A DNA stretch of 50,415 nucleotides from a virus, in IMG/VR virus record IMGVR_UViG_3300037840_000265, positions 1 through 50,415 of that record; one strand, 5' to 3'. The notes under the pieces are model-generated. The model worked only from the letters and a program-made list of their open reading frames with translations. It ran no database searches and had not been told where the DNA came from. Below, in pieces: positions 1 to 50,415 of this stretch. Both the position numbers and the translations under genes were made by a program. Each line of letters starts with the position of its first letter. The stretch's first letter is position 1.

Positions 1-1092
1 CTGCGACGGGTCAGGATGCCGACTGATCATTTCGGCAATCATCTCTGCGAGGTCTTTTGACGTGGCAAGCTCCGCTGCCATTAGCGGATTCTTGCTTTCG
101 ATGTCCTGTCGCCTTTCGCCCTTGCTATGCGACTTCGCCGGGCGTGGGCGAAGTAGTTCTGCTTGTCGTTTTTCGTCGGCGAGGATCGCTTGCTGGTCAA
201 CGACGGGCAACTTGCCCACGCTGGCCATGACTTGTGGCGAACCGGCAAACCGCACAACCGTTTCAGCCAACAATTCACCACGCGCGATGCGACGGAGAAG
301 ATTTAATAGGCCGGCTGACGCGCCAGTCACCGAGTCGCCCCGCCGCTCAAGTTCTTCAAGAACCAAGGCTAAGCGGGTCAGATGGTCCGACGACAGGCGC
401 AGACCTTCGGTAAACTCGCGGCGTAGCTGTTCTGTTGTCAGCGCCTGAATCTGAGTGCGTATCGCGTTTTGTTTATCGTTCATGTCGATCTTCTCCATTT
501 CTTCCGCAAGTGAGTTGAGGTTGGCGAGCAAGCGAAGTTGATAATCCCTTGAGCGTTTGCGCACGCTTCCGGCGTTATGACCACACGTCACTGAACAATG
601 CCGCTGATTGCGGCGGAACGTAGTGAATGGCTTATTGCACCACTCACACACTCTCTCAACCAACGGCAATCTCTTCAATAGCCTGCGAAGTTTAGCCGCT
701 GGTCGATTGCGGAGTGCCCTTGACGCACACCGTTTGGAACAATACTTTTGTATGACGATTCCTTGATACGTTTCGCCGCACTCTACACACACCTTACTTA
801 CGGTTGTAGGTGGCCCGATCTTGCGACCATTCAGGCAACCGCATGACTTGCGGCGATGGTGGCGCAAATCTTGTGTTGCAACTGGTCTCGGAAACGTGCA
901 TCCGCACTTGCAACGAACTATCCAAGATCGCACCTTGAGCCCGCGATGATCTAGTGGCCAATCCTCGTAAGGTGCTAACCGAACGACCTTCAAGCTGTGA
1001 AACGTCTGGCCTTTCAGGTTGTACGGGTTCAGGGAGCAACCTTCCCGCTTCGTGTGGTCAGGTCGCTTCTGATTTCCGCGTGGCCATGGCAT
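1..1092 (-). CDS. Cys-rich chimeric protein, 3' end beyond the window
   Basis: The frame is open from an ATG at 1092 through the left edge (364 codons seen). GGAG lies 8 nt before the ATG, and the ATG is 11 nt after the stop of the upstream gene. The N-terminal part (GQTFHSLKVV, then WIVRCKCGC and SCGCL, about residues 25-90) is the same Cys-rich module found at the start of the HNH-like gene at 12955. Two CxxC...CxxxC knuckles follow (CVECG...CSKRC and CEWCN...CSVTC). The rest is helical (LTRLALVLEELERRGD), resembling from memory a family common in Planctomycetes. The function is unknown; a DNA- or RNA-binding role is inferred from the Cys modules. Confidence 0.75.
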   Translation of the reverse strand, partial: MPWPRGNQKRPDHTKREGCSLNPYNLKGQTFHSLKVVRLAPYEDWPLDHRGLKVRSWIVRCKCGCTFPRPVATQDLRHHRRKSCGCLNGRKIGPPTTVSKVCVECGETYQGIVIQKYCSKRCASRALRNRPAAKLRRLLKRLPLVERVCEWCNKPFTTFRRNQRHCSVTCGHNAGSVRKRSRDYQLRLLANLNSLAEEMEKIDMNDKQNAIRTQIQALTTEQLRREFTEGLRLSSDHLTRLALVLEELERRGDSVTGASAGLLNLLRRIARGELLAETVVRFAGSPQVMASVGKLPVVDQQAILADEKRQAELLRPRPAKSHSKGERRQDIESKNPLMAAELATSKDLAEMIAEMISRHPDPSQ

Positions 1093-1103
1093 CGCGTGGC
1101 TCC

Positions 1104-1841
1104 CTACGTCATCTCCGGTGGTGTTGCACTTCGCGGCGGATCGGCCAGCGGCATTTCGATTGCTTTGCCCGCTGCAACGCCTGTGGGGTTCGTGGGCGAG
1201 TTCGATTGGGTAAGCGATGCCAGGTACGCCCGGCGTTCGTCCTGCGAAGTCATGGATTGCAGGCGGGTCATCTGTTCCGCGTTCAAGGTGGCAAGTTTCG
1301 CTACCGAGGCCGGCGTGGGCGGCGTTGACGGTTTCTTCGCCGCACTCGCCCCGGCCGTCGCCGCCTGCAAGGCTTCCCGGTTCGATTCGTCCCGCGCTCC
1401 CTGTGCCGCCTCAACGCCGACCCGCCACAGGATCGTCCGCGCGTCCTCTTCCGTGACCTGCGGATGGGCCTTGAGCAGCTGCCGCCAGAGCGTCCAGACG
1501 ATGCCGTCTTCCGAGTCGAGCCACCGCTGTACGTCGGCCGCCGGCGGTTTCTTCCGCACCTTCGCCGCTTCGCGGATGTCGCGGTACGCCCGGTCCAGCA
1601 TTTCCTTGCGCAGCTCGGGGAAGGCCGCGAGCGCCTTCATTTCCGCCGCAACAGCGGCGACGGGCGGCAACAGCGACTCCGCGTAGCGTTGCTCGGCCGC
1701 CGCGAAATCGCGTTGCAGGTCCAGCGGTGCCAGTTCCCAGGCTTTGCCATCGACCCAGACGAAGACCTTGCCGCCCCGGCGTTCGATGCCCGTGCCTGAC
1801 GGCGGCGGTCCTGTGTCCGTCGTTCTCTGCGGTTCGACCAC
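1104..1841 (-). CDS. Probable tail assembly chaperone
   Basis: A 245-aa protein follows the tail-tube gene, the usual place for a tail assembly chaperone. The start is the GTG at 1841, because GGGAGG lies 6 nt upstream and directly after a terminator-like hairpin. Longer frames upstream read through the tube gene and are shadows. The N-terminus contains a short beta segment (GGKVFVWVDGKAWELAPLDL); the middle is helical and Ala-rich. No tape-measure gene is visible before the window ends, and I saw no clear slippery site, so the assignment rests on position only. Confidence 0.6.
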   Translation of the reverse strand: MVEPQRTTDTGPPPSGTGIERRGGKVFVWVDGKAWELAPLDLQRDFAAAEQRYAESLLPPVAAVAAEMKALAAFPELRKEMLDRAYRDIREAAKVRKKPPAADVQRWLDSEDGIVWTLWRQLLKAHPQVTEEDARTILWRVGVEAAQGARDESNREALQAATAGASAAKKPSTPPTPASVAKLATLNAEQMTRLQSMTSQDERRAYLASLTQSNSPTNPTGVAAGKAIEMPLADPPRSATPPEMT

Positions 1842-1853
1842 GTTGACCCTCCC

Positions 1854-1886
1854 AAAAGAAACTAGCCGCGCGATCGCGCGGCTAGT
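1854..1886 (-). terminator. Intrinsic terminator-like hairpin in the leader of the 1104-1841 gene
   Basis: A perfect 26-nt palindrome (11-bp stem, GATC loop) is followed on the - strand by TTTCTTTT. It ends 13 nt before the GTG start of the next gene, so it lies between the tail-tube gene and its follower with no space for a new promoter. Confidence 0.8.
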
Positions 1887-1912
1887 GAAATTCGCCAGAG
1901 ATACCGCGCTGC

Positions 1913-2551
1913 TTAAGCTGCCTGTTGCATGGACTCCTGAGCGGCGGGAGCATTTACGTACCGCGGCAGGTAGTCCCGCAGGGCCAGCACGACCGCTTCG
2001 GCCACTTCCTTGACCAGCGCGGGCTTGAGAGTGGCGACGTGCTGTTCGACCGTCGCGGCCACAGACGCCGGCGCCGGCACCGGCGTTTCCGTTTCGTGCG
2101 GGGTCGCATCGTCGGCCCCGTCGTCCGGCGGTGGCGCAGCCATCTCGCTGCTGCCGCTGTACGTCCAGGCGCCGTCGGCGTCGAACGTCGCGGTCCACCC
2201 AATGATGGCGCCCGTGTCGATGTCCACCATCGTTTTCACTTCGCCGATTACGGCTTGCATGGAGTAGTAAGAGACCGCAGTTGTGTACAGTTTGAGCTGC
2301 ACAACCGCGCCGCCGGCGATAGAGGCACCGAATTGCGATTCGATGGGGTTCGTGGGATCGAGAACGCCGGTCAAAGTACCGGAACCTTCCTTGACGCCGG
2401 GGATGGTGCGCTTGAAGCCGCCGGTCTTATTGCTGTTGTACTTGGCGTTCGTGCTCTTGCCGGCGAACTCCCACTTCGTGGTTTCAAGGAGTTCCGAAGC
2501 GCCTATGCGGCAGTCGCCGTATTGCCCGGAAACGCCGTTGCCTGTCGGCAT
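1913..2551 (-). CDS. Major tail tube protein
   Basis: A 212-aa protein with the pattern of phage tail-tube subunits. The N-terminal half is beta-rich (FAGKSTNAKYNSNKTGG, PGVKEGSGTLTGVLDPTN), with a central VVQLKLYTT strand and a late IIGWTATFDADGAWTYSG segment. A Pro/Asp-rich linker and a helical C-terminal tail follow. Its place after a tail-completion gene and before a chaperone-like gene fits the siphophage order. It would polymerise into the tail tube around the tape measure. GGGG lies before the ATG. The C-terminal extension of about 60 residues goes beyond the usual core and could be a decoration. Confidence 0.75.
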   Translation of the reverse strand: MPTGNGVSGQYGDCRIGASELLETTKWEFAGKSTNAKYNSNKTGGFKRTIPGVKEGSGTLTGVLDPTNPIESQFGASIAGGAVVQLKLYTTAVSYYSMQAVIGEVKTMVDIDTGAIIGWTATFDADGAWTYSGSSEMAAPPPDDGADDATPHETETPVPAPASVAATVEQHVATLKPALVKEVAEAVVLALRDYLPRYVNAPAAQESMQQAA

Positions 2552-2646
2552 GTTATTCCCCTACCGGAGTACCGGTTTTTAATTCGTGGTTGCGCGGTTC
2601 ACTTCGCCAGAGGTGCCGCACACGCCGAACGCTAACGCTTCGCGGA

Positions 2647-2991
2647 TCAGGCCGTTACCGCAGTCGTGTCACTCTTGACTGCGGCGGGCTTCGGGGCTTC
2701 CTTCGCCGATTCGATGGGAGTATCCTTGGCCATTGCCGGTTCGACCGGGGCCGGCGCCGGGGTTTCCTTCTTCTTCATGAGCCAGTCGATTTTCTTCTGC
2801 TGCTCTTCGGCCTTGGCCTCAAGCGCCGCAAGTTTGGCCGCGAGTGCCGCGTTCGGGTCTGCGACCTTCGCCGGCGCCGTGGGCTTCAAGCCCATCGCGT
2901 CACGTGCTGGGCGCGTCTTGCCCTCCGATGTTGCGGCCCGATGGTCGATTTGCTCCGCGTAATCATGCGGTGCCTGTTTCGTGTCAGCCAT
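2647..2991 (-). CDS. Small Ala/Lys/Pro-rich protein between tail-completion and tail-tube genes
   Basis: A 114-aa protein. I chose the ATG at 2991 because AAAGGAG lies 6 nt upstream. A charged N-terminus leads to a predicted coiled coil (about residues 45-75) and then a low-complexity tail of Pro, Ala, Lys and Thr. I do not recognise a family. Its position among tail genes suggests a minor tail or tail-assembly protein. Confidence 0.65.
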   Translation of the reverse strand: MADTKQAPHDYAEQIDHRAATSEGKTRPARDAMGLKPTAPAKVADPNAALAAKLAALEAKAEEQQKKIDWLMKKKETPAPAPVEPAMAKDTPIESAKEAPKPAAVKSDTTAVTA

Positions 2992-3017
2992 GATCGCTCC
3001 TTTGGAATTAAAGACCG

Positions 3018-3434
3018 TCAATCGCTCACAACCGACGCCTTCGCGATTCTCGCGTGATACTCTCGCGTGACCTTCCAGTAGTTCCGCACTTCCTCTTCGC
3101 GGGCGTTGCCCTGACGCACATTGGTCAGGCGATACCCGTCTTGCAGGTCCATCGGCGGATCTCGCCGCGTCGATGCGTCAAGCAGTCCCATCAGTTCGTT
3201 GCCCTGATCGTCCTTGTCCGCGTAGATCGACACTTCCCAGACCAGAGCGTCGTACTGGCCCTGCACGCTGCTACTCTCGCGGCCCTCGCTGATCGTTTTC
3301 ACCATCGCGTAGGGTCGGACGGTGCCTTCGGGCACCTGATCCACGGTGCGAAAAAACTGGCCGTTGAATTGCTCACCTACATCGGTCACCCACCTTTGCT
3401 TGAGAGCCGTGAAGTACACGTAGGCGTCAGTCAT
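3018..3434 (-). CDS. Tail completion/terminator-like protein
   Basis: A protein of about 138 aa (MTDAYVYFTALKQRW start). It has the size and strand pattern of small tail-completion proteins of the DUF3168 type: an N-terminal helix, then beta segments such as RPYAMVKTIS and DALVWEVSIYA. The gene sits between a gp10-like gene and the tail tube, as in many siphophages. Neither the ATG at 3434 nor a TTG at 3467 has a good Shine-Dalgarno, so the start is uncertain. Confidence 0.65.
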   Translation of the reverse strand: MTDAYVYFTALKQRWVTDVGEQFNGQFFRTVDQVPEGTVRPYAMVKTISEGRESSSVQGQYDALVWEVSIYADKDDQGNELMGLLDASTRRDPPMDLQDGYRLTNVRQGNAREEEVRNYWKVTREYHARIAKASVVSD

Positions 3435-3495
3435 AGTGAGGATGATCGTAACACGACGGGGCGACAAGGTTCAAGGGAGCGCGGCGCGGGCGCGT

Positions 3496-3528
3496 AAAAA
3501 AGGCCGGTGGTTGATTAGGCCACCGGCC
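3496..3528 (-). terminator. Intrinsic terminator
   Basis: A 9-bp GC-rich stem (GGCCGGTGG / CCACCGGCC, 9-nt loop) is followed on the - strand by TTTTTT. It lies 62 nt upstream of the tail-completion gene. Confidence 0.85.
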
Positions 3529-3621
3529 ACACTCCACGTCACAAAAAAACATCTAGTCAATCCAACTGTCGCCCTCAATCGGGCAGTCTAAGACGATACT
3601 ACCAACCGCCAAGTACCATTG

Positions 3622-3858
3622 TCAAGGTACGCCTGCCGTTTCTTCTGGGCTCCATGGCGTGAACGTGGCCGTCTGACTGCCGCAGTAGCAACAACGCCAC
3701 GGGAAGCCGTGCCGAGCCTCGAACACAAGACCGCAGCAGGAGCAACGGAAGAGCGACAGGGCAGGCCGGGCGGGAGCGTGGGCGTGACAAACACTGATGC
3801 CGTTGGGACGTGCCGCCCGTGCGTCTCGCGCTGCCGCCGAACGCGGAAAGTGGTACAT
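3622..3858 (-). CDS. Small double-CxxC zinc-ribbon protein
   Basis: A 78-aa protein with CSCCG about 20 residues before CCYCG, a four-Cys zinc-ribbon arrangement near the C-terminus. The ATG at 3858 has GGAG 9 nt upstream; a longer in-frame reading upstream overlaps the next gene and lacks this signal. The function is unknown. It lies between two tail genes at the left edge of the accessory island rich in such mini zinc proteins. Confidence 0.55.
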   Translation of the reverse strand: MYHFPRSAAARDARAARPNGISVCHAHAPARPALSLFRCSCCGLVFEARHGFPWRCCYCGSQTATFTPWSPEETAGVP

Positions 3859-3905
3859 GCCCACGTTCTCCGTGCCGGCGTGTTTGTATTGTAAACGGGC
3901 TGTAC

Positions 3906-4391
3906 TCAGCCCGTAAAGGGAGCGAGATGCACCGCCCGCACTTGGGGCAGCGTTTCGTACAGACCGCGACGGAGGAAGGGGCGCGAGGCGATGGCGCCCT
4001 GACGGACGCTGGCGGCGAAGCGACGCACGCCGTCCGAGCCGATCCACGAGAGGGCGCGGGCGTTGACGGGGCGGATGATGGCGCCGCCGTCGATGCCTAA
4101 TTCAAGCCACAATCCGTATAGCAAATTAGTACCTATCGTCGCCGTCAGGTTTACTTCGTCAACTGAGATAAAGATATTCTGCCTTAGCTTACCCGTGTCC
4201 GTGTGTGGATACTCGCCCGGCAGCGACGGTCCTTCGCTCCGCGTGCTGGTGGACAGGTTGCGAACGATGTGGTTCTTGACGATTTCGCCCGAGCGGTAGA
4301 GGCGGCGCACGACCTCTTGCCGGTGCTTCTCGATCAGCTCCGGTCCCAGCCAACTTATGCGGTACAGCGGCCCGTTGATCTCTTCGCCCAT
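3906..4391 (-). CDS. HK97 gp10-like head-tail/tail-completion protein
   Basis: A 161-aa protein. The helix LIEKHRQEVVRRLYRSGEIV is followed by an exposed loop (RSEGPSLPGEYPHTDTGKLR), then LTATIGTNLLYGLWLELG and a C-terminal RPFLRRGL. This is the characteristic layout of HK97 gp10 family neck proteins (DTGKLR; YALYLEFG-like; RPFLRP-like motifs). It should act at the head-tail junction. The start is the ATG at 4391, after a hairpin that lies inside the longer possible frame. It is separated from the other connector genes by the accessory island. Confidence 0.75.
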   Translation of the reverse strand: MGEEINGPLYRISWLGPELIEKHRQEVVRRLYRSGEIVKNHIVRNLSTSTRSEGPSLPGEYPHTDTGKLRQNIFISVDEVNLTATIGTNLLYGLWLELGIDGGAIIRPVNARALSWIGSDGVRRFAASVRQGAIASRPFLRRGLYETLPQVRAVHLAPFTG

Positions 4392-4426
4392 GGTGGCATT
4401 GTCGCACAGCGAGGCGGGAAAGAATA

Positions 4427-4452
4427 GGTGGCGCGTCCGTTGACGCGCCACC
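4427..4452 (-). terminator. Terminator-like hairpin before the gp10-like gene
   Basis: A 10-bp perfect stem (GGTGGCGCGT / ACGCGCCACC, 6-nt loop) is followed on the - strand by TATTCTTT, a weak U-rich tract. It ends 36 nt before the gp10-like ATG. Confidence 0.6.
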
Positions 4453-4483
4453 CGGTGGGAAGTGGACATGCTGGGGGACGTGA

Positions 4484-4789
4484 CTACGCTATCGGGTATC
4501 CTTGAGCTAACTTGATGGCGTCGGGGTCCGGTGCCTTGACGACGAGAACCTTGACCTCTCCTGCGTAGGCGAATGGACAGAGATTGTCAGCGATACTCTG
4601 GCAGCGGTCCTCATCGAAGTCAAACCCGTCCGCCACCCAGCAATCATCGACCGTGATTTCCAACGTCCACCGAAAGGTTTTTGGCGCCGGTCCATTGCGT
4701 TCCGTGTGACAAACTTCACACGAGTAGACGTTGCCGAGACAATCCACGCGACGATGCTTCGTGATGACATTACAGGTTTTGCATCTCAT
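4484..4789 (-). CDS. Small protein with N-terminal zinc ribbon
   Basis: A 101-aa protein. CKTC at residues 3-6 and CEVC at about 24-27 form a zinc ribbon. A beta-alpha segment (TLEITVDDCWVADGF, DRCQSIADNLCPFAYAGEVKVLVV) follows. The start codon overlaps the stop of the preceding gene as TAATG, with AGGAAG upstream, indicating coupled translation. The function is unknown. Confidence 0.7.
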   Translation of the reverse strand: MRCKTCNVITKHRRVDCLGNVYSCEVCHTERNGPAPKTFRWTLEITVDDCWVADGFDFDEDRCQSIADNLCPFAYAGEVKVLVVKAPDPDAIKLAQGYPIA

Positions 4790-4977
4790 TACTTCCTCGC
4801 TTTCAACATTTGTAACTTAATAGCACCGCAAGTATCACAGAAGTATCCAAGCGACCGACTCCCGCGACGGCCGTGCCTGCCTTTGCAATCAATAACCAAC
4901 GCATGCGTAGCAGATTTCTTGCACGCACACCGAATCCATGGAGCGGAAACAGGGTGACAAATGTAGCGACTAGCCAT
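4789..4977 (-). CDS. Mini zinc-ribbon protein
   Basis: A 62-aa basic protein with CAC near residue 18 and CDTCG near residue 48, probably metal binding. It is coupled by TAATG to the following zinc-ribbon gene. No family recognised. Confidence 0.6.
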   Translation of the reverse strand: MASRYICHPVSAPWIRCACKKSATHALVIDCKGRHGRRGSRSLGYFCDTCGAIKLQMLKARK

Positions 4978-4979
4978 CG

Positions 4980-5198
4980 TTAATTCTCCTGGCTAACCCA
5001 CGTAAAGTACATCAACCGACTCACTGTCCGCACAGAGTGTTTGTCCTGCCAGTACAGGTGTTCTCGGAACAACGCCGTGCCCTCGAAGTGGCACCGCTGG
5101 CATCGCGTACAGCCGTAGAAGCGAATCTGCCGTGGATCGCAACTGCCGATGCTCGGCATGTCGATTGGCTTGGGCAGCAGTGGATTGATGTCGGACAT
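4980..5198 (-). CDS. Mini zinc-binding protein
   Basis: A 72-aa protein with CTRCQRCHFEG and later His residues (FREHLYWQDKH), a plausible zinc site. The ATG at 5198 has AAAGGAG upstream. It is part of the run of mini zinc proteins at 3.6-8.2 kb. The function is unknown. Confidence 0.65.
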   Translation of the reverse strand: MSDINPLLPKPIDMPSIGSCDPRQIRFYGCTRCQRCHFEGTALFREHLYWQDKHSVRTVSRLMYFTWVSQEN

Positions 5199-5202
5199 GG
5201 TG

Positions 5203-5400
5203 TTATTCTCCTTTCTTGGTTTTGCGATACCTCCGCTTCGGCATCTTGGCGCCCGCACCGACGGCCGCTATCATGAGGTTATCCAGGCTTTCGGCGAAAG
5301 CATCGCCTTCCGGCCTACCGTCATCGACGGGGCCGTAATCGAGGTAGGCTGTCCACACTTGCACGGCGGCATCGGCCAGACGGCGACACTTGCCAACCAT
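5203..5400 (-). CDS. Small hypothetical protein
   Basis: A 65-aa, mostly helical protein with a very basic tail (KMPKRRYRKTKKGE). GAGGAG lies before the ATG. It follows directly on the 219-aa gene upstream. No family recognised; the tail suggests nucleic-acid contact. Confidence 0.6.
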   Translation of the reverse strand: MVGKCRRLADAAVQVWTAYLDYGPVDDGRPEGDAFAESLDNLMIAAVGAGAKMPKRRYRKTKKGE

Positions 5401-5403
5401 AAT

Positions 5404-6063
5404 TCACTCCTCTTTCGGGGCCGGCAGCAGATTCGACGCCAGTGAGTTCGCAAGGAACTGCTCGACTTGTTCGGTCGACAGAAGCCGCCGCAGATTTTGA
5501 ATCAATGCCTCGAAACGCAGCGCAATGTCGTTCAACGCTTCTCGGTTCGCTGGTGTATCTGGCACCAGGGATCGCTGCGGCGGTTGCCGAGAACTGTAAC
5601 AACTGTAACCGTAACTGCTCTTCTCCTCTTCGCCCGTTGCCGGCATTCCTTCACTGGTCTCACTGTAGCCAGTTTTGCGGTGAATCTTGCCGCCCATCGG
5701 CATCGTGCCGATTTCTATTGGCGTGACCTCGATGTTGACCTCCATGGTTAGGTGATCGTAGGCATTGCGTTTCTTCATGTCGAACGGGTACGCGCTGCCC
5801 GACACCTTGACCCATAGGAACGGTTCCCACTTCACCAGCAACTTCTCCGCGATCAATTTGAACACAGTCACCTGCAAGGCGTTCAGATCAGCGTCGCGCT
5901 CTTTCACGTCAATGTCTGGCAAGTCAACCTCAAACTGTATCTCACGGATGTCTTCTTTGTGGTTGTAGGCGTCGTTGATGATGTACACGGGCACGAGTAG
6001 TTTCGCGCCGTCATTACCTTTGTACTCCCAAGTGTCGATCTTCTTGCGTCCACGCTTGGCCAT
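5404..6063 (-). CDS. Hypothetical phage protein
   Basis: A 219-aa protein. The N-terminal 110 residues look like a mixed alpha/beta domain (LLVPVYIINDAYNHKEDIREIQFEV, HLTMEVNIEVTPIEIG). A Ser/Tyr-rich linker and a C-terminal helical hairpin (ANREALNDIALRFEALIQNL) follow. GGAGG lies before the ATG. I do not recognise it; it may bind DNA or a partner through the C-terminal helices. Confidence 0.65.
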   Translation of the reverse strand: MAKRGRKKIDTWEYKGNDGAKLLVPVYIINDAYNHKEDIREIQFEVDLPDIDVKERDADLNALQVTVFKLIAEKLLVKWEPFLWVKVSGSAYPFDMKKRNAYDHLTMEVNIEVTPIEIGTMPMGGKIHRKTGYSETSEGMPATGEEEKSSYGYSCYSSRQPPQRSLVPDTPANREALNDIALRFEALIQNLRRLLSTEQVEQFLANSLASNLLPAPKEE

Positions 6064-6099
6064 CAGGTCGTTCCTCCATCGGGCGAAGGTGTATTGCCG

Positions 6100-6279
6100 T
6101 CATTTCGGTACATACGCATTCACGCCAATCGTTACCTGCTTGCCATCGACCTGGCAGTCAGTCTTGACGCTGCCGTTGCTGGATGCAACCAGCAGAGTCT
6201 TGCCGCTGCTGCTTGGTCGCAGCGGCATGATGAGCGGCAGGCGAATGACCATCTCGTTGTTCTCAATCGTGATCTTCAT
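6100..6279 (-). CDS. Small beta-rich protein (59 aa)
   Basis: A 59-aa protein starting MKITIENNEMVIRLPL and ending VTIGVNAYVPK. GGAG lies 8 nt before the ATG. The middle (SSSGKTLLVASSNGS) and strand pattern match, from memory, small conserved phage proteins of unknown function. The spacing between neighbours is tight, consistent with one operon. Confidence 0.7.
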   Translation of the reverse strand: MKITIENNEMVIRLPLIMPLRPSSSGKTLLVASSNGSVKTDCQVDGKQVTIGVNAYVPK

Positions 6280-6314
6280 TGCGAGGACTCCTTGCGTTGG
6301 CGAAAGGTAGATGA

Positions 6315-6707
6315 TTACTTAACCTCTTCGGCGATGGCGACACGCAAGCCGGCCTCGAGCATTTTCCGCAACGTTGCCTCAAGAACCTGGTTGGGAAATA
6401 CAGCCATGTCGATGCCATCGCGTTGCGTCAACGTTAGGCCGAATATCTCTGCGAAGGCCGTCGCCTCACTACCGTAAAACTCGTAGAAGTCGCCAACGCG
6501 GAACAGCACTAAGACGCCTGGATGGCGCGCCTTCAGATCGTCACGCTGCTGCATGAAGGTTGGCTTCGTTGACGGTGTCGCCAAGTCGCCGGGCGTGACG
6601 ATGCGTTCGACGGGTTCCGCTTTGCTGGAGCGGCGCCGTGGCATTCCATGCACACGCCGATGCTCGCTGAAATCGTGCGGGTTGTGTCCAGGTTCGCCGG
6701 TTGCCAT
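6315..6707 (-). CDS. Stand-alone MutS domain I-like protein
   Basis: A 130-aa protein. About 45 N-terminal residues are basic. The rest resembles the mismatch-recognition domain I of MutS: TFMQQRDDLKARHPGVLVLF, then RVGDFYEFYGSEA with the Phe-X-Glu wedge (F-Y-E), LTLTQR, and a helical end. The MutS clamp and ATPase domains are absent, so it cannot run classical mismatch repair alone. Such isolated domains are known in phage polyvalent proteins; DNA binding is inferred. The start was chosen at the ATG with GGAG upstream. Confidence 0.75.
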   Translation of the reverse strand: MATGEPGHNPHDFSEHRRVHGMPRRRSSKAEPVERIVTPGDLATPSTKPTFMQQRDDLKARHPGVLVLFRVGDFYEFYGSEATAFAEIFGLTLTQRDGIDMAVFPNQVLEATLRKMLEAGLRVAIAEEVK

Positions 6708-6730
6708 CGTTATTCTCCGTGGGCGGAAGG

Positions 6731-7348
6731 TTAGGGCGTCTGCCGCTTCGTGTAGTATGCCACACGAGCCTTCAATTTCTTTACCTTCGTCTGCGCGAGC
6801 CGCAGCTTTCGCTGCCACCGCGACAGGTCAGCCGCTGCCTTCGCGGCCCGTTTTTCGACGATGGACGGCCGGGGCGGCGTGTCGGCAGCAACGAGTTCCG
6901 CCGCGGCCGACCACTCGGCCAGCAACCGCTCCCGGTCGGCGCGGAAGGCAAACAACACCTTCTCGGCCTGCCGTTGCGTCCAGCCCTCGGAGCCACCGCA
7001 GCCGTTGCGGCCACGGGTCTTGTCACCCAGGCGGTAGTTGTCCAAGTGGCACAGTTCGTGAGCCGTTACCTTGACCAGTGCCTCTTCCCGATCGTTGAGG
7101 ATTCTCGGCCACTCATCGGCGGCATCGACGCCCGGCACTCTAAAATGCGTGGGGAATCGTTCCCGGCAACCGACCCGAACGCCGATGCGAAACGACTGGA
7201 GGTAAGCCCGGCCGCTGAAACCGCGATGCGTGGCGCCGAAGCGAGCGGCCTTGACGCACCGGGCGGGCAGGCCGATTTGCTCGCGACACCACGTCACCAT
7301 GCGACGCAGGAACGTGTCGGGCCAACTGGTGGAGTTCGTGAGTTTCAT
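6731..7348 (-). CDS. Zincin-type (HExxH) metallopeptidase-like protein
   Basis: A 205-aa protein with HELCHLDNYRLG at about residues 98-109, an HExxH zinc site. The TAHELCHL context recalls SprT-like or phage-encoded zincins. The region after it is basic, with a coiled coil (ADLSRWQRKLRLAQTKVKKLKARV). The third ligand is not obvious. The ATG at 7348 has GGGAG 9 nt upstream; an in-frame TTG two codons earlier is less likely. It lies between the MutS-I and SWIM genes and may act on DNA-bound proteins, which is inference. Confidence 0.7.
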   Translation of the reverse strand: MKLTNSTSWPDTFLRRMVTWCREQIGLPARCVKAARFGATHRGFSGRAYLQSFRIGVRVGCRERFPTHFRVPGVDAADEWPRILNDREEALVKVTAHELCHLDNYRLGDKTRGRNGCGGSEGWTQRQAEKVLFAFRADRERLLAEWSAAAELVAADTPPRPSIVEKRAAKAAADLSRWQRKLRLAQTKVKKLKARVAYYTKRQTP

Positions 7349-7362
7349 GGTCAATTCTCCCG

Positions 7363-7851
7363 TTACAGTTTACCAGCGGCAACCAGCGCTTGAATCCCAG
7401 AAACATGCTTGCAGTGACCGTGGGCGAGCGATCCCTTACACTCACACGACGGATGGTGCCCGTCGCCACCGAGGTTGACCGCGTAGCTCTCGCCGCCGTC
7501 GCCGAACTTTTCGAGGCGGAAGGCCCGGCCGAAGTCTGCGGCCAGTGGCGACAGCCAGTAGGTGAACTGGTCGCGGCCGACCGTGATGGAGACGATGCCG
7601 GGCACGCCGGCCAGCGGTGCGGCCACGAGGCGGACAGAGCGGACGAGCAGGGGACGGCTGCGGCGCCCGTGCTGGCGCGTGTCGCGCGTGTCGCGGGCCG
7701 TGGGCGGCGCGGAGAGCAGCTGGCGGCCCGCTTCCGCCATGGCGTTCACTTCCTCTTCGGTAGGCTCGGGCGAGGCCGGGGCGCCGGCGAGAGCGTCCAA
7801 CTCCGCGAGGGCGTCGATGACTTCGGGGGTGTGGTTGGATACGATAGACAC
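7363..7851 (-). CDS. SWIM zinc-finger protein
   Basis: A 162-aa protein ending in CECKGSLAHGHCKHVSGI, the CxCx(n)CxH signature of SWIM domains, which bind DNA or proteins. Before it is a beta-rich region (SITVGRDQFTYWLSPL, FRLEKFGDGGESYAV), as in small SWIM proteins that present a short peptide platform. It starts at GTG 7851 with GGAGG upstream. A partner nuclease or helicase is not fused here. Confidence 0.8.
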   Translation of the reverse strand: MSIVSNHTPEVIDALAELDALAGAPASPEPTEEEVNAMAEAGRQLLSAPPTARDTRDTRQHGRRSRPLLVRSVRLVAAPLAGVPGIVSITVGRDQFTYWLSPLAADFGRAFRLEKFGDGGESYAVNLGGDGHHPSCECKGSLAHGHCKHVSGIQALVAAGKL

Positions 7852-7921
7852 GGTTCAATCCTCCGACACAGGGTTGGACACGGGGCGGAAGGTGGTGGTA
7901 CACCGACCGCCCCGCTTTCGT

Positions 7922-8125
7922 TCACGTCACAACGGATTTCTTGGCCGCAAGTTCGTCCACCAGCGCCTGCCCTTGAGGGGACAGAACAAAGCGGTCACGG
8001 TCCTGGCACGCCGGGCACGTCACCTCGTTATCGTCCACGGTGAACTGGTGGCATTGCTCTCTGGTTCCGCAAAAACGCGGGTCCCAGCTACCAAAATGCA
8101 CGAGCTTACGTTTGTCGGATTTCAC
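7922..8125 (-). CDS. Mini zinc-ribbon protein
   Basis: A 67-aa protein. CGTREQCHQF and CPACQD make a four-Cys/His site, followed by an amphipathic helix (SPQGQALVDELAAKK). AAGGAG lies well upstream of the ATG. It is the second gene of the leftward unit that begins at the 8.28-8.30 kb promoter. Confidence 0.65.
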   Translation of the reverse strand: MKSDKRKLVHFGSWDPRFCGTREQCHQFTVDDNEVTCPACQDRDRFVLSPQGQALVDELAAKKSVVT

Positions 8126-8138
8126 TGTCAGAGACTCC

Positions 8139-8204
8139 TTAGAAGCACAGAACCAGGACCGCGTAGGCGACGATCAGGGTGGCGAGAACGAGTTCGGTTT
8201 TCAT
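8139..8204 (-). CDS. 21-residue single-span membrane peptide
   Basis: A very short frame, MKTELVLATLIVAYAVLVLC plus F. GGAG lies 9 nt upstream. Its TAA and the next gene's AAGGAG run together (TAAGGAG), showing it is part of the translated operon. Residues 5-21 form one hydrophobic helix. It is the first gene after the leftward promoter. A membrane-perturbing or leader role is possible; the function is unknown. Confidence 0.55.
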   Translation of the reverse strand: MKTELVLATLIVAYAVLVLCF

Positions 8205-8275
8205 CGCGTGGACTCCGTTGCGGTTTCAATCCGCCCCCAACCGTTGAGCCAGGGGAAACTTATCACTACCATTTC

Positions 8276-8303
8276 ATTTTACTGTGATCTTTCCCGGTGT
8301 CAA
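8276..8303 (-). promoter_or_regulatory. Leftward sigma70-type promoter of the left accessory island
   Basis: On the - strand, TTGACA (8298-8303) is followed after 16 bp by TAAAAT (8276-8281). It faces away from the ribbon-helix-helix gene and overlaps its operator repeats. Confidence 0.75.
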
Positions 8304-8327
8304 TAGGCGAACGGGAATTTTCCCGGT
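8290..8327. promoter_or_regulatory. Probable operator between divergent promoters
   Basis: TTTCCCGGT occurs twice in direct orientation (8290-8298 and 8319-8327). The second copy forms an inverted repeat with CGGGAA at 8312-8317. The sites overlap the leftward -35 and sit just upstream of the rightward -35. The ribbon-helix-helix protein encoded next door is the natural candidate ligand. Confidence 0.6.
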
Positions 8328-8337
8328 ATTTTTTCTG

Positions 8338-8366
8338 TTGACATTTCTCCTGGAATTGCCGATACT
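8338..8366 (+). promoter_or_regulatory. Rightward sigma70-type promoter of the ribbon-helix-helix gene
   Basis: TTGACA, 17 bp, then GATACT, about 20 nt before the ATG at 8388. It is divergent from the promoter at 8276-8303. Confidence 0.75.
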
Positions 8367-8387
8367 TACGGCTGGAGGAACGAACCG

Positions 8388-8600
8388 ATGCACCCAGATG
8401 ACATGCGTATCGACGTGCGGCTCAAATCTTGGCTCAGGGATAAACTCGCCGCGCTTGCCGCGAAGGAAGGCGTACCGCTAAACGATATGGCCGTCCGAGC
8501 TATCGAGGTTATGTGCGAATGTGAACCGGGAGCCGGCCTGCCAACGCTGCAACGAGTCGGACGGAAGCCAGCGAAATCCAAGAATCAGCGTGGGAAATAA
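8388..8600 (+). CDS. Ribbon-helix-helix (Arc/MetJ-type) regulator
   Basis: A 70-aa protein. MRIDVRLKSWLRDKLAALA followed by KEGVPLNDMAVRAIEVM is a short beta ribbon and two helices, the RHH DNA-binding fold used by Arc-like repressors as dimers. The C-terminus is basic. GGAGG lies 8 nt upstream. It is one of only four + strand genes in the window, and its promoter region carries TTTCCCGGT repeats, so autoregulation together with repression of the divergent island is inferred. Confidence 0.8.
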   Translation: MHPDDMRIDVRLKSWLRDKLAALAAKEGVPLNDMAVRAIEVMCECEPGAGLPTLQRVGRKPAKSKNQRGK

Positions 8601-8604
8601 ACAC

Positions 8605-8991
8605 CTACGCTATCTCCAAACTTCCTTCGTTATCTTCGCTACGTGCCTCAGCGCCGACAATCCACATTGTTTGTAGCCCGTGTTCACCGCCCGCGCTGGC
8701 CTCTCGCGTGATGCGCATTATCGTTGTCGTCGCGCCGGCACCGCTGCCGACTGTCCACGCCACCCGCTCATTCAGCGACAACTGCGGATCGCTCGCGAAG
8801 TAAATATCGTGCGGTATCACCGCCCCGCGTTGTCCTTGTTGCGTATCGACGTTGCCGGGCTTGGGAACCACGCGACAAGCGAGCGTCCGCGCGACGGTGA
8901 ACGTCCGCTGAGGAACCATGCTGCCTGACATTTGCACGGCCTGCAATAAGACCTGGATCGAATGCACCGAGGCTAACGCCGCGTAACTCAT
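8605..8991 (-). CDS. Head-tail connector region protein (head closure-like)
   Basis: A 128-aa protein with a beta-rich centre (IPHDIYFASDPQLSLNERVAWTV, TTTIMRITREA). Its start overlaps the previous stop as TGATG. By size and by position downstream of a gp6-like connector it may be a head-closure protein, but sequence motifs alone do not prove this. Confidence 0.6.
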   Translation of the reverse strand: MSYAALASVHSIQVLLQAVQMSGSMVPQRTFTVARTLACRVVPKPGNVDTQQGQRGAVIPHDIYFASDPQLSLNERVAWTVGSGAGATTTIMRITREASAGGEHGLQTMWIVGAEARSEDNEGSLEIA

Positions 8992-9197
8992 CAACCGCCT
9001 CGCTTTCGGTCCCACGCGCTGCGGCGCACCTCGCTCGTTTCCTTGACGATCAGCGCCTTCATCCGCTGGTGCCAAATCTCTTCGCTGAGGCCGAGTAATG
9101 ACTCGAATGCAACTTCGCGCCGCAATTTCATTTCCTCCGCGTCAGGCGGATAAACTTTGTCCCAATCGCAGTCCCGCGCCCGATGATGATTGCCCAT
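8991..9197 (-). CDS. Small hypothetical protein in the connector operon
   Basis: A 68-aa charged helical protein (VAFESLLGLSEEIWHQRMKALI). GGAG lies before the ATG and the gene couples to the next by TGATG. No family recognised. Confidence 0.6.
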   Translation of the reverse strand: MGNHHRARDCDWDKVYPPDAEEMKLRREVAFESLLGLSEEIWHQRMKALIVKETSEVRRSAWDRKRGG

Positions 9198-9234
9198 CGC
9201 GGTCTCCTACCCGCCTCACTCTGCCGTCCGAACG

Positions 9235-10008
9235 TTACGCCACAAAAGCCCCAATATTCATCCACTGTTCCACCTGTTGCACCGCCGTCGGCGGCAGTGA
9301 CCGACACAGCGGCGCCGTCGCTTCCGCCACGCTGGCCGCATAACTCTGCGACCACCCCGACAAACTCTCACTCGTGACCGCCCCGCCCCCGGCACCCGTA
9401 ATCGGGTTGGGGCGCGTGTTCTTCCACCCCGTGAACCACGCGACGGCGGCAATGTTTATCGCTTCCTTGAACTCCGTGTACTGTGTCGCCAATTCCTGTT
9501 CCGTGAAACCAGCCGAGTATTGCACGCGGATAGCCCGGTCCACGCTGCACCAAATACCGAAGCGGCGAATCACCAGACCAGTGCGACTGAAACCAGCGTA
9601 GCGTTCGTCGGGTTGATACTCTGCCCCCGCCGTCAAGAGGTAGGGTGCAGAAAAGTCCGGCGGGTAGGTGTTCCAGGCCGCGCTGTTCTCGTAGATGTTC
9701 GTGATCGACCGCACCGGCACGTTGCGCAGCGGCAGATACCGCTTGTCGAGCCACTCGTATTCGACCGGCATAACGCGCTGATTAACTACCTCATACTGGT
9801 CAATTAGCAGGTCTTGCGGCCACTGCAACCCACGGTCAGGGTAGTATTCGTCGTAGTCCGCCTGCAAGATGCCGTCCCAGCCGAGCAAGCGACACAAGCG
9901 ACGTTCCGCGCGAGCGACAAGCAGGTCAACGAGGCCAAGGTCCTGCGCGGAGACCGTGCCGCCCATGCCGAGCAAGGTGAGCACTTCGGAGCGCGATCCA
10001 ACGGCCAT
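9235..10008 (-). CDS. Head-tail connector protein (gp6-like)
   Basis: A 257-aa protein. An N-terminal helical part (VDLLVARAERRLCRLLGWD) leads to a beta domain with the motif YLPLRNVPVRSITNIYEN and RIQYSAGFTE-like residues (IRVQYSAGFTEQELA). A helix follows (EAINIAAVAWFTG). This pattern is typical of phage gp6-like head-tail connectors, where 'LP..PV.SI..VY' and 'YxAG' recur. It would form the ring under the portal. GGGGGA lies before the ATG. Confidence 0.8.
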   Translation of the reverse strand: MAVGSRSEVLTLLGMGGTVSAQDLGLVDLLVARAERRLCRLLGWDGILQADYDEYYPDRGLQWPQDLLIDQYEVVNQRVMPVEYEWLDKRYLPLRNVPVRSITNIYENSAAWNTYPPDFSAPYLLTAGAEYQPDERYAGFSRTGLVIRRFGIWCSVDRAIRVQYSAGFTEQELATQYTEFKEAINIAAVAWFTGWKNTRPNPITGAGGGAVTSESLSGWSQSYAASVAEATAPLCRSLPPTAVQQVEQWMNIGAFVA

Positions 10009-10012
10009 GGCG

Positions 10013-10408
10013 TTAATCCCCCGTGGAGCCCGTCATTTCGCCCAAGATGTGAAGCACGCCAGAATCAGCCGAACGATTCGCCACCGGGCTCACGGTGTTG
10101 TCCACCTGGAGGACTTCCACGTCGAAGCAACCTTGGCCAATGGCCAAGGTGTCGGCCTCGAGCAGCGACACCTGATAGGTCGCCGGCACAGCTGGTGGAC
10201 CGGCGGCGCCGCGGCCCGTGACCGTAAGCGTGCTGCCGTTGGCCGTTGGCGTTGTGGACACCATGTCGAGCAGCGGGGCGTTGCCGCGACCGATCTTGAG
10301 CCGCAGTTCGTCGTTGGGGCCGAGAACAAAACCTACGCCGGACACGGCGTAGAGGGAACCGCTGAACGCCCTCGCCCGGCCGGCGCCGACAGTAATCTCA
10401 AATGGCAT
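10013..10408 (-). CDS. Beta-rich virion-associated protein
   Basis: A 131-aa protein, almost wholly beta (MPFEITVGAGRARAF, ELRLKIGRG, GSTLTVTGRG, FDVEVLQVDNTV). No family recognised. Its place between the fibre-like and connector genes argues for a structural or decoration role. Confidence 0.6.
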   Translation of the reverse strand: MPFEITVGAGRARAFSGSLYAVSGVGFVLGPNDELRLKIGRGNAPLLDMVSTTPTANGSTLTVTGRGAAGPPAVPATYQVSLLEADTLAIGQGCFDVEVLQVDNTVSPVANRSADSGVLHILGEMTGSTGD

Positions 10409-10420
10409 AGTAAGTTTCCC

Positions 10421-10639
10421 CTATTGGACGGTGCCACCCGCTGGCCCCACGGGTCCTAACATGCCGCAGCCAACCGCAGAAAGAGTGGACGCGCCGGGGC
10501 CGGTGACCTGGAGGGTTGCGGAACCGAGGAATTGCGAGATGGTCGTTGGCGGCGGAGGTGGTGGAGGCGGGGATAATCCACCGCCCGCTTTCGGCCACCA
10601 ATCACCCCACCAGTTTGTAGCCCACCAACGACCCCACAC
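10421..10639 (-). CDS. Trp-rich/polyproline small protein
   Basis: A 72-aa protein starting at GTG 10639 with GGAG 7 nt upstream. The N-terminus is Trp-rich (WGRWWATNWWGDWW), then eight prolines, then a short beta C-terminus with GPVGPAG. Such W-rich small proteins recur beside fibre-like genes in phages; the function is unknown. It follows the fibre-like gene by 12 nt. Confidence 0.6.
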   Translation of the reverse strand: MWGRWWATNWWGDWWPKAGGGLSPPPPPPPPTTISQFLGSATLQVTGPGASTLSAVGCGMLGPVGPAGGTVQ

Positions 10640-10651
10640 AGGAAATCTCCG

Positions 10652-12913
10652 CTAGGAATTATCCCAGGAAAGCGAACTACGATTCCCCTGTCCGTCATCG
10701 GTGCCACCAACCCGCGTTTTCGTACCCGCCGGATTCTTAACCGCTACCGTTGAAGTTCCCATGCCGGTTGTGATGCCGGCCGCCATGCCGAGCATTTGCT
10801 TCATGACCCCCTGGAACGTGAAGGCGGGCGCGGACCCGGACGCCGGTTCCACGATGGCCGGGAACAGTTCGGCCACCGGATCGGCGTACCAGGCGGGCGC
10901 CGATCCAAAACTTCCAGTAACGAGGAAACCGGCCGGCGGGTTGGCGGGCAACACTACGGCGCTGGTGACGCTGGCGACACTGCCGGCGACGTTGCCGAGG
11001 AGGTTTCCCCCGACATTTCCTGTAACCGATCCAACAGCGCCAACGACGCTGCCGACACTTCCAGCAACGCTTGCCGCGATGACGCCATTGCCGACAAGAG
11101 AGCTTCCGCCTCCTCCGAGAACTTTGCCAGCGACATCCCCGGACACGTTGCCTGCAACTGACCCAACCGAACCTGTAACTGACCCAACGCTTCCTGTGAC
11201 TGAGCCAACCGACCCTGCAACACTTGCTGCGATAACTCCGCTTCCGCTAAGCGCGGATGAGCCGCCGCCAAGGACTTTGCCCTGGACATCCCCGACGACA
11301 CTGCCGGCGACGTTGCCTGTAACGCTGCCCACAGACCCTGCAACGCTGCCCACTGCCCCTGTAACGGAGCCCACGCTGCCTGAAAGATTGCCTGTAACAT
11401 TGCCTGTTATGCCTCCCGTAAGGTTGAAAGTGAGAGTTGAGGCGGTTGTCTGCACGTCCGCCTGGACGTAGCCAGTCGTGTTGTCAATCGAAAGGATACC
11501 GAAGTTTGTCGGGAACGTGATGCCCGCGATGGACCCAACGGCTCCGGTCACCGAGCCAACCGCCCCCGTGACGCTGCCAACAGAGGTTTTCACCGACGCG
11601 ATGTCGGCCGACACGGACGCGCCGGCCGGTACCCCCAGACGGGTAAAACTGTTACCCGTCAGGTAGTTGCCCATGATGTAGCCGGCCTGGCCAGACGTGT
11701 AAGACCCTGGCAGAGTCGTCGCCCACGGGTCTCCGGCACTGCCGGCGGCGTTCAACGCTCCCCCGAACGTCCCGCCGGTGGTGTGGCCGCTGATGGAACC
11801 GTCCCACACCGCTGAGGTCAGCGCCCCTGAGGCAATGCCGGCCGCCGTGATCCAGTTGCTGGGGATACTCGGGAGCGTGACGGCCGCCGTCACCGACGCC
11901 ACTGAACCAACCACGTTGCCGCCAAGATTGCCCGTCACGCTGCCGACCGCTCCGGTAACGGAACCGACCGAACCGGAGAGGCTTCCCGTTAAGTTAACCG
12001 TCCAGGCGGTCACGTTCGCCAGGCCGCCCGAGGGGAGCGTCAGCGGCGTCGTGGTCGCGTTGAAATCGTAGCCGGCCGAAACGGTTGTCGTCCCGCCGTG
12101 CGTGATGCGGAGGCCGTCGCCCGAGCCGTTCGTGCTGGCCGCTCCTGCCCCACCGAGCCCATTGATGCCGACGCCAGCGAGTCCTCCGCTGGTCGTGTCG
12201 GCCGCCCCCCCCTGTGCATTGATGCCGTGGCCGGCCGCCGTGCTGGTGCTCGCCGCGTGGCCGACGGCATTGATCCCATGACCGCCGGCTGCGTTGCTGA
12301 GGATGTTGATCCCGTGGCCACCGTTGCTTGGGTTCCCAATCTTGATGGTGTCTGCCGTGACCGAGCCGCTAAGCCAAAGACAACTGCGCGTGCTGTCTGC
12401 AACAGAAACCACAATGCCGCTGCCCCCCGATGAGCCACCTTCGATAAAGACACCATCTAGGCCGGTGGTAGCGTCAACCTCCAACATTCCGAAGCCGTTG
12501 TCACTGGCCGTCAGGGCCAGGCCGCCTGTGAGAATCACGCGGCCGGTGTTGCTGCCGACCTTGAGCAACCCGCCGCTCGCCCCCGCCGCGGTCTGGATTG
12601 GCAGCGGCGTGGTGATGATGGTTTTCTCTACCGGCACATCGCCCGTGGCCACAAACAAAAAGGAGACTTCCGCACCATTGGTCTCGGCCTGGAGGGGCGC
12701 GTAATCGTATTGTCCGTTGCCCAAGTTCGTCACTGTTCCGCCGCCCGTGCCCTGGGTGCCCCCGTTGATGCTGTAGTAGACCGTAACGGTGGCGCTGGTG
12801 TCGGCCGCTCCCGTGGAGGCGACGACGAGGCAGAAACCAAGGTGTTGGCCGGCTTGATTTAAGAGAAAAATCGGCAGGCCCTCCCACCTTGACGAAGCAC
12901 ATGCCTTGATGTA
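10652..12913 (-). CDS. Fibre-like beta-repeat protein, start separated by a mobile gene
   Basis: The frame is open for 753 codons from a TAC just after a stop at 12914-12916. The N-terminal sequence (GLPIFLLNQAGQHLGFCLVV, then VTVYYSINGG and VTNLGNGQYDY) looks genuine but has no ATG/GTG/TTG before 12733. The middle has GHGINA-type repeats. The C-terminal half is made of GSVTGAVGSVTG pentads with two copies of a GKVLGGGxSxLxGxGVIAAS module, as in beta-helical fibre stalks. The likely original TTG start lies at 13663 beyond the HNH-like insertion. ATT at about 12871 behind GGGAGG is a possible rescue start. Confidence 0.75.
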   Translation of the reverse strand, partial: YIKACASSRWEGLPIFLLNQAGQHLGFCLVVASTGAADTSATVTVYYSINGGTQGTGGGTVTNLGNGQYDYAPLQAETNGAEVSFLFVATGDVPVEKTIITTPLPIQTAAGASGGLLKVGSNTGRVILTGGLALTASDNGFGMLEVDATTGLDGVFIEGGSSGGSGIVVSVADSTRSCLWLSGSVTADTIKIGNPSNGGHGINILSNAAGGHGINAVGHAASTSTAAGHGINAQGGAADTTSGGLAGVGINGLGGAGAASTNGSGDGLRITHGGTTTVSAGYDFNATTTPLTLPSGGLANVTAWTVNLTGSLSGSVGSVTGAVGSVTGNLGGNVVGSVASVTAAVTLPSIPSNWITAAGIASGALTSAVWDGSISGHTTGGTFGGALNAAGSAGDPWATTLPGSYTSGQAGYIMGNYLTGNSFTRLGVPAGASVSADIASVKTSVGSVTGAVGSVTGAVGSIAGITFPTNFGILSIDNTTGYVQADVQTTASTLTFNLTGGITGNVTGNLSGSVGSVTGAVGSVAGSVGSVTGNVAGSVVGDVQGKVLGGGSSALSGSGVIAASVAGSVGSVTGSVGSVTGSVGSVAGNVSGDVAGKVLGGGGSSLVGNGVIAASVAGSVGSVVGAVGSVTGNVGGNLLGNVAGSVASVTSAVVLPANPPAGFLVTGSFGSAPAWYADPVAELFPAIVEPASGSAPAFTFQGVMKQMLGMAAGITTGMGTSTVAVKNPAGTKTRVGGTDDGQGNRSSLSWDNS

Positions 12914-12917
12914 CTAT
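12889..12917 (+). promoter_or_regulatory. Promoter of the HNH-like gene
   Basis: TTGACG, 17 bp, then TACTAT on the + strand. The -35 and spacer overlap the fibre-gene codons on the other strand. Confidence 0.65.
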
Positions 12918-12954
12918 TAAGGCAGATACAACGTCCCTTTACAGGATAATCATC

Positions 12955-13623
12955 ATGCCATACCGAAGAAAGTCTGGACCCATCGTTGACAAGCGCTATG
13001 GCCGTTTGCTCGTCCTCAAAGAACTGCCAACATCTGCGACCGATAACTACACCCGATGGATTGTCGTTCGTTGCGATTGCGGAGTCGAGAAAACGATCAA
13101 TGCAAACAACGTGTTGTCGGGAACTACTACATCGTGCGGCTGCTGGCAAAGCGAGCGCATGGCCGGCATGGCCAAGGCCCTTGGGTTGGGAGGCAAGAAA
13201 ACGCATGGCATGACCAATACTCACGTTTGGCGGATTTGGCGGTCCATGATAAACCGATGCGAAAGGCCAGCGGACATTAGTTACCCGAATTACGGAGGCC
13301 GCGGCATCGTGGTTTGCGACCGCTGGCGCGAGTCTTTCGAGGCGTTCCTTGCCGATATGGGCGAACCGACTACGACCAAGCATTCCATTGATCGCTATCC
13401 CAACAAGGACGGCAACTATGAGCCCGGCAACTGCCGATGGGCAACGGCAGAGGAACAACAGAACAACACACGCAAAAATCGTCTTATTACGATTGACGGC
13501 ACAACTAAAACCTTGGCCCAGTGGTGCCGCGTTACTGGCGTCCCATACGGCGCAGCAAGCCGTCGCATCCACGTCATGGGATGGGAGGAAGCGAGAGCCG
13601 TCACTCAGCCTGTTCGCCAGTAG
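12955..13623 (+). CDS. HNH-like homing-type endonuclease
   Basis: A 222-aa protein with its own promoter and an AGGA before the ATG. Residues 10-62 form a Cys module (WIVVRCDCG...TTSCGCW). The core has HGMTNTHVWRIWRSMINRC, YGGRGIVVCDRW, then SIDRYPNKDGNYEPGNCRWA and EEQQNN. This is a family frequent in phages and annotated as HNH/AP2-associated endonucleases. A DNA-recognition tail follows (TLAQWCRVTGVPYGAASRRI). It lies on the + strand against leftward structural genes and interrupts the start of the fibre gene, as expected of a mobile homing gene. Confidence 0.8.
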   Translation: MPYRRKSGPIVDKRYGRLLVLKELPTSATDNYTRWIVVRCDCGVEKTINANNVLSGTTTSCGCWQSERMAGMAKALGLGGKKTHGMTNTHVWRIWRSMINRCERPADISYPNYGGRGIVVCDRWRESFEAFLADMGEPTTTKHSIDRYPNKDGNYEPGNCRWATAEEQQNNTRKNRLITIDGTTKTLAQWCRVTGVPYGAASRRIHVMGWEEARAVTQPVRQ

Positions 13624-13651
13624 GAACATTACCCACCTACCTTGTCGCTTA

Positions 13652-13663
13652 CGTCAGCGTCAA
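13652..13663 (-). other. Orphan start of the interrupted fibre gene (TTG ACG CTG ACG)
   Basis: Twelve bases after the upstream stop there is a TTG with GGAG 8 nt before it. Only four codons follow before TAA. Joined to the TAC at 12913 they would give an N-terminus M-T-L-T-Y-I-K that runs smoothly into the fibre frame. The intervening 738 bp contain the HNH-like gene. Confidence 0.45.
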
Positions 13664-13675
13664 CGAACCCGCTCC

Positions 13676-13939
13676 TTACGTGGGCGGATTCGCGGCCAGC
13701 GCCTGCACCTGGGCAGCCAGCGCTGCCACCTGGGCCTGGAGGGCCTGCACGGCCGCCAGCGAGGTCTGGGCCGATTGCTGCTGGGCCGCCTGGGCCGCAG
13801 CCACCTTGGCCTGGGCAATCACAATCTGCATTTGCAGGCTCGCAGCTTGCAGGAACCAGGTAAAGGTTGCTGCGTCGGGAAATACGCTGTTGATTGCGGC
13901 CAGGACATCGGCGTCCTGGAGCGTGCCGGGTAGGGGCAT
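13676..13939 (-). CDS. Ala/Gln-rich coiled-coil protein
   Basis: An 87-aa protein: a short N-terminal cap (MPLPGTLQDADVLAAINSVF) followed by a long Ala/Gln helix forming a coiled coil (QIVIAQAKVAAAQAAQQQS onward). AGGAG lies 9 nt before the ATG. It sits between two virion-type genes; a minor structural or chaperone role is inferred. Confidence 0.65.
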   Translation of the reverse strand: MPLPGTLQDADVLAAINSVFPDAATFTWFLQAASLQMQIVIAQAKVAAAQAAQQQSAQTSLAAVQALQAQVAALAAQVQALAANPPT

Positions 13940-13951
13940 GTGCTGGTTCTC

Positions 13952-14797
13952 CTAATAAATTCCGCTGCCAATCAGGGTCTGCCGGGCCGCGCGGGTGCCG
14001 GCGGCGGGACCGCCTCCACCGCCACCGCCGGCAACAAAACTGGCGATGCCCGTTGCTCCGCCCTGGCTCCAGGTCGGGTTGGTGGCTGTGGGACTGCCCT
14101 GGATCAGGTAGGCCAGAGCCCCGCCGTAACAGACGCCACCTGTGAGCGGGTATTGCCCCGTGATCGTGTAGGATGAGTCAATCGTCACCGTGCCGCTAAG
14201 GTTGCCGCTGAGGCCACAAATAATCAACTCGCCAGCGTTGGTTGGCGTGATACTGCCCGGTTGCGTGACGGTTCCGGTGCTTCCGTTGGTTTGGTCAAGA
14301 ACGGAGGTGGTGGCTGCTCCCGACCATGCCGTGATGTAAAGCCCAGGGAAAGCCGAGGTTGTGGCGAACGTGTGCCCGCTGCCGACGTAAGGCGGATTTT
14401 CGACGTAAAGAATGGTCGTTTGCGAGCCGCTGGGATCGTTGTAGGTGGCCAGTGCGGTCCAGGTGTTGCTGTGTCCTCCAACGCTGTCGCTGATGTTGTA
14501 ACCGACCTGGGCGGAGCTGAGAACGGCGACGAGCAAGTTTGCCCCCGTCGTGTCGATCCCGGAGGAGGTTCCGTTCGTTTTGGTGCTTGCCACCAAGTTC
14601 CATGTGTAGTGACACTGCACGCTCCGTATGTCCGCCGCAACCTCCTCATCCGTCGGCCACCCGTCCCCGTGCTGCCGCGCCGGGAGCGTCTGCGTCCGCG
14701 AGCCACCCCGCACGCGCCCCCGCCACGCCAGGGCATCGGCCACGGCGGCCGGGCTGGCGTCACGCAGGGGATCGGGGGCGAGGGAGCGGCGACGCAT
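13952..14797 (-). CDS. Virion structural protein with Gly-rich C-terminus
   Basis: About 281 aa. A basic N-terminus is followed by WPTDEEVAADIRSV (about residues 45-58), also found near the start of the 465-aa structural protein at 15138. The rest is a beta-sandwich-like domain (LLVAVLSSAQVG, GGHSNTWTALATYN, ILYVENPP) ending in a run of seven glycines and a short tail. The start is the ATG at 14797, since the longer frame reads through a terminator hairpin. It may be a decoration or fibre-attachment protein. Confidence 0.65.
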   Translation of the reverse strand: MRRRSLAPDPLRDASPAAVADALAWRGRVRGGSRTQTLPARQHGDGWPTDEEVAADIRSVQCHYTWNLVASTKTNGTSSGIDTTGANLLVAVLSSAQVGYNISDSVGGHSNTWTALATYNDPSGSQTTILYVENPPYVGSGHTFATTSAFPGLYITAWSGAATTSVLDQTNGSTGTVTQPGSITPTNAGELIICGLSGNLSGTVTIDSSYTITGQYPLTGGVCYGGALAYLIQGSPTATNPTWSQGGATGIASFVAGGGGGGGPAAGTRAARQTLIGSGIY

Positions 14798-14806
14798 GGG
14801 GGTACC

Positions 14807-14845
14807 AATAAAAACGGCGGGCTGGGTCAACAGCCCTCGCCCGCC
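14807..14845 (-). terminator. Intrinsic terminator in the leader of the 281-aa structural gene
   Basis: The GGCGGGC / GCCCGCC stem, with an additional inner stem, is followed on the - strand by GTTTTTATT. It ends 10 nt before the ATG of the next gene. Confidence 0.75.
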
Positions 14846-14870
14846 ACAAAAACCAGTTTGCACGCCTGGG

Positions 14871-15020
14871 TTATTTTGCCCTCAGCCCTTGCCGCCCCGT
14901 TCCGCCACACGCTGGGCACGGCAACGTTACAGTCTGCCCATCTCGCTTCGCCTCAACCGTCTTGCGACCGCCGCACGTCCGGCACACCGCTTGACTTTGC
15001 TCGGCAGGTCGCAGGGCCAT
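14871..15020 (-). CDS. DnaJ-type zinc-finger miniprotein (49 aa)
   Basis: A 49-aa protein with CRTCGG at residues 13-18 and CPACGGTG near residue 35. These are two CxxCGG repeats like those of the DnaJ Cys-rich domain. GAAGG lies 8 nt before the ATG. There is no J-domain. Such stand-alone modules may bind metal and partner proteins or RNA. An alternative Cys-containing frame starting about 70 nt upstream is less convincing. Confidence 0.6.
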   Translation of the reverse strand: MALRPAEQSQAVCRTCGGRKTVEAKRDGQTVTLPCPACGGTGRQGLRAK

Positions 15021-15137
15021 GGAAAACGCCTTCGGCGGAAAAGGAGAAAAGGACCGCCCGCCGCCGGCCCGTCAGAGCACAGCGGCAAGCGGCACCTCTG
15101 GCACGCATCGCGTCCAATTAAGGACTAATACTATCGT

Positions 15138-16535
15138 CTATGGTCCGTATTCGCCGGCCACGTACTCTAAAGTGCCCGTCGCCGTGGCGTTGTTGTCCTG
15201 CACGAGCAGCGGCTCGTAAGTGAAGATCGACTCGATCAGGCTGGCCTGCTGGAAGCCCAGCAGTTTCGTTGTGCTGGCCGGAGCCGTGAAGATCGGGTGG
15301 GCGCCGCCGGCCGGATCGTTGGGGTTCGTGCTGGTCGCGGCGCCGAAGAACCACACGCGGGCACCAAACGCGATACCTCCCGTGGGCAGGTTGTTCGTCA
15401 TGGTGATATTCAGGCCGGACACCGACGAAACCTTGTCGAAGTAGTATGTCCCGTCCGGCGTCTCAAAAGCCAACCAATGACCAGTCGCAATGGGGATATT
15501 GGCGACGTGCGGCGTGAACGGTGGCGTTTCACCCTGCAAGCCGGTACTGAACGCGCCGGGATCGGCGGACAGGGCGACCACGGCCTGACTTGCCAGCGCG
15601 GCGGCCGTGGTCGTGACCCAATTGAGGGGCCGCAACACCGTGACAGTGTGGGCCGTTGTGCTGGCCGTCACGCCGAGGCCCGTGATCTTCGTTTTCTTGC
15701 CGTGCTGCGGAATCACCAAGATATTGATGACCGTGCCGAACGCGATGGACAGCGACCCGTACTCGAATGCTTTCGCGGTGCCCGGCTGCGAGAACCCATA
15801 AGTGCCGCCGACGCACTCGAGCGTGCCCGTCGCGGTGATGTTGTTGTCGCTGACGATAAGCGGTTCGTTGCTGTTGTTCGATTCAACAATCGCGCCCTGC
15901 TTCGTGTCCCACGTCGTGGTTGCACTGGCCGGCACAGTGAACGTGGGCTGCAACAGGCCAGTATTCGGATCGGAGTAAGTGTCGCCCACGGTGCCCATGA
16001 ACCACACCTTGGAGCCGGCGGGAATGCCGCCCGTTGGCACCGCGAGAGTCGTTGTCACAGTCAGCGTGGACAGGACCCAGGACGATACCACGTCCATGAA
16101 GAACGTGCCGTCCGGCAACGCATACACGAGATAGTCACCGCCGCCCGTCGCAAGCGGACGGTTCGCCGTCCGCTTGCCGGTGAACACGCCGGGATCGGCG
16201 GCGAGGACAACGGTGTTGCTCGCCGCCACGGCAGCGGTCGCAACCGTCGTCGTGTTGAAGCAACGGAGTACCGTGATTTGGTGGGCCGTTGTGCCAACCG
16301 TGGCCTGCATGTGCGTCAGGCGGGTCTTCTTGCCCGGGTGCGGCGGGCACAGGCAGTTGAGCACCGTGCCGAACGCGGCGGCGACGCGCCCGCGCGACCA
16401 GGTGTAACTCATCGTGGCCGCGAAGTGCGTTGGCACCGAACGAATGAGTGCCGCAACTTCGTCATCCGTTGGCGGCACCCATTCTTTACTTGGCGGCACG
16501 GCCGCCAAGTTTTTGAACTGTTCCGTGACATTCAT
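15138..16535 (-). CDS. Virion structural protein with internal duplication
   Basis: A 465-aa protein. After WVPPTDDEVAALIRSV come two homologous halves of about 200 residues (about 45-255 and 260-465). Each carries FGTV, GKKT, TTAH..TVLR, ADPG.F, DGT(F/Y)(F/Y), PTGGI and A(S/T)GTLE.V.G.YG-like landmarks. The tandem beta domains suggest a decoration or trimeric spike-type protein near the capsid genes. GGGGA lies before the ATG. Confidence 0.7.
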   Translation of the reverse strand: MNVTEQFKNLAAVPPSKEWVPPTDDEVAALIRSVPTHFAATMSYTWSRGRVAAAFGTVLNCLCPPHPGKKTRLTHMQATVGTTAHQITVLRCFNTTTVATAAVAASNTVVLAADPGVFTGKRTANRPLATGGGDYLVYALPDGTFFMDVVSSWVLSTLTVTTTLAVPTGGIPAGSKVWFMGTVGDTYSDPNTGLLQPTFTVPASATTTWDTKQGAIVESNNSNEPLIVSDNNITATGTLECVGGTYGFSQPGTAKAFEYGSLSIAFGTVINILVIPQHGKKTKITGLGVTASTTAHTVTVLRPLNWVTTTAAALASQAVVALSADPGAFSTGLQGETPPFTPHVANIPIATGHWLAFETPDGTYYFDKVSSVSGLNITMTNNLPTGGIAFGARVWFFGAATSTNPNDPAGGAHPIFTAPASTTKLLGFQQASLIESIFTYEPLLVQDNNATATGTLEYVAGEYGP

Positions 16536-16623
16536 CAGAGGTCCCCTTTCAGGTAAGTGTCGGGCGGGTCATGAGCCTGCCCGCCGCCGTGGCCGATAAA
16601 GGCCGACGATCGGTCGTGATGCG

Positions 16624-17181
16624 TTATTTGCTGCGGCCAGAACCGCCGCCGTTGCTGCCACGCTGTTCAGTGAGCAGGGCAAGCAACTGGTCAATCTGCT
16701 GTTGCTGTCGTTCAAGCGATGCCTTGAGAGCGACGATTTCCGGCGACATGTCCGGCGCCTCTTGACCGAATACTTTCAGGCGCGGCTTGCCGCCGTTGTC
16801 GGCTGGCATCGACCCTTCAACCACCCTGGCCATGCCGTCTTCCACCAAGCGCCGTGCCCAGAAAAGGCAGGTCGGCATGTGGACCTTCACCGGCGGCCCG
16901 GGGACCGGCAGTTGCAGTTTGAGTCGCTGTTCGATTCGCTGTTTTTCCACGCGGTGTTTCTCTTCGTGAAGCGGCTCGATGACGGCGAGTTCGCTCTTGT
17001 CGAGATTGAGCACGAGCCGCTGGGAAGGAAATGAGTCACCGAGTCTTTCCTTGTGCTCAAGCGCCGACGGTTCTTTGACGCGAGCGAGTTCCCACCTGCC
17101 GCGAATGTGAGTTCCAAGCGGTGGAAATAGAACATTATTATTGTTGGCAAGGTCGAATTCGAGCTTAAGCAGTGCGGTCAT
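16624..17181 (-). CDS. Hypothetical protein downstream of the capsid gene
   Basis: A 185-aa protein. The N-terminal half is beta/charged (LLKLEFDLANNNNVLFPPLG, RLVLNLDKSELAVIEP). The C-terminal half is helical with a Gln-rich coiled coil (LKASLERQQQQIDQLLALL). GAAAGG lies before the ATG. It follows the major capsid gene, separated by the LAGLIDADG insertion, so it may be a head accessory protein. Confidence 0.6.
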   Translation of the reverse strand: MTALLKLEFDLANNNNVLFPPLGTHIRGRWELARVKEPSALEHKERLGDSFPSQRLVLNLDKSELAVIEPLHEEKHRVEKQRIEQRLKLQLPVPGPPVKVHMPTCLFWARRLVEDGMARVVEGSMPADNGGKPRLKVFGQEAPDMSPEIVALKASLERQQQQIDQLLALLTEQRGSNGGGSGRSK

Positions 17182-17295
17182 AACCAACCTTTCTTTCCAA
17201 GAAACGGCCTGCTAAAATAAGCGAGCCGGCAAGGTGCTACTAACACCATGTCGGCTCTAACCGCCACCCGCAACCCTGGACTAGAGGGCCACGTC

Positions 17296-17904
17296 ATGGC
17301 AGCTGAGCCGAATTTTACTGACTTACCCCCTGAGGAGCGAGACGCCCTTGGGCACTGGCTCGCAGGACTCACGGACGGCGAAGGTTATTTTGGAGCACGT
17401 ATCCAAACATGAAAAACGCGCGTTCGTGTCTGCCAGATTCCGATCATCGTTTTCACTATCGCTCTCCGCGAAGACGACGTTGATACCGTTGTGCTCGCCA
17501 ACAGGATACTTGGAGTCGGAACAGTTAAGAGGCATAACTATCCTTCCAAAACAAAAGATACTAAACCGTGCATGACACTTATCGTTAATCGCATTGGTGA
17601 CTGTCATGATGTTATTGTTCCATTCTTTGAACGATACAAGTTGCGTTCAAAGAAAAACCGCGATTTCACGATATGGAGAGAAATCGTGTCGTTTTGTCAT
17701 GTCATCAAAAAATCGCCTCCAAAGATCATCAGGCGTTACGGTGCCGGTTGTGTCCCAAAGTGGACGCCACACCTGCTAGAGCAAGCAACGATGCTTGTAA
17801 ATAAACTTAAGGCGATCAGAAAATACGCAGAGCCTTCCGTGATGCCAAAAACAGTGATAATGACGAAACCGAACAATCATGAGCAACCGACGCTCTTTGA
17901 TTAG
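17296..17904 (+). pseudogene. LAGLIDADG homing endonuclease with an in-frame stop
   Basis: The frame starts at the ATG at 17296 (AGAGGG upstream) and gives WLAGLTDGEGYF, a LAGLIDADG motif, at residues 22-33. A TGA at 17410-17412 interrupts it. The same frame then continues without any shift through IPIIVFTIALREDDVDTVVL, ILGVGTVKRH, DVIVPFFERYKLRSKK and REIVSFCHVI to TAG 17904. These are the expected middle and C-terminal parts of a single-motif family member. It is AT-richer than its surroundings and ends tail-to-tail with the capsid gene. A GTG at 17491 could start a partial product without the catalytic motif. Confidence 0.8.
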
Positions 17905-19427
17905 TTTGGTGCGTTCGTCATTACGGCCATAGCCGCCCCGTCGCTCAATGCGCCGCCGAAACGCCCACGGCCAACGTATAACACCGTATTACTTAAAGCC
18001 AACGTCTTACCTTCAGTCACCGTCCGCAAGTCCCAACCGCGGCGACGATACAGGATGAATTTCTTGAGCGCGACCAGCGCGGCCTGGTTGTTGGTGATGC
18101 CGTTCTGGATCCGCACCGGGTAGCCGAGCAACTGGTAGCTCTGCTCGTCGATGCCGAACACGCGGCGAGCGTCGGCGGGGCCGACCGGCACGGCGCGGAG
18201 CCGCTGGTAGCTGGTGTCGTTCATGACATACGCGATATTCCACGGCTTCGCGCGGTACTGCTTACCGATGCCGAACATCAGGTCTTCGGCGTCCTCGACC
18301 TGGAACGGACCGCCGGTGCCGTTGATGCTCGACACGGCCACCGTGCCGCTGGCGTTGAACAGCCCTTGCGGTTGGCTGGAGCCGTTGCCGTTGGCGATGA
18401 CGTTGTCGAGTTCCTTGAGCGACGCCTGCCCGATGTTCTGCTGCACGATGGCGCCGACCGCCATGGGCGAGTCGGAGAGGAAGTCGATGCCGAGTTCGAG
18501 ACCGATCACCACGGGGTAGATCGTCTGGTTGAAGGCGCCGATCAAGTTCGTGGTCACAAATTCCGTGAAGGCCGTGCCTTCCGAGCTACCCCACGTCAGC
18601 GTCGGGTTGCCGATGGAGCCACCCTTCGTGGTCGTTCCGAACGGCACGTCGCGCAGGTCGATGTACGGCAGCAGTTCCGAGTGCAGCAGCGGGAACGTGA
18701 TTGCCATATCATCAAACCAGTACGGCACAACGTCCGTACCGCCGGACGTGCTGTCGTTCAACACGGTCTTGAGCTGGAGGCCGGACATGAGCTTCTGGGA
18801 GTCTTCGGCGCCGTTGACCCAAAAGTTGTCCTCGTTCCACATCTCTTCCAGGAGTTGCTTTTCGTGCTCATCCAAGGACGACTTGTGCAACTTCGGGGCG
18901 ATAAAACCGTTGCGGGTTGCCTTGAACCGCTCCAGGACACCGAGTTTGGCCAGTTCAAGTTCACTCGGTTCCTCGACCGGGCGCGACATGAAGTAGACGG
19001 GCTCGCCGGTGGACTTGTGCTTGCCGACGACCTTTTCCTTCTTGTAGTATTCCGACACCTTCTTGACGGTAATTCCACCGCCAAGGTAGGGAATACCAAC
19101 GCCCGTGCCGGTTACGGTGGCAGCGGCAAGAGACTTGCCCATATTGTTCTGCGGGGCCGCAGTAGGCGCCGCGAGTGCCTTCGTGACAGTCTCCGTTAAC
19201 GTGGCCATGGCCGTGATCAACGGCGAGACGGCCGCAGCGATCTTGGCCTCCACCGCCGCCATGCCGGTCGGCGCAGCTTCTTTGGTAAACTCCGTCCACT
19301 CGGCGGACGTGATTTCGCCGCTGACCAGCTTGGCGCCGGCGACGCTTTTGACTTGATCATCGGTATCCGCTTCCTTGATCCAACCCTTCTTGAGCAAGTG
19401 ATCCTTGAGAGCCTTCGTGATTTTCAT
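17901..19427 (-). CDS. HK97-fold major capsid protein
   Basis: A 508-aa protein. Residues 1-110 are helical and Ala/Thr-rich, like the delta/scaffold domain removed by the prohead protease. The mature part shows HK97-type features: an N-arm/E-loop-like region, then VVPYWFDDMAITFPLLHSEL, IGLELGIDFLSDSP, VIANGNGSSQPQGLF (the common capsid 'xxGxGxxxPxGi') and LLGYPVRIQN. It follows the protease gene in the usual order. GTGAG lies before the ATG. Confidence 0.9.
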   Translation of the reverse strand: MKITKALKDHLLKKGWIKEADTDDQVKSVAGAKLVSGEITSAEWTEFTKEAAPTGMAAVEAKIAAAVSPLITAMATLTETVTKALAAPTAAPQNNMGKSLAAATVTGTGVGIPYLGGGITVKKVSEYYKKEKVVGKHKSTGEPVYFMSRPVEEPSELELAKLGVLERFKATRNGFIAPKLHKSSLDEHEKQLLEEMWNEDNFWVNGAEDSQKLMSGLQLKTVLNDSTSGGTDVVPYWFDDMAITFPLLHSELLPYIDLRDVPFGTTTKGGSIGNPTLTWGSSEGTAFTEFVTTNLIGAFNQTIYPVVIGLELGIDFLSDSPMAVGAIVQQNIGQASLKELDNVIANGNGSSQPQGLFNASGTVAVSSINGTGGPFQVEDAEDLMFGIGKQYRAKPWNIAYVMNDTSYQRLRAVPVGPADARRVFGIDEQSYQLLGYPVRIQNGITNNQAALVALKKFILYRRRGWDLRTVTEGKTLALSNTVLYVGRGRFGGALSDGAAMAVMTNAPN

Positions 19428-19446
19428 TTGAGACTCACTTTGTCCT

Positions 19447-19472
19447 AAAAACTCGCCGCCGCGGCGGCGAGT
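19447..19472 (-). terminator. Intrinsic terminator in the leader of the capsid gene
   Basis: A 22-nt perfect palindrome (ACTCGCCGCCG and its complement) is followed on the - strand by TTTTTA. It lies between the protease and the capsid gene, ending 19 nt before the capsid ATG. Confidence 0.8.
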
Positions 19473-19501
19473 GCCTTCGCTTCTCGTTCCGGTCCCGCGT
19501 G

Positions 19502-21943
19502 TTACGCGCTGAGTAGTTCCGCCTCTTCCGCCGCCGCCAACTTGTCGCCAATTACGTCATGGAGTGTCGCCAGCACGCCGGCCGGCACGTCCTTGTTCGC
19601 TAGCAACAGGCCGGTGAGCTTCATCGCCAGGGCCGGCGCGTCCTTATCCACACCAGGATTGGCGCCGCCGGTAACTTCTGGGTTCGGGTTGCCATCCACG
19701 CCGGGATTGGCCGACGTAATGACCGATTTGAGGTAGCTTTTTGCTTCCCTCATCATCGACTTGCCCGGCCGGTGCATGTCAGGATGGTCCGACAATTCGT
19801 CAGCCAGGTCGTGGGCAGCCTTGACGTGGGCAAGGTTGGTAGCCGACAAGACCTTCGCGTCCTTCGTGCGGACGTTACCCGCCGACTTGTTGGCCCGAGC
19901 CTCGTGCTTGGCCTCCATGTCGCGGTGATAGTCCGCCGCATCCTGGTGCGCCTGCGCTTGCGAGTCGTTGCCTCGCTTGCTGTGGTAACTGGCTAACGCC
20001 TCGTGCTGCTCGGCCGCAGTGCCATGAGCTTCGGCCGCTTCGGCGTGATCGTCCTTGCTCCGCGACTTGGAAGCGACAGCGCTGGCAGCGTTCGCGTCGT
20101 TGCTCGCACCTTCAGCAGACGCGAATTTTCCGGCCTCATCGTGGTTCGGGTTGAACTTCTGCCAGAGCGTCGGGAATTTCTTCCGCCCGCCACCCGGCGC
20201 GTCCTCGTCCTCGTCATCGTCGCCGCCGTAGGCTTCCATCACGGCCTTGCAGTGAACCATCGCGCCCTTGCACATCTCCGCGTGCGCGGCCTTCGTCTTG
20301 TCGTGGTCGGCGGTCTCGCCGAAGAGACCGTGGGCTTCCTTGACCAGAGCGTAATTCTTGCGAGAAACCGCCTTGCCTGCTTTCGTGGCCATGTGCATCA
20401 ACCTCTTGGCCGCTGGCGCGGCGGTTGCGGAGAGTTCGACACGTTCGGGTTCGCCGGTCCACTCACCGTCATCGTGGGTACAGCGGTAGTAGAAGTAGCC
20501 GTCGTCCTCATCGAAGTCGTTGGTGATTGGACCGTGATACGGACCGTCGTAGTCGTAATTACGCGAGCGACGAATACAGACAATTGCTTCGTCCTCCATG
20601 GTCGCAATCACAACGGCGTCGTCGCGCGGCGAAATCGCAACACCGTGCAGCGGGAAGTACGCGCGGATCGACTCTTCCAAGTCGTCTGACAGTTCCTCGA
20701 AACTGCCCGCGAAGTAGGGCAGACCGACGTAGGGACCGCCACCCATGCACTTCACCACGACGGGCGGGAGTCGCTTCGTCGCCACCTCGTATGCCTTCGG
20801 CGTGGCTGTGGCCGGGTAAGCAGCAGGCGGCGCCGGCTGATGGGCAGCGCAGAAATCACTGCCGGCGATGGCCGCGTTCTTGCAACCTGGGGACTTGCAC
20901 ATGGCCACAACAACGTCCCCCTCCCCGAGATGGTCCCCGGTCGCGGCTACCTTACTGCGGCCACTGGCCGCAGTTTTGCAGCTCGTGCAGGTGCCGCCGC
21001 ACTGGCAGGCGTCCTTGTGGCCCTTGCCCCATGTCGGATCAAGGTGCAGAGTCGCTTCAACCTCTTCGCCAGTGGCACTGTAACCACGGACGGTAATCGA
21101 CGGACGGGGGGCGGGCGGTTCAGTGACTGTTTCTCCCTTGGCCCAAAAGTCGCTGAGTCCCTTAAAACCGCTGACGACTTTCGCAGGTTCTTTCGCCCAC
21201 AGTGCAGACGCCCACGCCTTGCACAGAGCGGTGCCAAGCTTCTTGCGACTGAATGCGAGGATCGCAGCTTCCTGATTGCTCTCAATCGAGACCGTCGATA
21301 CTTCGCGGACAAGAAATTTGAGAACGTGCCAGCCAAGCTCAATGTCTGGATCGAGATCCTGGACCTTCTTTTTGCTCAGCGGCTCAAACTTCTTCGGAAT
21401 GAATCCGTGCGAGATAGCCAGCGCACCAAACTCAACAAGTACGGCAGCATCGTTGCCGAGCGGCGTATCCGCGATGGCAGAAACACCCTTCAACCATCTT
21501 TTATCTTGCTGCGTTGTCTTGACGTACTTGCCGATTGGCGACACAGGAAGATGCTGCCAAAGCAAAGGCGTGTGCGGTCCGAACTCAGCGCCAGATGACT
21601 CCATCACGTCGCCGTCACTGTCCTGCTTCGTGGACGTGACGACGTGATAGAACGCCATGACGGTCTTTTCGGGCAACTCTGCGGACGGAACCTGCACTGC
21701 CGAACCGTACTCTTTTACCTCCATGTCGCTGTCGCTGTAGACCAGCGTGCCCGCTGCGGCGGCGAGTGCCTTGCCCCACTGCTCGCCGGTAACATCAAGG
21801 AAACGAGCCGCACACTCCGGCGACTCCAGACACTCGACAATGCTGCCGGCGTAGGCCGACGCGAGCGCGATGCCGTGGCCCGCGCGACTTTGTTTTCGTC
21901 CCGCGATGGCGGTCAACAGTTTCGTGGCGTCGTTTCGTGGCAT
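19502..21943 (-). CDS. HK97-type prohead protease with long C-terminal extension
   Basis: An 813-aa protein. A peptidase U35-like domain occupies about residues 90-260: MAFYHVVTSTKQDSDGDVM, then LLWQH with the likely catalytic His, and VREVSTVSIES with the likely catalytic Ser. Known family members are about 200-300 aa, so about 500 extra residues are present. These include CQCGGTCTSC and CKSPGCKNAA...CAAH metal-binding motifs and a NPNHDEAGKFAS segment. A long Ala/His/Asp-rich coiled coil resembling a scaffold follows, then helices at the end. The start is the ATG at 21943 after a terminator hairpin; no Shine-Dalgarno is evident. Confidence 0.85.
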   Translation of the reverse strand: MPRNDATKLLTAIAGRKQSRAGHGIALASAYAGSIVECLESPECAARFLDVTGEQWGKALAAAAGTLVYSDSDMEVKEYGSAVQVPSAELPEKTVMAFYHVVTSTKQDSDGDVMESSGAEFGPHTPLLWQHLPVSPIGKYVKTTQQDKRWLKGVSAIADTPLGNDAAVLVEFGALAISHGFIPKKFEPLSKKKVQDLDPDIELGWHVLKFLVREVSTVSIESNQEAAILAFSRKKLGTALCKAWASALWAKEPAKVVSGFKGLSDFWAKGETVTEPPAPRPSITVRGYSATGEEVEATLHLDPTWGKGHKDACQCGGTCTSCKTAASGRSKVAATGDHLGEGDVVVAMCKSPGCKNAAIAGSDFCAAHQPAPPAAYPATATPKAYEVATKRLPPVVVKCMGGGPYVGLPYFAGSFEELSDDLEESIRAYFPLHGVAISPRDDAVVIATMEDEAIVCIRRSRNYDYDGPYHGPITNDFDEDDGYFYYRCTHDDGEWTGEPERVELSATAAPAAKRLMHMATKAGKAVSRKNYALVKEAHGLFGETADHDKTKAAHAEMCKGAMVHCKAVMEAYGGDDDEDEDAPGGGRKKFPTLWQKFNPNHDEAGKFASAEGASNDANAASAVASKSRSKDDHAEAAEAHGTAAEQHEALASYHSKRGNDSQAQAHQDAADYHRDMEAKHEARANKSAGNVRTKDAKVLSATNLAHVKAAHDLADELSDHPDMHRPGKSMMREAKSYLKSVITSANPGVDGNPNPEVTGGANPGVDKDAPALAMKLTGLLLANKDVPAGVLATLHDVIGDKLAAAEEAELLSA

Positions 21944-21954
21944 GTCGCGGCGCG

Positions 21955-22009
21955 AAAAAAAACCGGCCCCTGAACACACCGATGCTCTCGGTGTGTTCAG
22001 GGGCCGGTT
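21955..22009 (-). terminator. Very strong intrinsic terminator before the protease gene
   Basis: A 22-bp perfect stem with a 5-nt loop is followed on the - strand by eight T. It ends only 12 nt before the protease ATG. It closes off leftward transcription from the accessory island, or must be read through to express the protease. Confidence 0.9.
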
Positions 22010-22160
22010 AGGTAAACGTCTGCGGTCCCTGTGGTCGTAAATCGACCGTCAGGGATTAATGCTAAATTGAGTGGGGAGCGGTGTCAAGGGAGCGCGAGAG
22101 AAGTGGGGGAATAAAAAAAAGAAACTGGACAATAGAAGTGGCGCCGGCGACAATGCAGAG

Positions 22161-22358
22161 ATGACCAACGCCGAAGCTCTAACCTGGTGCCGCCAACACA
22201 ACGCCACGGTCGAATTCCGCGAAGCGGAACCGTTCTGTAGCGTAAGATTTTTCAGGCAACCCTACGTGCAGGTTCGCGTCAGCGGATTTGATACGCACGT
22301 AGGTAGGACGTTCGCTGGCGCGGTGGCGAGAATGGCGCGTATCGTGCGCAGTGCATGA
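22161..22358 (+). CDS. Small hypothetical protein, + strand
   Basis: A 65-aa protein, MTNAEALTWCRQHNATVEF with beta strands CSVRFFRQPYVQVRV and a helix AGAVARMARIV. Longer in-frame starts upstream give basic low-complexity sequence. The Shine-Dalgarno is weak. It is antisense to the flanking leftward genes, and a GC hairpin follows it. No family recognised. Confidence 0.55.
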   Translation: MTNAEALTWCRQHNATVEFREAEPFCSVRFFRQPYVQVRVSGFDTHVGRTFAGAVARMARIVRSA

Positions 22359-22360
22359 AG

Positions 22361-22383
22361 CGGCCCGGCAGCACGCCGGGCCG
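22361..22383. terminator. GC-rich hairpin between convergent genes
   Basis: CGGCCCGGC and its complement form a 9-bp stem with a 5-nt loop. There is no U-tract on either strand, so it could be a factor-dependent pause site rather than an intrinsic terminator. Confidence 0.35.
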
Positions 22384-22407
22384 GGGGAGGGGCGTCAGGG
22401 GTTAGCG

Positions 22408-22590
22408 TTACCTCTCTTCCCACCGGGTATTGCGGTGGGGATCGCTCGTCTCGGCGACGGGGACAGCCTGAACTACCTCAATGGTACTGCCGTCGTCCCG
22501 ATGCTGGACGCGGCTGACGGCCTCGGTGTAGTCCAGGGTGGGCTCTTCGCGGACTCCATCGGGCCTGACCACTACGTATGCGGTTGCCAT
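22408..22590 (-). CDS. Accessory-array protein a
   Basis: A 60-aa protein, MATAYVVVRPDGVREEPTL, a small beta-rich protein. The ATG is preceded by the array's repeated leader with AAGGAGAGAGACG. It is the last gene of the array. No family recognised. Confidence 0.6.
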   Translation of the reverse strand: MATAYVVVRPDGVREEPTLDYTEAVSRVQHRDDGSTIEVVQAVPVAETSDPHRNTRWEER

Positions 22591-22642
22591 CGTCTCTCTC
22601 CTTCGGTTTCAGCGGGCCGCCGGCGGGCGCGGCCCAGGGGGG
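22591..22642 (-). repeat. Array leader, type 1
   Basis: A GGGCCGC / GCGGCCC hairpin (7-bp stem, 8-nt loop) is followed on the - strand by GCTGAAACCGAAGGAGAGAGACG and the ATG. The same module precedes other genes of the array. Confidence 0.75.
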
Positions 22643-22644
22643 GG

Positions 22645-22890
22645 TCATAGGATAACGCGGAATCCAGCCCGCTGGGCGGCCTCGATCATGCTACGTTCGC
22701 CATCCGTGACGACGCCTTCGGTTTCCGTCACCGGGGTCAGCGATTCCACGTCGCCCGGCCCATGCGGCTGGCCGTCCAGCAGGACCACGGGCAGACCGTA
22801 GGAACTGCTGGGATGGTTCGCGGTCAACTCGCCGGTGCGATTTCTCGCGGCATAGCTGAGGCCACCACTTGAATGCACGACGCACTTCAT
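22645..22890 (-). CDS. Accessory-array protein b
   Basis: An 81-aa protein, MKCVVHSSGGLSYAARNRT, with PVVLLDGQPHGPGDVES and a C-terminal helix and strand (MIEAAQRAGFRVIL). The ATG at 22890 follows the type 1 leader; longer frames read through that leader and are unlikely. The function is unknown. Confidence 0.65.
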   Translation of the reverse strand: MKCVVHSSGGLSYAARNRTGELTANHPSSSYGLPVVLLDGQPHGPGDVESLTPVTETEGVVTDGERSMIEAAQRAGFRVIL

Positions 22891-22938
22891 CTCTCTCTCC
22901 TCGGGCGAATGTGGGCCGCCGGCGGGCACGGCCCAGGG
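22891..22938 (-). repeat. Array leader, type 1 (variant)
   Basis: GGGCCG / CGGCCC stem with one changed pair compared with the copy at 22591, then GAGGAGAGAGAG before the ATG. Confidence 0.7.
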
Positions 22939-23044
22939 GTAAGATCCAACGCCTTTCGGCATCACTGAATTCGGCACAGCGTCACGGTCAACGTGTGCTC
23001 GTCCGGGTGCTCAACGCCCGCAGGCGTCACTGAGGCGGCGGGGC

Positions 23045-23263
23045 TCAGTAGCTGTCCCGCCGGTGCTGCTTCTCGGCCCGGCTGTCGCGGTCGTAGGCCG
23101 GCAGGCCGTGCCGGTCGTAGATCGCTCGCAGGCTCGCCACGGCCGCCTCCGCGTCCGCCAGGTCGGCGGCGTGGGCGTCACCGCGGTTGACCAGTTGGCG
23201 GAGTTTCTTCTGGAGTTTCTGGGCCGCGTCGGCAGCAGCGCGGAGTTGGGGGAGTTCGGTCAT
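23045..23263 (-). CDS. Accessory-array protein d
   Basis: A 72-aa helical protein (AADAAQKLQKKLRQLVN, DAEAAVASLRAIYDRHG), probably a coiled coil. It is coupled to the upstream gene by an ATGA overlap instead of a leader repeat. The following 100 bases up to the next leader hold no convincing gene. Confidence 0.6.
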   Translation of the reverse strand: MTELPQLRAAADAAQKLQKKLRQLVNRGDAHAADLADAEAAVASLRAIYDRHGLPAYDRDSRAEKQHRRDSY

Positions 23264-23841
23264 GGGGTTAGACTTCCAGGGGTGGCGTGTGGCGATCGAT
23301 CGAGCGCGGCCCTGGCGTCGGCTAGCGACTCCGCAACCTGAGTCCCCCGCAAATAGATCGTGCCGCCAAGGTGGTCCCAATGGTCCGGCAATTCCCACCG
23401 CTCCGAACTGGCGGCGTAGTGGGGACTCCAGTAACCCACCGGTTCGCCCTGGGCGTCGAACGCGATTACCGAGTGCCAGCTGGTCGGCACGTAACAGGTG
23501 TTGCGGTACTCGGTCGGGCGCTTGCCCCGCCGATACTCGAAGCTCAGGTCTCGGCCGTACCCTACCGACCAGACCCAGACAAACTGGGTTGCGGTCACTG
23601 GCGGCGGCGGAACCGGCTTCGGCGCCCGCTGCTCCGCACGGAGGGCCGTCACGTCGCCGATCCGTGGTTCGTAGGGTCCGAAGTTACACTCCTCCCAACG
23701 GCCGTCACGCAGGCCGATTTCCCCGTGCCAATTGCGGCCATCGTAGCGGAGGCCACGGACCAGTGTCCCTTCGCTAAGGGAATAGGGGCCGCTGAGGTCG
23801 TTGGGCGTGAATTGCGTAGCTTTTTCGAGCAGTCCGTTCAT
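23260..23841 (-). CDS. Accessory-array protein e
   Basis: A 193-aa protein with mixed beta structure: SEGTLVRGLRYDGRNWHGEI, a proline linker (KPVPPPPV), then a Trp/Tyr-rich domain with WHSVIAFDAQGEPVGYWSPHY. It is the largest gene of the array, behind a type 1 leader. No family recognised; its size and composition would suit a host-interaction protein, which is a guess. Confidence 0.6.
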   Translation of the reverse strand: MNGLLEKATQFTPNDLSGPYSLSEGTLVRGLRYDGRNWHGEIGLRDGRWEECNFGPYEPRIGDVTALRAEQRAPKPVPPPPVTATQFVWVWSVGYGRDLSFEYRRGKRPTEYRNTCYVPTSWHSVIAFDAQGEPVGYWSPHYAASSERWELPDHWDHLGGTIYLRGTQVAESLADARAALDRSPHATPGSLTP

Positions 23842-23896
23842 CGGTCTCTCTCCTCTCGGGTTCAGCGGGCCGCCGGCGGGCGCGGCCCAGGGGGGG
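23842..23896 (-). repeat. Array leader, type 1
   Basis: The GGGCCGC / GCGGCCC hairpin with 8-nt loop is followed on the - strand by GAGGAGAGAGACCG and the ATG. Confidence 0.75.
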
Positions 23897-23909
23897 GTAC
23901 GGCCATGGC

Positions 23910-24179
23910 CTACAGCGACTCCCCCATGAACTCCGTAATCCCAGCCGCCCGTGCAATTTCTCTCACCGGCGCTCCGCTAGCGCTGGCGATCTGCCCAAGT
24001 GTGATCGCCGGGCCACCCGCCCCTCCCTGGCAGGCGATCCATGCTGACAGATCCGCCTGCCGCCGGAAGTCAGGCAGCAGGCTGTCGATCAGGGATTGCG
24101 TGGCCTCCTGTCTAGACAGGAGGCCGTCCAGGTCCCCGCGGTAGCCGCTCTGGCGGCAATATTGCGCAAACGTCGTCAT
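23910..24179 (-). CDS. Accessory-array protein f, possible HTH
   Basis: An 89-aa helical protein. The C-terminal ITLGQIASASGAPVREIARAA could be a helix-turn-helix; the N-terminal half is FAQYCRQSGYRGDLDGLLS. It lies behind a type 2 leader. DNA binding is only a suggestion. Confidence 0.6.
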   Translation of the reverse strand: MTTFAQYCRQSGYRGDLDGLLSRQEATQSLIDSLLPDFRRQADLSAWIACQGGAGGPAITLGQIASASGAPVREIARAAGITEFMGESL

Positions 24180-24300
24180 CGTCTCATCTCCCTTTCTGCC
24201 GGCCCCGCGGGGGCCGTGGTTCGTTCGTCAGGACCCGGCCGGGGCGCGACTCCCGGAAGACGCTGCGGGTCAGGGCCGCCGGTGGGCACGGCCCAGGGGG
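24180..24300 (-). repeat. Array leaders, type 2 next to a type 1 copy
   Basis: The type 2 module (CGGCCCC / GGGGCCG stem, then GCAGAAAGGGAGATGAGACG before the ATG) lies at 24180-24220. A type 1-like hairpin (GGGCCG / CGGCCC) lies at about 24272-24300, with no gene between them. This may be the scar of a lost cassette. Confidence 0.6.
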
Positions 24301-24305
24301 GGGGG

Positions 24306-24518
24306 CTAGTACCGCCGCGAGTGCGGCGGCAGGGGCACCGCAGCCCCCAGCCGGCACTCTGCGGCCGGAAACGTCAGGGGGAAGGGTTCCCCCTCGGGCA
24401 CGATTTCTACCGACGCCGGCACAGCCGGCAGGCCACAGCGGCGCGGCCGGCTAGCCGACATGGACCACAATTCACCCACCGTATTGGTGGGTAGGTGCAC
24501 GATCTGATCTTCCCTCAT
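24306..24518 (-). CDS. Accessory-array protein g
   Basis: A 70-aa protein, MREDQIVHLPTNTVGELWSM, with a beta segment SVEIVPEGEPFPLTFPA. It lies behind a type 2 leader. No family recognised. Confidence 0.55.
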   Translation of the reverse strand: MREDQIVHLPTNTVGELWSMSASRPRRCGLPAVPASVEIVPEGEPFPLTFPAAECRLGAAVPLPPHSRRY

Positions 24519-24556
24519 CGTCTCTCTCCCTTTCTGCCGGCCCCGCGGGGGCCGTG
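24519..24556 (-). repeat. Array leader, type 2
   Basis: A CGGCCCC / GGGGCCG stem with GCG-type loop, then GCAGAAAGGGAGAGAGACG before the ATG. Confidence 0.75.
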
Positions 24557-24584
24557 GTTATGGGTGCGGGCGTGCCTCAGGGGG

Positions 24585-24782
24585 TCAACAGGTCTCGCAC
24601 TTCGCATCCCCGGCACGCTCGCCGAGGACAGTGTAAATCTCGGCCGTGAATTTCGCGCCGATGTAATCGGGGATGCGGTCAGGCAGGATCAGCGTCCGGC
24701 CGTCGCCGACAGCAACACGGCCCCCGCGGGCGCCGACGTAAGGGCCGCGCTGGCCCCACAAAAACATAACCTTCTCGTCCAT
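24585..24782 (-). CDS. Accessory-array protein h
   Basis: A 65-aa protein, MDEKVMFLWGQRGPYVGARG, then GRTLILPDRIPDYIGAKF and a C-terminal CETC pair. Beta-rich; function unknown. It lies behind a type 1 leader. Confidence 0.6.
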   Translation of the reverse strand: MDEKVMFLWGQRGPYVGARGGRVAVGDGRTLILPDRIPDYIGAKFTAEIYTVLGERAGDAKCETC

Positions 24783-24836
24783 CGTTTCTCTCCTTCGGGT
24801 TCAGCGGGCCGCCGACGGGCGCGACTCAGGGGGGGG
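24783..24836 (-). repeat. Array leader, type 1 (degraded stem)
   Basis: The same module as at 22591, but the 3' arm reads GCGACTC in place of GCGGCCC on the + strand, so the hairpin is weakened while the AAGGAGAGAAACG part is kept. Confidence 0.65.
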
Positions 24837-24839
24837 TAA

Positions 24840-25088
24840 TTACGATCCTTCGCCGATCACGGAGTGTCGGGACCCGTCCGCCAACTCCACGGTATACCAG
24901 CGCTCGCGACCATTGCGGAGCAGGTTCCCGCGGGCGACGACGCGGGCGGCCTCTTCGCTGAGCACGTCACCATTGAGCGACACGAGGTGCCGCTGGCCTG
25001 ACGCGGCCCGGACATCCCCCTGGCAGTCCTGGTAGACCACCACGTCGATATACCTGGGCGTCGGGGTATAAATTGCATTGTCAGCCAT
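24840..25088 (-). CDS. Accessory-array protein i
   Basis: An 82-aa protein, YIDVVVYQDCQGDVRAASGQ, then LLRNGRERWYTVELADGS. It is a small beta/alpha protein and the first gene after the strong leftward promoter at 25149-25176. It lies behind a type 2 leader. No family recognised. Confidence 0.6.
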   Translation of the reverse strand: MADNAIYTPTPRYIDVVVYQDCQGDVRAASGQRHLVSLNGDVLSEEAARVVARGNLLRNGRERWYTVELADGSRHSVIGEGS

Positions 25089-25130
25089 CGTCTCTCTCCC
25101 TTTCTGCCGGCCCCCGCGGGCCGTGGTTCG
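25089..25130 (-). repeat. Array leader, type 2
   Basis: A CGGCCC / GGGCCG stem (shortened on one side and extended in the loop compared with 24519), then GCAGAAAGGGAGAGAGACG before the ATG. Confidence 0.75.
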
Positions 25131-25148
25131 TTTCGTCCTTACACTTAG

Positions 25149-25176
25149 ATTATCGCACGAGAAAACATAAAGTCAA
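25149..25176 (-). promoter_or_regulatory. Leftward sigma70-type promoter of the accessory array
   Basis: On the - strand, TTGACT is followed after 16 bp by GATAAT in an AT-rich stretch, upstream of all array genes from 25088 leftwards. The stretch 25131-25230 holds no gene. Confidence 0.7.
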
Positions 25177-25230
25177 GGACTATTTTGTTTTTGTCCAGAA
25201 GTCGTTACGCGATATATATTTGCGTGTGCG

Positions 25231-25455
25231 TTACCGTTTCCGTTTACGGCGCCGGACCGGTGAAAATCCGGGAACTCGGCCCACCGGCCGGCGCCGGGGC
25301 AGGTAATCGTCCAGGTCGGCGCGAGTAATCAACAGGTCCCGGCCGTGGTGTTGCCCGCGCAGCTCGCCAGCGGACACGAGTTGCCGCACACGGGCTGGCG
25401 TTACCTCCAGGATCGCAGCTGCCTGGGCCGTGGTCAGATAGATAGGTGTGTCCAT
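25231..25455 (-). CDS. Excisionase/MerR-like HTH DNA-binding protein
   Basis: A 74-aa protein. LTTAQAAAILEVTPARVRQL then GELRGQHHGRDLLITRADLDDYL is the winged-helix pattern of HTH_17/excisionase-type regulators. The Arg-rich tail (RRRKRKR) adds DNA affinity. The ATG is 6 nt from the -10 box, so the mRNA is probably leaderless. A palindrome lies inside the promoter. It probably controls itself and perhaps the array to its left. Confidence 0.8.
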   Translation of the reverse strand: MDTPIYLTTAQAAAILEVTPARVRQLVSAGELRGQHHGRDLLITRADLDDYLPRRRPVGRVPGFSPVRRRKRKR

Positions 25456-25461
25456 GCCGTA

Positions 25462-25490
25462 ATACTATCGCCAGCGATACCGCCCGTCAA
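25462..25490 (-). promoter_or_regulatory. Promoter and operator of the HTH gene
   Basis: TTGACG (25485-25490), 17 bp and TAGTAT (25462-25467) on the - strand. An inverted repeat TATCGC-CA-GCGATA (25466-25479) occupies the spacer, a typical repressor site. The rest of 25456-25592 shows no gene. Confidence 0.7.
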
Positions 25491-25592
25491 CAGTAACGCG
25501 CGGCGGGACGATTGCCAGGTCGGTAGGTGTCGAGAGGGGAAACGCGCGAACGCGCAGAGACGTGACGGCCGAGACGTGATTTGCGACGTGTG

Positions 25593-25817
25593 CTATCCGT
25601 TATTTACTTCGGCCGTGCCAACCGCCGTCCCGTGGTGGAAGTGCTCGTTCATCCCCACCCACTTGACCGCGTGCCCGCACGTGAAGCTGATCTCCACCCG
25701 CACGCGGCCAGTCCGCTCGGTGCGCAGCTGCTGCGCCGCCTCGTCCGCCAAGTGCCGCACGACTTCGTTCAAGATTTGCTCAGTCTGCTGCCGGCGCTTG
25801 TCCGCCATTTCCTTCAT
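25593..25817 (-). CDS. Small protein with CGH motif
   Basis: A 74-aa protein. An N-terminal helix (MADKRRQQTEQILNEVVRHL) is followed by strands VRVEISFTCGHAVKWVG and a His-rich end. GGAG lies before the ATG. It overlaps the end of the acidic protein gene upstream by 38 nt. The function is unknown. Confidence 0.6.
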   Translation of the reverse strand: MKEMADKRRQQTEQILNEVVRHLADEAAQQLRTERTGRVRVEISFTCGHAVKWVGMNEHFHHGTAVGTAEVNNG

Positions 25818-25929
25818 CGTCACTCTCCGTTGGCACAAAATCCACCAGCAGGCCGTCTACCTCAAACGCCTCGCCCTCGAAAATCTCAGGCAACAACGGC
25901 TCATCATCGTTTTCGTCTGGGTCACTCAT
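25780..25929 (-). CDS. Small acidic protein
   Basis: A 49-aa, very acidic protein (MSDPDENDDEPLLPEIF). Its ATG overlaps the stop of the metallopeptidase gene as ATGA, so it is translated by coupling. Acidity of this kind is common in DNA mimics and chaperones; no function is proven. Confidence 0.55.
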   Translation of the reverse strand: MSDPDENDDEPLLPEIFEGEAFEVDGLLVDFVPTESDDEGNGGQAPAAD

Positions 25930-27410
25930 TGCATCAGTCCCTCGCTCCGCCACACCGCCGTACACTGCGGAAATTTCTGGGCCAACACTTCGGGCCGACT
26001 CGCGGTGTGGACTACCCGCGAGAATTCCGCGAACCCCTCCAAGGCGTTCTGCTGGCCGTATTTCGAGAGTGTCACTTTATCGCCGGCAATCTCGCTTTTC
26101 CACGCCGCCTGCCAGGCCGGCGTGTCGCTGATGCGCTCGCCCGTCGCCCCGTCAATGGCGTGGCCGAATTCATGGGCGTAGACGTAAGCGGCCGGCATCT
26201 CCTTGCCCGCATCCTTCCCGGCCGTGATCGGTTGGCCGCCGTCGCCGCTGAACGTACCGGTATCCCAGCGGAACGCGCCGGCGGCAGCGCGGCCAGAAGC
26301 GCCAATCGCCGCGAACGCCGGAGACCGCTCGGCAATCGCCGCCGTGAGTTCTTTCGGGCTCGCGTAGAATTGGTACTCCTTGACGGCCTGATGGACTTTC
26401 TCCAGCGCCTTCGGCGTCATACGGTCCGTAACCTGCTTCACCGCATCGCCGTACTGCTTGCGCTGTACGTCTGTCAGGCCGGGAGCGCTTTGTGCGGCAG
26501 CCGTTGCCTTAGCGACGATGGTTGCACGGGTGGCGTCAGCGGTGATGTCGCTACCTGAGCCGCCGCCAGAACTGCCACAGGAAGTAAACCGGCCACCGCC
26601 AGACGTGCCCGCCTCAACGCGGCAGACTTCACCCGCCTTCGCCGTCGTGACGCCGAGCCAACCGCGAACCTCGCTCTCCTCCGGTAACGGCCAGTCCACC
26701 CCGAGCCCGTCCCGCAACGCCCGCATCGCCTCAAGGTTCGCCGCGACAAGATCAGCAGTGTCGCCAGATTCAGAGTTAGTTTCTCCCTTACTCAATATCC
26801 CACGCGCTTGAAGGATTGCTTTGGTGGCCCCCCAGGCGACCAGCTTCGCCACCGTGAAAGTCGCCGGCATCGGCTGGAACTCTTGTACTACCTGCTTGAG
26901 CAACCACTCCTCCATCGGGTGCGAGGCCATGCCACCCGCCGCAGTGGTTGCCAGCGCCTGGAGCCGATCGCGCTGCGACAGGGCGAGTTGGCCACCGCGT
27001 TCGATAGCGGCCGTGGCCGTGGCGCCCATCTTGGCAACAGCGGCGATAACGGCCGTGTTGATCCGCGAGACAAGGCCGGGGTCAGCGGTGATTGAGGCAG
27101 GAGAAGATTCTCCGCCAGCGCCGCCGCACGGGATGTACTGGCCACCGTCGGGTTGACCGGCGGGAACGCGGCACGCTTCTGCCGCTTTCGTTTCCTTTGG
27201 AGTCACCGTCGCCGGATCTGCGTCTTGGCCACCGACAAGGCAAACGTGAATTTCCGCATGTTCGTCGGTTGCCGGCACGGTCCACTCGACTAACTCCCCT
27301 TCAAGGTCATCATCACCCTCATATTCATAAGGATCCATGTCGAGTTCTTGATCCTGCGTCAATTGCTCGTTCCAACCACGGCGCTTGGCCGTCACCACCC
27401 TAGCAGCCAT
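25926..27410 (-). CDS. Virion-associated HExxH metallopeptidase
   Basis: A 494-aa protein with two copies of a motif of the form CRVxAGxxxGGxxxxC (about residues 80-95 and 270-285). The C-terminal domain has YAHEFGHAIDGATG (about residue 405) and NALEGFAEFSRVV further on, where the Glu may be the third zinc ligand, as in lethal-factor-like (ATLF) peptidases found beside phage Mu F proteins. The N-terminal part has a helical region. It follows the Mu F-like gene with an 11-nt overlap, so it is likely packaged or injected; that is inference. GGAG lies before the ATG. Confidence 0.75.
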   Translation of the reverse strand: MAARVVTAKRRGWNEQLTQDQELDMDPYEYEGDDDLEGELVEWTVPATDEHAEIHVCLVGGQDADPATVTPKETKAAEACRVPAGQPDGGQYIPCGGAGGESSPASITADPGLVSRINTAVIAAVAKMGATATAAIERGGQLALSQRDRLQALATTAAGGMASHPMEEWLLKQVVQEFQPMPATFTVAKLVAWGATKAILQARGILSKGETNSESGDTADLVAANLEAMRALRDGLGVDWPLPEESEVRGWLGVTTAKAGEVCRVEAGTSGGGRFTSCGSSGGGSGSDITADATRATIVAKATAAAQSAPGLTDVQRKQYGDAVKQVTDRMTPKALEKVHQAVKEYQFYASPKELTAAIAERSPAFAAIGASGRAAAGAFRWDTGTFSGDGGQPITAGKDAGKEMPAAYVYAHEFGHAIDGATGERISDTPAWQAAWKSEIAGDKVTLSKYGQQNALEGFAEFSRVVHTASRPEVLAQKFPQCTAVWRSEGLMQ

Positions 27411-29466
27411 GCGAATTCTCCTTTCGCAACCGCTTGTCATTGCGCGAGCGATTCGCCTCAAAGGACTCGGGAATCAGGTTGTGTAATTGATAACCGCCGC
27501 CCTGGCATTTGACGAATATCTTGCCGCGCTCGAATTTCGGATACCCATTAGGGTTTTCTTTGGCGTCGTCAGTCCAGTGCATCTTCTTGCCCGTCCACGG
27601 ACACACAACATAACCGCGTTTATCGCCACCAAACTCCGCGAAGAGGTTGCGGCGCTGTTGACGACGACTGGCTGCGGAACCGCCACGCGACTCACCGCCA
27701 GCACGAGCTTTGCCTTCGCGAGCCAACTGCATTTCCGCGCGGGCTTTTTCGACTTGTTCTTCCGTCGGCACGGGAGCATCCTTTATTTTTTTATTGGCCA
27801 GTTTGCGAGCGGTTGCTTGCTCTTTAACTTCCGCTTTACCACCAGCCTCCGTACTGCAAGATGTGAATTGGCCACCTTCCGAAGAACCAGCAGAAACGCG
27901 GCAGGCGCCGCCCTCTTTCCACCAAAGCGAGTACGCTTTTTCTTGACCCGCCGGCGGTCCCACGGCAATGCCGTACTGGTTAAATTCCTCCCCGTTAACT
28001 CCCGTGTCGTGCCAAGAATCCAGGAAGTCGGCCTCGACAATTATCCGCCGCCCGGCCACCGGGTCGTTCGCCGGATCAACCACAAACACCATGCCGAGTC
28101 CCACGCCGATAACGGTGACGTAATGACCCGAACGCCCGGCCGCTTCCTGTGCCTCGGTGCCCCACGCCTGGACGGCGCAAATCACCGGCCACCCGCGACG
28201 AAAGTAGTCAGCAAGGTCAGCAACGGCCATCTCGGCAGCGATGACTTGCAGACCGCAACGCTTGAGAGCGGTAACGATGCCTGATGGTTCCGTGCCGTCG
28301 CTCTTCGTGGTGCCACACGCCTCTTCCCATGCTTTATCCGTGTCATCAATAGCGTCTGCCGCATCGAAGTAGGTAGCGACAGCACGAGCAACAGCGGCGC
28401 CACACGCGAAGGCGTTCCACTGCTTGATATCAGGAACGTCAATTAACGTTGCCGGTTCATCGCTTGTTGCCGACGCCGCTTTCACTCGTAACCGAAATGC
28501 CTTCTCTTCCGTAGATTCCTTCGCGTCCGGCATTTCATCGGGAGCACGCGAGAGCATCGTGCATCGGCAACGACACCTTTGAGCAGCACTGAAATCAGGA
28601 TCGCCAGGATACATCCCCTCTTCGCCGCCGACAAGGAACGGCTCATCCATCGCAACGATTTGACCGTTCGCTTCGGCGTGATCTTCCCGCGTCGATGCGT
28701 CGTCAATCGCCAACCACTCGCGGCCAGAAACAAGCCCCATTTCGGATAACTTGTTCATGGATTCTAGACTTCCTGCCAGCATAGCCCCGGTAGTTTCCGT
28801 CCTGGCGATATTCTCCGCCCGCGCCTTGCTGCCGTCCGGCCCAAGCGTCTCCTCGATCCGCTCCGCGATCTTGTCGCCCGACTCGCCAGCGTCCAGGCCG
28901 GCCCTCAAGTCCTCCACAATGCCCCGCCGCGTCGTGTCGGCAACGTCGTCCCAATACGGCCTGTCAAGTAGATCGTCAAGCCATTTGTCGATGCGCGACC
29001 GCACATCCGGCGGCAACTTCACGCGCAACGCTTCAAGCTCGTCGCGCGTGTAACTGGAGGTCGTGCGGTCCGTGGGCGCCGCCGTGTCATCCTTTCGCAC
29101 CAGGAAGAGTCGGTGTATTTCCTTCGCCGTCCGCGGACGGCGAAGTTCCCATTCCGCGCGGGCGCCGGCAAGGGCGGTACGGAGTAAAACACCGCGTAGG
29201 CCAGCCTTGAGCGTTGCCGTCCACGCCTCGGGGCCGAAGAGCTGGTCGGCTAGGTCCGAAGGATCGCGGCCAGCGACCTTGATGGTTCGCAGGCGGTCCC
29301 CGACCTGTTCCGCCGCGACGGCAAAGACGGCCTGCACGTCGGCCGCCATGGCACGCTCGGCCGCAGCGTGGGCCTTGAGCCAAATCGTGACGAGGGCCTT
29401 GTCGCCGAGGACCTTGGCGTAACAGCGGTACGTGCCGGGAGCGGTGGTAGCGAGAAGTGCGGTCAT
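27400..29466 (-). CDS. Mu F-like head morphogenesis protein fused to C39-like peptidase and HNH domains
   Basis: A 688-aa protein. Residues about 100-320 are Mu F-like: ARAENIARTETTGAMLAGS, EWLAIDDASTREDHAEANGQ and FSAAQRCRCRC. Residues about 350-520 look like a C39-type papain-fold peptidase: DIKQWNAFACGAAVARAV with the candidate Cys, and GHYVTVIGVGLGMVFVVDP with His and Asp. Next is GGACRVSAGSSEGGQFTSC, a motif shared with the neighbouring metallopeptidase. The C-terminal 90 residues are HNH-like: VCPWTGKKMHW, then KFERGKIFVKCQGGGYQL and HNLIPESFEANRSRND. Mu F proteins sit at the portal vertex; the extra domains may be delivered into the cell. Confidence 0.85.
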   Translation of the reverse strand: MTALLATTAPGTYRCYAKVLGDKALVTIWLKAHAAAERAMAADVQAVFAVAAEQVGDRLRTIKVAGRDPSDLADQLFGPEAWTATLKAGLRGVLLRTALAGARAEWELRRPRTAKEIHRLFLVRKDDTAAPTDRTTSSYTRDELEALRVKLPPDVRSRIDKWLDDLLDRPYWDDVADTTRRGIVEDLRAGLDAGESGDKIAERIEETLGPDGSKARAENIARTETTGAMLAGSLESMNKLSEMGLVSGREWLAIDDASTREDHAEANGQIVAMDEPFLVGGEEGMYPGDPDFSAAQRCRCRCTMLSRAPDEMPDAKESTEEKAFRLRVKAASATSDEPATLIDVPDIKQWNAFACGAAVARAVATYFDAADAIDDTDKAWEEACGTTKSDGTEPSGIVTALKRCGLQVIAAEMAVADLADYFRRGWPVICAVQAWGTEAQEAAGRSGHYVTVIGVGLGMVFVVDPANDPVAGRRIIVEADFLDSWHDTGVNGEEFNQYGIAVGPPAGQEKAYSLWWKEGGACRVSAGSSEGGQFTSCSTEAGGKAEVKEQATARKLANKKIKDAPVPTEEQVEKARAEMQLAREGKARAGGESRGGSAASRRQQRRNLFAEFGGDKRGYVVCPWTGKKMHWTDDAKENPNGYPKFERGKIFVKCQGGGYQLHNLIPESFEANRSRNDKRLRKENSHGC

Positions 29467-29675
29467 TTTAACCTGTACGCATCGCATCCAAACGGCCGAC
29501 CTAAAACAGACGAAATTGCCGTGCATGTCGAGCAAGGCCGTTTCGACCAAGAGTGCATGTCGTGTTCGAGAAGCGTAAGAGCGGCAACCAACCGCACTTC
29601 CTGTGAAGCGTCCGGCGACCGCGCTGCCTTGGCGTCGGCTTCGTAATCCGCAGATGTGACGTACCTAGCTGCCAT
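29463..29675 (-). CDS. Small protein coupled to the Mu F-like gene
   Basis: A 70-aa protein: helical N-terminus (SADYEADAKAARSPD), a CSTCTAI pair and a C-terminal Cys. Its TGA overlaps the ATG of the Mu F-like gene. The function is unknown. Confidence 0.6.
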   Translation of the reverse strand: MAARYVTSADYEADAKAARSPDASQEVRLVAALTLLEHDMHSWSKRPCSTCTAISSVLGRPFGCDAYRLK

Positions 29676-29698
29676 TTCACACGATCCTCAAAATGCGG

Positions 29699-29950
29699 TC
29701 ATGTATACTCTTCAAAACAACCGCAGACTGGGCAACCTGACGAACAGCCTTTGCATGTCACAAAACTGCCATGGCGACACGTCGGAGCGTGAGACAGAAA
29801 ACCATCAGTAGTTCCGCCAAACGTCCTGTCACCAATAGACACCTTGCCACACGAGATGCAAACGAGCCCAGGTAGAGCGGGCGGTTTAGGCTCTGGAGGT
29901 GTGCCAAGTGTCGCCAGTAAGAGACCAGTTTGTCTTTGTTCGATGTACAT
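29699..29950 (-). CDS. Small double zinc-ribbon protein
   Basis: An 83-aa protein with CISCG near residue 31 and C-terminal CKGC...CPVCGC, a metal-binding arrangement. Its ATG abuts the preceding stop. No family recognised. Confidence 0.65.
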   Translation of the reverse strand: MYIEQRQTGLLLATLGTPPEPKPPALPGLVCISCGKVSIGDRTFGGTTDGFLSHAPTCRHGSFVTCKGCSSGCPVCGCFEEYT

Positions 29951-30166
29951 TTATGATTGTTTGACGGTAACGGTGCGATCTTCCTTTTCTTCCGCGACTT
30001 GCATCAAGATCGGTTCACCGTTCGTTGGACACGGCGCCCAGAACGTCCAACCGTCATACGTTGGCTGTGTTAATGGCTCGAAACGTAGCTTAATGTGATT
30101 GTTGCCACATCTGGCGCAGTTGGTAACGTCGATGACGGCAGCTTTGACAAGGGCAGGTTCATCCAT
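29951..30166 (-). CDS. Small CxRCG protein
   Basis: A 71-aa protein, MDEPALVKAAVIDVTNCARCG, then NHIKLRFEPLT and THWAxCP-like WTFWAPCPTNGEPILM, a pattern seen in small phage metal-binding proteins. I chose the ATG at 30166 with AGGAGT directly upstream; a GTG at 30235 with GGAG would add 23 residues. Confidence 0.65.
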   Translation of the reverse strand: MDEPALVKAAVIDVTNCARCGNNHIKLRFEPLTQPTYDGWTFWAPCPTNGEPILMQVAEEKEDRTVTVKQS

Positions 30167-30266
30167 TGGAACTCCTGGTTGATTGTGTATTTGGCGCAAC
30201 AATTCGTTTAGGTCGTCAAACCGCTCACCAGCCACGTTACTACTCCACAAATCTCGGCCAGAGCAA

Positions 30267-30602
30267 TCAATGAGGACGGTCGCGTTTTCCTTCCTTAAAT
30301 GGCGGCGGTCTCAAATCAGGATGAGGCTTGTGAACAGGTAGTCTTACATCCCTGGATGGAACATGGGGAAGTCCACCGGACTCGCGAACCTGATTGATCG
30401 TTTCGCCAGAAAATCCGTCCTTATGAAGCCGCGCCTTCCAACGGTCGATCAACTCAAAGAGTATCTTGCGAGCCGGTTCATCGTCACGAAGAAAGTGCTG
30501 CTTGTTTAGCTCCAGCGTGGCGATCATCTCGCACGCAAGGTCAATGACCCGCTGACACTTGACTTCCAGACCGCCGACCTGATCCGCTAACGTGAGTGCC
30601 AT
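30267..30602 (-). CDS. Hypothetical protein
   Basis: A 111-aa helical protein (VKCQRVIDLACEMIATLELN, ILFELIDRWKARLHKDG) with a Pro/Arg-rich tail. AAGGAG lies before the ATG. No family recognised. Confidence 0.6.
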   Translation of the reverse strand: MALTLADQVGGLEVKCQRVIDLACEMIATLELNKQHFLRDDEPARKILFELIDRWKARLHKDGFSGETINQVRESGGLPHVPSRDVRLPVHKPHPDLRPPPFKEGKRDRPH

Positions 30603-30617
30603 CACGCCACTCCTTTG

Positions 30618-30836
30618 CTAACCACGACGATGTACAACTGGAGAACCGTCAATAGTCCTACCAAGCTGACGAAATGCAACACGTGCAGCAACCATATCTT
30701 GCAAACGATGAACAAGGCGACGAAAATCATCCTGATCTTCAATGTGCTGCACTGGCAACGAACAAAACATATCGTTCACTTTGCCGAGATGCTCAAGTAA
30801 GGAAACCTCAGCATTTGTTGCTTCTGGCTCTCTCAT
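30618..30836 (-). CDS. Hypothetical protein
   Basis: A 72-aa helical protein (EVSLLEHLGKVNDMFCSLPV, DDFRRLVHRLQDMVAA). The ATG follows GGGAGTGGCGTG, the same context as the next gene's start, and overlaps the previous stop. The function is unknown. Confidence 0.6.
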   Translation of the reverse strand: MREPEATNAEVSLLEHLGKVNDMFCSLPVQHIEDQDDFRRLVHRLQDMVAARVAFRQLGRTIDGSPVVHRRG

Positions 30837-31021
30837 CACGCCACTCCCTTATTTTCTGGCAACTGCTTCCCGCAGAACGGACAGAACCGCACATTGACGT
30901 AGCTGTCCTGTTCAAGGTACATCTGCCAACCATCCGTAGTGCCATCGGCAAAGCTAGCTGACTTCCACAGGATAGATACGCTCCCGTCGTAACAACAATC
31001 TGGCCTGACAACAGGTTCCAT
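30836..31021 (-). CDS. Small CPFCG zinc-binding protein
   Basis: A 61-aa protein: beta strands with EPVVRPDCCYDG and a C-terminal RFCPFCGKQLPE, a knuckle typical of small phage zinc proteins. It lies directly after the portal gene. Confidence 0.65.
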   Translation of the reverse strand: MEPVVRPDCCYDGSVSILWKSASFADGTTDGWQMYLEQDSYVNVRFCPFCGKQLPENKGVA

Positions 31022-31023
31022 GG

Positions 31024-32739
31024 CTACCCCGCTATGCCCTTGTAAAACCACTCCGCGAAGGCGTCCGCCCCCGTCGTGGCCCGGTTGCCCTTCTTGCCAC
31101 CCGCCGCGCCGGCGCCACCGTCAACCGCGTCCTCGCTACCCGGTTTGCCGCCCTGCCCGGCGCCGCCCTGCCCTGGTTTCTGCGGGACGCCCTGCCCCTG
31201 CCCCTGCCCAAACGTCGGCGGCGGTGGAGGCGGTTGCCGATCCTCCTCCGTCTCGCCTGGCAACAACCCCGGCGACGTGGGCTCCGGTTCGTCCTCACGC
31301 ACGACGTTGACGACGGTCGGTTGCCCCGGTTGCAGGTTGATGTCCTGACCGTGGGCGGGCGGGAAGCCGTGCCGCTGCCGCAGTTCGTTGTTGCCCACGG
31401 CGCCGGCCTTCTGGAGAAATGTTTCCTCTTGCAGCGCGAAGTCAGGATCGTTCGGGTGCGCCTCTTCAATGTAGGTCAGTAGTTCGGTGTCGTTGAATAA
31501 TTGAGCGAAGAACCACGTCATTATCTCAGATAAGAGAGTGACCTTGGGGTTTATACAGTTGCTGCAAAAGTGCCAATCCGCCGTCGCACTTGACGCACGG
31601 TTAGCGCCCTCAACGAGTCCAGTGATAATCGGATTCACGCCGAAGGCTCGGTGAATCCGCATCTCCGTCGTGTTGCCGCTCTTCTGAAAATCAAGCTCGC
31701 GGTTCGTCTGCCCGATGTTCTTCACGTCCTCCAACATCCCGTCCAGGATCAACGGCTCGTTGTAGTGCTGCACGCCGCGGTAGAACTGCTTCACCGCGAC
31801 CATCAACTGCAACCGTTGCTCCTTCGTCAGAATCGGCCGCTCGGCCTTGATGCCAGGCGCCTGCGCTTCCGGGTGACGGCCGACGATCAGGGCCATGCCG
31901 GGCCAGATGCCGTTCGTGAACGTCCGCCGCTGGAGGTCGATGATCGCCTCGTCGGCGGACACCGTGCGGGCCGCCATTTGCAGCGGCGAGATGGCAGATA
32001 GAGGGTTTGAAGGATCTGGATAGTAGAAATAAAGGATTTCCTCCCGTTCGACGCGAACTGGCTGCAATGACCCAGCGATCCGCAAGAGCCAGTGATCGTA
32101 CAGCCGTTCGGCGGTGTGGACGGGTTCGATCCAGTGAGCGGGAATGGGCCAAATCGTGATGCCGCTGCCAGACGGCGCGTCGGGGTCGCGCTGGACCCAC
32201 CAGTACGCCTTGCCGGCGAGCTCGAGGCTCGGAATCGTGGACGCAAACAGAATCCACCTCGACATGATGTCGTTGGGTCGGCGCATCGTTTCGAGGATCG
32301 GGTGCGCTTCGATAATGTCAAGGTCTTCGTGGTACGCTTTCAGCGTGCCGGGGAGCCACGACTTGAGCAGCAGGGATTCTTCGCCGCCTCGCTTCGGCTT
32401 TGGTCGGCCTGGGGAGGATTGCGATTGAAGACGGGCCGCTTTTTTCTTGTGCCGGGCAACGCGAGTCGGTTGACCGCAAATGCGATTAGTAATAGCGCGG
32501 ATGCACGTCGCAGGAGTGCCGATGTTGTGCCGCAGTTGCTCCGCGTGGTGTTGCAGCGACTGAATTTGACCGATGCCGCCGAAGGTGTTGCCGAGGCCGT
32601 ACCCGGCGGCGAGCGTAGCGAGGATGGAGCCTTCGGAGACACCGGAACCACCGCCGCTGGCAGTGGCCTTGAAGGCGAAGCGGCGGCCGTCCGCGTAGGC
32701 GCGGGTCGCGGCGGCACAACGGTCAAGTGCGGTGGACAT
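31024..32739 (-). CDS. Portal protein
   Basis: A 571-aa protein of the HK97-type portal family. It has an N-terminal region with HNIGTPATCIRAITNRICG, then WILFASTIPSLELAGKAYWW, PAHWIEPV, REEILYFYYPDPSNPLSAIS and LSAISPLQMA.., followed by FTNGIWPGMALIV, NREL-D-FQ, IHRAFGVNPIITGLVEGANR and the crown helices. A Pro/Gln/Gly-rich tail of about 90 residues follows. It forms the dodecameric portal ring for DNA packaging. Short segments of this gene are duplicated in the gene upstream. Confidence 0.9.
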   Translation of the reverse strand: MSTALDRCAAATRAYADGRRFAFKATASGGGSGVSEGSILATLAAGYGLGNTFGGIGQIQSLQHHAEQLRHNIGTPATCIRAITNRICGQPTRVARHKKKAARLQSQSSPGRPKPKRGGEESLLLKSWLPGTLKAYHEDLDIIEAHPILETMRRPNDIMSRWILFASTIPSLELAGKAYWWVQRDPDAPSGSGITIWPIPAHWIEPVHTAERLYDHWLLRIAGSLQPVRVEREEILYFYYPDPSNPLSAISPLQMAARTVSADEAIIDLQRRTFTNGIWPGMALIVGRHPEAQAPGIKAERPILTKEQRLQLMVAVKQFYRGVQHYNEPLILDGMLEDVKNIGQTNRELDFQKSGNTTEMRIHRAFGVNPIITGLVEGANRASSATADWHFCSNCINPKVTLLSEIMTWFFAQLFNDTELLTYIEEAHPNDPDFALQEETFLQKAGAVGNNELRQRHGFPPAHGQDINLQPGQPTVVNVVREDEPEPTSPGLLPGETEEDRQPPPPPPTFGQGQGQGVPQKPGQGGAGQGGKPGSEDAVDGGAGAAGGKKGNRATTGADAFAEWFYKGIAG

Positions 32740-32743
32740 GGGG

Positions 32744-32890
32744 TTACTTTCCCAAGAGCAAGTGAAGGCGGATCGCAGGGCCACGAATCAAGGCTAGTAA
32801 ACGCGGTTTCCCGCGCGGCTCGTCCATGTCGAGAGCGACACGCGGCGGCAACGTGGGCGGTTGACGAACAGGTTTTGTGCAAGTAGTCAT
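32744..32890 (-). CDS. Small hypothetical protein before the portal gene
   Basis: A 48-aa basic, Pro-rich protein starting MTTCTKPVRQPPTLPPRVAL. It fits exactly between its neighbours (4-nt gaps on each side) but has only a weak GAG Shine-Dalgarno. An overlapping alternative frame cannot be excluded. Confidence 0.4.
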   Translation of the reverse strand: MTTCTKPVRQPPTLPPRVALDMDEPRGKPRLLALIRGPAIRLHLLLGK

Positions 32891-32893
32891 GGG

Positions 32894-33469
32894 TCACTCG
32901 CTAACGATGGTAGGTGCGTCCGCGTCGGTTTCAGGATCGTTTGGTTGCGCCGTAGGCACGAGAGAGGAGGTGCGGCCGACGATCAGGGACATGCCCGGCC
33001 AGATGCCGTTATCAAGCGTTCGGCGCTGGAGGTCGGCAATGTCATCCTGCAACAATGCGGCAGGACAGGAACAACCTGCGATAATCGCCCTTTCCATGGC
33101 ATCGCTGGCAGTGCCGAAGTCTGCCGCTTCACTCTCTGGAGACCGCAATCCCTTGTGCAACTCCTCCCACTCGCGGCGAAGCTCGGCCTTTTCCTCTGGA
33201 GAAAAGCAGCCCGCCATTAACGCCATACCAATCCTGGCATCATCCTCCCAGAAGAGTTTGATTATCCCACATACTACACCTTTCGCTATCTCGCCGTCGC
33301 GAATGAATGCCTTACCTTTCTCATCCTTAAGGATTTCGAGACACTCGCAGGTTTCAGTGTCAACCAACTCGCATTCGATCTCACGACCGTCAACGAACAC
33401 CTTAGCAAGTGGCAACACTCCGTAATAGCGTTGCCCGTTCACCGTGTTATTTTCCCAATCGTATCGCAT
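32894..33469 (-). CDS. Hypothetical protein with a portal-derived C-terminal segment
   Basis: A 191-aa protein. The N-terminal part (VLPLAKVFVDGREIECELVD, AFIRDGEIAKGVVCGIIKLF) is a beta/helix domain of unknown function, with EEKAELRREWEELHKGL in the middle. Near the C-terminus, DLQRRT-LD-NGIWPGM-SLIV-GR matches 18 of 21 residues of the portal protein, and the underlying 63 bp match at 54 positions. GGGGGAAAG lies before the ATG. The 136 bp upstream of it, up to 33605, show no convincing gene. Confidence 0.7.
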   Translation of the reverse strand: MRYDWENNTVNGQRYYGVLPLAKVFVDGREIECELVDTETCECLEILKDEKGKAFIRDGEIAKGVVCGIIKLFWEDDARIGMALMAGCFSPEEKAELRREWEELHKGLRSPESEAADFGTASDAMERAIIAGCSCPAALLQDDIADLQRRTLDNGIWPGMSLIVGRTSSLVPTAQPNDPETDADAPTIVSE

Positions 33470-33605
33470 AACTTTCCCCCTCTGCGGAACCCACCAGTGA
33501 AACACCGGCCACTCACGGAATTCGCACCCGCGATACGCTTTTAGCGAGGGCGTTTGGCCACCCTCAAGCCAGAGCCGGACTCCCCTGATGGCTGGAGAGT
33601 ACCAA

Positions 33606-34655
33606 CTAAGCAGCCTGGCGGTCCTGGATTCCAATCACCCGCGCCACGCCGGCGCTCCACGAAGACCCCGTAATCGCCAAGCCGCTCACGCTGCGAATGC
33701 GACGCCCCGACACGCCGGGCGTCAAGGCAAGACTGTTGTTGCCAGTCACCGCCGCCCCGGCCGTGTGATTCACGCGAAAAGCTGCGGTAAAGTGCGTGCT
33801 GTCCGCGACGGCCTCGACAATCACGTACTCCTGATCGGGCGCCCCCACGTTGACGCCGAGCACGCTGCCGACGATGATGCCGGTTGACGAACCGCACGCG
33901 ACCGAAAGCTTCGTGCCGGCGACAACGGCCGGCGTGATCGTAGTGGACACTGCGGCGGCCGGGTTGTTCGTCCCGAAAGCCGCCGTCCACGTCTGCCCCG
34001 TGGCCCCGGTGTGGTCCGTGCCGGTAACAGTCACGGTCGGATTGCCAGACCCACCGACGAACGTCGTGGTGATTTCCACAAGACCGTTGACCTCGCTGTA
34101 CACCGTATTATTGACCGCCGCCCCGGCGGTGTACGTTGCGGCGTGGTCGATGGTGCCCATGCCGTGCGTGTAGGTCGCGTTCAGGTTCGGGTGGATGCCA
34201 GGCGACATGCAGCAGGCCGGCGTAAGGGCCGCCTGGGTGGAAAATACGGAGTTGAAAAAGGTCAAGAAATCCGGCACAACCATGCCAGAGAACAAGGCCG
34301 AACCGAGCCCGCCGTTGTAGTAGGTCAGGAAGGTCAGCAGGTCCTGGATCGAGCTGGCCACTTCCTTACCGCGGCTGCCGATGTGGTTGATGAGCGACAG
34401 CATCGCCGATTGGAGTTGCTTCGACATATTGTCACTGGTAGCGTTCGCAATCACAGTGTTCGTCGATGGCAGCAAATCGCTCTCTTGCTCGAAATCGTCC
34501 AGGCCGAGCACGAGCGTTTGCAATTTCGACATACGATCTTGCACCGTGCCGGCGACAACGCCAGTGGCGACAGAAGAACAAGACGACTGCAAAAGGTTCC
34601 AGCTTGCTGCCAGTTTGTCCGTGTACGCAAGCAGGTTGGCGAGTGAGATTAGCAT
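33606..34655 (-). CDS. Putative virion structural protein
   Basis: A 349-aa protein. The N-terminal 150 residues are helical (LANLLAYTDKLAASWNLL, MSKQLQSAMLSLINHIG). The C-terminal 200 are beta-rich with Ig-like texture (TTFVGGSGNPTVTVTGTD, KLSVACGSSTGIIVGSV). AAGGA lies before the ATG. It lies between terminase and portal, so it may be a minor head or neck component; no family recognised. Confidence 0.6.
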   Translation of the reverse strand: MLISLANLLAYTDKLAASWNLLQSSCSSVATGVVAGTVQDRMSKLQTLVLGLDDFEQESDLLPSTNTVIANATSDNMSKQLQSAMLSLINHIGSRGKEVASSIQDLLTFLTYYNGGLGSALFSGMVVPDFLTFFNSVFSTQAALTPACCMSPGIHPNLNATYTHGMGTIDHAATYTAGAAVNNTVYSEVNGLVEITTTFVGGSGNPTVTVTGTDHTGATGQTWTAAFGTNNPAAAVSTTITPAVVAGTKLSVACGSSTGIIVGSVLGVNVGAPDQEYVIVEAVADSTHFTAAFRVNHTAGAAVTGNNSLALTPGVSGRRIRSVSGLAITGSSWSAGVARVIGIQDRQAA

Positions 34656-34672
34656 TGCGATTGTCCTTTGCG

Positions 34673-35194
34673 TTAGTGACGGCCAGCCGCAGAGAGTACT
34701 TCGCTGGCGGCGATTGCGTGTTGCTCCATGGCGATGAGTTTCTTGAACCGCGACTCCCACATTTCGCACACCCACTGCTGCGCTGCGATTGACATTTCGT
34801 TGGCTTTGACGGTCTGCTCAAGCTCGAAAATCTTTCGCTCCGCTCGCGCTAGTTCGTCGCGCGTGAGAGCGAGTTGCGTTGCTGTAACCTCCTCAAGAAC
34901 GGCCTTCCACAAATCCATGTGGGCAAGTTGCGTTTGAGCAAGAGCAAGTTGCCGCCGCGTCTCTTCGTGGGAAAGCGTTGCGGTTTGCAGCGCAGCGGCG
35001 TGCTGATCTTCCACGGCCACAAGGTCGTCCGCGTGGATGGACTGCTCCGCGAGGAGGCGAGCCCGCAGGCGGACCTCTTCTGCCGTGCTGTGCCGGGACT
35101 CGACAGACCAGAGTGAGCGCAGCCAGTGCCAGAGACGGGCCAGCGGCGGCGTCAGGGTGACAGACGGCTCAACGGTAGCGACGGAATCTTCCAT
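34673..35194 (-). CDS. Long coiled-coil protein with amphipathic N-terminus
   Basis: A 173-aa protein. An N-terminal LARLWHWLRSLW could be a membrane-surface helix; the rest is coiled coil (EEVRLRARLLAEQSIHADDL onward to KFELEQTVKANEM-like). The composition recalls spanin or scaffold-like proteins, but there is no clear signal peptide or lipobox. The function is unknown. Confidence 0.6.
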   Translation of the reverse strand: MEDSVATVEPSVTLTPPLARLWHWLRSLWSVESRHSTAEEVRLRARLLAEQSIHADDLVAVEDQHAAALQTATLSHEETRRQLALAQTQLAHMDLWKAVLEEVTATQLALTRDELARAERKIFELEQTVKANEMSIAAQQWVCEMWESRFKKLIAMEQHAIAASEVLSAAGRH

Positions 35195-35245
35195 GGGAAG
35201 AGCGTAACATGCGAGCGGCCGATGGGGAAGGGAGCGCGAGAACGG

Positions 35246-35641
35246 TCAGGGCGAGAACGGCGGCACGCGCGGCATATCGCGGAGAGACAAGTCAGCCCGT
35301 AGCGTTTTAATCTCGTTTCGCATCCGCTTGATTACCGCTGCCGCGATGTCGGTGACGTACTTGCCGAGTTGCGCTTCCGGCTCGCCCTTCAAGAGCGGCA
35401 TCAGGTCCGCCCGCATCTCCTCAACGGCGCAGGCTTCCGCCTTCCATCTGCGAAGCTGCCTCACTTCCGCCAGCAAGGCGGGCACGTCCTGGCGAGACTC
35501 CATCGCAAAGTGAAGGTCTTTGTCAGGAAGATGAAGCGTGCAACCGCGACGTTCGTAGACTTCAATCGTCCGTATGAGCCACGGTGGCGCCGTCGCAGCG
35601 TTACACCGATCTTCAATCGCCTTGAGTTCAGCGTCCGTCAT
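35246..35641 (-). CDS. Ead/Ea22-like protein
   Basis: A 131-aa protein. MTDAELKAIEDRCNAATAPP followed by W, and SRQDVPALLAEVRQLRRW, are hallmarks of the Ead/Ea22 family, common in early or accessory regions of tailed phages and without a defined function. It is unusual to find it between terminase and portal. Confidence 0.75.
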   Translation of the reverse strand: MTDAELKAIEDRCNAATAPPWLIRTIEVYERRGCTLHLPDKDLHFAMESRQDVPALLAEVRQLRRWKAEACAVEEMRADLMPLLKGEPEAQLGKYVTDIAAAVIKRMRNEIKTLRADLSLRDMPRVPPFSP

Positions 35642-35658
35642 CGCTAATCCCCTTTCTA

Positions 35659-35937
35659 TTATCTGGCAGATTCCAGCAGAGATTGCAAGAGGTCGCGGCG
35701 GGTTTTCATTTCCTCTTGCGGAATAGTAAGATCCAGAAACCTCAATCCAGCCGCCTCAATAGGCTTAACTAGACGCATCGCGTCATCCCACGGCAACGTC
35801 ACGTCTGAATAACAAGCCGAGGCATTGGCAATGAGCAGATTTCTCATGGCTTCCCAGTTGTTATCTAGCTTTCCAGCGTCATACGCTCTCACAATTAATC
35901 TACAAGTATCGTGGAGTCTCTCTATCGTGCATGTCAT
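35659..35937 (-). CDS. Hypothetical protein coupled to the terminase nuclease gene
   Basis: A 92-aa helical protein (TIERLHDTCRLIVRAYDAG, WEAMRNLLIANASACY). The ATG at 35937 overlaps the nuclease gene stop as ATGA, with GGAG upstream. No family recognised. Confidence 0.6.
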   Translation of the reverse strand: MTCTIERLHDTCRLIVRAYDAGKLDNNWEAMRNLLIANASACYSDVTLPWDDAMRLVKPIEAAGLRFLDLTIPQEEMKTRRDLLQSLLESAR

Positions 35938-36668
35938 CGCCACCACTCCTCTCTCTCGTCTGGTAAGTGGACCTCGACATCGCCCACGCGGAGAATCTCG
36001 CCGCCGGGCACCAGTTCAAACGCGGGCTTGACGGTCGGCTCGTCCTTCTTGTCCGCTTCCCACGGCGCGAAGCTGTTGTAACAAATCGGTCCTGTGTAGG
36101 GCACCGGTTGACTCTCGCCGAGCCAAGCAGCGATACACAACGCCAACACTATATCATCTTTGTCCTTTTCTCGCCAAGCTTCAAACGTCTCATTTGCCGC
36201 TGTCGTGATTTTAGCCCGGAACACTTCCAGTTCCTGGGTCAATGTCCGTGCCAACGGCAGGCTCGCTGCCACCTTGAGACGGCCCGTCTGGAGCAGGGCC
36301 TGGAGTACGGAGACGAGTTGTTTCTTCGGCACATGCGGCCCGTCCGGTCCAATCGTAGCATCGTGACCGGAGGTAATCGTCAGTGGCACGATACAGATGG
36401 GCGAACCCTCGCGGAACAGGTCCACCACGGCCCGGCCGACGCCGGTGTTGTCCACAACGAGTACGTGCGGGACAGCAGATGGCAGGGCGGTGAGTAACTG
36501 CCGCGTCTCCGTGACTATCAGTGGGTAGCGAGTGCCCAGCGGCCAGCGGTGTAAGTGCCGAGCGGCGTAATACCAGACTGACTCCACACCGGTACGCTCA
36601 AGAATCACCAGAGCAGACGGGTCATTCGTCTGTCCAAGGTCAAGACCGACAAAGTAACTCTTTGACAT
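35934..36668 (-). CDS. Terminase large subunit, nuclease (RNase H-fold) part
   Basis: A 244-aa protein. YFVGLDLGQTNDPSALVIL is the first acidic strand of the RNase H-like terminase nuclease; VLVVDNTGVGRAVVDLF holds the second; EKDKDDIVLALCIAAWL holds the third (metal-binding Asp). It is encoded separately from the ATPase. A GTG at 36677 would overlap the ATPase stop as GTGA and is an equally possible start. It cuts concatemeric DNA during packaging. Confidence 0.85.
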   Translation of the reverse strand: MSKSYFVGLDLGQTNDPSALVILERTGVESVWYYAARHLHRWPLGTRYPLIVTETRQLLTALPSAVPHVLVVDNTGVGRAVVDLFREGSPICIVPLTITSGHDATIGPDGPHVPKKQLVSVLQALLQTGRLKVAASLPLARTLTQELEVFRAKITTAANETFEAWREKDKDDIVLALCIAAWLGESQPVPYTGPICYNSFAPWEADKKDEPTVKPAFELVPGGEILRVGDVEVHLPDEREEWWR

Positions 36669-36673
36669 AAATT

Positions 36674-37594
36674 TCACCCAAACAGCGGCTCAATACCATC
36701 CGTCAGGGCCGCAGACGGCGCCGACGTAGTATCGCCAGTTAACACGAACAACGGTTGTACATTATCGTCAAGTGCCGCCTGGATGTCCGCGTAGGCGAAT
36801 ACCGCCCCGACCATATCCGTAAACTCAACGAAGTATTCCTGCTTGAACCAACGTTCGCCGATGGACAATCGCTCTTCCTCAAGAAAGGCGGGCGAGATAC
36901 GCGGGCACTGGTCGGCCGTGACTTTGAACCGCTCCCAGGCGCCGGCGCCGTGCCATTCCTCGTGAAACCACCCGCGTTTGCCGAACGGCGTTGACAGCAC
37001 CACGAGGCGGCCATGCGAGACAGCCAGCATGGGGCGCACCGCATAGTAAAGTGAATCGCTCACACGGGCCGCCTCGTCAATCACCAACAGCGACACGCCC
37101 GAGAAACCGCGGATGCCGCTTTCATTCTCCGGCAGGCTGACGATGCGGCTGCGGTTGGCGAGTTCGAGCGTCAGCTGTGTCGGCGCCCGGCGGTTGAGCG
37201 GGGAACCCATCGCCCGCCACGAACGCAACACCTTGTCGCGGAACAGCTCACCGGACTGCCGCAGCGTGGGCGACAGGAGAAGGATGAGTGAGTCCGGTTT
37301 TGACAGGGCGGTTTCCAGGGCCAGCAGAGCGGCAACGGTCGATTTTCCTGACTGCCGGGAGCAGAGCAGCATCAGGCGTGAGGCGTCGGACCGCAGAGCT
37401 TTCTGCTGCCATGCGTCCAGGTGCATCCCAGCCCGCTCGGCACGGACTACCGGATCGAGCGGCGCCGCGTCGGCCTCCTCGCCCGTCATTTGCAGCATGA
37501 CGCGCGTGAGCAGATCGTCGGCGGTCTCGTGGTCGTTCACGAAGCCTGCGTCGTGGAACAGAGGCGAGCGCGAGGAACGTGGCATGTGCGTCAC
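36674..37594 (-). CDS. terL: Terminase large subunit, ATPase part
   Basis: A 306-aa protein. DAWQQKALRS is the adenine-binding Q motif, LLCSRQSGKSTVAALL the Walker A with adjacent Arg, SLLVIDEAARV the Walker B, and LVVLSTPFGKRGWFHEEW the coupling motif. The protein ends before any nuclease domain, which the next gene supplies. GTG at 37594 overlaps the previous stop; ATG at 37585 is the alternative. It powers DNA packaging at the portal. Confidence 0.9.
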   Translation of the reverse strand: MTHMPRSSRSPLFHDAGFVNDHETADDLLTRVMLQMTGEEADAAPLDPVVRAERAGMHLDAWQQKALRSDASRLMLLCSRQSGKSTVAALLALETALSKPDSLILLLSPTLRQSGELFRDKVLRSWRAMGSPLNRRAPTQLTLELANRSRIVSLPENESGIRGFSGVSLLVIDEAARVSDSLYYAVRPMLAVSHGRLVVLSTPFGKRGWFHEEWHGAGAWERFKVTADQCPRISPAFLEEERLSIGERWFKQEYFVEFTDMVGAVFAYADIQAALDDNVQPLFVLTGDTTSAPSAALTDGIEPLFG

Positions 37595-37782
37595 TTTACG
37601 TTGACGGTTCGCTCGGCGGGTTTACTGCCGATGAAGATTTCCCATTGAGTAACCGAGATACCTTCGCGTTCGTACAGGCGGGACTGCACGCCGGCCTTAT
37701 ACCAGTTGAAGTAGACCCCGCCGATGATTGTTACCACTAAAAACACAATGAACAGCGTTGTCACCCAATCATCTTTACGCAT
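37591..37782 (-). CDS. Single-span membrane protein
   Basis: A 63-aa protein. Residues 7-25 (VTTLFIVFLVVTIIGGVYF) form one transmembrane helix after a charged N-terminus, and the rest is soluble. AAAGGAG lies before the ATG. It could be a holin-like or membrane-remodelling protein, but one span and no lysis neighbour leave this open. Confidence 0.65.
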   Translation of the reverse strand: MRKDDWVTTLFIVFLVVTIIGGVYFNWYKAGVQSRLYEREGISVTQWEIFIGSKPAERTVNVK

Positions 37783-37797
37783 ATCATTGCTCCTTTT

Positions 37798-37992
37798 TTA
37801 TGTCCGCCTCGCCGCGTCGTCTTTCCAAGCCGATTTAAGGTACTCAATCGCCGACTTGCCGAGGTCGTCTAGCTCGAAGTGCTTTTCAATGCAGTGGCCG
37901 GCGAGCGACTCCACCACGCACGTAGCGGACTCGATGCACGCCACGCGAAGCTGAATGTCAGTAAGTGACGGTAGGGACGGTTGAGGTTTCAT
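37798..37992 (-). CDS. Hypothetical protein
   Basis: A 64-aa protein, helical, with CIESATCVVESLAGHCIEKH and ELDDLGKSAIEYLKSAW. The function is unknown. It overlaps the previous gene by 4 nt. Confidence 0.6.
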   Translation of the reverse strand: MKPQPSLPSLTDIQLRVACIESATCVVESLAGHCIEKHFELDDLGKSAIEYLKSAWKDDAARRT

Positions 37993-38267
37993 CGCGGTTG
38001 CTCCGGTTTGTCAGCGTTAACGACAGTCGGCTCATCAGCCAGTAACTCGCCTGTGTCGATGTTCACCATCGGCGTTATATCGCCAAAGACGCACTCCATC
38101 TCAACCGTTTCGAGAGGTGTCAGGTTCAGTCGGAGCACGCCAACAGGCCGAAGGAAATGATTCCAGGCTGCGGGAACCTCTCGTCGGATGGAAGCAATCT
38201 CCGTCGTGGGCACTGACGGAAGCTGCACATGCAGTGTCCACTTACTCGCTTGCTTGTCCGCCGACAT
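37989..38267 (-). CDS. Hypothetical protein
   Basis: A 92-aa protein: beta-alpha-beta pattern with WTLHVQLPSVPTTEIASIRR, VGVLRLNLTPLETVEMEC and a Pro-rich end. The ATG has GAGG upstream and lies inside the end of the small-terminase-like gene. No family recognised. Confidence 0.6.
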   Translation of the reverse strand: MSADKQASKWTLHVQLPSVPTTEIASIRREVPAAWNHFLRPVGVLRLNLTPLETVEMECVFGDITPMVNIDTGELLADEPTVVNADKPEQPR

Positions 38268-39075
38268 CACAGACCTCGCTTTCGTTCTTACCGCCAACTA
38301 CACAATCTGGCACCACGGTCACGAGCGGCGAGTTCTTGCCAACCAGCACGGCGAACTTCGCCGCAATCGCGCGCCGCGCCTCAATCGCCGGTCGCCCGTC
38401 GATAATCTCCGACAGCACCGCCACCCACAGATTAGACAGCAACATCAACACATGCGGTAACGTGGCCACCTGCCGCAACTCGGCCATGCGGTCCAGTTCC
38501 GCCTTGACCAGCGTCTTTTTCTCTTGGGCGAGTTCGACAACCCGCCGCTCCTGTTCCTCTTCATCGGTCAGGCCCGCGACGAGCCGATCCATCTCGTGAC
38601 CAGCAACCGTCATAGACGCCGTGTCCTTGCGGGAGTTCGCGGCCTTGAACGCCGACCACGCTGCAGCAAGTTTCGCGGCCGATGCGGCGCCGTCGCCAGC
38701 AGCGAGGCGTTGAACGTGGCGAGTCAGTAACGCCTGCACCAACGCGACCTCTTCACGGAGGGCAAGCAAGTCTTTATCGCGGACAGCCGCCTTGTAGTGG
38801 GCCGCAAGATCACCATTACCAGCTAACGATGGATAGCGACAACCAGTCCCGTTCTTGTAACTCGGATGGTCAGGACCAGGCGGCAGTGAATGACCAGCGT
38901 GCATCCGACAGCGACCATTGCGACGATTACCGTTAGCACGGCAATGTAAATCCTGTCCGTGACGTTTCGCCCAGCACATATGAGGCTTCGCCGGCGCATC
39001 GCCTTGGTAGTGATGCAGCGTTCCTGCCTCGTACTCCTCACGTTGCTTGGCGTTCATAAGACCGTAACCATTCAT
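38242..39075 (-). CDS. Terminase small-subunit-like protein
   Basis: About 277 aa. The N-terminal HMCWAKRHGQDLHCRANGNR...GRCRMHAGHSLPPGPDHP and a NG(T/S)-type motif match the Cys/His knuckle (CxxH...GxCRMHGG) typical of phage small-terminase-like proteins. A helical region follows (LREEVALVQALLTRHVQRL, MTVAGHEMDRLVAGLTD). It lies just upstream of the large terminase genes. Starts at 39126 (GTG) or 39075 (ATG) have no clear Shine-Dalgarno. Confidence 0.7.
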   Translation of the reverse strand: MNGYGLMNAKQREEYEAGTLHHYQGDAPAKPHMCWAKRHGQDLHCRANGNRRNGRCRMHAGHSLPPGPDHPSYKNGTGCRYPSLAGNGDLAAHYKAAVRDKDLLALREEVALVQALLTRHVQRLAAGDGAASAAKLAAAWSAFKAANSRKDTASMTVAGHEMDRLVAGLTDEEEQERRVVELAQEKKTLVKAELDRMAELRQVATLPHVLMLLSNLWVAVLSEIIDGRPAIEARRAIAAKFAVLVGKNSPLVTVVPDCVVGGKNESEVCDVGGQASE

Positions 39076-39092
39076 GAAGACCGTTAAACGAC

Positions 39093-39461
39093 TCACGCAC
39101 TCGGCATCTTCGGCAGCGGCATCCACCAGACTACTTCACGTTCATAACCAGCGGTGTCCGTCCACAAGATGCCGTCGAAAACTTTCTTGAGGCACGCCAC
39201 GAAGCAACCGTTGTTGCGGCGAACGTTAACCGGACCGCACGCCAACACTTGAGAGAATAACGGTGGCAAACGGTCAGCAGCGAGAACCCACAATGTGGCG
39301 TGATTGCCGACACTGTTGTTTACCTGAATGAATTGCATTGCTAACTCGCATTCTCGCTCAACGCCGCAGAACGCCGCCTCAAGCTCCTTGGTTACTTCAT
39401 CTCCCCAACCTGACAGGTTGACGCGGTTGAGTAAATCGTAGGCACGTTCGTAATGCGTCAC
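39093..39461 (-). CDS. Hypothetical protein
   Basis: A 122-aa protein: helical N-terminus (YERAYDLLNRVNLSGWGDEV) and a C-terminal half with NHATLWVLAADRLPPL and YEREVVWWMPLP. The start is GTG 39461 with GGAG 5 nt upstream. No family recognised. Confidence 0.6.
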   Translation of the reverse strand: MTHYERAYDLLNRVNLSGWGDEVTKELEAAFCGVERECELAMQFIQVNNSVGNHATLWVLAADRLPPLFSQVLACGPVNVRRNNGCFVACLKKVFDGILWTDTAGYEREVVWWMPLPKMPSA

Positions 39462-39471
39462 GATGTCTCCG

Positions 39472-39993
39472 TTATCCCGGCGGTTCGACAATGAGAGCGA
39501 CACCACGCATTAACTTACCATTGTCAACCTCGAATTCTACGCGGTCGACACGTCGGCCCTCAAGGCGCCGCACAAACTTTTCATCACCAGACACAATCTG
39601 CAATCGTAGCACGAGCGGCCTGGTAAGGGGAGGTAGCGCCGGCGCGCCGTCGTCCGGTTTCTGCGGCGTGGGCCGCACGGTCGATGGGCCAGCGTTGGCG
39701 GCAGAGAGGCCCCACGCGGCCTGTTGGGCTTCCGTGGGCAGGATGGTGTCTCCACGTAGACCGGCAGTGCCTTGCCTCTTACCGCCCGATGCACAATAGA
39801 TCAACCTGGCGGCACTCTCGGCCAACCCTCGCCCCTTCTCACCTTCCCCGCAGAACGCCAACAGCGTTGTACCCTCGCTGTCCCAGCGGCCAGCGGTGAG
39901 AGCCCAGACGCCGCCGCGTTCAGCGGGACGCACGAAATGGAACGGCGACAGGTCGGCAAGCATGTCGCCGGCAAGGATCACGACGGGGAGCAT
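39472..39993 (-). CDS. Hypothetical protein
   Basis: A 173-aa protein: N-terminal mixed alpha/beta (VVILAGDMLADLSPFHFV, GTTLLAFCGEGEKGRGL), a Pro-rich linker, and a C-terminal beta segment (LVLRLQIVSGDEKFVRRL). GGAGG lies before the ATG. No family recognised. Confidence 0.6.
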   Translation of the reverse strand: MLPVVILAGDMLADLSPFHFVRPAERGGVWALTAGRWDSEGTTLLAFCGEGEKGRGLAESAARLIYCASGGKRQGTAGLRGDTILPTEAQQAAWGLSAANAGPSTVRPTPQKPDDGAPALPPLTRPLVLRLQIVSGDEKFVRRLEGRRVDRVEFEVDNGKLMRGVALIVEPPG

Positions 39994-40559
39994 GGGGAAA
40001 CCTCCTCAAGAAAACGAACCTTCTTTCCAACCTGCCGCGCATAAGCAATTTCTGACCGCGTTGACTCACCGATATAGCCGCCGACATTGAGAACCAACAC
40101 TTCATCGCAGTGATCAATCTTCCGCTTGTGCAAATCGTCCAAGGCAATCTTTTCCTCTTGTGTCGGCGTGTAAATCGCAGCGTCGGCGTGACTGAACCAA
40201 CCGACCGAAAGAACGATCCGGCCCGCCATGGTCTCACGAAAGTTTGCCTCGATAAACGCCTGCTTGAACCGCGTTGAACCGCATAGACAGACAATATGAG
40301 GCGGCAACGGGATCGGCATCGCAGCTTCCTTGGCCTTCTTGATAATGCTGGCCACGAACAACCGCGCCTGTTCCTGGGAAAAGGTCAGGTGCCAGCCCGC
40401 ATCCTTATTGACGTTGATACAGATTTCCCCGCCGCTGGTGCCGATTTCCAGCGTACCGCCGACAGCACGAGCGGCAAGCAGATGACAACCGTCTAGGTCA
40501 CCGCACGCCGAACACGGCGCGGTACTCATTGAGTGTTTGATTCGTTGCAAGTTGTTCAT
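39978..40559 (-). CDS. Nucleoside 2-deoxyribosyltransferase-like protein with N-terminal Cys domain
   Basis: A 193-aa protein. The C-terminal 110 residues (HIVCLCGSTRFKQAFIEANF, DDLHKRKIDHCDEVLVLNVG and GYIGESTRSEIAYARQVGKK) fit the Rossmann-like deoxyribosyltransferase superfamily, close to DUF4406-type proteins. The STRF/CGS and ESTR-E motifs fit a nucleotide pocket. The first 80 residues carry CSACGDLDGC and a separate small domain. Its start overlaps the previous stop as ATGA. Its substrate is unknown: it could salvage nucleotides or act on NAD-derived signals, which is speculation. Confidence 0.7.
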   Translation of the reverse strand: MNNLQRIKHSMSTAPCSACGDLDGCHLLAARAVGGTLEIGTSGGEICINVNKDAGWHLTFSQEQARLFVASIIKKAKEAAMPIPLPPHIVCLCGSTRFKQAFIEANFRETMAGRIVLSVGWFSHADAAIYTPTQEEKIALDDLHKRKIDHCDEVLVLNVGGYIGESTRSEIAYARQVGKKVRFLEEVSPCSPS

Positions 40560-40780
40560 GGATCAGCAAATCCTTGTTTGTTGCGGTTGCGGTGATACCG
40601 GCGACGTTTGCCTGCGAGCAACGACGCATGGCCAGAGTAACAGTTGTGACACAGCGACGGCTCGGTTAGTTCAGGTGCCGCGCTGGTGAATTTTCTATCG
40701 CAGTTAGGGCAAGTGTACTTGTACACGAAGCCGCGAAGCATCGTGTGATGAAGATACGTGCCCTTGACGACGTTAGGCAT
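40556..40780 (-). CDS. Mini zinc-ribbon protein
   Basis: A 74-aa basic protein with CPNCDRKF and LCHNCY, a four-Cys ribbon, then an RRRYHRNRNK tail. GGAGG lies 9 nt before the ATG. Possible nucleic-acid binding. Confidence 0.65.
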   Translation of the reverse strand: MPNVVKGTYLHHTMLRGFVYKYTCPNCDRKFTSAAPELTEPSLCHNCYSGHASLLAGKRRRYHRNRNKQGFADP

Positions 40781-41081
40781 GTGGCGCCTCCAGTTCCTTC
40801 TCCAGTCTCGCAACCACCTCTTGTTTCTGCCGCAGTTCAACGACGTTCATGTACGGACTGATTCCGTGTGTGCGCAGGTCACAACGAAGGATGTTGAGTG
40901 CTTCCGCAGCGGCCTCCTGCAATCGCTGGAGAGCGGTCAGGTTCTCAAGTGCCTCCATCAGCAGACGGCCTCCTTGCGCTTCGGACTCGTTAAGCTCGCG
41001 GCGAAGATGGCAGACCTCTTGCCAGAGCGAGTCGGTTTGGGATAGCGGCGGTCCGTAAGTGCCAGCGACTTTCGCGGTCAT
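40773..41081 (-). CDS. Coiled-coil protein
   Basis: A 102-aa protein, mostly helical with coiled-coil heptads (VCHLRRELNESEAQGGRLL onward). A longer version starting in CPDCRAG would run into the inverted repeat at 41105-41200. The function is unknown. Confidence 0.6.
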   Translation of the reverse strand: MTAKVAGTYGPPLSQTDSLWQEVCHLRRELNESEAQGGRLLMEALENLTALQRLQEAAAEALNILRCDLRTHGISPYMNVVELRQKQEVVARLEKELEAPHA

Positions 41082-41104
41082 ACGATACCCGTTCGTTGAA
41101 CCAT

Positions 41105-41200
41105 GGCCAGCACGGCAGTCGGGGCACATATCCGACCAGACCACGCCTCCCGCTTGAAACCCCCGGAAGAAAACAGCGTGCCCCGACTGCCGTGCTGGCC
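41105..41200. repeat. 23-bp perfect inverted repeat with 50-bp spacer
   Basis: Arms at 41105-41127 and 41178-41200 are exact complements. They lie between the sigma factor gene at 41210 and the next gene. As RNA the arms could fold into a long hairpin; as DNA they resemble ends of a small mobile or recombination element. Confidence 0.8.
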
Positions 41201-41209
41201 AAGATCAAG

Positions 41210-42049
41210 TTACGCCCTCTCTGCCACGGCAAGTGCCGCATAGGCCAGCGGTCTGCACCGGTCACACTTGCCACCAGCAATCTGCTTGCACGTCACCCGC
41301 CGCCCGCACTTCCGACACGAGACCCTGCGTGCCATAGCAGCCCTGCGCTGGCACCGTGTCTTGCAAAAAACCTGAGCGGACCGCTTGGGAAAGAAACCCT
41401 CGCCGCACTGTTGGCAAGTTCGCCAGTCTAGCTTGTCGGCCTGGACGCCTCCATTAAAATAACGCCGCACACGAGCGAGGCCGCGCGTCTCAAGTTGCCG
41501 CACACGTTCTTTACTAATACCAAGACGGTCACCCGTTGCTTGTAAACTCAAGTGTAACCAAAAGCGACAATGAAGTATCTCCCGCACGCGCGGATGCAGC
41601 GCTGTTAAAGCGGCGGCAACCCGTTCCTCGTCAACGTCGGACTCGCGAGGTTCTGGCGCTGCGAGCTCGCGTAGGTCTCCGTCCTTGCACCCGTGTTCAC
41701 CTTCTCGCGCCGCGAGAAGGATGGAGAGCGGGATCGTTCGCCGCGTGCCAGGCTGATCGGCGGGTATCCTGCTACCGGATTTAACCGTGATGACACCGCC
41801 CGTCGCGTGCTGCTTGCACGCCGTCATCATCGTGCCCCACACGTAGCGGTACAGGTAAGTCATAGGCTTACAACCGCGCGACGGGTCGTAGTTGAGACAC
41901 GCTTCCCATAGGGCGAGCGAGGCCGTTTGCGTGAACTCGTCGAAGCCCATCACGGCCGCGCCGGGCAAGTGACCGTGCATCTTCCGCCAGAAGAATGCCG
42001 GTAAATACTGGTGTTGCGAGAACAGAGCGAGCCGGTCCGCGTGGGACAT
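41210..42049 (-). CDS. RNA polymerase sigma factor with C-terminal zinc ribbons
   Basis: A 279-aa protein. Region 2: EFTQTASLALWEACLNYDPS and KPMTYLYRYVWGTMMTACK. Region 4: LHPRVREILHCRFWLHLSLQ then LGISKERVRQLETRGLARVR, a clear helix-turn-helix. The last 70 residues form two Cys-rich knuckles (CQQCGEGFF...CKTRC and CRKCGRRV...CDRC), not usual in sigma70 family members. It likely redirects host RNA polymerase to phage promoters. Confidence 0.85.
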   Translation of the reverse strand: MSHADRLALFSQHQYLPAFFWRKMHGHLPGAAVMGFDEFTQTASLALWEACLNYDPSRGCKPMTYLYRYVWGTMMTACKQHATGGVITVKSGSRIPADQPGTRRTIPLSILLAAREGEHGCKDGDLRELAAPEPRESDVDEERVAAALTALHPRVREILHCRFWLHLSLQATGDRLGISKERVRQLETRGLARVRRYFNGGVQADKLDWRTCQQCGEGFFPKRSAQVFCKTRCQRRAAMARRVSCRKCGRRVTCKQIAGGKCDRCRPLAYAALAVAERA

Positions 42050-42064
42050 AGCGACCTCGATAGA

Positions 42065-42301
42065 CTACCCCGGTCCCTGTGCCGTCGCGGGCACGCTTGC
42101 CGCCGCTTCGATGCACGCCTCGACGCGAGCAGCCAGCAACGGATGGACAAAGAACACTACTGCCCCAGCGGACTCGCCGTTAATTCGCGGTTCCAGGTTG
42201 CCGCAGAACGCGCCGCCCTGGATCGCTTCCCAGAGGCCGGACTGCCAGGACAGCGGCATGGAGTGGAACCAGCGACGGAACCATTTCTGCTCAGTGGTCA
42301 T
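42065..42301 (-). CDS. Small hypothetical protein
   Basis: A 78-aa protein, MTTEQKWFRRWFHSMPLSWQ, then ESAGAVVFFVHPLLAARVEAC. It overlaps the upstream gene as ATGA. No family recognised. Confidence 0.6.
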   Translation of the reverse strand: MTTEQKWFRRWFHSMPLSWQSGLWEAIQGGAFCGNLEPRINGESAGAVVFFVHPLLAARVEACIEAAASVPATAQGPG

Positions 42302-42513
42302 TCGACGCCGCCTTTCGTGGTGGAACGCAGGAAGTCACGGATCTCTTCCATCGTGTTGGCCAAGTCGTCCTTCAAGTTCGGATAGCAGATTTCCAAAGAA
42401 GGATTCATCACGGCATCGTAGTCGTCAACTGCCTTACGCAAGAGACGACGTAACGTGGCAACTTCATCACACAATTCTCCCGTGGTGATGTAGTCGCTAG
42501 TTGTCTTTGCCAC
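42298..42513 (-). CDS. Small hypothetical protein
   Basis: A 71-aa helical protein (LCDEVATLRRLLRKAVDDYD, LANTMEEIRDFLRSTTKG). The start is GTG 42513 with GAGG upstream. No family recognised. Confidence 0.55.
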   Translation of the reverse strand: MAKTTSDYITTGELCDEVATLRRLLRKAVDDYDAVMNPSLEICYPNLKDDLANTMEEIRDFLRSTTKGGVE

Positions 42514-42661
42514 GATAGTATCCTCGCTTGTGCAATTCTGTGTTGAACGCCAAGAATGGTAACGTCGCCGACGTGCCAAGTTTGTTGTTGACCACGGTAA
42601 CGTAGTCCTCAGTCAGTATCCACACCTGCCACGGGCAACTCTGCGGTTGAAAGATTATCAC
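42497..42661 (-). CDS. Small hypothetical protein overlapping its neighbours
   Basis: A 54-aa protein, MIIFQPQSCPWQVWILTEDY, then VTVVNNKLGTSATLPFLAF. Start GTG 42661 with AGGTGG upstream. It overlaps the gene at 42609-42851 by 53 nt and the next one by 17 nt. Beta-rich; function unknown. Confidence 0.5.
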   Translation of the reverse strand: MIIFQPQSCPWQVWILTEDYVTVVNNKLGTSATLPFLAFNTELHKRGYYRGKDN

Positions 42662-42851
42662 GGCCTGCCACCTTTCGTACAACACGGTCCAGTGAGTAAC
42701 CACCCGAGATACTCTTGAGACCGATAACCCATGTCCCATCGCCGAGTTGCCACGGAGCGTACTTCACAGCGTAGACCACGGCACGGCCAGCGTCGTTGCG
42801 GACGGCAACAATGTCGCCTGGCAGCAGAGCGCGACGTTCAGCATCGCTCAT
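42609..42851 (-). CDS. Small hypothetical protein
   Basis: An 80-aa protein, MSDAERRALLPGDIVAVRND, then GDGTWVIGLKSISGGYSL; beta-barrel-like. AAGGTG lies before the ATG. No family recognised. Confidence 0.6.
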   Translation of the reverse strand: MSDAERRALLPGDIVAVRNDAGRAVVYAVKYAPWQLGDGTWVIGLKSISGGYSLDRVVRKVAGRDNLSTAELPVAGVDTD

Positions 42852-42874
42852 GAGGTTGTCACCTTTATTGATAG

Positions 42875-43873
42875 TTAAACATCACACATGCCGTCCATAC
42901 CGTCGTACAGAGAACCGCAACCGCCGCCTTTCTTCTCCCCAATCCCATCCAGGTCAGCCATGCGAAGTGGAACTAATTGCCGATGAACAAACGACTGACC
43001 CACAAGCAGACCGCGACGGCCAGGTCCGTCGCGGTCTGCTTGTCGTTGCTGTTCGTCAAAGTCGCATGCGTCCTCCCATTCTTCTGGCCTGTTGTCCCGC
43101 ATGTCTCTCCATTCCTCATTGCTACGGAACGGACAAAACTTGCAAGCGGAACGCGGAAACTTCCGACCAGGATAGTTCCTGCGAAGCCACTCACCACAAT
43201 CTTCCCGTTGCTCACGAAGAGGTACAAGGCTTTCAGTAACAATCCGCCGCTCTGGAAACCAAATTTCATTGAGCAATGGGTAAACATGTCGTTTCCATGG
43301 CACAGGATACCACTTCCTGTGCTTTCTGAAAACAGGTTCACTGTACAGGTTATCACCGATCTTTACCTTGTTTTCCTTGAATCGTCCAGGGAACACCGCC
43401 CGCGATGACTCATCGTCACTAATTCCGAACCACTGACGAACGATAACACCTTTCGGAATCCGTTGTTTTAGTTTAAGACCTAGTAAAATACGGCGAATCC
43501 ATCTATCGACAACCTCAATCTTGTATACCTTTGTGCATTGCCGTTTCACACGTCCTTGAGTACCATCTAGATTCTTAATGAACGTCGGGATGCTTGCGTA
43601 CCGCTTTCCGTCGCTCGACTTACGCGAGCGACGGAACTCAATCGCATCTTCCCTAAGATTTCCTTCCGTCTCAATGTAGACAGGAATTCCTACCTTAGTA
43701 GCCTCATCCTTGAGAAACGAAAGATTTTGGTAAACTGCTTTTGGTTCCGCTTGGGTGTCGGCAAACACGACCGCATCAAACTTCGGCAACTCCCCACGGC
43801 ATGAGCCGAGCAAGATGCGAGACGATTGTACGCCAGCGCCAAGATTTAACACGTTGTAAACCAGATCACCCAC
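42875..43873 (-). CDS. PAPS reductase-like ATP pyrophosphatase
   Basis: A 332-aa protein. YNVLNLGAGVQSSRILLGSC is a PP-loop variant (SGGxxS/T) of N-type ATP pyrophosphatases. VVFADTQAEPKAVYQNLSFL and PVYIETEGNL follow, as in phage PAPS reductase-like proteins. Later RVKRQCTKVYKI, CKFCPFRSNEEW and a C-terminal GMCDV provide Cys residues for metal or sulphur chemistry. Such proteins may modify nucleotides or tRNA; the substrate is unknown. It lies 2-8 nt from its neighbours' ends. Confidence 0.75.
   Translation of the reverse strand: MGDLVYNVLNLGAGVQSSRILLGSCRGELPKFDAVVFADTQAEPKAVYQNLSFLKDEATKVGIPVYIETEGNLREDAIEFRRSRKSSDGKRYASIPTFIKNLDGTQGRVKRQCTKVYKIEVVDRWIRRILLGLKLKQRIPKGVIVRQWFGISDDESSRAVFPGRFKENKVKIGDNLYSEPVFRKHRKWYPVPWKRHVYPLLNEIWFPERRIVTESLVPLREQREDCGEWLRRNYPGRKFPRSACKFCPFRSNEEWRDMRDNRPEEWEDACDFDEQQRQADRDGPGRRGLLVGQSFVHRQLVPLRMADLDGIGEKKGGGCGSLYDGMDGMCDV
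43003..43042. repeat. 17-bp perfect inverted repeat inside the PAPS-reductase-like gene
   Basis: Arms CAAGCAGACCGCGACGG and its complement are separated by CCAGGT. The hairpin lies in the 3' quarter of the gene, in frame. Confidence 0.8.
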
Positions 43874-45056
43874 TTGTCGCCTTCTCCACCAACGCCGTGG
43901 TCACGAACCGGAACGTCGGCCCCGCATCCAGCAGCAGGCTCGTGCCCTTGCCGCCGCCGTACTTCACCGTGACATCGCCGTCGCGTGGGCAGTTGTCCAG
44001 GGCACGCAAGAGTGGCTGCGCGTTGTAGTCCACCGTGTGTTCCGACGCGCACGGCACGGGCACCATCACCGAGGCACGGCCCACCGGTTCAATCGACCGC
44101 AGCATCAGGCCACGCGGCCCATAAGTAGCGGAAACCCGCTTCATCTCGCCCCTAGTCATCAGGGCCGCCTGGCGCAAAGCGCTGGAGAAAGACGCCGCCG
44201 GCACTGTCCATTGCCCAACGAAGCGGTTCGGCACCGCACCACGCCAGTTCGGGAACCTACCCTCCTGCTGGCGCGACCAGAAAACGCCACCGTCCCAGGT
44301 GAATGAGATGGACTGGTTATCGGTGCGAATCGCAACCGGAGTGTCATCGGCCAACGACTTGAGAACGCTAATCAGCTTGGCGACGGACGGGTTCGGCAGC
44401 GTCGGATGCACGAGCCACGGCGACACTTCCGAGGCGGCAACTTCTGACCAGGCGATCTCATGCCCCTGCGTTGCGACCACGGTCAAGATGCCAGCGGTTT
44501 GCAGATCCAGGTTGACGCCGAGCGTGGCGCCGAAATGCTTGGCGATGGTTGAGTCCTCATCGCGGCACGTCGCCAGCGACACGTTGGACAGTGCTGCGGC
44601 AAGGGTGGCGGTGGGAACTACGCACGCGGGTTGTGAGTCCGGCAGGACCGGTGAAGCGAACTCGGACGGCGCCGGGCCGGCTGGCGCCTCGAACTCCGAG
44701 AAACCGGCCGCGAATAGTGTAGTATCGCCGTCTGACTCTATGATAATTTGATCGTCAGTCAGTTCGGCGATAATCAAAGACGCCTTCGGCGGGTTGAGGA
44801 GCACGTGACCGGGTACGGTCGTTTCGCAGTTGCACACGTCGAGTGTGACGCCGCAGACGCGGTCCGTGGCCGTGACGCGGGCTGGCGACGTGGTCGCGTC
44901 CAGGAGCACGAACATCTCGGGCCGCTTGGTGAGCTTCGTTTGCGGCGTGGGTTGCAGGGCGAGCTTGGCCGCGAGGTTGACGGCGGCGCACAGGGGCGCA
45001 CGGTCTGCGGTCAGGCGGCAGAGCGTTGGCAGGGATTTTTTAGTTGCTGGCGGCAT
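43866..45056 (-). CDS. dnaN: DNA polymerase beta sliding clamp
   Basis: A 396-aa protein with the repeated fold of beta clamps. The first domain has LTKRPEMFVLLDATTSPARV and a TDRVCGVTLDVC strand. The middle has ISVLKSLADDTPVAIRTDNQ and SISFTWDGGVFWSRQQEGRF-PNW. The last has FSSALRQAALMTRGEMKRVS, MLRSIEPVGRASVMVPV, YNAQPLLRAL and a beta end. It would clamp a replicative polymerase to DNA; no polymerase gene is in the window. The stop region overlaps the PAPS-reductase-like start. Confidence 0.85.
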   Translation of the reverse strand: MPPATKKSLPTLCRLTADRAPLCAAVNLAAKLALQPTPQTKLTKRPEMFVLLDATTSPARVTATDRVCGVTLDVCNCETTVPGHVLLNPPKASLIIAELTDDQIIIESDGDTTLFAAGFSEFEAPAGPAPSEFASPVLPDSQPACVVPTATLAAALSNVSLATCRDEDSTIAKHFGATLGVNLDLQTAGILTVVATQGHEIAWSEVAASEVSPWLVHPTLPNPSVAKLISVLKSLADDTPVAIRTDNQSISFTWDGGVFWSRQQEGRFPNWRGAVPNRFVGQWTVPAASFSSALRQAALMTRGEMKRVSATYGPRGLMLRSIEPVGRASVMVPVPCASEHTVDYNAQPLLRALDNCPRDGDVTVKYGGGKGTSLLLDAGPTFRFVTTALVEKATSG

Positions 45057-45077
45057 CTCAACTCCTTGTCTACATCA

Positions 45078-45185
45078 TTTCAGGGGTGGGAATCGAACCC
45101 AGCGATTAAGACCCAGCTTACCGCCGACTCGAACGGCGTTTTCCCAGACGTGCCTGGGAGAGCGGACCATGCTCGACCCCTGAAA
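45078..45185 (-). ncRNA. tRNA-like structured element
   Basis: On the - strand a 10-bp closing stem (TTTCAGGGGT / ACCCCTGAAA) encloses four hairpins. A D-arm-like GAGC-ATGGTCC-GCTC comes first. Then a TCCCAG / CTGGGA stem with a 6-nt loop sits in the anticodon-arm position. Next is CGCCG-TTCGAGT-CGGCG, like a long variable arm or a second T-arm. Last is TGGG-TTCGATT-CCCA, a canonical T-loop. The anticodon-arm loop does not have 7 nt, and a near-duplicated 14-nt unit (GCTGGGTCTTAATC / GCTGGGTTCGATTC) precedes the T-arm. So this is a degenerate tRNA or a tRNA mimic, not a standard decoding tRNA. Confidence 0.5.
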
Positions 45186-45206
45186 CGACCCTTAAAAATC
45201 ATGCGT

Positions 45207-46134
45207 CTAGTCATTGACATCACATGCGCCAGCATCGGCGGTTTCCTCTTCGAGTTCGGGGTACAGGCTGGCCTGCTCGCCGGAAAGTTTCAGTTCCGCT
45301 TCGGCTCTGGCCATGTTCTCGGGTATCGCACGGAAGTATTCGTCCTTGAGTTCGATGCCGTAGGCACGACGGCCACGCTTGAGGGCGACGTACAGCTCTG
45401 AACCGATGCCGGCGAATGGGGAGAACACGATTTCACCGGGGTTGCTGTAGAGGCGAACGAGACGGTCAATTAAATCCAGTTGTAGAGCGCAAATGTGGCG
45501 GATATCCTCGGTTCCCCTCGATTCCTTGACATTCAGCGTATTCGTTTCACGAATGCCGTCCCACTGGTACTCTGCGAACTCGATCCAGTCGTTCCGCGAC
45601 ACTTGATCCTTGCTGTCAATCGGCACACGGTTATCTCCAGGTGCCAAAAACTTGATAACGTAGTCGGGAATCGCTCCGCGAGACTGTGCCCTATCTGCCT
45701 CAAGGCCAGCAAACTGCAACGCTCTACTTTTTGTACGAATCGCCTGCGCTTGAGGCCCCTTGCGCACGGCCCAAGTGTAGTCGTGAATGAAGCCAGCACG
45801 TTCGCCAAGACGTTTCAAAAGATCGCAGAACCCGAACAGACCACAGCCACCACTACGCTTCATGCGCACGATGTCTTGGCAGTGCAAAGCGACAACGCGG
45901 CCAGGTTTCATGATCCGCAGCAGACCACGGAAGAAGTACCCGAAGTGAATTTTAACTTCGCCGCGCAAATCCTCGCAATTGCCGATATCCGCTGGCGACG
46001 AAGAATATGCGTACACTGAGGGGAAAAGGCGGCGAAAATACCGCGAAGTCGATTGACTCCGACGGCATTTTCGCCATCTCCACAACGCAATCCCCATGGA
46101 CTGTGCACCATTGTTTGTCTTCCGGAATCAACAC
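45207..46134 (-). pseudogene. N4/N6 DNA methyltransferase requiring a +1 shift
   Basis: A start GTG at 46134 (GGAG upstream) gives WCTVHGDCVVEMAKMPSESI then DFAVFSPPFP, with the catalytic (D/N/S)PP(Y/F) motif IV. Just after it, at a CCCC run (46020-46023), the frame must move by one base to continue into VYAYSSSPADIGNCEDLRGE, RIMKPGRVVALHCQDIVRMK and FSPFAGIGSELYVALKRGRR, the SAM-binding motif I. The two parts join to a normal, about 305-aa beta-class enzyme. Either a one-base mutation inactivated it or +1 frameshifting restores it. It is paired with the SNF2 helicase gene upstream. Confidence 0.8.
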
Positions 46135-46185
46135 GCGGGAATCTCCTTAATAAAAAGCCATGTCTTTATTGTACTACATTCTTCC

Positions 46186-47670
46186 TTAGATAAGTAACCC
46201 AGACCCATTCTCCTTAAAAAGCTGCTCTTGCTCTTCGGTGTCCTGCTGCACCAACCGACATTTGCGTAGCACGGTCTCCACCCCAGGCCGTTCAATCTCC
46301 ATCACGGGAATATGAACGTTAAGCGGAAACTCGCTACCAATCCGATTCGACCGTTTAATACACTGATGGTATGATTCGTATGAATCTTGCAACCCGCCAA
46401 ATACCTGTCTGGTGGCTCGTTGCAGGTTCAAACCGAACCCAAGAATCTTGCTCTTGGAGATTAGCCTCTTTTGCCTACCCGCCTTGAAGGCGTCGATCAT
46501 GGACTCACGTTCAAAGCCAGGCGTTGCACCGTACATGCTGGCACAACCGGGGAACTCCCTGCTAAGGCGTTCCTGTTCAGCGTTGTACAGGCACCAAATC
46601 AGCGTCGATTCGTCCGGCCATGTCGCCACAAGATCACGAATAAACGCCGGCTTGAGCGTGTCAATCCTCTTACCCTTGTAATTGCCCTTCGCAATCTGGC
46701 CCATGGAGGAACGAGACGTGATACCACCCGACATTGTAGTAAACAATTGTCCAGTCAACTCGAAACACGCTTTGTTCTGTTCCGCAGTCATCTCGACATC
46801 GTGGATCGTGACGTTGATCGGCGGAATCGTGCCGCAGTTGTCTTTCCAACCGTAGGTTGCCGGATTCGTCACGAAAATCGACCAGTGCGACAGGGCGGTA
46901 TAGAACGGCCGCAGTGCGTGTGGTTTTATCTCCCAGCGATTATCCGTCTGACCGCGGTTGACGAAAAATCGAGCCAGGAAGCTGTTGACTGTTAGAAAGG
47001 CGTCCAGAAACACCGCATGGTTAGCGTACTCAATTCGGTCATTCGGGGCCGGCGTGCCCGTCTCGCAGAGTTTCCACTCCAGACCGCGACTGAGGCGGAT
47101 AAGCGTCGTACCCCACTTGCCGTAGTGGCTCTTGAGCATGGATGACTCAACGAGAATGAGCCCGCCGAGTTTTCCAGGTCGCAGGTTGTCGCGGATGGCC
47201 TCGTAATTCGTAATGCCGATACCCGTGCTACTATCGAGCCACAGTTGTAGATTGGCCGCGCTGACCTGTTCAATCGGGTAATCATCGCCGTAGAATTTCC
47301 TGATCTCTTGGAGTTCCTGGCGCACAACCATCAACGGAGCAACGATCAATACGTTGCGTTTATTCATTGAGTGCAGAGCATGGCGAGCGAACTCCAAGTG
47401 AATTGGCGTTTTTCCCAAACCGCACTCAAGGAATACCGCAAACTTACGCTTACGAATCGCCAATCGCGTTATGTCTCGTTGGTAGTCGTAGAGCCACGAC
47501 GGGCCGCTGTACGGTAGTTTGCGCGACTGTTTCTTTTTCACGCCGAGCAAATGTGCGTACTCGTCCGGGAACTCAACCTCGCGACCGATCACGCGGTAGC
47601 GCGGTAGCACCTTTACGCGAAGAAAAAGTTTGTAGTCATCCAGGCTGTTGAGGTTCAACGACAATCGCAT
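46186..47670 (-). CDS. SNF2-family helicase
   Basis: A 494-aa protein. YDYQRDITRLAIRKRKFAVF then ECGLGKTPIHLEFA (motif I), VLIVAPLMVVRQ (Ia), LILVESSMLKSHYGKW (position of motif II, which normally has DE), ETGTPAPNDRIEYA (III), IDTLKPAFIRDLVATWPDES, ILGFGLNLQRATRQVFGG (V) and QCIKRSNRIGSEFPL (VI, Arg finger). It is a phage-type two-lobed translocase. The Asp of motif II is replaced by Val. Next to a DNA methyltransferase, the pair recalls phage modification modules. Confidence 0.85.
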   Translation of the reverse strand: MRLSLNLNSLDDYKLFLRVKVLPRYRVIGREVEFPDEYAHLLGVKKKQSRKLPYSGPSWLYDYQRDITRLAIRKRKFAVFLECGLGKTPIHLEFARHALHSMNKRNVLIVAPLMVVRQELQEIRKFYGDDYPIEQVSAANLQLWLDSSTGIGITNYEAIRDNLRPGKLGGLILVESSMLKSHYGKWGTTLIRLSRGLEWKLCETGTPAPNDRIEYANHAVFLDAFLTVNSFLARFFVNRGQTDNRWEIKPHALRPFYTALSHWSIFVTNPATYGWKDNCGTIPPINVTIHDVEMTAEQNKACFELTGQLFTTMSGGITSRSSMGQIAKGNYKGKRIDTLKPAFIRDLVATWPDESTLIWCLYNAEQERLSREFPGCASMYGATPGFERESMIDAFKAGRQKRLISKSKILGFGLNLQRATRQVFGGLQDSYESYHQCIKRSNRIGSEFPLNVHIPVMEIERPGVETVLRKCRLVQQDTEEQEQLFKENGSGLLI

Positions 47671-47712
47671 TGACGGACCCTTCCGGCCGATGGGCAGGTA
47701 CAAGTTGCGAGT

Positions 47713-47961
47713 TCACGCCCCGTTGTCAGGCCCGTTCACTTTACCGGATCGCGGGCAGTAGTTGCAAAGTCCGTCTTTTTTTTCGGCGGATTTTTCTGCC
47801 AACCTCCGCTTGAGAATAGCAACCTGCTCGTGCAGCAACTGAATCCGCTCGCGGAGCGTTTCCACTGTCTTCTCTTGCGTCTCGCACGCCTTCTCAAGCA
47901 GGTAGATGCTCTCCGCTTGAGCGACCACGATGTTGCGAAGAGTGCGAACGCTCTTCGTCAC
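47713..47961 (-). CDS. Coiled-coil protein with C-terminal Cys pair
   Basis: An 82-aa protein. Residues 10-60 form a leucine-rich coiled coil (IYLLEKACETQEKTVETL, RIQLLHEQVAILKRRL); CNYC near the end may bind metal. It is coupled to the sigma factor gene by a 4-nt overlap. The function is unknown; an anti-sigma or sigma-partner role is a possibility from position only. Confidence 0.6.
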   Translation of the reverse strand: MTKSVRTLRNIVVAQAESIYLLEKACETQEKTVETLRERIQLLHEQVAILKRRLAEKSAEKKDGLCNYCPRSGKVNGPDNGA

Positions 47962-48566
47962 GGCACAACCTCCAATCTCTCGCGTAGACGACGAATAATA
48001 TCAGTATGTATCTGCGACACATAGGACTCGCAGACACCGAGCAACGTGCCAACGTGCTCCATAGTCAAACCGTCGTCGTAGTACAGTGTCAGTAAACGCC
48101 GCTCTCGTTCGTTGAGCGTGAAGCGAATCGCATCGTCAACGTCGTGGGCACGCGACGGCGAGCGATGCGGCAATGCTGTTGCAAACAAGTCATCGTAAGT
48201 GTCGCCCATGGCGTTGCGTGGGCAATTCAGAGAACGTAACTGACAGGTGCCCTCTCGGTTCGTGTCCCGTAACTGCTTGCGGTGCGACCGTGTCAGGTGA
48301 TCCAGGTCCCGCATGTAGTCCAAGATCGCCCCGCGAATGCGGCGGGCGGCGAACTGGAGGAACGGGACACGGCCCGCGACCCAGCGGTCCGACGCTTGCC
48401 GGAGGCCGACCAGAGCCGCGTTCTCCACCTCGCCGGGAAGGATGGAGGCACGCACGCGGCGCGGCAGGCGGTGGTAGTATTTGCGGGCCATGCCCAGAGC
48501 GTAGCCCTGATAGGCGGCGAACAGGTCAGACGGACACGCCGGGGCCGCGATGGTGCTGCTGCTCAT
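47958..48566 (-). CDS. Second RNA polymerase sigma factor (FliA/SigF-like)
   Basis: A 202-aa protein. Region 2: LPGEVENAALVGLRQASDRW and PFLQFAARRIRGAILDYMRD, the hallmark of sigma28/SigF-type factors. A short linker follows. Region 4: LNERERRLLTLYYDDGLTME then LGVCESYVSQIHTDIIRRLR, a helix-turn-helix. The protein lacks region 1. It precedes the coiled-coil gene and could activate a class of phage promoters different from those of the sigma factor at 41210. Confidence 0.85.
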   Translation of the reverse strand: MSSSTIAAPACPSDLFAAYQGYALGMARKYYHRLPRRVRASILPGEVENAALVGLRQASDRWVAGRVPFLQFAARRIRGAILDYMRDLDHLTRSHRKQLRDTNREGTCQLRSLNCPRNAMGDTYDDLFATALPHRSPSRAHDVDDAIRFTLNERERRLLTLYYDDGLTMEHVGTLLGVCESYVSQIHTDIIRRLRERLEVVP

Positions 48567-48895
48567 ACTCCCGAGCCCTCCGTGACATTGCCCGCTGGAC
48601 GCGCTGGGAGCTGGTCGGCGACGGGGCGATTAACGGCCGCTGCCGGCAGCGGCTTGAACTTGATGGCGAAGTCATACGGGGACGCGACGAATAGCAACCC
48701 GCGGTCGCAGCCGTCCAGGCCGACGTACACCACGGCCTCGCGGCGGGAGACCGGCTCGAACGCGAACCCCGTTACCCGGTAGGTTCCCAGGTCAACGTCC
48801 TCAACCGTGGTGGAGCCGTCACGCTTGACGCTGCGGAGCTGATGCCGCCGGTAGGTGTCGCCGGGAACGATCCGGCCGATTTCAGTACAGGTCAT
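48563..48895 (-). CDS. Hypothetical protein
   Basis: A 110-aa protein, beta-rich (DVDLGTYRVTGFAFEPVSRR, EAVVYVGLDGCDRGLLFVAS). The start is the ATG at 48895, overlapping the preceding stop as ATGA; longer readings upstream overlap the next gene. No family recognised. Confidence 0.6.
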   Translation of the reverse strand: MTCTEIGRIVPGDTYRRHQLRSVKRDGSTTVEDVDLGTYRVTGFAFEPVSRREAVVYVGLDGCDRGLLFVASPYDFAIKFKPLPAAAVNRPVADQLPARPAGNVTEGSGV

Positions 48896-49326
48896 GCCGC
48901 CTCCAGCGCCTTCGCGTCTGTGTCCACCTGTCCAGGATCTTCCCGTCGTTCCAGCCGCTCGCAGCGTGCCTCGATCTCCGCCACGGCCGCTTTCACCGTC
49001 TGCAACGTCTCCAGGTCCATCGGTGCCTCCGGCAACGCCGCCTTGCCCCACTGGCGGGCCAGCGAAAGGGCAGCACGCGGTAGGTTGGCCGCCGCCCACG
49101 CCGCGATGTAGCACCAGCGGTCGCTCAGCGTGGCTAGCTGCTCTGGCGTCAGTTTACCAGAGGACTCGGCACGCTCAGTAACTCGGTCTGCCCACAAATA
49201 CACCGCCGGCGTCAGACGGTAGACCAAAAACTCGCCGCCGGCCGGCGAGTACCAGAAGCACGGCGCGGCGCCAACAAGGGATGTTGGCATATCGATAGAG
49301 CGAAGAGTGGCGTCGATGTAGAGCAT
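48892..49326 (-). CDS. Hypothetical protein
   Basis: A 144-aa protein: N-terminal strands (CFWYSPAGGEFLVYRLTPAV) and a helical middle with RWCYIAAWAAANLPRAAL, ending in a charged coiled coil. The ATG directly follows the upstream TAA. No family recognised. Confidence 0.6.
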   Translation of the reverse strand: MLYIDATLRSIDMPTSLVGAAPCFWYSPAGGEFLVYRLTPAVYLWADRVTERAESSGKLTPEQLATLSDRWCYIAAWAAANLPRAALSLARQWGKAALPEAPMDLETLQTVKAAVAEIEARCERLERREDPGQVDTDAKALEAA

Positions 49327-49971
49327 TTAGCTGTCCCAGGAAACGCCAAACGATTCACACCACTCACGAATGTCCGGGTCGTTTTCATAACCCCATCCGT
49401 AACCTTCCTTTTTGAAGTCGGAAGCCCAATGCAGGCCGTTAACTTTCAACGGAACGGCATTGATTGTGCTAACTGACAACTTCACCGCCTCAAGCATATC
49501 TATCTGTCTTGAGCCAATCACACCAGAAGTTGCTATTATTCGTTGTAACTGCCAAATAACATTCAACCTGACGTATTGACAACCGCGAATTTTTGGTTGC
49601 ACCTTCTTCCATGCTGCGTATTCTTGATCCCAAGTAAATATCTGACCAGTAAACTTACGAATACACGTCAAGGCGTGACGTTTACTATCCTCATTGAACG
49701 CTTTATGACAGTCAGCGCACGATTTCCTACCGCAACGACAGTTTTCACCATGAAAACGTTCAAAACCTTCCTCTTTATACCTAGTTCTGTACCTGTCCTT
49801 TATTATCTCTCCAATCACGTAAGAGTCGCAACCCATCTTACTTAGCACAGACCTAACCTTATCGTCGTAATCTTTACTTAATGGGAACTTGAATCCAATA
49901 GGTTTATCAGTGTCAAACTCAACCATGAACTCCGTGTGCCCGTCAAATTGAAGGTGTTTTAAGGTGGTCAT
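49327..49971 (-). CDS. Cys-rich hypothetical protein
   Basis: A 214-aa protein. The N-terminal half is alpha/beta (FMVEFDTDKPIGFKFPLSKD), then CRCGRKSCADCH, a metal-binding knuckle, then helices (YVRLNVIWQLQRIIATSG) and a Trp/Tyr-rich end. The coding sequence is AT-richer than its neighbours, suggesting more recent acquisition. The function is unknown. Confidence 0.65.
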   Translation of the reverse strand: MTTLKHLQFDGHTEFMVEFDTDKPIGFKFPLSKDYDDKVRSVLSKMGCDSYVIGEIIKDRYRTRYKEEGFERFHGENCRCGRKSCADCHKAFNEDSKRHALTCIRKFTGQIFTWDQEYAAWKKVQPKIRGCQYVRLNVIWQLQRIIATSGVIGSRQIDMLEAVKLSVSTINAVPLKVNGLHWASDFKKEGYGWGYENDPDIREWCESFGVSWDS

Positions 49972-50025
49972 TATTGCACCTAATCACCAATTCATTGAAG
50001 TCAACGACGCAACGAACAGTTGCTG

Positions 50026-50415
50026 CTATGCCGTGTCTCTCAACTCACCATCACCGTCGTTCTCCCAATATCCACCAATACCTGACAAATCGCAACCCAT
50101 CGGGTTGTACGTGGGCTCGGGATGGTCCCCGATCATGGCGAGTTCAAACAGTATCCGCTGCTGCTCATCCCACTCAGCAGGAATGCGGAACCGGATCTTG
50201 TACCAGCAAGCTCCTGGCATCGTCGGTGTGATTCCCTGAAACGGAATCAAGGTGTCCCTTAATATGAGACTAACGCGCACTGGCGTTGAACCACCAAGAT
50301 CCCGCTTCTTTTTCCAGCGACCAGACTTATCCTCTTGCCGCCCAAGCTTCCAGGCCCGCGACGTGCTGACCGGTTTCTTTTGAGGGGTAATCGACCGGAG
50401 AGCCCGACTCAGTTC
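50026..50415 (-). CDS. Hypothetical protein, 5' end beyond the window
   Basis: The frame is open through the right edge (130 codons seen). The N-terminal part is basic (RSITPQKKPVSTSRAWKLG, RWKKKRDLGG), followed by strands VRVSLILRDTLIPFQG and YKIRFRIPAEWDEQQRILFE and an acidic end. No family recognised. Confidence 0.6.
   Translation of the reverse strand, partial: ELSRALRSITPQKKPVSTSRAWKLGRQEDKSGRWKKKRDLGGSTPVRVSLILRDTLIPFQGITPTMPGACWYKIRFRIPAEWDEQQRILFELAMIGDHPEPTYNPMGCDLSGIGGYWENDGDGELRDTA

Follow-up and report, generated by a model that had tools for sequence, protein, structure and literature searches.

In cluster K mycobacteriophages and in Microbacterium phages of cluster EF, many genes are associated with the elements known as start-associated sequences (SAS) and extended SAS (ESAS) (PMC3203893, PMC7302621, PMC11373665). 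The SAS is conserved and longer than a normal ribosome site, and about half of the copies have an inverted repeat just upstream (PMC3203893, PMC7302621). Inverted repeats of 17–18 bp are also known from phages of Cluster EG (PMC7302621) and Cluster O (PMC4351075). In T4-like phages, promoter early stem-loops, or PeSLs, have been described (Arbiol et al. 2010; Comeau et al. 2014; as summarized in PMC4503421), and short conserved boundary sequences have been proposed for phage mosaicism (discussed in PMC3029335).

In this work, we describe an island of small genes in a phage sequence of 50,415 nucleotides (IMG/VR record IMGVR_UViG_3300037840_000265), hereafter the window, that is, the whole stretch analyzed. 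We consider it probable, with roughly two chances in three, that this island is made up of small-gene cassettes which can replace one another in an array, swapped at the repeated leaders that precede them.

The array and its repeated leaders

The minus strand of the window carries, between 22408 and 25130, eight small ORFs (A–H), mutually unrelated and 60–193 aa long. The array and its surroundings are as follows.

27400-29550: MuF-like head gene, array flank
25149..25176, minus strand: predicted sigma-70-type promoter, TTGACT-16-GATAAT with extended TG, 10/12 to consensus; array downstream
24840..25088, minus strand: gene A, 82 aa, without family match
24585..24782, minus strand: gene B, 65 aa, without family match
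24306..24518, minus strand: gene C, 70 aa, without family match
23910..24179, minus strand: gene D, 89 aa, with a marginal match (E 0.076) to a repressor family
23260..23841, minus strand: gene E, 193 aa, without family match
23045..23263, minus strand: gene F, about 72 aa, ATGA overlap with E, own leader absent
22645..22890, minus strand: gene G, 81 aa, without family match
22408..22590, minus strand: gene H, 60 aa, without family match
21962..22008, minus strand: intrinsic terminator past the array, predicted to be strong (T8, with 20 counted pairs)
19502-21979: prohead protease, array flank
17901-19427: major capsid, head-gene flank of the array

An earlier note on this DNA had placed the island between head genes, and the MuF-like, prohead protease and major capsid genes do flank it; the window's capsid, portal and MuF genes match PHROG families of siphovirus type (HK97-like). 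The note had also held that the proteins behind the leaders are not alike. Indeed, no similarity was found when A–H were compared with each other, and their comparison with Pfam, PADLOC and PHROGs gave marginal scores at most. The suggested anti-defence role of these proteins found no positive evidence, these scans included, and a single-sequence AlphaFold model of E was uninformative (pLDDT 37). The proposed promoter at 25149-25176 is present by consensus, and no further promoter-like sites were found on the coding strand within 22408-25130; judging from this layout, it is plausible that one promoter serves the whole array. Another promoter-like site, at 22087-22059, directly precedes the terminator.

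A repeated leader stands before seven of the eight ORFs, four being of type 1 and three of type 2. The exception to the claim of a leader before each gene is F, which overlaps E. Type 1 leaders are made up of a C-run, CTGGGCCGC-loop-GGCGGCCC, an A-rich stretch and GGAGAGAGACG-ATG. This ribosome-site end, or close variants of it, precedes all seven ORFs, whatever the leader type.

25089..25130, minus strand: type 2 leader of gene A, with CGGCCC-GCGG-GGGCCG stem, CAGAAA and GGGAGAGAGACG
24783..24839, minus strand: type 1 leader of gene B, stem with one A-C mismatch and one G-U pair
24519..24584, minus strand: hybrid junction between B and C, a truncated type 1 start CCCCCTGAGGCACGCCCGCACCC (about 24562-24584) followed by a type 2 leader
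24519-24560, minus strand: that type 2 leader, of gene C, abutting the truncated type 1 start
24273..24305, minus strand: gene-less type 1 copy (C-run and hairpin) abutting the C stop codon, without ribosome site or ORF
24238..24252, minus strand: possible degenerate type 1 remnant, weak, GAGTCGCGCCC..CGGC; its score is reached in about 1.4% of shuffles
24180..24222, minus strand: type 2 leader of gene D, 35 nt identical to the C leader
23842..23901, minus strand: type 1 leader of gene E
22891..22946, minus strand: type 1 leader of gene G
22591..22644, minus strand: type 1 leader of gene H, with stop codon, C-run, hairpin and CTGAAACCGAAGGAGAGAGACG

Leaders of the same type are 81–100% alike, and leader-to-leader comparison gave E values (8e-21 and 5e-20) far beyond chance. 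After removal of the ribosome site, within-type pairs scored 34–74 against maxima of 21–37 in 300 shuffles, and most cross-type pairs did not exceed the shuffle maxima. All copies have one orientation and lie at a similar distance from the ATG, and scans of the whole window revealed no leader copies outside the array. The two repeated modules first noticed in the earlier note are in this way confirmed in seven leaders, confined to the array and beyond shuffle scores. An Rfam search returned just two sub-threshold microRNA matches, on the opposite strand.

The leader pair without a gene at 24180-24300 had been read as a lost cassette. Such a loss is possible: the region 24180-24305 contains a gene-less type 1 hairpin, a spacer with a weak type 1-like stretch and a type 2 leader. 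Since type 1 modules often start at or just after the upstream stop codon, a gene-end element is an equally good reading.

Eleven phages with arrays of the same design

A search of IMG/VR with the shared ribosome-site end retrieved 11 related phages from 11 metagenomes, and the ORFs of their arrays were called with a simple gene caller. These records are metagenome contigs, in which assembly joins at repeats are conceivable, yet the 11 samples agree. The leader types hold a fixed order of slots across the 11 phages, and the ORFs behind them differ: nine protein families were found in the alpha slot and nine in the delta slot (11 phages each), and six in the beta slot (10 phages). The earlier note had proposed to look in related phages for the same leaders before different ORFs; in these phages, which share the design and are not close relatives of the window phage, the outcome speaks strongly for exchange at the leaders.

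The phages L229 and L231 form a close pair, in which most homologous genes outside the slots are 60–92% identical and the slot ORFs share nothing. In colinear blastn, four of their leaders are 86–95% homologous (E down to 9e-33) with unrelated genes behind them, the homology beginning at or closely behind the stop codon of the previous gene and ending a few nucleotides past the start codon. Among the 55 phage pairs, we counted 325 leader matches before unrelated proteins, pairs from non-equivalent slots included, versus 27 before homologous ones, and 97% of the matches before unrelated genes end within 12 nt of the start codon. Conservation extends over all 60–100 nt between stop and start codons, in modules that have unrelated genes on either side. 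ORFs have been replaced between conserved leaders in these phages.

One gene in the same group has also changed leaders, the crossover lying in the ribosome site. In L244.13, the delta leader of L245.13 continues, from the ribosome site on, with the gene that occupies the beta slot in L245.14; the L244.13 and L245.14 proteins are 96% identical and stand behind different leaders. Likewise, the match between L230.13 and L232.8 begins at the ribosome site and continues only onward from there.

A profile of the alpha leaders of the 11 phages, built without the ribosome site, did not find the window leaders; with the ribosome site included only leader H scored (E 0.027), and this end was the retrieval key. 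Because the profile lacking the ribosome site misses the window, we do not claim homology of hairpin sequence between the two sets. The two sets are alike in design and not in detectable hairpin sequence, and they may have arisen independently.

Relatives closer to the window phage were sought in several ways. A near-DNA search of the phage collection with the window, a search of viral contigs with the major capsid protein, MuF and exact type 1 patterns, and a comparison of the concatenated array proteins with phages all gave no match. TerL was common to 84 related contigs, some of which also shared the portal, and neither array genes nor leaders were found in them. The type 1 pattern gave 14 single matches in genome contigs, mostly of high-GC Actinomycetota, which we took as chance, and leader-like CCCCTTGCAAGGGG repeats in L042 and L105 were rejected as dispersed palindromes, many of them not before genes. 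As for the 11 phages, their leader pattern did not occur in any of 1,095 genomes sampled from three phyla, and two of their conserved proteins had no match in the phage collection. The repeat-rich proteins lead us to suspect Planctomycetes as host.

Proposed exchange at the leaders and competing explanations

In the reading that we favor, a cassette would be a single ORF, or an overlapping pair of ORFs, and its frame would be a standard intergenic module. This module would extend approximately from the upstream stop codon to the ATG and end in a strong conserved ribosome site. At the RNA level, the module would give every ORF of one transcript the same translation start. At the DNA level, the repeated modules, above all their ribosome-site/start segment, would offer short homology, at which recombination by the phage or the host could swap, add or delete ORFs; a slot would then keep its leader while its ORF changes. 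We infer that ordinary homologous recombination or annealing carries out the exchange. The earlier note had suggested exchange at the leaders, and this is found in the 11 phages; for the window phage it is argued by analogy, because the searched collections hold no close relative of it, and its array probably works like theirs. Support within the window comes from the seven array-confined leaders of two types before unrelated ORFs, from the hybrid or empty junctions between B and C and between C and D, and from the one promoter before the array and the one strong terminator after it.

The leaders might instead be purely an expression device, that is, uniform strong ribosome sites, perhaps bound by a factor of the phage or the host, with recombination only incidental. 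The strong conservation of the ribosome-site/start segment agrees with this, a translation role was considered for SAS by Pope et al. (PMC3203893), and a strong Shine-Dalgarno before small phage genes is normal. Nevertheless, a ribosome site alone explains neither the conservation of the whole 60–100 nt from stop to start nor the gene–leader crossovers located exactly at the ribosome site, and we regard a purely expression-related role as unlikely. Expression and recombination roles are in any case mutually compatible.

GC-rich palindromes between stop codon and ribosome site could also be RNA-processing, terminator or attenuator sites that cut the transcript into single-gene messages. In the 11 phages, the folding of 130 array leaders is indeed slightly better than that of shuffled sequence (mean z -0.72; -0.06 for control genes). 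In the window, z scores against dinucleotide shuffles range from -1.5 to +1.1 with a mean of 0, and hairpin stability does not exceed that of shuffled sequence. The arms of the type 2 copies had been said to change together, but no compensatory change exists in the window: copies C and D are identical, and copy A, with a stem of 6 bp instead of 7, differs by an indel/loop change. Covariation therefore fails in the window and is weak in the 11 phages (z = 1.8; 41 of 1000 permutations as high). In addition, no leader hairpin is followed by a T-run, and no terminator was called at any leader on the coding strand. Such processing sites are thus quite improbable.

Still less credible is a small mobile hairpin element (REP- or MITE-like) that would have inserted its copies, the leaders, at gene boundaries. 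Many near-identical copies, one of them gene-less and one truncated, would be expected of such an element, but they share one orientation, nearly the same distance to the ATG, a ribosome site and confinement to the array, and in the 11 phages the leader order is fixed while the ORFs change, which is the opposite of what moving leaders would give. Repeated duplication in tandem of a single unit of leader and gene, followed by divergence of the ORFs beyond recognition, would account for the likeness within leader types and can be practically discarded, as ORFs of 60–193 aa behind near-identical leaders retain no residual similarity and the slot ORFs of L229 and L231 have nothing in common despite mostly 60–92% identity of their non-slot homologues.

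Phage genomes are rich in small genes without relatives, and how such genes are traded cleanly at their ends is an open question. In the arrays described here, the gene boundary is visible, repeated and ordered, and the breakpoints lie a few nucleotides from stop and start codons, so that the idea of cassette exchange with the leader as joint is directly testable. The leaders also provide a search key for accessory small genes, which at sites like these might target host defences or take part in host takeover.

Comparison with known systems

Like SAS and ESAS, the window motif exceeds a ribosome site and lies a few bp before many starts. However, the SAS consensus GGGATAGGAGCCC and its subcluster-specific 17-bp inverted repeats differ from the window sequences, whose arms measure 6–7 bp, and the ESAS of Adephagia contains a SigA-like promoter, whereas the window leaders contain none. 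Moreover, ESAS have been described as conserved alongside the same gene families rather than as joints of exchange. The repeats of Cluster EG and O phages resemble the window leaders as dyads in short intergenic regions among small genes, but no ribosome-site part has been described for them, and those of Cluster O are not tied to start codons, about one-third lying inside genes (PMC4351075).

Integrons likewise hold arrays of unrelated small ORFs with related palindromic sites (attC) between them. In the arrays studied here, by contrast, slots keep their leader when the ORF changes, and in the window the palindrome and the ribosome site of the next gene belong to one module. No attC core sites (RYYYAAC/GTTRRRY) were visible in the junctions read by eye, and no IntI tyrosine recombinase was found in the part of the window's ORFs that was scanned. 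One could speculate, with considerable doubt, that leader types at fixed positions form a docking frame whose slots accept any ORF that carries the common ends, ribosome-site/start and stop; such ordered slot systems would be what integron cassettes are in bacteria, but without an integrase, would occur in unrelated phage groups and might rely on a dedicated factor for recombination or annealing at the leaders.

PeSLs, as described in PMC4503421, are stem-loop modules that recur between genes and through which related phages shuffle genes, and in the 11 phages the modules similarly coincide with the breakpoints of shuffling. In that account, PeSLs are composites of promoter and terminator carried by T4-like myoviruses, whereas the window modules have a ribosome site, no promoter and no T-run, and belong to a phage with HK97-type head genes. 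Finally, the boundary-sequence proposal likewise invokes homologous recombination where gene junctions have short sequences in common, and in the 11 phages this short homology coincides with mosaic breakpoints. What distinguishes the present case is a repeated and ordered stop-to-start module at nearly every junction of the array.

The small-gene array and its leaders

The IMG/VR virus record, which is the window in full (50,415 bp, classed linear), carries most of its genes on the minus strand, including TerL, the portal, a MuF-like head protein, the prohead protease and the major capsid protein. Eight small ORFs, A to H, form an array on this strand from 25130 down to 22408, between MuF/peptidase-like genes and the protease, confirming the earlier description of an island between head genes. 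The proposed promoter was also found, and the array is delimited by the following predicted features:

25149-25176, minus strand, sigma-70-type promoter before the array
22008-21962, minus strand, long terminator with T8 after the array

A promoter-like site (22087-22059) is followed, no more than about 50 nt on, by this terminator, whose stem has at least 20 pairs, making 21962-22087 a candidate short phage RNA. A small plus-strand ORF, convergent to the array, can be read between H and the terminator (22179-22358). The phage encodes two sigma-70-family factors (41210-42049 and 47958-48566), suggesting that later phage genes may use promoters of their own, the array promoter being host-type. 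Its large terminase (35934-37594) is split into two overlapping ORFs, an ATPase (36674-37594) and a nuclease (35934-36677).

The earlier note described repeated leaders of two types before unrelated small ORFs, and this holds for seven of the eight ORFs; F has no leader and overlaps E by ATGA. In type 1 leaders (B, E, G and H) a C-run comes first, followed by the palindrome GGGCCGC/GCGGCCC and by an A-rich stretch that bears the ribosome site (the Shine-Dalgarno end before the ATG). In type 2 leaders (A, C and D) the palindrome is CGGCCC(C)/(G)GGGCCG; CAGAAA stands behind it, and the ribosome site is that of type 1. The last bases of either type, through the start codon, read GGAGAGAGACG-ATG, with slight variation in some copies. 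A scan of the whole record found neither type outside the array. Repeated modules are present in the window: with the ribosome site removed, all within-type leader pairs score above 300 shuffles, and the array proteins are mutually unrelated.

The suggestion that the type 2 arms change together failed, as the window leaders do not covary: those of C and D are identical and that of A differs by an indel/loop change. Moreover, the type 1 copy of B carries a broken pair in the stem. Compared with dinucleotide shuffles, the window leaders average a z of about 0, so that stability lends no support to an RNA structure in these GC-rich leaders (76% GC).

Two junctions between array genes are irregular. 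B>C is a hybrid, in which a type 2 leader directly follows a type 1 start that is cut short. C>D, previously taken for a lost cassette, has a type 1 palindrome that is complete but lacks a ribosome site, then a spacer in which one stretch weakly resembles type 1, and lastly a type 2 leader. Both are compatible with past deletion or insertion at leaders. Nevertheless, since type 1 often starts on the stop codon of the preceding gene or immediately behind it, it may alternatively be a gene-end element, a reading equally open for C>D.

Leader families in other phages

No near relatives of the window phage were found in the collections searched. A TerL search gave 84 contigs sharing this gene, often split in two ORFs as in the window (e.g., L022, L023 and L027); some share the portal and none the array. 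We then scanned viral contigs for the shared leader end AGGAGAGAGACGATG, which proved more informative. Three or more genes with similar leaders were clustered in 9 of 119 contigs, against 1 of the 84 TerL contigs (Fisher p about 0.05), and several palindrome-plus-ribosome-site families were recognized (L124, L155, L171, L192, L130, L205 and L212).

In L130 (1285-6730, array-strand coordinates), nine genes are each preceded by a GGTGCAATTGCACC-type palindrome and a ribosome site. Further families are found in L205, L212, L108 and L210, and in L042 and L105 CCCCTTGCAAGGGG palindromes are dispersed on both strands, inside genes and between them. The TerL relative L023 (7560-8014) has a 99-nt leader, 88% identical, before two genes with different proteins.

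Leader slots and ORF exchange in eleven phages

L124, L155, L171 and L192 are interrelated, with genes outside the arrays 45-90% identical. A scan with their leader core enlarged the group to 11 metagenomic contigs from 11 different metagenomes, in which ORFs were called with a simple gene caller and breakpoints read from DNA alignments. Of the 100-odd small ORFs in their arrays, very few match Pfam or PHROG. Where genes are separated by 60-110 nt, the gap is in most cases a leader, made up of a palindrome, a GAAAC box (found in 99 of 132 leaders, with 0.24 expected in 75 nt), the ribosome site and the ATG. Leader types follow a fixed slot order: delta (CCCCCGGACGGGGG), beta (GGCC-GGCC) and alpha (GCCGCCCCGTGCGGC or GCCGGCCCCGGCCGGC). 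The leaders of this group are predicted to fold a little more stably than shuffled sequence (mean z -0.72), and their covariation signal is weak.

The same leaders were expected before different ORFs in related phages, and this was seen in these 11 phages, which are not near relatives of the window phage. The delta slot holds nine protein families in 11 phages, the beta slot six in 10 and the alpha slot nine in 11. The closely related L229 and L231 align by blastn at 86-95% across the leader, and the alignments stop a few nt beyond the start codon, with unrelated genes that differ in length on either side; in the clearest case (84 bp, 95%) the alignment begins with the final base of the stop codon before the leader. 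Over all 55 phage pairs, and taking in leaders from non-equivalent slots, 325 leader matches precede unrelated proteins, and 97% of these matches stop no more than 12 nt from the start codon; another 27 precede proteins that are homologous.

Crossovers are visible. L244.13 starts with the delta leader of L245.13 and switches, within the ribosome site, to the gene lying behind the beta leader in L245 (proteins 96% identical); homology between L230.13 and L232.8 begins only at the ribosome site. Fast divergence would not explain L229.7, whose homolog occupies the same slot in the more distant L232, an unrelated gene being there in the close relative L231; this pattern requires replacement. Taken together, the alignments show that the 11 phages exchange ORFs between fixed leaders, with breakpoints at stop codons and at ribosome sites. 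The exchange would be the work of homologous recombination or strand annealing, and the leader modules may also standardize translation.

Window and eleven-phage leaders share a design, in which the stop codon is followed by C-rich sequence, a palindrome, an A-rich box and the same ribosome-site end, and both kinds of array include overlapping gene pairs without leader. The palindromes have no detectable homology, a profile minus the ribosome site missing the window, and identity of the ribosome site carries no independent weight, this sequence having served to retrieve the contigs. By analogy of design, the window array would work in the same way.

Comparison with known systems

Conserved boundary sequences provide the general idea behind such exchange at gene junctions (PMC3029335). 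Phages of clusters K and EF have start-associated sequences (SAS/ESAS) laid out as in our arrays, but these differ in sequence and in their long inverted repeats, and contain a promoter in at least one phage; an exchange role was not reported for them (PMC3203893, PMC7302621, PMC11373665). The promoter early stem-loops (PeSLs) of T4-like phages, as described in a citing paper (PMC4503421), share the exchange role, but are promoter-terminator units. Combining a SAS-like layout with, in the 11 phages, the behavior that paper describes for PeSLs, the arrays are a variant that belongs to neither.
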